DNA from: Bacteroidia bacterium
Lineage (GTDB): Bacteria; Bacteroidota; Bacteroidia; Bacteroidales; VadinHA17
Direction of reading: 5' to 3'
NCBI GenBank assembly: GCA_026391555.1
Contig: JAPLEB010000092.1
Coordinates: forward strand, 1 to 34,910
Length of the DNA: 34,910 bases
Shown in pieces: positions 1-34,910 of this stretch. The notes beneath the pieces were generated by a model. It saw nothing but the letters and a program-made list of their open reading frames with translations. It made no database searches and had not been told where the DNA came from. The position numbers and the translations under genes are program-made. Numbering within the stretch: position 1 is the stretch's first letter; every line of letters starts with the position of its first letter.

Positions 1-28
1 CCCCCCCCCACCTCTACCCCCCCCGAAC
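1..28. repeat. Cytosine-rich low-complexity tract
   Basis: Two runs of eight or nine C residues are separated by a short mixed stretch. Nothing coding is visible. The tract sits at the window edge, so it may be part of a longer homopolymer region. Its length may be unreliable or variable. Confidence 0.6.
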
Positions 29-39
29 AAAATTAATTG

Positions 40-83
40 TCATTCCGAATGGATCCGCCGACAGGCGGAGTAATGAGGAATCT
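40..83. repeat. Palindromic intergenic repeat (REP-like)
   Basis: A perfect 6-bp stem (TCCGCC at 54-59, GGCGGA at 64-69) with loop GACA is nested inside a weaker outer pairing (ATTCC at 42-46 with GGAAT at 77-81). The wording, an ATTCCGAATGGA start and an ATGAGGAATCTC end, resembles dispersed intergenic palindromes I remember from Bacteroidota genomes. That recollection is not verified here. The rest of 84-174 shows no gene or clear signal. Confidence 0.45.
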
Positions 84-174
84 CACCTCGCATAGAAAAA
101 TCAAAGAGTTTATGCGCATTATTCCGGATACCCATTAAAATTTAAATGCGTTGACCCTAACGGAAGGGGCAAGA

Positions 175-250
175 ATTAGGTTTTTAGGGATCGAATAAAT
201 ATATTTGTGTTAAATAACGGCATCAATAAATAGTTTTTAGAGGTGCCCTA
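175..250 (+). promoter_or_regulatory. Promoter plus 5' leader hairpin, copy 1
   Basis: This is one of two copies of the same module; the other is at 11019-11092. They align without gaps over 74 nt with 59 identities. In order it holds an ATTAGGTTTTT block, a TATATTTG -7 box (200-207, fits TAnnTTTG), and a hairpin whose arms are GGCATC (219-224) and GGTGCC (242-247) around a 17-nt loop. The start codon of the next gene follows 15 nt after the hairpin. Box-to-box, box-to-stem and loop lengths are identical in both copies. Transcription would be expected to start just before the stem, placing the hairpin near the 5' end of the mRNA. Confidence 0.6.
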
Positions 251-262
251 ACTTAAAACGAT

Positions 263-817
263 ATGAAAAAATTATTGATTCTTTCGTTAGCAGTTGGATT
301 TGCAGTCTCTTCTTTTGCTCAGGATAAACCTCTTGTTTCAACAGAAAAAAATGTACTTAAAATAAACACATTAAGTTTATTTCTGGGTACGGGTTCTATC
401 TTTTATGAACGTAACTTAACCGATTTAACATCTGCTCAGTTGGGCGTCGGTTATATGAATTTTAAACTTGGTGATACAAAATTTACCGGATTAATACTTA
501 CACCGGAATTCAGAATTTATCCAAAGAAGAATGCCATTGATGGGTTTTATCTTACTCCATATTTGCGTTATCAAAAATTCACAGTTGAAAATAAAGAAGT
601 CGACCCAGCTTCTCAAGGATCATTAACCTCAATGGGTGGCGGACTTGTTTTTGGCAGACAGTGGATTACTGATTCAGGTTTTACAATGGACCTGTTTTTC
701 GGAGGGCACTATAGTGATGCCAATGTAAAAGTAAATTACGGAACAGATTCATTTGATGAAAATTTCTTTAAAGGTTTTAAAATGAGAATAGGGTTTGCCC
801 TTGGTTTCGCATTTTAA
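263..817 (+). CDS. Small outer-membrane beta-barrel protein, unknown function
   Basis: This 184-residue protein begins with a signal peptide (MKKLLILSLAVGFAVSSFA, cleavage before QDKP). The mature part alternates hydrophobic and polar residues, is rich in Gly, Tyr and Phe, and ends in Phe. Those traits fit an 8-stranded outer-membrane barrel of the DUF3575/OmpW-like size class. No enzyme motif is visible. It stands alone, with a minus-strand gene downstream. The leader hairpin module directly upstream is the same as that before the first PUL gene at 11108, so the two may be co-regulated. The ATG was chosen because it begins the signal peptide and sits at nearly the same distance from the leader as in the other copy. 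Family assignment is tentative. Confidence 0.8.
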   Translation: MKKLLILSLAVGFAVSSFAQDKPLVSTEKNVLKINTLSLFLGTGSIFYERNLTDLTSAQLGVGYMNFKLGDTKFTGLILTPEFRIYPKKNAIDGFYLTPYLRYQKFTVENKEVDPASQGSLTSMGGGLVFGRQWITDSGFTMDLFFGGHYSDANVKVNYGTDSFDENFFKGFKMRIGFALGFAF

Positions 818-1057
818 GAACTGCAGGTAAAAGTTAAGTGGCTGTAATCGACCCCTTTTATTATACCTAAAATTACCTATTCTTTATCTTTGACCCTGGG
901 ATTACCATAAATCCCGAGTTAGACAGTTGATAAGTGTTAAAAGCCACAGATACAATAATATAGTCTATCAAAAAAAAGTTGGTGCCACTACATTTCCGTT
1001 TTTTGTAATATTTTTGGTGGTATTCTCATGTTCATATCAGATAATTATAAAATATTT

Positions 1058-1975
1058 TTAAATTCTTATAAACCAGCTAAGCATTGGCATGGGTATCGGG
1101 GTCATTTTTCCATCTGCTGAGATACCCGCAAAGCCGAACTGAAAGGCTCTGTTTGGTTTGCTTGAAACCCTTATGCCGGGTACTATAATAGAAAAACTCG
1201 GTTTTTTCATATAGATGAATGAATCACCTACAAAAGAAACTTTTTTAGTTATTCTGAAAAGACATCCGAATGATAATAGTGGAGCGCTTTCAGAGATGCT
1301 GGTGTTTGTTGTATGAAGGTTGCCATTATCGTTACCCGGATTACCTGATATCATCGCGTAGCCACCGGTAATATTGATATTATTAGTCGAATTACCCAAT
1401 GTCATTGTACAATATGGTAGTGCACCAACTGTACCCCAGTCAGCCCAACTTAATGTCCCGGCAAGCACGCCGAGGCCAAAGTGCAGGCTTTCATTTGCGC
1501 TGAAAGTTGTTTTGGCTGTCAGAACAATAGGTACTGCAAACCAGGTTGACATGGCGCCTACTGTTAATCCGGCAGAAACAGCGTATTGAATATCGGGTCC
1601 CCACCAATTGAAGAGAGCATAACAATCGCCCTTACTCATCCTTAAGCCATTTGTTGTCAGGAAATATCTTGACGCGAACATATTATTTCCTAAAATAGCT
1701 CCCGATTTTAAATCACTGATTGTTAACTCACGAATAGACTTAATTTCGTGTTTTGGAATGTATAATCTCCCTATTTCTTTAGTTTCTAACAAAACTTCTC
1801 TATCGTCCTGACTTATAATAATACCATAGTAGTCAGTGCCATCGTTTTTTGTTATAACAAAGGTCCTTACCGGCTGGGGGTTAACTTTCAGAGTATCCTG
1901 TGCATTGATGATCAAGCAATAGCTGGTCATAAAAAATACAAGAATAGCCAACTTAAATTTCTTAGAGATTTTCAT
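1058..1975 (-). CDS. Conserved exported protein of unknown function
   Basis: The 305-residue product starts with a signal peptide (about 1-25, ending INAQ). A short beta-rich segment at about 36-82 follows (TKNDGTDYYGIIISQD, then LYIPKHEIKSI); such segments are common in Bacteroidota exported hypotheticals. Next come a stretch around NNMFASRYFLTTNGL and a long Gly- and aromatic-rich region, probably an outer-membrane barrel of 8 to 12 strands, ending in WFIRI. I recognise the general type from Bacteroidota genomes but know no function. The neighbouring fur-like gene is upstream on the same strand, with 57 nt between them, so co-transcription is possible. Confidence 0.75.
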   Translation of the reverse strand: MKISKKFKLAILVFFMTSYCLIINAQDTLKVNPQPVRTFVITKNDGTDYYGIIISQDDREVLLETKEIGRLYIPKHEIKSIRELTISDLKSGAILGNNMFASRYFLTTNGLRMSKGDCYALFNWWGPDIQYAVSAGLTVGAMSTWFAVPIVLTAKTTFSANESLHFGLGVLAGTLSWADWGTVGALPYCTMTLGNSTNNINITGGYAMISGNPGNDNGNLHTTNTSISESAPLLSFGCLFRITKKVSFVGDSFIYMKKPSFSIIVPGIRVSSKPNRAFQFGFAGISADGKMTPIPMPMLSWFIRI

Positions 1976-2032
1976 TTTAGTATGTATTAAAAATGAATAA
2001 ATACATTTTTCCGTAAATAATGAATCTGATAG

Positions 2033-2479
2033 CTATTTTGCTTCGCCTTTTAAATTTCCGTAGATGTATAGTGAATGGTACGTTGGAGTGAAGTTATGCA
2101 ATTCACCAACAGTATGTATGATCTCGTGTATTCTGGGGTCGCAGAACTCAATCACTTTTCCTGTTTCAATATCAATCAGGTGATCGTGTTGTCCGCATTG
2201 GTATGCTCTTTCAAACTGAGCAATGTTCTTCCCGAACTGATGCTTAATAACCAGGTTGCAACTAAGCAGTAATTCAATAGTATTATATAATGTAGCCCTG
2301 CTTACCCTGTAGTTTTTATTCTTCATAAATATATAGAGCGACTCAATATCGAAATGACCTGAGCGTGAATATATCTCGTCGAGGATTGCAAATCTTTCAG
2401 GTGTCTTTCTGTGACCTTTCTTTTCGAGAAACTCAGTGAAGATATTCTTTACTGTTAGTTTGGTATCGTCACTAATCAT
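2033..2479 (-). CDS. Fur-family transcriptional regulator
   Basis: This 148-residue protein has the Fur layout: an N-terminal winged helix (about 10-80, with [16 protein letters not shown] and the recognition region [13 protein letters not shown]) and a C-terminal dimerisation and metal-binding part with [16 protein letters not shown] (about 97-112). The His and Glu ligands of the regulatory metal site are present (H98, H100, E111). The CxxC pair that holds structural zinc in many Fur proteins is absent, with IDIET in its place. Fur proteins sense iron, zinc, manganese or peroxide, and the sequence does not tell which. A -7-like box (CAAAAGTA on the plus strand at 2504-2511) lies upstream. 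Confidence 0.9.
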
Positions 2480-2503
2480 ATTTGGTCTAAGTTAAAATAA
2501 TAA

Positions 2504-2511
2504 CAAAAGTA
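2504..2511 (-). promoter_or_regulatory. -7 promoter box upstream of the Fur-family gene
   Basis: The minus strand reads TACTTTTG, matching the Bacteroidota -7 consensus TAnnTTTG, 24 nt upstream of the start codon. No convincing -33 TTG was seen, so this is a motif match only. Confidence 0.4.
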
Positions 2512-2552
2512 TGTATTTTCCCCGGATATCGCAGGGGTGTACTTATATTAAA

Positions 2553-4799
2553 TTATTTAAGGAAATCTTCAACCCTTTTTACATTTTCAATACCATTGAT
2601 ATTTGAAATTTTCAGAATAAGATTGTTCAGATCTTTTGTATGGTGGACAAATAAATCAATTTCTCCTACAAATATTCCGTTCTGAACAGTAATATTAATA
2701 TGGGTCATATTGACTTTCAGTTCTGAAGAGATAATATTAGTTATATCATTAACAAGTCCGATCCTGTCAATTCCAGTCATACTTATTCTTGCAAGGAATG
2801 AAACAAGTTTATGTATGGCCCATTTAACTGCTATAATGCGGTTGCCTTCGTTAGACATGATTCTGATTGCAACGGGGCATTTTGGTTTGTGAATAATAAT
2901 TGCGCCTTCGGGTGAATGGTAGCCTGTAACCTCATCACCAGGAATAGGGTTGCAGCATTTTGCAATTTTGTATGATTGTTCAGCATTATCAACATTTTCC
3001 CTGAGAAGGAATGGGGCATCTTTGTCAATCTTTTCCTGGGAAACTCCGGTATCTTTTTTATCTTTCTTTGATCCAATTAGCTTTAACTCCCAATATTTGA
3101 TGACATTATTGGATGGGCTCTTCTTCAGTATTTTTTTCAGATCATCAAGGTTGATTCTGCCAAGCCCGATTCCTGAATAAAGATCGTCTTTATTAAGAGT
3201 ATCATAGAAGAGAAGGAGCTTTTTCAGAATTTCGTTATTTGCAGTGAGTCCAAGCTCTTTAAGTTTTGATTCAAGAATATCCATTCCCAGTTGAATGCTG
3301 TCTTTCGACTCATTCTTTAATGCATTTTTTATTCCTTCCTTGGCTTTTGATGTTCTGACAAAAGAGAGCCATTCCTTTTCCGGTTTCGCTATATCGGATG
3401 TTATTACTTCCACCTGGTCCCCGCTCATGAGTATTGAGTTAATAGGATTGAGCTTGTAATTTATTTTTGCACCAATAGCTTTATTTCCAATTTCAGTATG
3501 TATTTCATAAGCAAAATCGAGAACTGATGCACCTTTGGGTAGGCTGACAAGAAATCCTTTTGGTGTAAAAACCATTATTTCTGAAGAAAACAGATTCATT
3601 TTAAACTCATCGAGGAACTCAATAGGATCCTCAAGTGGGTTCTCTAACATCAGTCGGATTTTTTTTATCCATTTGTCGAGTTCATTCTCCGGGGATTCAT
3701 CTCCTTTGTATTTCCAGTGTGCTGCATAACCCCTTTCAGCGATTTCGTCCATCCGTTTGCTCCTTATCTGTATTTCAACCCATTTACCTTCAGGGCCCAT
3801 TACTGTGACATGCAATGCTTCGTAACCATTTGGTTTAGGCCGGCTTACCCAGTCGCGAAGCCTGTCAGGTTTGGGCATATAGGCATCAGTAATAATAGAA
3901 TATATATTCCAGCATTGGGTTTTTTCAGGAACTCCTGCTACAGGTTCAAATACAATCCTTACCGCGAGAACATCATAAATCTCTTCAAAAGGAACATTTT
4001 TCGATTGCATCTTCTTCCATATAGAAAAGATGGATTTTGGCCTTCCACTGATGTCAAATTTCAACCCGTCATCTGTGAGTTTTTCAATTATAGGTAAGGA
4101 GAACTTATTAATGAGAGAAACATACTTCTTCTCGCTATGCTTAAGCTTAGCAGTAATTTCGTCATATATTTGTGGTTGCCGGAATTTGAAGCTAAGGTCC
4201 TCTAATTCACTTTTTATGGCATATAATCCGAGCCTGTGAGCAAGTGGCGCATAAAGAAAAATTGTTTCTCCTGCCACTTTCATCTTCTTATGTTCAGGCA
4301 TCGAATCGAGAGTTCTCATGTTATGCAGACGGTCTGCAATTTTGATGAGGATAACCCTCAGATCATCGGAAATCGTAAGAAGCATCTTCCTGAAGTTCTC
4401 AGCCTGCAGAGAAGATGAATTCTCTTTATTATATGTGCCGGATATTTTTGTTAATCCATCAATCAGCGAAGCTATCTTAGGGTCGAAATCCCTTTCAACA
4501 TCTTCCAGCGAGTATTCAGTATCTTCAACAACATCGTGAAGCAGTGCGACTGCAATAGACTTGGCTCCAAGACCGATCTCCTGGTTCACTATTTTTGCAA
4601 CAGAAATAGGATGAATAATATATGGCTCTCCAGATTTCCTCCGCATGTTCCAGTGAGCTTCATTAGCAATTTTAAATGCCTTGTCAATCAGCTCCCTGTC
4701 TCCGGGTTTGTTGCACCTGAGAAGATTATTTACAAGAGTATCATATTCAGCCTGAATACGGATTTTATCTTCATCATCAAAAATATCCTTGTTCCCCAT
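2553..4799 (-). CDS. RelA/SpoT-family (p)ppGpp synthetase/hydrolase
   Basis: The protein makes and breaks the stringent-response alarmone (p)ppGpp in the cytoplasm. In order it shows an HD hydrolase domain (HPISVAKIV, then LLHDVVEDTE with the HD pair near 88-89 and KIADRLHNMRTL near 153-164), a synthetase domain (SGRPKSIFSIWKKMQ, PKPNGYEALHVTVMGP, WVEIQIRS near 340-347), a TGS domain (VFTPKGFLVSLPKGASVLDF), a Cys-containing region (CCNPIPGDEVTGY) and a C-terminal ACT domain. The RLRD motif before the PKPNGY block resembles the RxKD type of bifunctional Rel/SpoT enzymes rather than the acidic type of RelA. Both catalytic halves look intact. I use the ATG giving MGNKDIFDDE (748 residues); the frame stays open to a TTG three codons upstream. 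Confidence 0.95.
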   Translation of the reverse strand: MGNKDIFDDEDKIRIQAEYDTLVNNLLRCNKPGDRELIDKAFKIANEAHWNMRRKSGEPYIIHPISVAKIVNQEIGLGAKSIAVALLHDVVEDTEYSLEDVERDFDPKIASLIDGLTKISGTYNKENSSSLQAENFRKMLLTISDDLRVILIKIADRLHNMRTLDSMPEHKKMKVAGETIFLYAPLAHRLGLYAIKSELEDLSFKFRQPQIYDEITAKLKHSEKKYVSLINKFSLPIIEKLTDDGLKFDISGRPKSIFSIWKKMQSKNVPFEEIYDVLAVRIVFEPVAGVPEKTQCWNIYSIITDAYMPKPDRLRDWVSRPKPNGYEALHVTVMGPEGKWVEIQIRSKRMDEIAERGYAAHWKYKGDESPENELDKWIKKIRLMLENPLEDPIEFLDEFKMNLFSSEIMVFTPKGFLVSLPKGASVLDFAYEIHTEIGNKAIGAKINYKLNPINSILMSGDQVEVITSDIAKPEKEWLSFVRTSKAKEGIKNALKNESKDSIQLGMDILESKLKELGLTANNEILKKLLLFYDTLNKDDLYSGIGLGRINLDDLKKILKKSPSNNVIKYWELKLIGSKKDKKDTGVSQEKIDKDAPFLLRENVDNAEQSYKIAKCCNPIPGDEVTGYHSPEGAIIIHKPKCPVAIRIMSNEGNRIIAVKWAIHKLVSFLARISMTGIDRIGLVNDITNIISSELKVNMTHINITVQNGIFVGEIDLFVHHTKDLNNLILKISNINGIENVKRVEDFLK

Positions 4800-4832
4800 A
4801 AATAACAAATCAGCACCTTTCTATGCAAGATA

Positions 4833-4840
4833 CAAAGATA
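4833..4840 (-). promoter_or_regulatory. -7 promoter box upstream of the RelA/SpoT gene
   Basis: The minus strand reads TATCTTTG, a match to TAnnTTTG, 33 nt upstream of the chosen ATG. This spacing is compatible with a short leader. It supports the ATG at 4799 over the upstream TTG only weakly. Confidence 0.4.
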
Positions 4841-4892
4841 ACTTTTCCCGTTAAATGTTGTTGATTAAACTCGTATTGAGATGATGATTTTA

Positions 4893-6389
4893 TTAACGTT
4901 TGTTTATAATTGTAAGTGTTCCGGTCTTTGTAATACTCTTTCCCGAAGGAGTAGTAACTTTTAGAAACCATAAACATACTCCCTGTGGTTGAGGATTTCC
5001 GTTTTTAGAGCCATCCCATTCTGCATGATAATCTCTTGTCTCAAATAGAATATTGCCCTGCCTGTCACTGATAATAAGATGATATTCTATTGGCGTGAAG
5101 GATATGACAGGTCTGAAAAGATCATTAAGGAGGTCGTTATTTGGTGTGAAAACATTAGGGACTGTGATTATCTCTGAAGGGACAGTACAAATTACAGATG
5201 AAAGACTTAGGCCGGTAACACCAAAAGGATTAGAAGTTTCTGTGGCGCTTATATAAAAACAAACTTCATTTCCGGTAACTTCGTACATTATCTCATAATA
5301 ATCTAAAGTGAAAACTGTATCTGTAGACTGTATTACTGCATTTTCAACAAATCCTTTACCTGTGTTGATAAATAACCGGTATGACGAAACCATTCCTGAC
5401 CACTCTTTATATGAATTCCATGACAGGTTTAAATCATTACCTGTCCTTGTTAAAGAAAGTACAATATTTGAAGAGAGGTTTGAAACTGAAATTGGAATAT
5501 TGCAGCTGTTCATTGCTGAAAGTCTGTAAAAATTTTTAACATTAACATCTGCCTGATTATCAGTAAATAAAACTGATCCGTTAACTGAAACTGATTGCGC
5601 TGTCTCTTTAAATGCTCCGGATATTCCGCTTTTTTTTTCGAGTATGAAATGTGTGATCTCAGATAAAGGATCAATTGTAAACGAGAGAGATATCTTATTG
5701 TCAGAATTAACAGTAGCATAATCGGCGTTGATCCATTGCGGAGGCCTTTGCATCTTTGTTAATACACATGCTTTGTTAGAAGTAGAAAATGTTCCTCCTT
5801 CCAGATTTGCCCTTACAACAAAACAATATTCTGCATCAGTTGTAAAATCATTTATTGTATAGCTATTCACATCAGAATTTACTTTTACTGCTTCCATGAA
5901 GTTACCTCCATTAACAGACGACAGTATCGAATAGTCAATAACTTTTTTCGATGAAGACGAATAACTATTCCATGATACCGTGATCTTTTTATTACATGTA
6001 TCAATTTCTGCCTTGGTAAATATTGTATTAAGTACATTTGAAAATATGCTTGTACATCTTGGCAGTCTAATTGCTGCAATAACATACGATGCACTCTTAT
6101 ATTTAGTTACTGTACTTGTATAAGTGTAGCTTGTAGCTGATGGATTCCATATTGTATCAGGTAATGACATTCCGTCTCCATTTTCGTAAGAATAAAGTAC
6201 ATAAGCAGCAATATCTGAAGATGGGCTCAATGACCAGGTAAATTCAGTCTTACCGGTTGCAGGTTGTACTGACACAGATATGAGAAGAGGCGGTAAAGGA
6301 GGATTGTTTTCACAATCTATTTGGGAATAAGCGCTGTATGACCAAAAAATAAATAAAGCAAGGATAATATTTATGCGCCATTTCTTCAT
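4893..6389 (-). CDS. Secreted Fn3-like protein with T9SS type B (gliding-motility-associated) C-terminal domain
   Basis: The 498-residue protein has a signal peptide (about 1-22, ending SAYS) followed by several beta-sandwich segments with fibronectin type III character, such as SYTINDFTTDAEYCFVVRA at about 181-199. The last 89 residues form the gliding-motility-associated domain used by type B T9SS cargo: VPNVFTPNNDLLNDLFRP at about 410, HLIISDRQGNILFE, then AEWDGSKNG. The product should be exported and held at, or released from, the cell surface by the type IX system. No catalytic domain is visible, so adhesion or a structural role is likely. It is the last gene of a three-gene unit; its ATG overlaps the stop codon of the upstream M16 gene by one base. 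Confidence 0.9.
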   Translation of the reverse strand: MKKWRINIILALFIFWSYSAYSQIDCENNPPLPPLLISVSVQPATGKTEFTWSLSPSSDIAAYVLYSYENGDGMSLPDTIWNPSATSYTYTSTVTKYKSASYVIAAIRLPRCTSIFSNVLNTIFTKAEIDTCNKKITVSWNSYSSSSKKVIDYSILSSVNGGNFMEAVKVNSDVNSYTINDFTTDAEYCFVVRANLEGGTFSTSNKACVLTKMQRPPQWINADYATVNSDNKISLSFTIDPLSEITHFILEKKSGISGAFKETAQSVSVNGSVLFTDNQADVNVKNFYRLSAMNSCNIPISVSNLSSNIVLSLTRTGNDLNLSWNSYKEWSGMVSSYRLFINTGKGFVENAVIQSTDTVFTLDYYEIMYEVTGNEVCFYISATETSNPFGVTGLSLSSVICTVPSEIITVPNVFTPNNDLLNDLFRPVISFTPIEYHLIISDRQGNILFETRDYHAEWDGSKNGNPQPQGVCLWFLKVTTPSGKSITKTGTLTIINKR

Positions 6390-7666
6390 CAGGAGCCAGC
6401 TGTAATTTCATAAAGATCATCAATATTGTAATACGTCCGCGCCAGTTCAATTATTTCGTCAGGGTCAATTGTTCTTATTTTTTCAGAAAGTTTGTAGTAA
6501 TAATTGTTGTCAAGGCCAAACTCCCAAACCGACCTGAAGCTTTCTGCCAGAGCAAAGGGTCCATCGAACATTCTTACCATTTCGCCTGACATATAATTTC
6601 GAACAACCGCCATCTCATCTTTATTAACCGGACTACTCTGCAAAAGTCTTATCTCTTTGTAAATTTCATCAATTGCTTTTTGACAATTTTTTTTACCTAC
6701 TTCTGTTGAAATCACTTTGTAACCGGTAAGATCAAGAGAAGAAACTGATGAGCTTATACCATAAGTGTATCCTTTTTCTTCCCGTATGTTTTTCATTAAG
6801 CGCGAACCAAAATATCCCCCTAAAATTAAATCAAGAATCTTCAACCCGGAATAGTCGGGATGCCGTTTGTTAATTGTTGAAGAGCCTATCCTGATTGCAG
6901 TTTGAACTGTCCCGGGTTTAATAATATGAACTTTTTTTCTCTTTTCTCCTTTCAGAACATTCTCAGAATCTTCAGTATAAATATTTTTTGAAGTAATATC
7001 GCCAAAATAGTAATTAAGAAGCCCGGTTGTCTTTTCGTGTATTTTACCCGATATTATAACTGCCATATTATCAGGAGTATAATATTTTGAGTGGAAATCT
7101 GTAAGAAGGGCCGGATTCATTCTGTCAAAATCCTGTTCACCTGCCTGATGTCCATAAGGATGATGCTTTCCAAAAACAGATTCAAAAAACTGATCAAGAG
7201 CAAGATTCTGAACTTTTTCCCTGTTAACCATGTACCAGCGAAGTCGTTTTTTCATGAGTGAGTTGAGTTCTTCTTCAGGAAAAGCCGGACGAAAAAGTAT
7301 CTCCCGGCTCAGTTCCAGAACTTTTTCAATATGTTTACTTAGGAAAAAGAGAACAATTCCGGCGCGATCCTTTTCAGCCGATAAATTAAGGAATGCCCCG
7401 TGATAATCGAGTAACCTGTTGAGTTCTTCAGAACTGTAATTCCGCGATCCTTCTGTGAGCATCATGTTCGATGTCGATGCGAGGAGCGGCAAATATTCAT
7501 TTACCTGTCCTGCTCTGAAAGTAAATTCAATTCGCATTATCTCTTCGGTACCGGCTTCAATTAGGAAAACCGGTACTCCATTATTCAGTCTGAAAGATTT
7601 TGCTTCAGGAATGACTACCTTTTCAACCGGAAAAACCAGTGGTTGTATTCTCAGCAGGCTATTCAT
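6389..7666 (-). CDS. M16-family peptidase-like protein, non-catalytic subunit
   Basis: This 425-residue protein has the M16B fold pattern, but the position where the zinc motif HxxEH belongs reads STSNMMLTEGS (about 64-74), so metal ligands and the catalytic Glu are missing. It keeps the Arg/Tyr-type substrate-binding segment NIREEKGYTYGIS (about 293-305), the hallmark of the non-catalytic partner in heterodimeric M16B peptidases. No signal peptide is evident. The gene overlaps the stop of the catalytic M16 gene by one base (TAATG), which fits translational coupling and a 1:1 complex. The complex probably degrades peptides; cellular location is unclear. Confidence 0.9.
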   Translation of the reverse strand: MNSLLRIQPLVFPVEKVVIPEAKSFRLNNGVPVFLIEAGTEEIMRIEFTFRAGQVNEYLPLLASTSNMMLTEGSRNYSSEELNRLLDYHGAFLNLSAEKDRAGIVLFFLSKHIEKVLELSREILFRPAFPEEELNSLMKKRLRWYMVNREKVQNLALDQFFESVFGKHHPYGHQAGEQDFDRMNPALLTDFHSKYYTPDNMAVIISGKIHEKTTGLLNYYFGDITSKNIYTEDSENVLKGEKRKKVHIIKPGTVQTAIRIGSSTINKRHPDYSGLKILDLILGGYFGSRLMKNIREEKGYTYGISSSVSSLDLTGYKVISTEVGKKNCQKAIDEIYKEIRLLQSSPVNKDEMAVVRNYMSGEMVRMFDGPFALAESFRSVWEFGLDNNYYYKLSEKIRTIDPDEIIELARTYYNIDDLYEITAGS

Positions 7667-8913
7667 TATTTATCCTTTCGGGTTGATTTGTAATATAATG
7701 TACTGCAGTTTGAAGGAAGAAAGTATCTGCCCGTTGCTTCTACAACCATTTCCTTACTTACCTTCCTGTATGCTTCAACCTCCTGATTAATTAAATCGGG
7801 GTTTCCAAGTAGTTCACAGAATGAAAGATTCATGGCTTTGTTCAGTATACTGGTATTGGAAAAGACTGTAGTAGATTCAAATTTATTCTTAACTTTTTCC
7901 ATTTCCTCTGCGATTCCATTGCCATTTTGCAGACTGGCAATTACTTCATTCACAGCTTCTTCGGCGTTCTGAATATCAATGTCTTTCATTAATTTCCCCT
8001 GGACGATGATAAGCCCCGGGTCAATATCTGAAGTTAAATAAGCATTTATCTCGCTGAACAATTTTTTTTCCCTTACCAGTTTTGTATGCAATCTTCCTGA
8101 TTCTCCACCGGCCAGAAGGTCGGTGATCAGATCGAGAGTATAAAAGTCGAAACTTTTCCTGGAGCCGATATGCCATACTTTATAAAGCGCAGTTGAGGGA
8201 ACATCTTTTTCAATTGAAAGGATTCTTTCTTCAGTCTGGGAAGGTTCAGCAGTCAGGTTTCGCGATTGTACATCTCTTTTTTCAATGGGGCCAAACCATT
8301 TCCGGGTAAGTTTATAGGCAAGATCATAAGTAATATTTCCCGTAAGGGCAAGTATTGCATTATCAGGGGCATAGTGCGAAAAGAAGAACTTTTTTATCTG
8401 TTCAAGATCAGTATTCTCAATATGAGTGATATCCATTCCGATTGTGGGCCAGCGGTATGGATGTACTTTATATGCCAGGGGTCTTAGTTTTAGTATAGCA
8501 TCGCCATAAGGCTGATTAAGATATCGTTGGTTGAATTCTTCAATAACTACATTTTTCTGTGTATCAAGATTCTTCTGTGAAAAATCGAGTTCCAACATTC
8601 TGTCCGATTCAAGCCAGAATCCGGTTTCAATATTTTGTGAAGGGATTGTAAGATAGTAGTTGGTAATATCATTGTTAGTAAAAGCATTATTCTCACCACC
8701 TGCCAATTGCAGAGGCTTATCATATTCAGGAATATTCTTAGAACCTCCAAACATAAGATGTTCAAAGAGATGAGCCATGCCAGTCATATCTGGATTTTCA
8801 TCCCTTGAACCCACATCGTACAGAATATTCAATGCAACAAGGGGGGTAGATCTATCTTCGTGTACCAGAACCCTTAAACCGTTTTCAAGAGAGAATCTGT
8901 TGAAATTTATCAT
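7666..8913 (-). CDS. M16-family zinc metallopeptidase, catalytic subunit
   Basis: The 415-residue product carries the inverted zinc motif HLFEH (H48, E51, H52) in the context GMAHLFEHLMFGG, with further conserved M16 segments: NAFTNNDITNYYLTIP, QNVVIEEFNQR-type downstream acidic residues, and a GRLHTKLVREKKL region near the centre of the second half. It should hydrolyse peptides and pair with the inactive partner encoded immediately downstream. No signal peptide is visible. It is the first gene of the unit. A -7 box (TAAGTTTG on the minus strand, 8973-8980) and an inverted repeat lie upstream. Confidence 0.94.
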   Translation of the reverse strand: MINFNRFSLENGLRVLVHEDRSTPLVALNILYDVGSRDENPDMTGMAHLFEHLMFGGSKNIPEYDKPLQLAGGENNAFTNNDITNYYLTIPSQNIETGFWLESDRMLELDFSQKNLDTQKNVVIEEFNQRYLNQPYGDAILKLRPLAYKVHPYRWPTIGMDITHIENTDLEQIKKFFFSHYAPDNAILALTGNITYDLAYKLTRKWFGPIEKRDVQSRNLTAEPSQTEERILSIEKDVPSTALYKVWHIGSRKSFDFYTLDLITDLLAGGESGRLHTKLVREKKLFSEINAYLTSDIDPGLIIVQGKLMKDIDIQNAEEAVNEVIASLQNGNGIAEEMEKVKNKFESTTVFSNTSILNKAMNLSFCELLGNPDLINQEVEAYRKVSKEMVVEATGRYFLPSNCSTLYYKSTRKDK

Positions 8914-8926
8914 ACTTGAAGTATCA

Positions 8927-8990
8927 GATTTTTACTGATGAGTAATTACATGGCAGAAAATTTTTCCGGTGACAAACTTAAGTAAAAATC
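8927..8990. repeat. 10-bp inverted repeat in the divergent promoter region
   Basis: GATTTTTACT at 8927-8936 and AGTAAAAATC at 8981-8990 are exact reverse complements separated by 44 nt. They flank the presumed start region of the M16 operon and lie beside its -7 box. This could be an operator pair for a dimeric regulator or simply an AT-rich coincidence. Confidence 0.35.
8973..8980 (-). promoter_or_regulatory. -7 promoter box of the M16/T9SS operon
   Basis: The minus strand reads TAAGTTTG, matching TAnnTTTG, 59 nt upstream of the M16 start codon. The -33 element is not clear. Confidence 0.4.
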
Positions 8991-9012
8991 AGTGAAGGTT
9001 TAGTATTGTTTT

Positions 9013-9020
9013 TATATTTG
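9013..9020 (+). promoter_or_regulatory. -7 promoter box before the ClC-like stump and glyA
   Basis: TATATTTG matches TAnnTTTG. Transcription would be expected to begin only a few bases before the ATG at 9028, so the short ORF there would have almost no leader. glyA, starting at 9183, would have a leader of about 155 nt. Confidence 0.4.
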
Positions 9021-9027
9021 CATAATT

Positions 9028-9186
9028 ATGTTCAGAAATCGTTTTTTCAGAAATATTTTTCATTTTATGCTAATTGATATTGATCAGGTTAAGTTAGTTT
9101 ACTTCCTTAGTCTGGTTGTTGGATTACTCAGTGCCCTTGCAGCGGCATTACTTAAGAATAACAATCTTAAAAATTATTTAATATGA
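9028..9186 (+). pseudogene. Short ORF resembling the N-terminus of a ClC chloride channel
   Basis: The 52-codon ORF encodes a basic N-terminus (MFRNRFFRN) followed by one hydrophobic segment ending in LSLVVGLLSALAAALLKN. That segment resembles the first helix of Bacteroidota ClC-family chloride channels, which as I recall read much like LVVGxLSGLAAVLLKNL. The similarity stops after LLKN, and the frame ends at a TGA that overlaps the glyA ATG (ATGA). The likeliest reading is the stump of a deleted channel gene. Alternatively it is a small membrane protein or a leader ORF whose translation couples to glyA. The ClC resemblance is from memory and not tested. Confidence 0.45.
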
Positions 9187-10463
9187 AAAGAGATACATTG
9201 ATTTTTGACCTTATTGAAAAGGAACGTCAGCGCCAGATAAACGGAATAGAGTTAATCGCTTCTGAAAATTTTGTCAGTCCACAGGTACTCGAAGCAATGG
9301 GATCGGTAATGACAAACAAATATGCTGAGGGTTATCCTGGTCATCGATATTATGGTGGTTGTGAGATTGTTGACCAATCAGAGCAGATTGCTATAGACCG
9401 GTTGAAACAACTGTTTGATGCCGAATATGCTAATGTACAGCCTCATTCCGGAGCACAGGCTAATATGGCAGTATTTATAACTGTGCTTAAACCCGGAGAT
9501 ACTTTCATGGGATTGAATCTGGCACATGGCGGACATCTTTCTCACGGTTCACCTGTTAATTCCTCAGGTCTGTTTTACAAGCCTGTTGCTTACAGTGTCA
9601 AAGAGGAAACAGGTTTAGTGGATTATGATATGATGGAAGAGACTGCTCTTAAAGAGAAGCCAAAGATGATAATAGGAGGGGCATCGGCCTATTCGCGCGA
9701 TTGGGATTATGAAAGAATGAGAAAGATCGCGGACATGATCGGAGCTATTTTTGTAGTTGATATGGCACATCCGGCAGGATTGATAGCTGCAGGGTTGCTC
9801 AAAAATCCACTGAAATTTGCTCATATTGTAACTTCAACAACCCATAAGACACTTCGTGGGCCAAGAGGCGGAATCATTCTTATGGGTAAGGATTTTGTTA
9901 ATCCATGGGGTATTACCACCCCAAAAGGAGAGGTAAGAATGATGTCCTCGCTGTTGAACTCAGCCGTTTTTCCAGGTATCCAGGGAGGTCCTCTTGAGCA
10001 TGTAATAGCCTCTAAAGCAGTCTCTTTCGGGGAAGCCCTCGATCCGGGGTTCAGGGAATATCAGGCAAGAGTTAAAAAAAATGCTTGTGTAATGGCTAAA
10101 GCTTTTATGGACAAAGGTTATAAAGTTATTTCTGATGGCACTGACAACCATCTGATGTTAATTGATCTCAGAACCAAAATTCCTGAAATATCGGGGAAAA
10201 AGGTTGAAAACACCCTTGTGCTTTCCCATATTGCTGTAAACAAGAATATGGTCCCGTTTGACAGCCGGTCACCGTTCCTTACTTCCGGATTAAGAGTTGG
10301 CACACCGGCGATTACAACCAGGGGGCTTAAAGAAGAACATATGGGAGTGATTGTTGACCTTATTGATGAAGTTATTTCAAATATTGAAAATGAAGCCGTT
10401 ATTGCAAGGGTAGGAGAGAAAGTGATTAACATGATGAAATCTTTTCCTCTCTTTTCAATGTGA
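9183..10463 (+). CDS. glyA: Serine hydroxymethyltransferase
   Basis: The 426-residue enzyme interconverts serine and glycine while moving a one-carbon unit to tetrahydrofolate, in the cytoplasm, using pyridoxal phosphate. Family signatures are all present: [11 protein letters not shown] near 22-32, [16 protein letters not shown] near 46-61, [12 protein letters not shown] near 86-97, the substrate loop [27 protein letters not shown] near 193-204, and the PLP-lysine motif [13 protein letters not shown] with K222. The length is normal. The start codon overlaps the stop of the preceding short ORF (ATGA). The downstream response-regulator gene is 91 nt away and has its own promoter box. Confidence 0.98.
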
Positions 10464-10518
10464 TTCTGACTGAATAATTCCTGATTTATCAAATTTTAGC
10501 TGATTATGATTTTTATTA

Positions 10519-10526
10519 TAACTTTG
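10519..10526 (+). promoter_or_regulatory. -7 promoter box before the response regulator
   Basis: TAACTTTG fits TAnnTTTG, 28 nt upstream of the ATG at 10555. No clear -33 element was found. Confidence 0.4.
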
Positions 10527-10554
10527 TATTTGCCCATTATCAATCATATTATCG

Positions 10555-10947
10555 ATGAATAACCAGAAACTTATTTTTATTGTTGATGACGATCCAATTA
10601 TTAACATGTTGGTTGTTAAGCGGTTTACATCTGAGGGTTACCGTCTGGAGGCTTTTGCCTATGGTGAAGATTGCCTGAAAGCACTTGACAAAAATCCCGA
10701 CCTTATAATTCTCGACTATTTTTTCGTTAATAATGACCGGAAGGTTATGAATGGAATGGAGGTCTTCGACAAGATAAAGGAAATGAAACCCGATACTCCG
10801 GTTATCATGCTTTCAGGTCAGGAAAAAGGAGAGATAGTTCTTGAGCTTGCACGAAAAGGGATTGATGATTATATTATTAAAGACAATAATCTTATTGATA
10901 ATCTGCATATTGCAATAAAAGAATTATTTGAGAGGATACAATTATAA
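10555..10947 (+). CDS. Receiver-only response regulator
   Basis: The 130-residue protein is a single receiver domain. Acidic pocket residues sit in VDDDP (11-13), the phosphoacceptor is D54 in LIILDYFF, the switch Ser is S87 in VIMLSG, and the conserved Lys is K109 in YIIKD. There is no output domain, so it must act through a partner protein or as a phosphorelay intermediate, like CheY- or Spo0F-type proteins. No histidine kinase lies in the window. It is the last gene before the PUL and is oriented the same way, but 160 nt and a separate promoter-leader module lie between it and the first PUL gene. A link to PUL control is possible but unsupported. Confidence 0.93.
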   Translation: MNNQKLIFIVDDDPIINMLVVKRFTSEGYRLEAFAYGEDCLKALDKNPDLIILDYFFVNNDRKVMNGMEVFDKIKEMKPDTPVIMLSGQEKGEIVLELARKGIDDYIIKDNNLIDNLHIAIKELFERIQL

Positions 10948-11018
10948 AAAGACGTGAAAAACGTAACCTTCTATATGTCTGATATTCAATTAAACAAAAA
11001 TCAGGGAGGGAGGATAAA

Positions 11019-11093
11019 ATTAGGTTTTTGAAAATCATCTATATATATTTGTGTCAAACAACGGCACCAAAAAAAAGTATTTAGAGGTGTCCT
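11019..11093 (+). promoter_or_regulatory. Promoter plus 5' leader hairpin, copy 2, at the head of the PUL
   Basis: This is the second copy of the module at 175-250. It carries ATTAGGTTTTT at 11019-11029, TATATTTG at 11044-11051, and hairpin arms GGCACC (11063-11068) and GGTGTC (11086-11091) with a 17-nt loop ending TTTAGA. Compared with copy 1, one stem pair changes from U-G to C-G and another from G-C to G-U, so pairing is kept. The ATG of the sulfatase follows 16 nt after the hairpin. It is the strongest candidate control element for the PUL. Confidence 0.6.
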
Positions 11094-11107
11094 TATAATA
11101 TTTTTAT

Positions 11108-12481
11108 ATGCTAAATTTATTAACAAAAGGAATTTTACCCATATCATGCATAACTTTAGCTTCGGTAAACGCTGTTGAAGGAAAAGAGAAACCCAACATC
11201 ATCCTGATTCTTACTGATGATATGGGTTTTAGCGACATTGGTTGCTATGGTGGCAATTTTGCGCCTACGCCCAATCTCGATAAGATGGCCCGGGAGGGAA
11301 TCAGGTTCACCCAATATTACAGTGCCTCACCTATTTGCTCACCCTCACGGGTTGGTATCTTAACCGGGATGGCTCCTGCCAGTTGGAACATTACCAGCTT
11401 TCTGCACGAAAAGGCAGAAAACCGAAAATGTGAACAAGCCGACTTCCTGAGTTCGTCGGCGTCTTCCATTGCCCGGACAATTAAAACAGCAGGTTATACA
11501 ACCGGACACTTTGGTAAGTGGCACATGGGGGGCGGCCGCGACGTGGATAATGCACCAGGAATCAAATCGTATGGTTTCGACGAGTACTCGAGCACGTGGG
11601 AAAGCCCCGATCCAGACCCGTTGATTACGGCCTCCAATTGGATATGGAGCGATATAGACAGTGTAAAACGTTGGAATCGCACGGCATATTTTGTCGATAA
11701 AACCCTCGATTTTTTGACGCGACACAAAGATCAGCCCTGTTACATCAACCTTTGGCCCGACGATGTTCATACACCATGGGTGCCCAGTCAGGAGCGATTT
11801 GGAAATTACCCCAATGGACCGGAGGAGGAACGTAAATTCCGTGCTGTACTTGATGAATACGACCGGCAAATGGGTCGTTTGCTCGAAGGTCTGAAACAAC
11901 TGCGAATTGATGATAACACCATAGTAATTTTTACCAGCGACAACGGACCATTACCCAGTTTTAAGGGTGGCCGTTCTGGAGGTTATCGTGGTTCAAAAAT
12001 GTCGTTATACGAAGGCGGTACCTGTATGCCATTCATCGTACGCTGGCCCGGGCATGTTCCGTCAGGGAAAGTCGACCAGCAATCGGTATTGTCGGCCAAC
12101 GACCTGTTCCCAACCTTTTGTGCACTGGCCGGAGCTAAAATGCCAACGGGCTTTGCTTTCAGCGGAAAAGATAAAAGTCCGGTATTCCTTGGAAAATCGT
12201 CTAAAGAAAGCAGGACTTTTTATTGGGAATATGGTCGGAACGATAAATCATTCGGCTTTCCGAAAGGACTCGACCGCAGCCCCAACCTCGCTATCCGTGA
12301 AGGAAACTGGAAACTGCTGATAAATTTTGACGGAACCGGGGTCGAACTCTATAATCTCGAAACCGATAGAAAGGAAACGACCAATCTGGTTTCAGAAAGC
12401 CCGAAGCTGGCCGAAAAACTTAAAACAAAACTACTGGCCTGGAGAAATTCTATGCCTAAGCTGCCTTCAGATTCAAAATAG
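11108..12481 (+). CDS. Secreted S1-family sulfatase (Cys-type)
   Basis: This 457-residue enzyme hydrolyses sulfate esters, most likely on a polysaccharide or oligosaccharide. A signal peptide covers about 1-24, and the protein should be periplasmic or surface-exposed. Metal-binding Asp residues lie in LTDDMGFSDIG (37-38). The formylglycine motif is CSPSR (C77 to R81), followed by VGILTG; C77 must be converted to formylglycine by a maturase encoded elsewhere. FGKWHMGGG and FTSDNGP supply further active-site residues. The C-terminal part (LAIREGNWKLLI, ELYNLETDRKETTNL) is the usual S1 subdomain. It is the first PUL gene, 56 nt before susC. The substrate and S1 subfamily cannot be fixed from sequence alone. 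Confidence 0.93.
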   Translation: MLNLLTKGILPISCITLASVNAVEGKEKPNIILILTDDMGFSDIGCYGGNFAPTPNLDKMAREGIRFTQYYSASPICSPSRVGILTGMAPASWNITSFLHEKAENRKCEQADFLSSSASSIARTIKTAGYTTGHFGKWHMGGGRDVDNAPGIKSYGFDEYSSTWESPDPDPLITASNWIWSDIDSVKRWNRTAYFVDKTLDFLTRHKDQPCYINLWPDDVHTPWVPSQERFGNYPNGPEEERKFRAVLDEYDRQMGRLLEGLKQLRIDDNTIVIFTSDNGPLPSFKGGRSGGYRGSKMSLYEGGTCMPFIVRWPGHVPSGKVDQQSVLSANDLFPTFCALAGAKMPTGFAFSGKDKSPVFLGKSSKESRTFYWEYGRNDKSFGFPKGLDRSPNLAIREGNWKLLINFDGTGVELYNLETDRKETTNLVSESPKLAEKLKTKLLAWRNSMPKLPSDSK

Positions 12482-12537
12482 AAAAAATGCTTTTCAACCG
12501 AAAAATACCTTAATTTGCACACAAACTCCAAATTTAT

Positions 12538-15420
12538 ATGAAATACGAAAAGAAAACAAGAAAATTACGGTGGTGTTTTCTGCTGTGTTGTTTGTTCGCC
12601 TGCCCCAATCTGACATGGGCACAGCAAATTGCCGAAGAACCGGCACAACAAACAGCTGTAGAAACGTCTAAAGTAGAAAATGAACCATTAGATTTAATTT
12701 TTAGGAAAATCGATGCGGTAGATTTCAACGGATCAGCTTATACTATAAGCGGTGACCAAATCCGTAATTTGCCGGTTACCAGCTTAACAAACCTGTTGGC
12801 AGGTATTGTGCCTGGCTTTTATTCACGGCAATCGGAAGGAGGGATGGCAAACGAAAGTGCCAATTTTTGGATTCGCGGAATCCGTACTTATTCCGAAGGT
12901 GTATTGGTCTTGATCGATGGGCAGGAAAGGACTTTTAGCACTTTATCTTCTCATGAAATTGAATCCATTACCGTCCTGAAGGATGCTGCAGCTACCGTAT
13001 TATATGGCATGCGTGCCACAAACGGGGCTATTCTGGTCAATACCCGTAAGGGCCGAATAGGCAAACCTTCTGTAGAGTTAACCACTCAGTTTATTTATCA
13101 GCAGCCTATCAGCATGCTGAAGCCGCTGAATGCATTGGGTTATGCTGAAAATTACAATACGGCGGTAAAAAATGACAATTTGGACGAGACTAACCTGTAT
13201 TCTCAATATTACCTTTCGCGGTACCGTAACCGCGACGGTGTAAATACCGAAATATATCCCGACATCAACTGGTCAGATGAATACTATAATAAAAATACTT
13301 CGTTGCAGCGGTATAATCTGAATGTATCAGGAGGATCGGAACGCAACCGCTACTTTATTAATGCAGGATTCCTTACCCAGTCGGGCATGTTTAATACAGA
13401 CGATGAATTTTCATATAATACCAACAATAATACTGACCGCTTTAATGTGCGTTCTAATGTTGAGTTCGATGTAACCTCCACAACGCTGCTGGCGGTCGAT
13501 TTGTATGTCTGGCACGAAAAGCAAAACAATCCGGGGGGCGATTATGTAACAGCTTATAATGGTTTGGTAACCACTGCTCCCAATTCTTTCCCGGCGTACA
13601 TTGTCGATAATGGTAACTATGTCGATCAGAGCGGTAATGCCATTGTAAGTATTAATAATAAAATTATTGCAGGTAACGGTATAAGCACTAACCCCTGGGC
13701 TTTATTAAACCGAAGTGGTTACACTGCATTGGAAAAAGTGTATGGTTCGTTCCGTGCTCAGCTCACACAAGACCTCTCGGCCTTGATAAAAGGGTTGAAA
13801 GTGTCGGCTATCTTCTCTATGGACTCTGAAACGCAGGCTTCAGCTGAGCGTACGAAAGGATTTGCTTACTATCAGGTAGTTGATCCCGCGAATGTGAACG
13901 TACTGAAAAAAACGGGAACAGATGCGAAAATGTCTAACTCCGTTTCCGGTAAAAATTCAAACAGACGCACCTCATTGGATATGCAGCTCTCGTATGCTCG
14001 CCAGTTTGGGCGGAATGGCATTTCGGCTTTGGCTTTCTTTAACCAATATGAAAATGCAAATGAGGTAAGTATCCCTACTCGTTTTCAAGGCGCCGGAGCA
14101 TGGTTGAACTATAATTTCGATAAACGTTATGGTCTCGATTTGATGATGAGTAACCAGGGATGCTATGTTTTCGCCCCCGGTCATCGTTTTGGTTTCTTCC
14201 CCACAGTAGCCGCCGGTTGGACTGTTTCTAACGAACCATTCTTTGAAAGTGTCAAAGGTTTTATACCTTACTTGAAGATGAAAGCATCGTATGGAATCCT
14301 GGGAAGTTACCGTGGTGTTTCTGAGTTCCGTTATATGGATCGTTTAAGAGCGACAACCAATATTTATAATTTTGGAAATACCATGACCAACGCTAATGGA
14401 TACGTTGAAGATATTATTACTAACCCCGGTCTTACTTGGGAGAAATCGAAACAAGCCAATGTGGGCGTCGAAACAAAATTGTTTAAAAATCAGTTGTCGG
14501 TTTCGGCCGAATATTTCCGCGACAACCGTTCCGATATCTACATGACCAATAATCGTGTCAGCTCTATTTTGGGGACTGTTGTCAACGTCGAACAAAATAT
14601 CGGGGCGATGTACACCAATGGATTTGATATTGCCGCGATGTGGAACTCTAAAATCGGAGAAGTGGGTTATACCATAGGGGGTACTTATTCTTTTTCTCTG
14701 AATAAGGTCACTGCTTCGGGTGAAGTCGATCAGCCTTATCCATGGTTATCGGATGTTGGATATTCAAGGGGAGTAAAACGCGGTTATATTGCCGATGGAT
14801 TTTTTAATTCTTACAATGAAATAGCGGCAGCTCCTACTCACACCTTCTCAGAAGTGCATCCGGGTGATATCCGCTATAAAGATATTAGCGGCGATGGTAT
14901 TATCGATACCGACGACAAGGTGCCTCTCGGATATGATGATACACCTAATATATTTTATGGCAGTACACTCGGTATATCGTACAAAGGTTTTGGTATTAAT
15001 GCTTTGCTTCAGGGTGCAGCCCGGGTATCTCGCACTATTCAAGACCTGGTAGCTTTCCCTTTCATTTCAAAAGGAAATATTTACGAGAACCAACTCGATT
15101 ACTGGACGCCCGAATATCAAACGTCAGAGCTACCGGTTGTTTCGACTATTAATTCGGGAAATGTTAACAATACACAAATCTCTTCGTTCTGGATCAGGGA
15201 TGCCGATTATCTGCGTCTAAAAATGTTAGAACTTTATTACGATTTTCCGAAATCGGCATCTGAAAAGGCTTTTGTAAAAAATATTCGGTTGTTTGCAAAC
15301 GGATATAACATATTTACCTTGACAAACTATAATAGTCAGTTGGATCCAGAGGCTAATGCGAATGGTTCGGGTATGCCGATTACCCGGAATGTCAGTTTAG
15401 GTTGTTCCATTAAATTTTAA
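12538..15420 (+). CDS. SusC-like TonB-dependent outer-membrane transporter, short N-terminal form
   Basis: The 960-residue protein imports glycan oligomers across the outer membrane with TonB energy. After a signal peptide (about 1-29, ending TWAQ) there is no recognisable carboxypeptidase-regulatory-like domain. A short segment NEPLDLIFRKIDAVDF (about 48-63) stands where the usual VVVGYGTQ box would be and probably serves as the TonB box region. The plug domain follows (NLLAGIVPGFYSRQ, FWIRGIRTYSEGVLVLIDGQ, ESITVLKDAAATVLYGMRATNGAILVNTRKG), then a 22-strand barrel with a Ca-binding-like loop DISGDGIIDTDDKVPLGY. It pairs with the SusD gene 6 nt downstream. Confidence 0.96.
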   Translation: MKYEKKTRKLRWCFLLCCLFACPNLTWAQQIAEEPAQQTAVETSKVENEPLDLIFRKIDAVDFNGSAYTISGDQIRNLPVTSLTNLLAGIVPGFYSRQSEGGMANESANFWIRGIRTYSEGVLVLIDGQERTFSTLSSHEIESITVLKDAAATVLYGMRATNGAILVNTRKGRIGKPSVELTTQFIYQQPISMLKPLNALGYAENYNTAVKNDNLDETNLYSQYYLSRYRNRDGVNTEIYPDINWSDEYYNKNTSLQRYNLNVSGGSERNRYFINAGFLTQSGMFNTDDEFSYNTNNNTDRFNVRSNVEFDVTSTTLLAVDLYVWHEKQNNPGGDYVTAYNGLVTTAPNSFPAYIVDNGNYVDQSGNAIVSINNKIIAGNGISTNPWALLNRSGYTALEKVYGSFRAQLTQDLSALIKGLKVSAIFSMDSETQASAERTKGFAYYQVVDPANVNVLKKTGTDAKMSNSVSGKNSNRRTSLDMQLSYARQFGRNGISALAFFNQYENANEVSIPTRFQGAGAWLNYNFDKRYGLDLMMSNQGCYVFAPGHRFGFFPTVAAGWTVSNEPFFESVKGFIPYLKMKASYGILGSYRGVSEFRYMDRLRATTNIYNFGNTMTNANGYVEDIITNPGLTWEKSKQANVGVETKLFKNQLSVSAEYFRDNRSDIYMTNNRVSSILGTVVNVEQNIGAMYTNGFDIAAMWNSKIGEVGYTIGGTYSFSLNKVTASGEVDQPYPWLSDVGYSRGVKRGYIADGFFNSYNEIAAAPTHTFSEVHPGDIRYKDISGDGIIDTDDKVPLGYDDTPNIFYGSTLGISYKGFGINALLQGAARVSRTIQDLVAFPFISKGNIYENQLDYWTPEYQTSELPVVSTINSGNVNNTQISSFWIRDADYLRLKMLELYYDFPKSASEKAFVKNIRLFANGYNIFTLTNYNSQLDPEANANGSGMPITRNVSLGCSIKF

Positions 15421-15426
15421 CAGGCT

Positions 15427-17169
15427 ATGAGAAAAAAACTTATAATATTAGTGATATCATTTACTACGTTATTATTAACAAGGTGCGAATATCTGGATGA
15501 AAAACCTTATGACTGGGCGCAACCTGATGATGTATTTACAGACGAAAGTAATTATATGCGGCCAATAAATCAGGCTTACTCGTATATGAAAGGTGGGTTT
15601 GACCGGATTTCCAGCTCATTTCTCGATGCTGCTACCGACGATGGGATTGGCACCGTGAGCGGATCGTCTATTTATCTTCTGTCAAGTGGCTTTGTAACCT
15701 CCAGCAGTCCTGTTGAAGGCTGTTGGGATCAATCGTATAAAGGGATACGGCAAGCTTTGTTTGTTCAGAAAAACCTGGCAGAACAAAAGCTGATTTTGAC
15801 TAAAAAAACCGAATTGGAGGTGGCCATCATCAAATCGGTTTATTCCGGTGAAATGTATGCGTTGCGGGCACTCTATGAATTTGATTTGCTGAGACATTAT
15901 GGTGGTTACCCCATTATAGACAAATATTATTTATTTGATGATCCGGAAATAGCTCAAAAAACAAGAGACTCTTTTGAGGATTGCGTAATAAGTATTGTAA
16001 ATATCTGCGATTCCGCGATCAAGTATTTGGACGTGGAGCCTTCAAGCGGGTCCTACGGACGGATGAGTAAAGGTATGGCCATGGCTATTAAAGCTAAAAC
16101 GCTGGTATATTCGGCCAGTCCGTTATTTAATCAGCCGGGAAATTCCAATCCGTTGACAGGGTATGCCGGGATTACCGATGCAGACGTGAAGACTCGTTGG
16201 GAAGCTGCAGCTGCAGCCTGTGCGGCCGTTATTAACCTGAAAAAGTCAACCGGCACCAGCAAATACGTTTTGTACGCTGCTGCTAACGCGTATGAAAAGT
16301 TGTTTGTTACCTGTCCCAACGATGAGTATATTGTGTTTAGAGCGGCCCCTAAGTCGAACGATTTGGAGAACCGCCAATATCCACCTTCGATTTCAAATAA
16401 TTCGGGTGGAGGTACGGTTCCTTCCCAGGAATTTGTTGATGCCTTCACCAACGCTGACGGTTCTGATTATGTTCGGGGCATTCCGGCAAATCAATATACC
16501 TCGCGTGATCCCCGTTTAAGCGTAATTGTTGGGTATAACGGCTCTACATACGGTCTCCGCGGTAAAATCTATACAAAAACCGGCACCGGCGCTACGCTGG
16601 ATGCGTTGAATTCGGTAGACGATAAATCAACCAATACCGGTTATTATTTGCGCAAGTTTCTTGATACGAACGTGAGTTTTTCTGTAGTTCCACCCGCTAC
16701 GGCATTTCATCTGTTCCCTATAATACGCCTGGCAGACATCTATTTGCTGTATGCCGAAGCGATGAATGAGGCTTACGATGGTATAGATGTAGACCCCAAA
16801 GGTTACGGTCTTACGGCAAAAGGTGCGATAGGAAAGGTGCGTATACGTGCCGGATTTCCTCTTGCTACCGATAAATATTTGTTAGGGGTAACTACACGTG
16901 TACAGATGCGTGAGAAAATTAAAAACGAGCGTCGTATCGAGCTCTGCTTCGAAGAACAACGTTATTTCGATTTAAGACGGTGGATGGATGGTGCTAAATT
17001 GGCCCAACCAATTAACGGGATACGCATTGAGGATAATAGTGGAACCTTGAATTACAGTTATTTTGAGGTTGATGCACAACGTAAGTTTGATACAAAAATG
17101 TACCTGCATCCTATACCGCTGAGTGAAATAAAAATTTCAACGGGGTTAGATCAAAACCCCGGTTGGTAA
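15427..17169 (+). CDS. SusD-like surface glycan-binding lipoprotein
   Basis: The 580-residue lipoprotein caps the barrel of the preceding SusC-like transporter and helps capture glycan. The signal peptide ends in a lipid-attachment cysteine (LLTRC, C20) followed by EYLDEKP. The SusD fold is shown by YLDEKP near the mature N-terminus, the TPR-like helices (EMYALRALYEFDLLRHYGG), the central MAMAIKAKTLVYSASPLFN segment, and the C-terminal ERRIELCFEEQRYFDLRRW signature, then LHPIPLSEIK. It starts 6 nt after susC, so the two are surely co-transcribed. Confidence 0.96.
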   Translation: MRKKLIILVISFTTLLLTRCEYLDEKPYDWAQPDDVFTDESNYMRPINQAYSYMKGGFDRISSSFLDAATDDGIGTVSGSSIYLLSSGFVTSSSPVEGCWDQSYKGIRQALFVQKNLAEQKLILTKKTELEVAIIKSVYSGEMYALRALYEFDLLRHYGGYPIIDKYYLFDDPEIAQKTRDSFEDCVISIVNICDSAIKYLDVEPSSGSYGRMSKGMAMAIKAKTLVYSASPLFNQPGNSNPLTGYAGITDADVKTRWEAAAAACAAVINLKKSTGTSKYVLYAAANAYEKLFVTCPNDEYIVFRAAPKSNDLENRQYPPSISNNSGGGTVPSQEFVDAFTNADGSDYVRGIPANQYTSRDPRLSVIVGYNGSTYGLRGKIYTKTGTGATLDALNSVDDKSTNTGYYLRKFLDTNVSFSVVPPATAFHLFPIIRLADIYLLYAEAMNEAYDGIDVDPKGYGLTAKGAIGKVRIRAGFPLATDKYLLGVTTRVQMREKIKNERRIELCFEEQRYFDLRRWMDGAKLAQPINGIRIEDNSGTLNYSYFEVDAQRKFDTKMYLHPIPLSEIKISTGLDQNPGW

Positions 17170-17202
17170 ACATGTTTAAGCAATAAAATTTAAAAAAAAC
17201 AT

Positions 17203-20200
17203 ATGAAAAATATAATTCTGATATGCATATTCGCCTGTTGCTCTTTACAACTGTTTGCCCAAATGAGGGTTAGCGGAACTGTGAGAGATGAAGCTGGATT
17301 AGAGGTAATCGGGGCTAATGTTGTACAGAAAGGTACTGTCATCGGTATTGTTACCGATATTGCCGGGAAATTCAGTATCATATTGAATAATAACGCCGAA
17401 CTTGTATTGCAGATTTCTATGATAGGTTATGAGAAATCTGAGATTGATGTTCGTAATAAAACATCAGTTGATGTGGTATTGAAAAATTTGAGTGTAGGTT
17501 TGGGAGAGGTCCTTGTAGTAGGGTACGGTACGCAAAAGAAAGCCTCTGTCACCGGTTCTATTGCTAACGTTGGAAGCAGAGAGCTGAATGCTTCCCCAGT
17601 ACCCAGTGTGACTAATGCGTTGACCGGACGTGTTTCGGGATTGGTTACACGTCAGGAAAGCGGACGTCCGGGAGGTGATGCTGCCACACTTTTTATTCGT
17701 GGTCGCGGCACTTTTAACAATTCTGCCCCCTTGGTGTTGGTTGATGGAGTCGAGCGTAGTTTTTCGCAGATTGACCCCGACGATATTGAAAGTGTGTCAA
17801 TCTTAAAAGACGCTTCTGCAACTGCCGTTTATGGGGTACGTGGCGCCAACGGCGTAGTTTTGGTTACTACAAAACGAGGTAACACCGGAAAATCAAAAAT
17901 TTTATTTTCTTCCGAATATGGAATTACCCAGTACAACAGGATAACAAGAGTACTGAATGCTGAAACAACTTCCCGGTTCCAACGTGAAGGAACCATAAAT
18001 GCAGGTTTGGACCCTTCTGTTATTTCAAATACCAGTAATTTTAAAGTTTCTGAATATGATAACTATTTGTATCGTACGCAGTTGAGTCCGTTTACCCATC
18101 CTGATAACAGTTTTGTGGATATTTTTACAAAACCAGGTGCTCAGCAGAAATACAACCTCAATATTTCTGGAGGTAACAATGCAGTTAAGTATTATGTTTC
18201 GGTGGGATATTTTACGCAGGATGGTATGTTCCAGACCGATGTTAATAAAATCAAGGAGCATCCTACACTTCAGCGATTGATTGAATTTTCTCCCGAAGCA
18301 GAAAAAGCGTTTGTAGTTCACGACTATAATCAGGAATATTTGTTCAATCGTTTGAATACCCGGTCGAATATCGATATATCTATAACCGACGATTTAAAAC
18401 TGGGTGTGGACATGGCCTACCGTTTCATGCGGCAAAATCGTCCCGGAACGTACGATGGTTGGGACAATGCTGCCGAGAATATGCGACTGTTCGGTATGTT
18501 CTATCGAAATGCACCGCAGGCATTCCCTATAGTAAACATAAACGGTACTTTTGGAGGTGCTATTGGTGTCTGGCGTCAAAATCCGTTGGTAACGGTCAAT
18601 GAAACCGGTTACCGCACCGATTACGATAATCAGATGGAAACAACCTTATCTCTGAATTATAATTTGCATAAAGTATTAAAAGGCCTGAGTATCGACGGTA
18701 AATACTCATACGATATAGCATGGAGCAACTGGCGCGGTATGCAGTGGCGGCCATCTATTTTTAGTTATGATCCGGTCACTGATTATTATACACTGGGGTT
18801 AGCGGCTGTTTTGCCGTATACTGGATCGGGCAGGACGTCGGCAACCTATAATAAATATATGGAATTGGCTCTCCGGTATAAACAAACTTTTGCTTCAAAA
18901 CATAATGTATCGGCTGTGGTATTGGGAACATATAGCTCGGTATCGTTACCGTCTGGTGAGTATTCATATGTGCCTCAGATCTATCAGGCCCTGATTGGCC
19001 GTGCCAATTATGATTACGACAATCGTTATCTCTTCGAAGTCAATATGGGGTATAATGGTTCTAACCGTTTTGCCGAAGGACATCGTTATCAGCTCTTCCC
19101 CGCCGCATCTGCCGGATGGATATTGACTAACGAACACTTTATACCTAAAATGGCTGTGTTGAATTATGCCAAAATTCGCGGTTCTTATGGACAGGTGGGT
19201 TCCGATAAGCTAGGCTCGTTCAGTTATTATTACAAATCTACTTATGATAACGGTTCTTCATATTCGTTCGGAGCTACGCAGAACCCTATCGTTACGGGCC
19301 TTATTGAAGGGAGTCTGGCAAATGAACTCATTACCTGGGAAACCTCCACAAAATACAATATTGGTTTTGATACCCGTTGGTTTGATTCGAAGTTGACTTT
19401 GAATGGCGATATCTTTAAAGAACATCGTACCGATATTCTTACTACTCCCAACCGCTTTTTGGTCACCTCCGGGATTACCAGTACAGCTCCGGTAAACCTC
19501 GGTATTGTCGATAACCATGGATACGAAATTGAATTAGGATGGGACGACCTTATCGGAAATGATTTCTCTTATTTTGTAAAAGCTATTTATGGAAATAGCA
19601 AAAATACAGTCGTAGAAATGAGTGAGGCTAATAAACCGTACGATTATATGTATTCGACAGGACAATCGATCGGGCAATGGATAGGTTATAAGTTTGACGG
19701 TTTCTTTCAATCGTCCGACGAGATTGCCAGCTCTCCGCAACAGTTCGGATTATCCAATCTGGCTCCCGGCGATATCAAGTATAAAGACTTGAACGGCGAC
19801 GGAATCGTTAATCAAGACGACCAATGCCCCATTGGTTACGGACCGTTGTCCGAAATCACGTATTCGTTACGGATGGGTATTGACTATAAAGGTTTTGATA
19901 TAAGCATTATGTTCCAGGGCGCAACACACAGTTCAATATATTTGGTGGGCGATTTGGGCTGGGACAATTCTTGGGGTAACTATTATGATAATCATATTAA
20001 CCACTGGACTCCCGAAACTGCTTCTACGGCAACATATCCGCGCTTTTTGCAGAAATCCGATGCGAAAAATCAGAACTACTATTTGTCCGACTTTTGGTTA
20101 ATCGATGGAGATTATCTCCGTTTGAAAAATCTTCAGGTAGGCTATTCGTTGCCTAAACTTTTTTTGAAGAGAATTTCTTTACAGGAGGTTCGGTTCTATG

Positions 20201-20331
20201 CAAATGCTTATAATCTGTTAACCTGGGACAAAGTGAAAAAAGTTGACCCGGAAACCAATCCCGAAAGTAACAACGGATATTTTTATCCTCAGCAAAGAAT
20301 TTCGAACTTCGGTATGTCAGTAACATTCTAA
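17203..20331 (+). CDS. SusC-like TonB-dependent outer-membrane transporter, full-length form
   Basis: This 1042-residue transporter has the standard layout: signal peptide (about 1-20, ending FAQ), carboxypeptidase-regulatory-like domain (about 22-95, with VSGTVRDEAGLEVIGANV and GKFSI), TonB box region EVLVVGYGTQKK (102-113), plug (ALTGRVSGLVTRQ, LFIRGRGTFNNSAPLVLVDG, SVSILKDASATAVYGVRGANGVVLVTTKRG), then the barrel with a Ca-binding-like loop DLNGDGIVNQDDQCPIGYG. It begins 33 nt after the first SusD gene and is followed by its own SusD. Its plug and N-terminus differ from the first SusC, so the two pairs probably import different fragments of the same glycan. Confidence 0.97.
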   Translation: MKNIILICIFACCSLQLFAQMRVSGTVRDEAGLEVIGANVVQKGTVIGIVTDIAGKFSIILNNNAELVLQISMIGYEKSEIDVRNKTSVDVVLKNLSVGLGEVLVVGYGTQKKASVTGSIANVGSRELNASPVPSVTNALTGRVSGLVTRQESGRPGGDAATLFIRGRGTFNNSAPLVLVDGVERSFSQIDPDDIESVSILKDASATAVYGVRGANGVVLVTTKRGNTGKSKILFSSEYGITQYNRITRVLNAETTSRFQREGTINAGLDPSVISNTSNFKVSEYDNYLYRTQLSPFTHPDNSFVDIFTKPGAQQKYNLNISGGNNAVKYYVSVGYFTQDGMFQTDVNKIKEHPTLQRLIEFSPEAEKAFVVHDYNQEYLFNRLNTRSNIDISITDDLKLGVDMAYRFMRQNRPGTYDGWDNAAENMRLFGMFYRNAPQAFPIVNINGTFGGAIGVWRQNPLVTVNETGYRTDYDNQMETTLSLNYNLHKVLKGLSIDGKYSYDIAWSNWRGMQWRPSIFSYDPVTDYYTLGLAAVLPYTGSGRTSATYNKYMELALRYKQTFASKHNVSAVVLGTYSSVSLPSGEYSYVPQIYQALIGRANYDYDNRYLFEVNMGYNGSNRFAEGHRYQLFPAASAGWILTNEHFIPKMAVLNYAKIRGSYGQVGSDKLGSFSYYYKSTYDNGSSYSFGATQNPIVTGLIEGSLANELITWETSTKYNIGFDTRWFDSKLTLNGDIFKEHRTDILTTPNRFLVTSGITSTAPVNLGIVDNHGYEIELGWDDLIGNDFSYFVKAIYGNSKNTVVEMSEANKPYDYMYSTGQSIGQWIGYKFDGFFQSSDEIASSPQQFGLSNLAPGDIKYKDLNGDGIVNQDDQCPIGYGPLSEITYSLRMGIDYKGFDISIMFQGATHSSIYLVGDLGWDNSWGNYYDNHINHWTPETASTATYPRFLQKSDAKNQNYYLSDFWLIDGDYLRLKNLQVGYSLPKLFLKRISLQEVRFYANAYNLLTWDKVKKVDPETNPESNNGYFYPQQRISNFGMSVTF

Positions 20332-20350
20332 CATCAAAAAAAAAATAATC

Positions 20351-22060
20351 ATGGGAAAAATATTAAAAATTATGTTTGCATGTCTGTTGCTATTGGGATG
20401 CAATACTGAGGGACTGATGGATTCCACCGATCTGGATGATTTGACTACCGCCAAAGTTTATTCGGATGTTGAATATACCCGTAAAGTCCTTATCGACTCC
20501 TACGGACGAATGCGGGATGTAATAAGCACCAATCAAGGTAGTTTTGGTCGTTTTTTTAATTTAGCTAACTCGTGTTGTATGCTTGACAACGCCACCGACG
20601 ATGGAGCAGGTAATACGACACGTACGGCCGGTATTGTTCCTGGTCTCCAGGTTTTTGTTACCGCGGGAATCACGGCTGTTACCAACCCTGTGGCTCAGAC
20701 TCATCCATGGACATTTTATTATAGAGCAATACGATCAGTCAATACGTTTATAGCAAATGTAGACAAATCGCCCCTCGAAGAGGCCGAGAAGGTCAGTAGT
20801 AAAAATCAGGCTCGTTTTTTGCGTGCATACTACTATCACGAACTCTTTCGTTGGTTTGGCCCTCTGGTAATCACTGAAGAGCCATTAGATCCTTTTGCCT
20901 TTAATACCACCAAAAGAGAAACCTTAGAACATACGGTTCAGTTTATCGTAGATGAGTTTGACGCTCTTTCTCAAGAGGGTGTATTACCCGATGCATGGGA
21001 CGATGTCAATTACGGACGTCCTACCCGCGGTACCGCTTTGGCTTACAAGGCCCGTACGTTGCTCTATGCTGCCAGCCCGTTGTTTGAAGATTCCGGAGTT
21101 ACCTGGGATCAGGCTGCCCAGGCTGCGTTGGATATGATTAACTATTCAGAATCGGGTGGCTGGCACGAGCTTTATTATGATGCGACCGAACCCCTAAGGA
21201 GTTATTCCCGCTTATTTAATGAACGTAAAAACAAAGAAATTCTGTTGAGTTATATACGGCCATACAATAATGATTTATACAATAATTTTCCGGCGTTTAA
21301 TCCATGGAATGTAAATAAAGAGGAAACAACTTGTCCTACTCAATGGCTTGTAGATAGTTACGATATGGCCGATGGATCACAACCTATTGTCGGGTACAAT
21401 TCTGATTTTAGCCCGATAATTAATTCCGCTTCGGGATATAATGATCAAAATCCGTATGCCAACCGTGACCCTCGTTTAGCCCAAACCATACTCTATCATG
21501 GGTTGACATGGCCTAAAGTAAACGGTACACCGGCAACTGTTGACATCAGTACTGCTCTGAAATGGGGTAGCGGTTATTTTCTGACCAAATGGCTGGATAA
21601 CCGGATTGATCACATTACCGGAGGTACTACCTCTATGAATTTTATTATGATGCGTTATGCAGAAGTATTGCTGAATTATGCCGAAGCGGTAAATGAATCT
21701 GAAAACTCGGCGGCTGCCCGTGATAAAGCAGTTGTTAAGTTGAATAAAATCCGTTCACGTGGCGGAATTACCAATCAGCTTATTGGCGCCGATTATACAC
21801 AGTCAAGTCTGCGCGACCGTATTCGTAAAGAACGTCGGGTTGAATTGTGCTTTGAAGAACATCGTTTCTTCGATATTCGTCGATGGAAGATTGCAAAAGA
21901 TGTAATGATACGTCCTGCAATGGGTATAACTATTGTAAGCGGGAAATTTGTGCGTATACAGTTAGACTCGCGATCATACAACGAACGAATGGATTTGATG
22001 CCGATTCCGAATAACGAAACGAACAATGCTTCTTTAATCTTTCAAACCCCCGGATATTAA
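20351..22060 (+). CDS. SusD-like surface glycan-binding lipoprotein
   Basis: The 569-residue product has a lipoprotein signal (LLLLGC, C17) and SusD features: the TPR-like segment NQARFLRAYYYHELFRWFGP, the central TRGTALAYKARTLLYAASPL segment, MMRYAEVLLNYAEAVNES, and the C-terminal ERRVELCFEEHRFFDIRRW signature followed by LMPIPNNE. It lies 19 nt after the second susC and forms the lid of that transporter. It is clearly diverged from the first SusD, so this is not a recent tandem duplication. Confidence 0.96.
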   Translation: MGKILKIMFACLLLLGCNTEGLMDSTDLDDLTTAKVYSDVEYTRKVLIDSYGRMRDVISTNQGSFGRFFNLANSCCMLDNATDDGAGNTTRTAGIVPGLQVFVTAGITAVTNPVAQTHPWTFYYRAIRSVNTFIANVDKSPLEEAEKVSSKNQARFLRAYYYHELFRWFGPLVITEEPLDPFAFNTTKRETLEHTVQFIVDEFDALSQEGVLPDAWDDVNYGRPTRGTALAYKARTLLYAASPLFEDSGVTWDQAAQAALDMINYSESGGWHELYYDATEPLRSYSRLFNERKNKEILLSYIRPYNNDLYNNFPAFNPWNVNKEETTCPTQWLVDSYDMADGSQPIVGYNSDFSPIINSASGYNDQNPYANRDPRLAQTILYHGLTWPKVNGTPATVDISTALKWGSGYFLTKWLDNRIDHITGGTTSMNFIMMRYAEVLLNYAEAVNESENSAAARDKAVVKLNKIRSRGGITNQLIGADYTQSSLRDRIRKERRVELCFEEHRFFDIRRWKIAKDVMIRPAMGITIVSGKFVRIQLDSRSYNERMDLMPIPNNETNNASLIFQTPGY

Positions 22061-22095
22061 TTAACAGATAAAAAATAACAATAATACATTATAAT

Positions 22096-23031
22096 ATGAA
22101 AAAGACAATTGGAATAATACTATCGATAATCGTTGCTTTAACGGTTGTGTCGTGCGATGACAGCACGTTTGAACTTGGTTATAAAGCTCCCCTGACCATA
22201 GAATTCGCGGGTATTGACTACAGTAATATTGTTACGGTAGAAAAAGGTGTTATTAGCTATACTGCTCAAATCGGGATTTTAGCTCCTGAAACAGGAGTAA
22301 AAACATTTGAGATTTTTAATGCCGATGCTAAAACCGGAGCCAAAGGTACTCTTATTGGGGGAACTTCTGTGTCTTTTAGTGAGCTAGTACCCTCTTACAG
22401 CGTGGAATATACGTTTATTAATCTCATCGTAAATAAATGTATTAAGGTGGTTGTTTCCGATATGAAAGGAAATGTATATGAACGCAACCTGTTTGTAAAG
22501 ATAACCCCGGCAGTTTTGTTCTCCCAATCGGTAAAAATGGAAACAGCAGAAGTCTATTACGGACCTTACTATGCTACATGGTTGTATGGTCGTGTTTACA
22601 TGCGTGGAGATGGCGAAAAATACAAAGACGAAATTGATTTCTCATTAGGAGATGTCGTTATAGCATCTGAAGGAGCTGCTGCCGTTCCGGCTTTGGTTAA
22701 CCCGGCTGTAAGAGGAAACAATAATTTACTGACCATAAATGGATTGCAGCAAACTAAGTTTGAACTTACTGTCCTTACAAAAGCTCAGTTCGATGCAATT
22801 AATGAGGTAGATGGTTCATCGATCAGCTCATTGGCCGATCCTGCGCAAGATGCCGTAAAATTAGTTAGCGGCAAAGTTTATCTGTTTAAAACCGCAAATG
22901 GAAAAAAAGGCCTTATATACATAGCGACTTTGACTCTTAAAACTGGTACTATCGAAAATGTAGCAGGTGAATGGATAATTAATTCGCCTTACTCCCTGGC
23001 TTCACTTACTGCAAAAGTGATGCAGCAATAA
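22096..23031 (+). CDS. SusE-position surface lipoprotein, putative glycan-binding protein
   Basis: The 311-residue protein has a lipoprotein signal (LTVVSC, C20) followed by acidic residues DDS. The mature part is beta-rich with at least two sandwich-like segments (about 28-140 and 145-300) and no catalytic motif I recognise. Its position directly after the second SusC/SusD pair, its lipid anchor and its lack of enzymatic signature fit a surface glycan-binding protein of the SusE/SusF kind. The sequence family itself was not recognised. A strong hairpin follows at 23084-23132, which may mark the end of the import part of the operon. Confidence 0.8.
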   Translation: MKKTIGIILSIIVALTVVSCDDSTFELGYKAPLTIEFAGIDYSNIVTVEKGVISYTAQIGILAPETGVKTFEIFNADAKTGAKGTLIGGTSVSFSELVPSYSVEYTFINLIVNKCIKVVVSDMKGNVYERNLFVKITPAVLFSQSVKMETAEVYYGPYYATWLYGRVYMRGDGEKYKDEIDFSLGDVVIASEGAAAVPALVNPAVRGNNNLLTINGLQQTKFELTVLTKAQFDAINEVDGSSISSLADPAQDAVKLVSGKVYLFKTANGKKGLIYIATLTLKTGTIENVAGEWIINSPYSLASLTAKVMQQ

Positions 23032-23083
23032 TTTTAGGTTAGATTAAAATTATAAGTAACATATTAAATGTTGCAATTATTCG

Positions 23084-23132
23084 CTGCCCTGCTATTCAAT
23101 TTCCTTCATCATGTATCGGGAAAGCAGGGCAG
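23084..23132 (+). terminator. Strong intergenic hairpin after the SusC/SusD block
   Basis: CTGCCCTGCT (23084-23093) and AGCAGGGCAG (23123-23132) form a perfect 10-bp GC-rich stem with a 29-nt loop. The flanking bases (GCAATTATTCG before, TTGAATTTGC after) can extend it imperfectly. No T-run follows, so it is not a textbook intrinsic terminator. It may be a leaky terminator or an mRNA processing and stability element separating highly expressed import genes from the enzyme genes. Confidence 0.5.
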
Positions 23133-23170
23133 TTGAATTTGCGCATGTACAGTGTTAAGGAGCTGAAAAA

Positions 23171-24193
23171 ATGAAAATTCATTCATGTAAAATAATCGTT
23201 TCGGTATTTGCTGTTTTTTTTATTTCATCCTGTCTCGGGCAAAATATTGACCAGGGAAAATATACAAACCCGGTATCCAATATTACTAATATTGGTGATC
23301 CATTTGTATTAACTTATGATGGAATGTATTATATGTACTGTACTTCTATTGTAGATCAGGGGTTTTATGTTTGGACTTCAAAAGATCTGGTAAATTGGGT
23401 AAATCAAGGGTTTGCTTTATCAAATAAATCATCAGGAGTCTTCGGTATCAATCGCTTTTGGGCACCCGAAGTGATAGAATTTAAAGGCAAGTTTTACATG
23501 ACCTACAGTGCCGGTGGTACCGATGGTGTTTTAAAGTTATGCCTTGTAGTCAGTGACAATCCCCTGGGCCCTTTTACTAATTATCAATCACCATTGTATG
23601 AACATGAACTATCACATATTGACGCAACTATTTTTATTGATGCCGATAAATCATATATTTATTTTGTCAGGGATTGTAGCACAAATAATATCAACGGAAG
23701 GCCAACCAGCCAAATATTTGTAGCCCAATTGAGTGATGACCTTAAAACATTTGTTACCCAACCAAAGCTGGTCATTACCCCCGATCAGGATTGGGAAGAC
23801 ATAAACGGCACCCGGCTTTGGAACGAAGGGCCATTTGTGCTTAAGCACGAAGGGAAATATTTTATGACTTACTCGGCAAACGGCTATAACACTAACGAAT
23901 ATTGCGTGGGTTATGCAACAGCCGACAATCCTTTTGGACCTTGGGTAAAAGCTTCTGAAAATCCAATTCTTAAAGCGAATCTGGATATAGGTGTTTCAGG
24001 CCCGGGACATAATAGCTTTGCTTCTTCTCCGGATGGGACTGAATTATTTATGATTTATCACGCCCATACATTTCCAGATATGCCGAGCGGTAACCGGGCC
24101 GTATATATTGATCGGATTCATTTTATTGATGGAAAAATGGTAGTAGATGGACCAACAAAAAGCCCTCAGCTTTTTCCCAATAGCACCAAATAA
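23171..24193 (+). CDS. GH43-family glycoside hydrolase
   Basis: The 340-residue protein is a five-bladed propeller enzyme of the GH43 type, whose members usually remove or cut arabinose or xylose residues. The catalytic triad can be placed: Asp base D43 in NIGDPFVL, pKa-tuning D151 in HIDATIFI, and acid E219 in WNEGPFVL. RFWAPEV (95-101) and GPGHNSFASSPDGTE are further family marks. The signal region ends in ISSC (C21), a plausible lipid-attachment site. It contains only the catalytic domain. It begins 139 nt after the SusE-position gene and 29 nt before the next sulfatase. Exact specificity is not predictable. Confidence 0.93.
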   Translation: MKIHSCKIIVSVFAVFFISSCLGQNIDQGKYTNPVSNITNIGDPFVLTYDGMYYMYCTSIVDQGFYVWTSKDLVNWVNQGFALSNKSSGVFGINRFWAPEVIEFKGKFYMTYSAGGTDGVLKLCLVVSDNPLGPFTNYQSPLYEHELSHIDATIFIDADKSYIYFVRDCSTNNINGRPTSQIFVAQLSDDLKTFVTQPKLVITPDQDWEDINGTRLWNEGPFVLKHEGKYFMTYSANGYNTNEYCVGYATADNPFGPWVKASENPILKANLDIGVSGPGHNSFASSPDGTELFMIYHAHTFPDMPSGNRAVYIDRIHFIDGKMVVDGPTKSPQLFPNSTK

Positions 24194-24222
24194 TCAAAAA
24201 AAGCAATTTAACACTTAGAGCA

Positions 24223-25623
24223 ATGAAAAAAATTATTATTATCTTATTAATAATTACATTTGGGTCAAGGCACATTTTTGCAGCTAAAGACAAACCAAAG
24301 AATATTAAGCCAAATATCCTTATTCTTCTTGCTGATGATCTGGGATTTGGAGACGTAGGATTTAATGGCAGCGATATAAAAACCCCGAATATAGACCGCA
24401 TAGCCGCCGAAGGTGTGAAGCTAAATCAATTTTATTCCTGCCCCATGTGTTCACCTACCCGTGCCGGATTAATGACCGGACGTTATCCATTGCGTTTTGG
24501 TCTCATGCGTTCAGTAATTCCACCACAGCGCGATTTCGGGCTTTCAGTCAACGAAGAAACGATCGCGGATATGTTAGGCAAAGCCGGGTATAATCATCGC
24601 GGAATGGTTGGTAAATGGCATTTAGGACACCGTCGTCAGGAATGGTTACCCGTCAATAGGGGATTTACCCATTTTGAAGGTTGTTACAATGGAGCCGTTG
24701 ATTATTTCAATCGAGACAGGGATGGGGAGTTGGATTGGCATATCAATAATAAACCTTCCGGTAAGGAAGGATATACTACAGATCTGATTGGTGAAGCTGC
24801 AATTGAATTCATTAAATCTGTACCACAGGAAGAACCTTTCTTTTTATATGTTCCATTTACAGCGCCACACGCTCCTTTTCAGGCTAAACCGGAAGATATG
24901 GCAAAATATCCTAATCGCCAGGGACTTAAAAAGACTTATGCCGGTATGATTGATTGTTTGGATCAGAATATTGGAAAAATATTAAAAAGCATTGAAGAAA
25001 GGGGACAGTTAGACTATACGTTTATTTTATTTTTCAGCGACAATGGTGGAGTGCTCAAAGTAGGCAGCAATGGAGAACTCAGAGGTGAAAAATTGACTCC
25101 ATACCAGGGAGGTATTCGTGTTGCAGCTGCAGCACGATGGCCTGCAGAAGGGGTATTTGGTGGGAAAGTAATTGAAGAACGTATGGGCTATATAGATGTT
25201 TTCCCAACTCTCATGGCAATTGCAAAATTTGAAGGAAAGCCGAAAAATGAATTGGATGGTATTAATGTTTTGGAAGGGATAAAAGGAAATAAACTAAAAG
25301 ACCGTAGTTGGTTCACTTACGAAGATCAAGGTGACGAAAAGATTGAGGATTTGGCCATTAACAATAACCAGTGGAAGCTTGTTGTAAAACGCGGAGCGCC
25401 AGACTCCGAAAATATTACGGAGATTAATCAATTATTTCAAATATCAACGGATCCAAATGAGAAGATGGATTTGTCTGCTCAAAAACCTGATAAAGTTGAA
25501 GAACTGATGAAAGAATTAAACAGTTTTTACGGTTTGAAAGCGAAAAATCAAATACCAAGATATTCGGAAAAAGATAATTACCCGGGACCAGTATTAATTC
25601 CAAATTGGCAACCTGAAAAATAA
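24223..25623 (+). CDS. Secreted S1-family sulfatase (Cys-type), arylsulfatase B-like
   Basis: The 466-residue enzyme has a signal peptide (about 1-21, ending IFAA), metal-binding LADDLGFGDVG (38-39), and formylglycine motif CSPTR (C76 to R80) followed by AGLMTGRYPLRFG. VGKWHLGHR and FFSDNGGV complete the active site. The overall arrangement, including the RYPLRFGLMRSVIPP segment after the signature, resembles arylsulfatase B/N-acetylgalactosamine-sulfatase-type proteins, a group with varied substrates in Bacteroidota. It is probably periplasmic and acts on imported sulfated oligosaccharides. It differs strongly from the other three sulfatases here, so the four likely attack different sulfate positions. 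Confidence 0.93.
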   Translation: MKKIIIILLIITFGSRHIFAAKDKPKNIKPNILILLADDLGFGDVGFNGSDIKTPNIDRIAAEGVKLNQFYSCPMCSPTRAGLMTGRYPLRFGLMRSVIPPQRDFGLSVNEETIADMLGKAGYNHRGMVGKWHLGHRRQEWLPVNRGFTHFEGCYNGAVDYFNRDRDGELDWHINNKPSGKEGYTTDLIGEAAIEFIKSVPQEEPFFLYVPFTAPHAPFQAKPEDMAKYPNRQGLKKTYAGMIDCLDQNIGKILKSIEERGQLDYTFILFFSDNGGVLKVGSNGELRGEKLTPYQGGIRVAAAARWPAEGVFGGKVIEERMGYIDVFPTLMAIAKFEGKPKNELDGINVLEGIKGNKLKDRSWFTYEDQGDEKIEDLAINNNQWKLVVKRGAPDSENITEINQLFQISTDPNEKMDLSAQKPDKVEELMKELNSFYGLKAKNQIPRYSEKDNYPGPVLIPNWQPEK

Positions 25624-25648
25624 CGCGATTGATAAAAAAATATAAAAA

Positions 25649-25759
25649 ATGACAATTAAACCAATAATTACTGTCTTATTACTCTCTCTTTTTATCAACG
25701 TCAATTCCCAAAATTATGCTCCGGTCAGTGGTGAAGGAATTGGAGTCAGGATTATATAG
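25649..25759 (+). pseudogene. Truncated secreted-protein stump (36 codons)
   Basis: The ORF encodes a clean signal peptide (MTIKPIITVLLLSLFINVNS) and a short mature start, QNYAPVSGEGIGVRII, then a TAG. It sits in the PUL 25 nt after one sulfatase and 38 nt before the next, in the position of a full gene. It looks like the surviving 5' end of a deleted secreted enzyme or binding protein. Too little remains to name the family. A genuine tiny secreted peptide is the less likely alternative. Confidence 0.5.
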
Positions 25760-25797
25760 AAGATTGTTTGTTGTAAAAATCAGTAAATAAATACTTT

Positions 25798-27249
25798 ATG
25801 AACGAAGGGACCATTGGTCGGTTAATGAAGACCCCTGCATTGGCAGCATTGCCGTTGGGAATTCTTGCATCATTTCCAATTTACTCATGTAGCTCTGAAA
25901 AAGCATCATTGGCAAAACCCAATGTAATATTTGTCGTGCTGGACGACATGAACAATTTCGGGATTGGGGGGCCGGAGAAAGTAAAAACCCCTAATATCGA
26001 TAAACTAAGGAATTCATCTGTCACCTTTACCAGGGCTAACTGTTCTGCTCCTCTTTGCATGCCTTCCAGGGCGTCCTTCTTTACCGGAGTTTATCCTCAC
26101 CATTCAGGGGTGTATACAAATGGCGGGGATCCCTGGAACAGGTCGGAAGTGCTTAAACAATCTGAAACATTGCCGGAGTTGTTCAAACGTAACGGCTATT
26201 ACACATTTGGACGGGGCAAAATTTATCACGCGAAGATGGAGGAAGGAAGGATTGAACGGAATTTTGATAACCGCCCTATCTTTGAAGGCGGTTTCGGCCC
26301 CTTTCCGGATGAAGGGCACAGGGTTTTTTCGGAAAAGGACAAATTCGTGAATTTTTGGGGGGTGCAAGCCTTCCCCGACAGCTTGTTTCCCGATGTAATT
26401 AATACCAGTGCTACAATTAATTTTTTAAATCAAAAACACGATAAACCTTTTTTTGTAACCTTGGGGCTTTGGCGGCCGCATACTCCTTTCACAGCACCCC
26501 AACGCTTTTTTGATATGTACAACTCTGAAGAAATTGAAATCCCTAAAGGGTACCTTGCCAATGATTTGGATGATGTTCCTGAATTTGCCATAAATCTGCT
26601 TGATCCTTTCGGGCGGTTTGAAGTTACCGGTGCAAATAATGTGGACCGGTGGAAACACTTTATTCATGGTTATTATGCCTGTACATCTTTTGCCGACTGG
26701 AATGTCGGACGGTTAATAGACGCTTTAAAACAAAGTGATTATGCTGAAAATACCATCATTGTTCTGTTGTCAGATAATGGATTTCATGTTGGGACAAAAA
26801 ATCATTGGGAGAAAAATACCTTATGGGATGCTTCTGCCATAGTGCCGTTAATCATTCAGATACCCGGCTCTCATGCCAGGGGGACAACTGTCCAATCTCC
26901 GGTTGGACTGATTGACCTTTATCCGACGTTGGTCGATTTATGTAAACTGGAATCTCCTAAGCAAAAATTGGATGGGGTAAGTTTGCGTTACTTCCTGGAA
27001 AAGCCGGGTTATAGCCGGGATCAGCCAACATTGACAAGCCTTGGGGAAAATTTAATTTCTATTAGAAGCCAAAAATACCGCTATATCCAATATCCGGATG
27101 GGACTGCAGAGTTGTACGATACTGAAATTGACCCGTTTGAATGGAATAATTTGATTAATAAGAAAGAATTAACTCCTGTTGTGAAAGAACACCAAAAGTA
27201 TATTCCATCCACTTTTATGAAAGAATTACCCGGAGGAAGAAGAAATTAA
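25798..27249 (+). CDS. S1-family sulfatase (Cys-type), iduronate-2-sulfatase-like
   Basis: The 483-residue protein shows metal-binding VVLDDMNNFG (49-50) and the formylglycine motif CMPSR (C87 to R91) in the context NCSAPLCMPSRASFFTG, typical of the iduronate-2-sulfatase-like branch. GRGKIYHAK replaces the more common GKWH motif, also seen in that branch, and LLSDNGFHVG and KNHWEKNTLWD complete the site. The N-terminus has a hydrophobic stretch ending IYSC (C31), a possible lipid-attachment site. Translation may start at the ATG at 25825 (MKTPALAAL), which gives a more normal signal peptide than the ATG used here. Confidence 0.92.
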   Translation: MNEGTIGRLMKTPALAALPLGILASFPIYSCSSEKASLAKPNVIFVVLDDMNNFGIGGPEKVKTPNIDKLRNSSVTFTRANCSAPLCMPSRASFFTGVYPHHSGVYTNGGDPWNRSEVLKQSETLPELFKRNGYYTFGRGKIYHAKMEEGRIERNFDNRPIFEGGFGPFPDEGHRVFSEKDKFVNFWGVQAFPDSLFPDVINTSATINFLNQKHDKPFFVTLGLWRPHTPFTAPQRFFDMYNSEEIEIPKGYLANDLDDVPEFAINLLDPFGRFEVTGANNVDRWKHFIHGYYACTSFADWNVGRLIDALKQSDYAENTIIVLLSDNGFHVGTKNHWEKNTLWDASAIVPLIIQIPGSHARGTTVQSPVGLIDLYPTLVDLCKLESPKQKLDGVSLRYFLEKPGYSRDQPTLTSLGENLISIRSQKYRYIQYPDGTAELYDTEIDPFEWNNLINKKELTPVVKEHQKYIPSTFMKELPGGRRN

Positions 27250-27250
27250 A

Positions 27251-27290
27251 GACAAAAGTCGAAGCGCAGCGAAGATCCCGCTTCGGCGCG
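27251..27290 (+). repeat. Intergenic palindromic repeat, copy A
   Basis: The 40-nt element is 37/40 identical to 30831-30870, in the same orientation. It contains a 7-bp inverted repeat, CGAAGCG and CGCTTCG. It starts two bases after a sulfatase stop codon. The role is unknown; a transcript-end hairpin or a dispersed mobile palindrome are the options. Confidence 0.6.
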
Positions 27291-27371
27291 GACAAAAGGC
27301 TCAAGACATTATGAAAATACATCATAAAAATTGGGAATGTTTCAGATGTAAAAAATATTAATAAGAGCTAT

Positions 27372-29006
27372 ATGAAAAATACTGTTTACCCTTTAGCAAT
27401 GCTTACTGGTTTAATAAACTTGCAGGCTAATTGCTATTCCCAGGAATCAGCAGTTAAAAATCGGCCCAACATCATTTGTATCCTTGCCGATGATATGGGA
27501 TTTTCAGACTTGGGATGTTATGGAGGAGAGATTCAAACTCCCAATCTGGATCGATTGGCCCAAAATGGGCTGCGGTATTCACAATTTTATAATGCAGCCA
27601 GATGTTGTCCTACCCGGGCATCTCTTTTAACAGGCCTTTACCCACATCAGGCAGGTATGGGATGGATGACCAATGCTGATTTGGGTACACCTCAGTATAA
27701 GGGTGATTTAAGTAAAAATGCAGTAACCATTGCGGAAGTGCTGAAAACATCGGGATATAGCACTTATATGACCGGGAAGTGGCATCTTAGCAGTACGCGA
27801 AAAGATGATGCCGGAATTAGTGACAATTGGCCGGCTCAACGAGGATTTGATCGTTTTTTTGGTATTGTTGGCGGGGCCGGTAATTACTTCAACCTCAATG
27901 TTTATTCAAATAATAAAAAGTACAAATCACCTGAGAATTTCTATTTTACTCATGCTATCAGTGATAGTTCGGTGATGTTTATTGACCATCATTTTCAGAA
28001 GGAGCCAACTAAGCCATTGTTTATGTACGTTGCTTATACTTCTCCGCATTGGCCATTACATGCACTTCATAAGGATATCTTGAAATATGAAGGAGTGTAT
28101 GAAGAAGGTTGGGATGTACTAAGAGAAAAACGCCTGAAAAAACAGTATGAAAAAGGCCTTTGGAAAAATGAAATTAATCTTTCACCGCGCGATGAAAAAG
28201 TGCCGGCATGGATTTCTCTTTCTAATGAAGAAAAGAAAGATTTTGCCAGACGGATGGCCATTTATGCTGCACAGGTAGATGCGATGGACCAGGGCATCGG
28301 GCGTATTGTCAGCAAACTTAAGGATATTGGGCAACTTGATAATACAGTAATTTTCTTTTTGGCTGATAATGGAGCCTGCGCTGAATATATTTCAAGTGGA
28401 AATAGCAAGGATCTTGCAGGTAATTTAGCTAACACTTGGGAGAGTTACCGGATTAATTGGGCTAATGTGAGTAATACACCATTCAGGGAATATAAGCATT
28501 GGATACACGAAGGAGGCGTGCGAACTCCTCTGATCGTTCATTGGCCAAAGGGAATCGATAAATCATTAAATAACAGTTTTGTAAGGGAGTATGGTCATAT
28601 AACAGATATCATGGCTACATGTTTAGATATTTCCGGGGCAAAATATCCTGAAAAATACAATGACAATCAGATTGTCCCCAAGCAGGGAACCAGTTTGTTG
28701 CCTCATTTTTCCAATCAGAAAAATGGAAGAGGTCCTGTTTTTTGGGAACACGAAGCCAATATTGGCATGCGGGATGGAAATTGGAAACTTGTTGCAAAAA
28801 CTCCTGAAAACGGAACCTTTAATCCGGCTAATCTGGAGTTATACAATATACTGGAAGATCCCACAGAATTAAACAATTTGGCTGGTGTTTATCAGGTAAA
28901 ACTGGATAGCATGTTTAAAGCATGGGAAGCATGGGCTCAATATGTGCAGATTTATCCTTTTGATACACGGGAATATAACGTAAGGACAAAGGCTTCTAAA
29001 CAATAA
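27372..29006 (+). CDS. Secreted S1-family sulfatase (Cys-type), large arylsulfatase-like form
   Basis: The 544-residue enzyme has a signal peptide (about 1-23, ending CYSQ), metal-binding LADDMGFSDLG (40-41) and formylglycine motif CCPTR (C78 to R82) in NAARCCPTRASLLTGLYPHQ. The CCPTR form with a following HQAGMG is characteristic of a large arylsulfatase branch common in Bacteroidota. TGKWHLSST and FLADNGACAEY complete the site. It contains a long insertion around 230-300 (YEEGWDVLREKRLKKQYEKG) usual in that branch. It is followed after 54 nt by the BNR protein gene, and the pair is bracketed by the two copies of the intergenic palindromic repeat. Confidence 0.94.
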   Translation: MKNTVYPLAMLTGLINLQANCYSQESAVKNRPNIICILADDMGFSDLGCYGGEIQTPNLDRLAQNGLRYSQFYNAARCCPTRASLLTGLYPHQAGMGWMTNADLGTPQYKGDLSKNAVTIAEVLKTSGYSTYMTGKWHLSSTRKDDAGISDNWPAQRGFDRFFGIVGGAGNYFNLNVYSNNKKYKSPENFYFTHAISDSSVMFIDHHFQKEPTKPLFMYVAYTSPHWPLHALHKDILKYEGVYEEGWDVLREKRLKKQYEKGLWKNEINLSPRDEKVPAWISLSNEEKKDFARRMAIYAAQVDAMDQGIGRIVSKLKDIGQLDNTVIFFLADNGACAEYISSGNSKDLAGNLANTWESYRINWANVSNTPFREYKHWIHEGGVRTPLIVHWPKGIDKSLNNSFVREYGHITDIMATCLDISGAKYPEKYNDNQIVPKQGTSLLPHFSNQKNGRGPVFWEHEANIGMRDGNWKLVAKTPENGTFNPANLELYNILEDPTELNNLAGVYQVKLDSMFKAWEAWAQYVQIYPFDTREYNVRTKASKQ

Positions 29007-29060
29007 ATTTAATCGAGTTGGATATTGACTTCGACAATTAGAATATTTTAAATTCAAATA

Positions 29061-30806
29061 ATGAAATACATGGCGGGAAAATGTAACATATTAAGTAATA
29101 GCAAAATAATTCTTTTTATTGTTACCCTGTCTATTTTTGAGTTCTCTTTTGCACAAAACGAAATAACATGGAAGGATGAAATAGTCCTTGATGGAACTTT
29201 CAAATATATCCGGCTGTGTAAAGTGACAAAAGGACCTGCTGCGGGCGATATTATTATGACCTATTTCAAGAACGATCACAGTGCACCTTTCGGAATGCGA
29301 CGAAGCAAAGATGAAGGCCGTTCATGGAGTGATGAAACTATTTTCATGAAGAATACCGCCACTAACTATTATGTGAATCCGGGTATTTTGCAACTTGATG
29401 ATGGAAGGTTAATGTTGAGTTATTGCAAGCGAGCCAATAATACATCAGGTACTATTCCAGAACAAGGACCCTGTGTAAAATTTAGCTCCGATGGTGGTTA
29501 TACCTGGGGTACAGAAACTTTTATAGCTTGGGGTGGCGATTATGAACCAACTGCTATTCAGGTTCCAAATGATAAAAATGGAGATGGGAATAACGATATT
29601 TATTTATTTTGGTCTATGGCAATAGCAGATCAAAGTATGGACTTGTCAGTCTCCGATGCTGATAGCGTCAAAAGAGGTTTTGCCTGTGGTGTTGTTGCTT
29701 CATACGACAATGGATCGACCTGGAATAACTTTATGCCAACCAAACTTGGGGCACGAATAGTACACAGAAATCTTGATGAACCTTCTGACGGAACTTTTAT
29801 GGGGTCAAAAGGCAATATGCCTACTCCTGTTCTTTTGCCCAATCATCGTATTGGGGTTGTTTGTGAAGCTGTTGACAAAAAAAACTCCCCTTGGTTTACT
29901 GTCTCAGATAGTAACGACTGGGATTGGGCAAACTTTCAGGGGCAGCAATGGTCTTCATATACCTATTTTGGTTATCCTCCATACGATGTCGATGACGAAA
30001 ACGTTTATCCCACGGATCGGAATAAATGCTGGCGTCCTACTTATACGGATGATACCTTCGGTGGAGCGCCATATACATGCGTATTGCCAAATGGGAAAAT
30101 TGCATTTTCGCAAAACACAAATCATATAGTTAAGGTCTTTGTCGGTGATGCTTATGCGAAAAATACTGTTAAACAAGCAGATCCATGGGTAGATCATAAA
30201 TCATTTTATTCATGCATCATCCCTCTGAATGACCACGAAGTTATTGTTGCCGCACATGACCCTGACGACCTTTCAAAAGCATATATACGAATTGGGGAAA
30301 TAATAAAAGATACCGAATCGCCCACTTCGCCTGAAAACGTTACATGGGTAAAAAATGGTACTGGTTATAAAGTTGCCTGGACACATTCTACCGATAATAT
30401 TGTGGTGCATAAATATGAAATCTTTGCAAACGAAAAGCCGGTAAAAGCAGTTTTATGGGATAATTCAGCAACAATTGAAGGTTTGGATGCTAACATAAAT
30501 TATACATTCTCGGTAAGAGCAATGGATTATCAGGGAAATTTTTCCGGATTGGCGACTAGTGTTAGTGATAATATTTATACAGAAACTGTTAATATATTTC
30601 CTAATCCCGCTAACAACCGGGTAGAAATAGTTATACCTTGGGAAAAGGCAAGTATATCTGTTTATAACTCTTTAGGTGAATTGAAATTACATGATTCTCA
30701 ATTTTCTTCAGGTCAGTTTACTATTTCAACTTTGGGAAAGGGATTATATATCATTCAAATACAGCATAAAAGCATAACTTTGTTCAGAAAATTACTAAAA
30801 CTTTAG
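29061..30806 (+). CDS. BNR/sialidase-fold secreted protein with Fn3-like and T9SS type A sorting domains
   Basis: The 581-residue protein has a signal peptide (about 1-32, ending SFAQ), then a six-bladed propeller of the sialidase superfamily with three Asp-boxes: SKDEGRSW (82-89), SSDGGYTW (142-149) and SYDNGSTW (214-221). A fibronectin III-like module covers about 418-505. The last 71 residues (from NIFPNPANNRVEIVI to FRKLLKL) are a type A T9SS sorting domain, so the protein should be secreted through T9SS and surface-attached. In this context exo-arabinanase-like (GH93-type) or another exo-glycosidase activity is as likely as sialidase activity. A glycan-binding role cannot be excluded. 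Confidence 0.85.
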   Translation: MKYMAGKCNILSNSKIILFIVTLSIFEFSFAQNEITWKDEIVLDGTFKYIRLCKVTKGPAAGDIIMTYFKNDHSAPFGMRRSKDEGRSWSDETIFMKNTATNYYVNPGILQLDDGRLMLSYCKRANNTSGTIPEQGPCVKFSSDGGYTWGTETFIAWGGDYEPTAIQVPNDKNGDGNNDIYLFWSMAIADQSMDLSVSDADSVKRGFACGVVASYDNGSTWNNFMPTKLGARIVHRNLDEPSDGTFMGSKGNMPTPVLLPNHRIGVVCEAVDKKNSPWFTVSDSNDWDWANFQGQQWSSYTYFGYPPYDVDDENVYPTDRNKCWRPTYTDDTFGGAPYTCVLPNGKIAFSQNTNHIVKVFVGDAYAKNTVKQADPWVDHKSFYSCIIPLNDHEVIVAAHDPDDLSKAYIRIGEIIKDTESPTSPENVTWVKNGTGYKVAWTHSTDNIVVHKYEIFANEKPVKAVLWDNSATIEGLDANINYTFSVRAMDYQGNFSGLATSVSDNIYTETVNIFPNPANNRVEIVIPWEKASISVYNSLGELKLHDSQFSSGQFTISTLGKGLYIIQIQHKSITLFRKLLKL

Positions 30807-30830
30807 TTAGCCTGCATTATTCATGCAGAA

Positions 30831-30870
30831 GATAAAAGTCGAAGCGCAGCGGAGATCCCGCTTCGGCGGG
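30831..30870 (+). repeat. Intergenic palindromic repeat, copy B
   Basis: This is the second copy of the element at 27251-27290, with 3 mismatches in 40. The CGAAGCG/CGCTTCG inverted repeat is intact. It lies 24 nt after the BNR gene and continues into a second palindromic segment. Confidence 0.6.
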
Positions 30871-30877
30871 GTAAAAA

Positions 30878-30932
30878 GTTGAGGAGCGTAGCGATGAACC
30901 GGGCCGCAGGCGAGAACGGCGAAGCCCTCAAC
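30878..30932 (+). repeat. Second palindromic segment attached to repeat copy B
   Basis: GTTGAGG (30878-30884) and CCTCAAC (30926-30932) are perfect reverse complements enclosing a GC-rich interior. The GC content is well above the surrounding intergenic DNA. It is absent from copy A. It may be a composite dispersed repeat or a transcription-end structure. Confidence 0.5.
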
Positions 30933-30962
30933 GAAGTTAATTAATCAGATTAAAATGGAAAA

Positions 30963-32045
30963 ATGAAAAAAAAATATTTTGTATTACTCGTATTTATATG
31001 TTTTTCATGCCAGAACGAACCTCGGCAATTAGTACAAGAAAATCCCCTAAAGGTCAAATTTGGAGATCCATACATACTCAAGGTATCCGATGGCATGTAC
31101 TACATGGTTGGAACAGGTGGCGTGAAAGATGGTTTTGAAATGTATTCTTCCGCTGATTTAAAAGAATGGAAAGACGAAGGTTGTATTTTCCAGGGGAATA
31201 CCGATAGTTCCTGGTGTGTTGCTAATTTTTGGGCGCCGGAATTGTATGAATATGAGGGTAGGTATTACCTGCTGTTCAGTGCCGATTGGCGCAAAAATCC
31301 GACCAACGAAATGGAGAATTTCCGCATTGGGGTTGCAGTTTCTGATTCGCCAACGGGGCCATATACAAATCTTTATAACCGCCCGATATTTGATCCCGGA
31401 TATCCGGTCATTGATGGCAACCTGCTTTTTGAGGGCGGTAAAGTATTCCTGTATTATTCACGATGCTGCTATAAACATCCGGTAGAAAGTGAATTGGCTG
31501 TTTGGGCACGAGAAAAAGGTTTATTCGATGAAATTGAAGAAAGTTGGGTGTACGGGGTTGAGATGAAAACCGATTTCTCAGGAGTTATTGGAGAACCGCT
31601 TCTGTTATTGCGCCCTCCTGTTTTGTTGAATGATAAACAGGCAGGGTGGGAGAGTCGTTCGGTAACTTCAAACGAAGTCAACCGCCGCTGGACTGAAGGT
31701 TCATACATTTTCAAAAGAAATGATCTTTATTACATGATGTATTCTGCCAACTATTTTGGAGGACAAAATTATGCCGTTGGTTATGCTACGTCAAAGATGC
31801 CTCTTGGTCCCTTTAAAAAGGCGGATAATAATCCGGTACTACAAAAAAATACCGAACAAGGCGGTATAGTAACCGGCACAGGGCATAATTCTGCAACTAT
31901 TTCTCCTGATGGTAAAGAAATGCTTTGTGTTTATCATGGACGAACATCTAAAACCGGTGACAATCGGGTAGTATTCATCGACCACATGGAATTGATGGAT
32001 GATGGAACACTGGTTGTTCACGGGCCAACAACAAAAGATCAATAA
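30963..32045 (+). CDS. GH43-family glycoside hydrolase, lipoprotein
   Basis: The 360-residue protein has a short lipoprotein signal (MKKKYFVLLVFICFSC, C16) and one GH43-type five-bladed propeller. Catalytic residues can be placed at D35 (KFGDPYIL), D151 (PVIDGNLL) and E245 (WTEGSYIF), with NFWAPEL (89-95) and GTGHNSATISPDGKE as family marks. It probably removes arabinose, xylose or a related sugar from the PUL substrate at the periplasm or surface. It carries an insertion around 165-200 (YSRCCYKHPVESELAVWARE) that the first GH43 lacks, so the two are not recent duplicates. It is the last PUL gene and converges on the tonB gene, whose stop is 57 nt away. Confidence 0.9.
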   Translation: MKKKYFVLLVFICFSCQNEPRQLVQENPLKVKFGDPYILKVSDGMYYMVGTGGVKDGFEMYSSADLKEWKDEGCIFQGNTDSSWCVANFWAPELYEYEGRYYLLFSADWRKNPTNEMENFRIGVAVSDSPTGPYTNLYNRPIFDPGYPVIDGNLLFEGGKVFLYYSRCCYKHPVESELAVWAREKGLFDEIEESWVYGVEMKTDFSGVIGEPLLLLRPPVLLNDKQAGWESRSVTSNEVNRRWTEGSYIFKRNDLYYMMYSANYFGGQNYAVGYATSKMPLGPFKKADNNPVLQKNTEQGGIVTGTGHNSATISPDGKEMLCVYHGRTSKTGDNRVVFIDHMELMDDGTLVVHGPTTKDQ

Positions 32046-32102
32046 ATTATTCGAAAGCCACTGATAATCAACATAATCATAAAACTGAAAAATATTATAA
32101 TA

Positions 32103-32996
32103 CTATTTCAGAATAAAAGTATATTTAATTGTGCCCTTCTGAACAGCGGGAGCATCTGATTTAACTTCAAAACTGGCCTTCATGGCCGCATCTTTAGCGA
32201 CCTTCAGCAAATATTCATCATAAGTGGTTGATCCTTTGAAACCGGTAACAGCCCGGATAACTTTCCCCCATTTGTCGACACTTACCTCAACAACAACTAT
32301 TCCTTCTCCCTGATAGTCATATTCAGGAAGCGGAAGCTCCAGAACACCACGACCCTGAAGATCATATGAAATGCCCTTGTCGCCAAGACCACTTCCTTCT
32401 CCACGCACCTTCGAATCAACCGATCCGGATGTTACACCCTGGTTTCCCGGTCCACCTGCAACACCTTCTCCGGCAGAATTAGTACCTGCGTTTTTTGAAT
32501 TTGCCAGAGCATTTTTTGTCCGGTTCATAATATCTGCCTGCCGCTGCTGCTCCGCTTCAATTCTTTTCCTTTCAATCTCCTTCTGTTCTTTCAGGATTTT
32601 TTCAGTCTCAAGTTGCTCTTGAATCTTTTTGTCGGCTTCAATCTTCTCAAGTTTTTTCTTTTCGGCTTCCGGGTCAACTTTTTTAACTTCGGGTGCTTCT
32701 TCTGTATTTTGAGTCAGAAGAGGATCTTCGTCAGTTTTAATTACTGCATCTGAAGGAAGGGGAGGCGAGGTCTCTTCCTGAATTGCAGGTGGAGAAGGTT
32801 CGATCATGCCCAGACCTGTTTCATCGGTTCCGAAATTAACCAGTATCCCTTCTTCCTTTTCCAGAGGCGGGGGTACTGAGAAACCAACAAAAACGAGCAA
32901 TACCAACAAAACCAGGTGGATTATTGTAGTGCCAACTATCCCCTTCCCTTTTTCGGAAGGGAATTTGTGAAGATCATTATTTAGGTGAGGTTGCAA
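32103..32996 (-). CDS. TonB-type energy transducer
   Basis: The 297-residue protein has one transmembrane anchor (about 21-41, VGTTIIHLVLLVLLVFVGFS), a Pro/Glu-rich stretch, a charged coiled-coil region (about 105-165, rich in Lys, Glu and Gln), a Gly-rich linker (about 168-205) and a C-terminal TonB-like beta domain (about 215-297, GEGIVVVEVSVDKWGKV to KGTIKYTFILK). It carries energy from the ExbB/ExbD motor to outer-membrane transporters, which could include the SusC proteins nearby. Its start overlaps the end of exbD by 20 nt. The gene order exbB-exbD-tonB is usual for Bacteroidota. Confidence 0.9.
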   Translation of the reverse strand: MQPHLNNDLHKFPSEKGKGIVGTTIIHLVLLVLLVFVGFSVPPPLEKEEGILVNFGTDETGLGMIEPSPPAIQEETSPPLPSDAVIKTDEDPLLTQNTEEAPEVKKVDPEAEKKKLEKIEADKKIQEQLETEKILKEQKEIERKRIEAEQQRQADIMNRTKNALANSKNAGTNSAGEGVAGGPGNQGVTSGSVDSKVRGEGSGLGDKGISYDLQGRGVLELPLPEYDYQGEGIVVVEVSVDKWGKVIRAVTGFKGSTTYDEYLLKVAKDAAMKASFEVKSDAPAVQKGTIKYTFILK

Positions 32997-33369
32997 TTAT
33001 CAATTTATAATTATTTGATTGAGCAATATTCAAAACCTTAACAACACTTTCAAAAGGGACACTTTTGTCAGCATGGAGCGAAATATAAGTGTCAGGTTTA
33101 TCTCCCAGTTTCTGTTTCAGAATTGACTCAAGGTCATCTATGTTGACCGGCTGCATTTCCACAAAATAGTTAAGATCGCTTGTTATGGAGACAGTAGTCA
33201 GTGGTTTAGCCGATGTTATGTTGCTCCCTTTTGGCAGAAGCAGTTTCAGAGCATTCGGATGAACGAGTGTTGATGTTAACATAAAGAAAATAAGCAAATT
33301 GAAAACAACGTCGGTCATCCCTACCGAACTGAAATTTATACTTATCTTGTTTCTTTGAGAAATTGCCAT
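32977..33369 (-). CDS. exbD: ExbD/TolR-family motor protein
   Basis: The 130-residue protein has a short cytoplasmic N-terminus, one transmembrane helix with the conserved motor Asp (D20 in GMTDVVFNLLIFFML) and a periplasmic domain (SITSDLNYFVE to YKLIIATS). It works with ExbB to use the proton gradient to drive TonB. The start codon is one base after the exbB stop. The length is normal for the family. Confidence 0.94.
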   Translation of the reverse strand: MAISQRNKISINFSSVGMTDVVFNLLIFFMLTSTLVHPNALKLLLPKGSNITSAKPLTTVSITSDLNYFVEMQPVNIDDLESILKQKLGDKPDTYISLHADKSVPFESVVKVLNIAQSNNYKLIIATSPK

Positions 33370-33370
33370 T

Positions 33371-33871
33371 TTAACGTTCAGTTTTTACCGGTTCATTTAA
33401 AATATCCATAAATTCCGTTAGAGTTGCTTCAAGATTAAATACAACTTTTTCAACCTTTACCACCAATGTATTATAGGCAAAATAGCCGATTATTCCAACT
33501 ATAAGTCCGGCGACAGTAGTGATAAGTGCAGTATAAATTCCGTCGGAAAGCAGAGAGACTTCAATATTATTTCCTGCCTGCGACATAGCATAGAATGACT
33601 GTACCATCCCGATTACCGTTCCAAGGAATCCAAGCATGGGTTCTGCACCTGTTATGGTCGCGAGTGTAGGGAATCCTTTCTCGAGTTTCGATATTTCAAG
33701 CTTCCCAACGTTTTCAATTGCTGTACTGATATCCTGTAAAGGCCGGCCTAATCTACTGATTCCCTTTTCAATCATTCGTGCTGAGGGGCTATCGGTCGAT
33801 TTGCACAATGCCAGGGCTGCATCTATTTTACTATCATGGATATAATCTTTTATCCTGTTCATAAAGTTCAA
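33371..33871 (-). CDS. exbB: ExbB/MotA/TolQ-family proton channel, C-terminal part of a split frame
   Basis: The open frame encodes 166 residues from a TTG or 163 from the next ATG. It holds the second and third transmembrane helices of ExbB (TITGAEPMLGFLGTVIGMVQSFYAM and ALITTVAGLIVGIIGYFAYN) plus the cytoplasmic segment SARMIEKGISRLGRP. The first helix is missing. It is found upstream in the same frame at 33908-34063, separated only by a TAA and 12 sense codons up to the TTG. Read through the TAA, the protein would be 230 residues, normal for Bacteroidota ExbB. ExbB is the ring-forming partner of ExbD. This frame could be reinitiated, but a channel without its first helix is unlikely to work normally. 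Confidence 0.8.
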   Translation of the reverse strand: MNFMNRIKDYIHDSKIDAALALCKSTDSPSARMIEKGISRLGRPLQDISTAIENVGKLEISKLEKGFPTLATITGAEPMLGFLGTVIGMVQSFYAMSQAGNNIEVSLLSDGIYTALITTVAGLIVGIIGYFAYNTLVVKVEKVVFNLEATLTEFMDILNEPVKTER

Positions 33872-33907
33872 ATCTTCTTTAGTAGCTTTCCTGATAACAT
33901 AATATCT

Positions 33908-34063
33908 TTAAATAAAGATATAGGCTGCAAAAAATGATAAAAGTATAATAGGTATCATTACCCATCCTCCTTTAATAGCAAGGTCAAGAAGTGTCAGTTT
34001 CATCTCGCCTGCTTTTTCAACAGGAACAGAACCACCCTGTAAAATGAGCTGTATAAATGCCAT
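33908..34063 (-). pseudogene. exbB: 5' part of exbB, ended by an in-frame TAA
   Basis: This 51-residue frame begins at ATG (MAFIQLILQGG) and contains the first ExbB transmembrane helix, GGWVMIPIILLSFFAAYIFI, then TAA (plus-strand tta at 33908-33910). The next codons in the same frame read RYYVIRKATKEDLNFMNRI, joining directly to the downstream frame. At the TAA position I expect Glu in homologues (YIFFERFFVIRKA-like, from memory). A single GAA-to-TAA change would explain it. It is either a true nonsense mutation or a base error. Confidence 0.75.
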
Positions 34064-34241
34064 ATTCTTCTATTTATTAGTTAATTTCTGAATGTTACAA
34101 TTAGCAATCAATTAATGATTAATTAACGTGCGAAGTTATTAAAAAACGTAATGATACCCAGTTCTATTATGCCGGGTTAATAACAATGGTAAAAAATTTA
34201 TTAACTATGAGTATTATTAAAAATCCTGAATTATAGCAAAA

Positions 34242-34910
34242 TTATTTTTCCTTTATCGTTGTTTCATTCTCCTTCTTCATATCAGCTTTGACTTTTTTCC
34301 TGAATAAATCAGAAAATTTGTTAAAATCCTGTTTGAAGAGAATCCCGATACCCTGAGTGTAGGGATCAAGCTTCCCAGTATATGGATTGTTATACCTGTT
34401 AAAGACTTTGAACTTTATCTTCTCTGTGATTTTATATTCAACATCAAAGTCTCCGGTAATTTGATTAGAATTATTGAGAGTATTACCAGCCCCCCTTACA
34501 TCAATATTACTATTTATTACTACCTTATCATTCAGCAACTGAGTGGAAAAATCAACCTGAACCTCCTGTGGATTAATATCTTTATTTCCACTTCCCGGCC
34601 GGTAACCAAATCCGATGTCAAAATCGTTACTGATCTGTGATAACATGTTACTAAGCTGGGTAAAAAGCATTTCAGTAGTTGTAACCGCCATTGCTGAAGT
34701 TCCGGTTGTGGTTGTTGAGTTTGATGACGGACCCAATGATATAAAACTTTTCATTATCAGCAGGGAAAAAAACTGCCGGTTTAATTCCTCCTCTGTTGAA
34801 ATAGCATTTCGCAGGTATGCCTTGGTCTCTTCATCGGCATATGGCAGATAAATATTGAAACCGACTATCGGATTGAACAGCTTCCCGGTCAGACTAAGCT
34901 GGCACTCTAC
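34242..34910 (-). CDS. TamB-like translocation/assembly protein, C-terminal fragment (cut by window edge)
   Basis: The frame is open to the window edge and encodes the last 222 residues. VECQLSLTGKLFNPIVGFNI, PYADEETKAYLRNAISTEEE and LNRQFFSLLIMKSF, followed by a Ser/Thr-rich stretch and beta-strand repeats ending in GIGILFKQDFNKFSDLF, match the C-terminal domain of Bacteroidota TamB/AsmA-like proteins, as I recall it. These large inner-membrane-anchored proteins span the periplasm and assist outer-membrane assembly or lipid transport. The ATG at 34754 is an internal Met, not the start. The 178 nt between its end and the exbB start hold no gene. Confidence 0.88.
   Translation of the reverse strand, partial: VECQLSLTGKLFNPIVGFNIYLPYADEETKAYLRNAISTEEELNRQFFSLLIMKSFISLGPSSNSTTTTGTSAMAVTTTEMLFTQLSNMLSQISNDFDIGFGYRPGSGNKDINPQEVQVDFSTQLLNDKVVINSNIDVRGAGNTLNNSNQITGDFDVEYKITEKIKFKVFNRYNNPYTGKLDPYTQGIGILFKQDFNKFSDLFRKKVKADMKKENETTIKEK

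Follow-up and report, generated by a model that had tools for sequence, protein, structure and literature searches.

What is the short stretch of DNA that precedes two unrelated genes of one contig, and how did it come to stand before both? The window analyzed here is the whole stretch of 34,910 nucleotides, which is the entire contig C52 of a 3.5 Mb assembly in 164 contigs. The initial annotation described a promoter-leader module that heads a PUL and recurs before an unrelated gene, and proposed that its hairpin is selected as RNA. Its primary observations were confirmed. Positions 11019-11092 align to 175-248 without gaps at 59 of 74 identities, as compared to 36 for the runner-up position in the window (mean 20.1, sd 3.9), and a repeat search widens the pair to 174-249 and 11018-11093 (80% over 76 nt). 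The spacings are fixed in both copies, with 25 nt from ATTAGGTTTTT to TATATTTG, 12 nt from box to stem, a stem of 6 bp and a loop of 17 nt. The genes that follow are indeed unrelated by Pfam, one encoding a DUF3575 protein and the other a sulfatase. However, these 74 nt are only the end of the feature, since blastn-type homology to an insertion sequence (IS) covers more at both places (Table 1). Based on the results below, we conclude that the shared module is very probably the right end of an IS5-family insertion sequence, whose predicted outward-pointing promoter would have been retained as the driver of the neighboring gene. A candidate RNA regulator would thus be replaced by an evolutionary mechanism, in which decayed IS ends persist as promoters.

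The initial annotation called for a search of the whole genome and related genomes, and further copies were found in both. A blastn search with positions 11000-11110 identified 9 places in the own genome, from which a sequence-only model was built. At E up to 1 this model matched 27 places there, with 14 below 1e-6, and at E up to 0.001 it had matches in 29 of the 62 genus genomes (own genome counted). An exact pattern search of a contig collection returned 16 stretches, which by title belong to assemblies of Bacteroidales or Bacteroidetes, of one Paludibacter sp. and of one Draconibacterium sp. Several copies are preceded by the 3' part of a transposase gene. The copies stop after AGGTGCCC or a variant of it, and beyond this tip non-orthologous copies diverge. 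The exception is a pair in the own genome, on C101 and C104, that has a further 76 nt in common (92% identity), beginning 6 and 28 nt past the tip; these two are therefore not independent insertions into unique DNA. In one other genome (G019:C15:24630-24768, L107) two right-end modules stand in tandem, the second being partial.

The element to which the module belongs was found intact in a relative. This copy (L184:621-1928, corresponding to G046:C9:41120-42427) is 1308 bp long, encodes a 349-aa transposase, is bounded by the inverted repeats GGGCATCTCTAAAAACC and GGGCACCTCTAAATACT and is flanked on both sides by TATA, a 4-bp target duplication. It terminates at the end of the module, which is thus the last part of the element. 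The transposase (L184:727-1776) matches NF033581 transpos_IS5_4 of NCBIfam with 281 bits against a cut-off of 140, and its Pfam matches are DDE_Tnp_1 and DUF772. Together, a DDE transposase of IS5 type and terminal inverted repeats place the parent in the IS5 family. No match to the transposase was found among sequences of solved structures at E up to 0.001, and our search of the literature returned no description of this IS element or its relics.

Ends of the element were also paired in other genomes. A 17-nt tip pattern found GGGCATCTCTAAAAACC at left ends and GGGCACCTCTAAATACT at right ends in 11 genomes, several pairs being about 1.3 kb apart. The paired-end sample comprised ten two-ended elements, three of them internally deleted (715-751 bp). 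One is truncated by a contig end; among the nine testable, the 4-nt flanks are identical in five (TATA once, TTAA four times) and unlike in four. Most of the other genus copies in this set have broken frames, and one element has an uninterrupted transposase gene. In G009 all five right-end flanks (TTAA three times, TTGA and TATA) were matched among seven left-end flanks, and four of the five strong copies begin 31-54 bp from a contig start, as expected since repeats break assemblies. A full element flanked by TTAA on both sides, with a transposase 94% identical, is also present in a viral-classed contig (L312, IMGVR_UViG_3300002498_000187), and adds a further identical pair of flanks. A preferential loss of left ends in the window genome was considered and dropped, because one and the same 17-nt pattern yields just 4 right versus 2 left ends there, while the longer model counts 14 right ends.

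Within the window itself only right-end sequence was found, with no left end, target duplication or transposase at either copy. Judged by their sequence, the two copies are relics rather than elements with both ends and a transposase. The sole left-end match in the window (IS 1-27, E 0.011) sits on a right-end tip, as expected from inverted repeats. The PUL relic starts 2 nt past the stop codon of a response-regulator gene (ending at 10947) and stops 15 nt before the ATG of the sulfatase. A gapped local alignment to the IS reaches further, more weakly, to 10913 within the response-regulator ORF and, at the second copy, to 92; the contig starts only 165 bp before the second copy. By Pfam, the PUL comprises four sulfatases in total, two GH43 proteins and two TonB-receptor/SusD pairs, all following the relic, along with one protein without a Pfam match and one that carries a secretion tail and matches BNR weakly. 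Window positions 148-158 share the flank TGCGTTGACCC, just 5' of the right end, with relics on G000:C99 and G000:C117, as if another repeat abutted the right end in these three.

Table 1. Positions of the two right-end relics in the window, their sequence elements and the genes that follow them.
Feature	Position	Strand	Basis
PUL right-end relic, IS 1165-1308	10950..11092	+	blastn of intact IS, 81% over 145 columns, E 5e-32
TTAGGTTTTT box, -33 region of predicted outward promoter	11020..11029	+	exact-pattern search
TATATTTG box, -7 (Bacteroides consensus TANNTTTG)	11044..11051	+	sequence
GGCACC, 17-nt loop, GGTGTC; 3' arm inside IS terminal inverted repeat	11063..11091	+	sequence
Sulfatase, PUL gene 1	11108..12481	+	Pfam PF00884
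Remaining PUL (two TonB-receptor/SusD pairs, two GH43, three more sulfatases, two others)	12538..32045	+	Pfam
Second right-end relic, IS 1226-1308	166..248	+	blastn, 80% over 84 columns, E 1.5e-13
TTAGGTTTTT box, second relic	176..185	+	exact-pattern search
TATATTTG box, second relic	200..207	+	exact-pattern search
GGCATC, 17-nt loop, GGTGCC, second relic	219..247	+	sequence
DUF3575 gene 3' of second relic	263..817	+	Pfam PF12099

The right end bears an outward promoter-like sequence, TTAGGTTTTT-N14-TATATTTG, that fits the Bacteroidota promoter consensus. Two papers give the Bacteroides -7 consensus as TANNTTTG (PMC9330008, PMC6927303), which TATATTTG fits; TTAGGTTTTT lies at the expected -33 position, though it is not the TTTG/TTG/TG form alone that these papers quote. 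In the own genome the exact pattern TTAGGTTTTT-N14-TANNTTTG has 7 sites, each of them at a right-end copy. When up to 2 mismatches are allowed there is no enrichment in the own genome (22 sites versus 28 for the reversed control). Across the 62 genus genomes the exact pattern has 52 sites in 22 genomes, as compared to a single site in all of them for the reversed control. We sorted the 52 sites by overlap with earlier matches, in part from sequence only, into 32 right ends, 16 of a 3-keto-disaccharide-hydrolase promoter type (the downstream gene being checked for 14 of these), 2 upstream of DUF3575 orthologs and 2 of other kinds. These results support the earlier reading of a module common to unrelated genes and heading a PUL, as a predicted promoter.

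The tip-less sites raise the question of whether the promoter began with the element. A host promoter class consisting of TTAGGTTTTT and TANNTTTG might have been captured by the IS, in which case some of the copies in front of genes would never have come from the element. The same core precedes the gene for a 263-aa 3-keto-disaccharide hydrolase in the 14 species checked (L239, L241-L249, L255-L257 and L259) without an IS tip, and it likewise precedes DUF3575 orthologs in G005, G017 and G019. However, the 7 exact sites of the window genome and the 32 of 52 in the genus are right ends, 40 of the 62 genomes lack an exact site, and in a genome of another family (G036) a related element already has a similar right end. 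We consider an origin in the host unlikely, and the element may be the source of the promoter. The window-genome ortholog of the hydrolase gene (L252) lacks the promoter core upstream.

The DUF3575 gene is a more delicate case. Orthologs were found in 8 other genomes at E up to 1e-20. Among the four loci L270-L273, the sequence upstream of three orthologs reads TTAGG[T/A]TTTT-N14-TANNTTTG and lacks an IS tip, and the leaders are similarly long, so that the DUF3575 promoter may not derive from the element. The stretch upstream of a fourth ortholog (G023) corresponds to part of the IS left end (TAAAAACCTATTGTTGATA). An empty site for the PUL copy was also sought, but at E up to 1e-150 the sulfatase was not matched in any of the 61 other genus genomes; a paralog at 73% is present in the own genome only.

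Copies were then compared for where they lie and which bases they keep. We placed 72 copies, taken from genus matches of about 40 bits and more plus five weaker ones of the own genome. Of these, 38 are solo right ends and 16 retain remnants of the transposase; 13 are full or recent (8 two-ended, and 5 of G009 with the other end on a different contig), and the hydrolase group accounts for 5. By mechanical calls of ORFs of at least 80 aa, and among copies that are not all independent (some being orthologous or identical), a forward start lies within 100 nt of 29 of the 36 solos that could be evaluated, of 8 of the 14 copies with remnants and of all 5 in the hydrolase group, as compared to 1 of the 13 full or recent copies (solo versus full or recent, Fisher p 5.9e-6). 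The corresponding figure for random intergenic positions, drawn from seven DNA stretches of the own genome, is 20.5%. Of the 13 evaluable relics of the own genome, 12 are at most 92 nt from an ORF start and the remaining one is at 239.

The bases of the right end differ in how well they are kept. Identity to the full-element consensus, in full and solo copies respectively, was 0.97 and 0.91 for TTAGGTTTTT, 0.94 and 0.95 for TATATTTG and 0.75 and 0.70 for the spacer. The hairpin decays like the flanking bases, with 0.93 and 0.76 for the 5' arm, 0.94 and 0.82 for the loop, 0.98 and 0.80 for the 3' arm and 0.92 and 0.74 for the flank. Among the 38 solo relics the promoter is better kept in 29 and the hairpin in 5, with 4 ties (Wilcoxon p 3e-5), a comparison in which well-kept boxes are favored since the copies were found by a sequence model, one that covers the arms too. 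The hairpin is better preserved in three relics of the own genome (C12, C85 and C104:46280). Decay also differs between copies of the same insertion: G017:C193 has transposase sequence (IS 883-1155) that is absent in G008:C76 before the same gene, and the right end is present in both. Copies at graded stages of decay and their intact relatives thus form a natural series, in which the promoter boxes are kept and the terminal repeat, the hairpin and the transposase are let go. It appears that such right-end remnants of the IS have been preserved to switch genes in related Bacteroidales.

We propose that the IS would insert upstream of a gene, after which most of the element would decay or be deleted. 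The right end would persist since its promoter drives the neighbor, which the above statistics suggest to be the sulfatase-rich PUL and the DUF3575 gene in the present case. Transcription would begin a few bases past TATATTTG, and the hairpin at the 5' end of the mRNA would be a by-product of the terminal repeat, not a selected leader.

A rival view is that a hairpin at the mRNA start is selected as a binding site, stability element or regulatory element, and that it came to precede several genes by spreading. The initial annotation suggested such selection on RNA structure, and pointed to two stem changes with pairing kept. Pairing is indeed kept, but the changes are not compensatory, as U.G versus C-G and G-C versus G.U are one-sided wobbles. 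Over 65 copies, which comprise 38 different arm pairs, pairing holds in 179 of 228 cells as compared to 177.5 +/- 2.8 in shuffles, and 1779 of 5000 shuffles of the 3' letters did equally well or better (65 of the 72 copies were used, without the 5 that belong to the 263-aa gene and 2 with a gapped arm). Thus the covarying hairpin was not borne out, and the lack of pairing conservation among the wider copies, judged by shuffles and not by R-scape, is close to the outcome that the initial annotation had itself named as contrary to its proposal. Significant covariation as for a structured cis-regulatory RNA was likewise not seen by this measure. The 3' arm lies within the terminal inverted repeat, which explains why this arm is conserved in intact copies.

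Several observations nevertheless speak for the RNA. Stable hairpins are predicted at 211-248 (z -4.56) and 11055-11092 (z -2.53); the stem folds well in the DUF3575 leader, and is the best fold of the PUL RNA if this is ended at the tip (11055-11092). Some copies depart from the commonest pair on both sides, for example G-C replacing A-U in G044:C24 and in two copies of G020, or U-A replacing C-G in G020:C319. A subterminal inverted copy of the tip is above chance in L312, G036, IS1168 and IS1169, and its arms change in step between the last two. Among the hydrolase-gene leaders, some of which are able to form such stems, GCAC/GTGC is found in one species and GCAT/ATGC in another. Against these stand the pairing test and the decay of relic arms where promoter boxes hold. 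In addition, the minimum-energy fold of the full PUL leader (11055-11107) is a different hairpin, and 7 of 11 family-level right ends (G046 and G028 included) have no subterminal inverted copy beyond chance. Where present, this copy can also be explained by one transposase binding both sites, and it is probably a feature of the element that serves end recognition by the transposase. Rfam returned no match in the window at gathering scores, and for 8 loci at E up to 5 it returned 3 matches, all to eukaryotic RNA families and far below the gathering score. Thus the module resembles the cis-regulatory 5' leaders of Rfam in a predicted hairpin near the presumed mRNA start, but differs from them in having no credible Rfam match and no covariation. 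We regard a selected leader RNA as highly unlikely, and note as a caution that two similar leaders with a fitting hairpin may be transposon ends. Slightly less probable still is that the relics are functionless debris of a dead IS lying upstream of genes by chance: most copies are decayed and AT-rich targets are common upstream of genes, but solo relics and full or recent copies differ in their nearness to forward starts, and promoter boxes are selectively retained.

An insertion sequence end that drives its neighbor has known counterparts. IS1168 and IS1169, IS5-family elements of Bacteroides, have the nearest named transposases among the plasmid matches listed (50.6% and 48.8% identity), and both appear as nim gene activators in a list given by a review (PMC9330008). 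Like the present element, both have a G-run in the right end and a subterminal inverted tip copy, and IS1169 has TAAATTTG in its right end. In contrast, the tip sequence, about half of the transposase residues and the hosts differ, and IS1168 has no exact TANNTTTG at the corresponding place. Furthermore, IS1168 and IS1169 are annotated with their transposase, whereas in the window the right end alone remains. Mobile promoters, and with them promoter propagation in prokaryotes, are an established idea (PMC9208149). As described there, we find similar predicted promoters before unrelated genes that are tied to a mobile element. The present case differs in that the carrier is identified, that relics occur without the rest of the element, and that the boxes can be shown to be kept in preference to other bases.

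The genes that follow right ends in the own genome were also surveyed. Besides the PUL and the DUF3575 gene, 10 of 11 further downstream proteins were scanned. They are two sulfatases, a GH88 protein, a protein that has a secretion tail and weak similarity to glycoside hydrolases, a GtaA-type protein, a TonB receptor, a beta-barrel protein, one CarboxypepD_reg match below cut-off and two without a match. The right ends could conceivably form a dispersed set of promoters wiring the lineage's secreted polysaccharide-degradation genes (sulfatases, glycoside hydrolases and TonB receptors), with TTAGGTTTTT as the site of a specific regulator, although we hold this to be doubtful. If it were true, TTAGGTTTTT would be more than a -33 element, and a transposable element would have created a carbohydrate regulon.

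Two further observations were made. A G-run of variable length lies just 5' of the outward promoter, at L184 1839-1849 and in the right ends of IS1168 and IS1169 (L310 1496-1503 and L311 1497-1503), and variation of its length upstream of the promoter is possible. Finally, a 50-nt repeat, 90% identical, follows two genes of the PUL at window positions 27249-27298 and 30829-30878.
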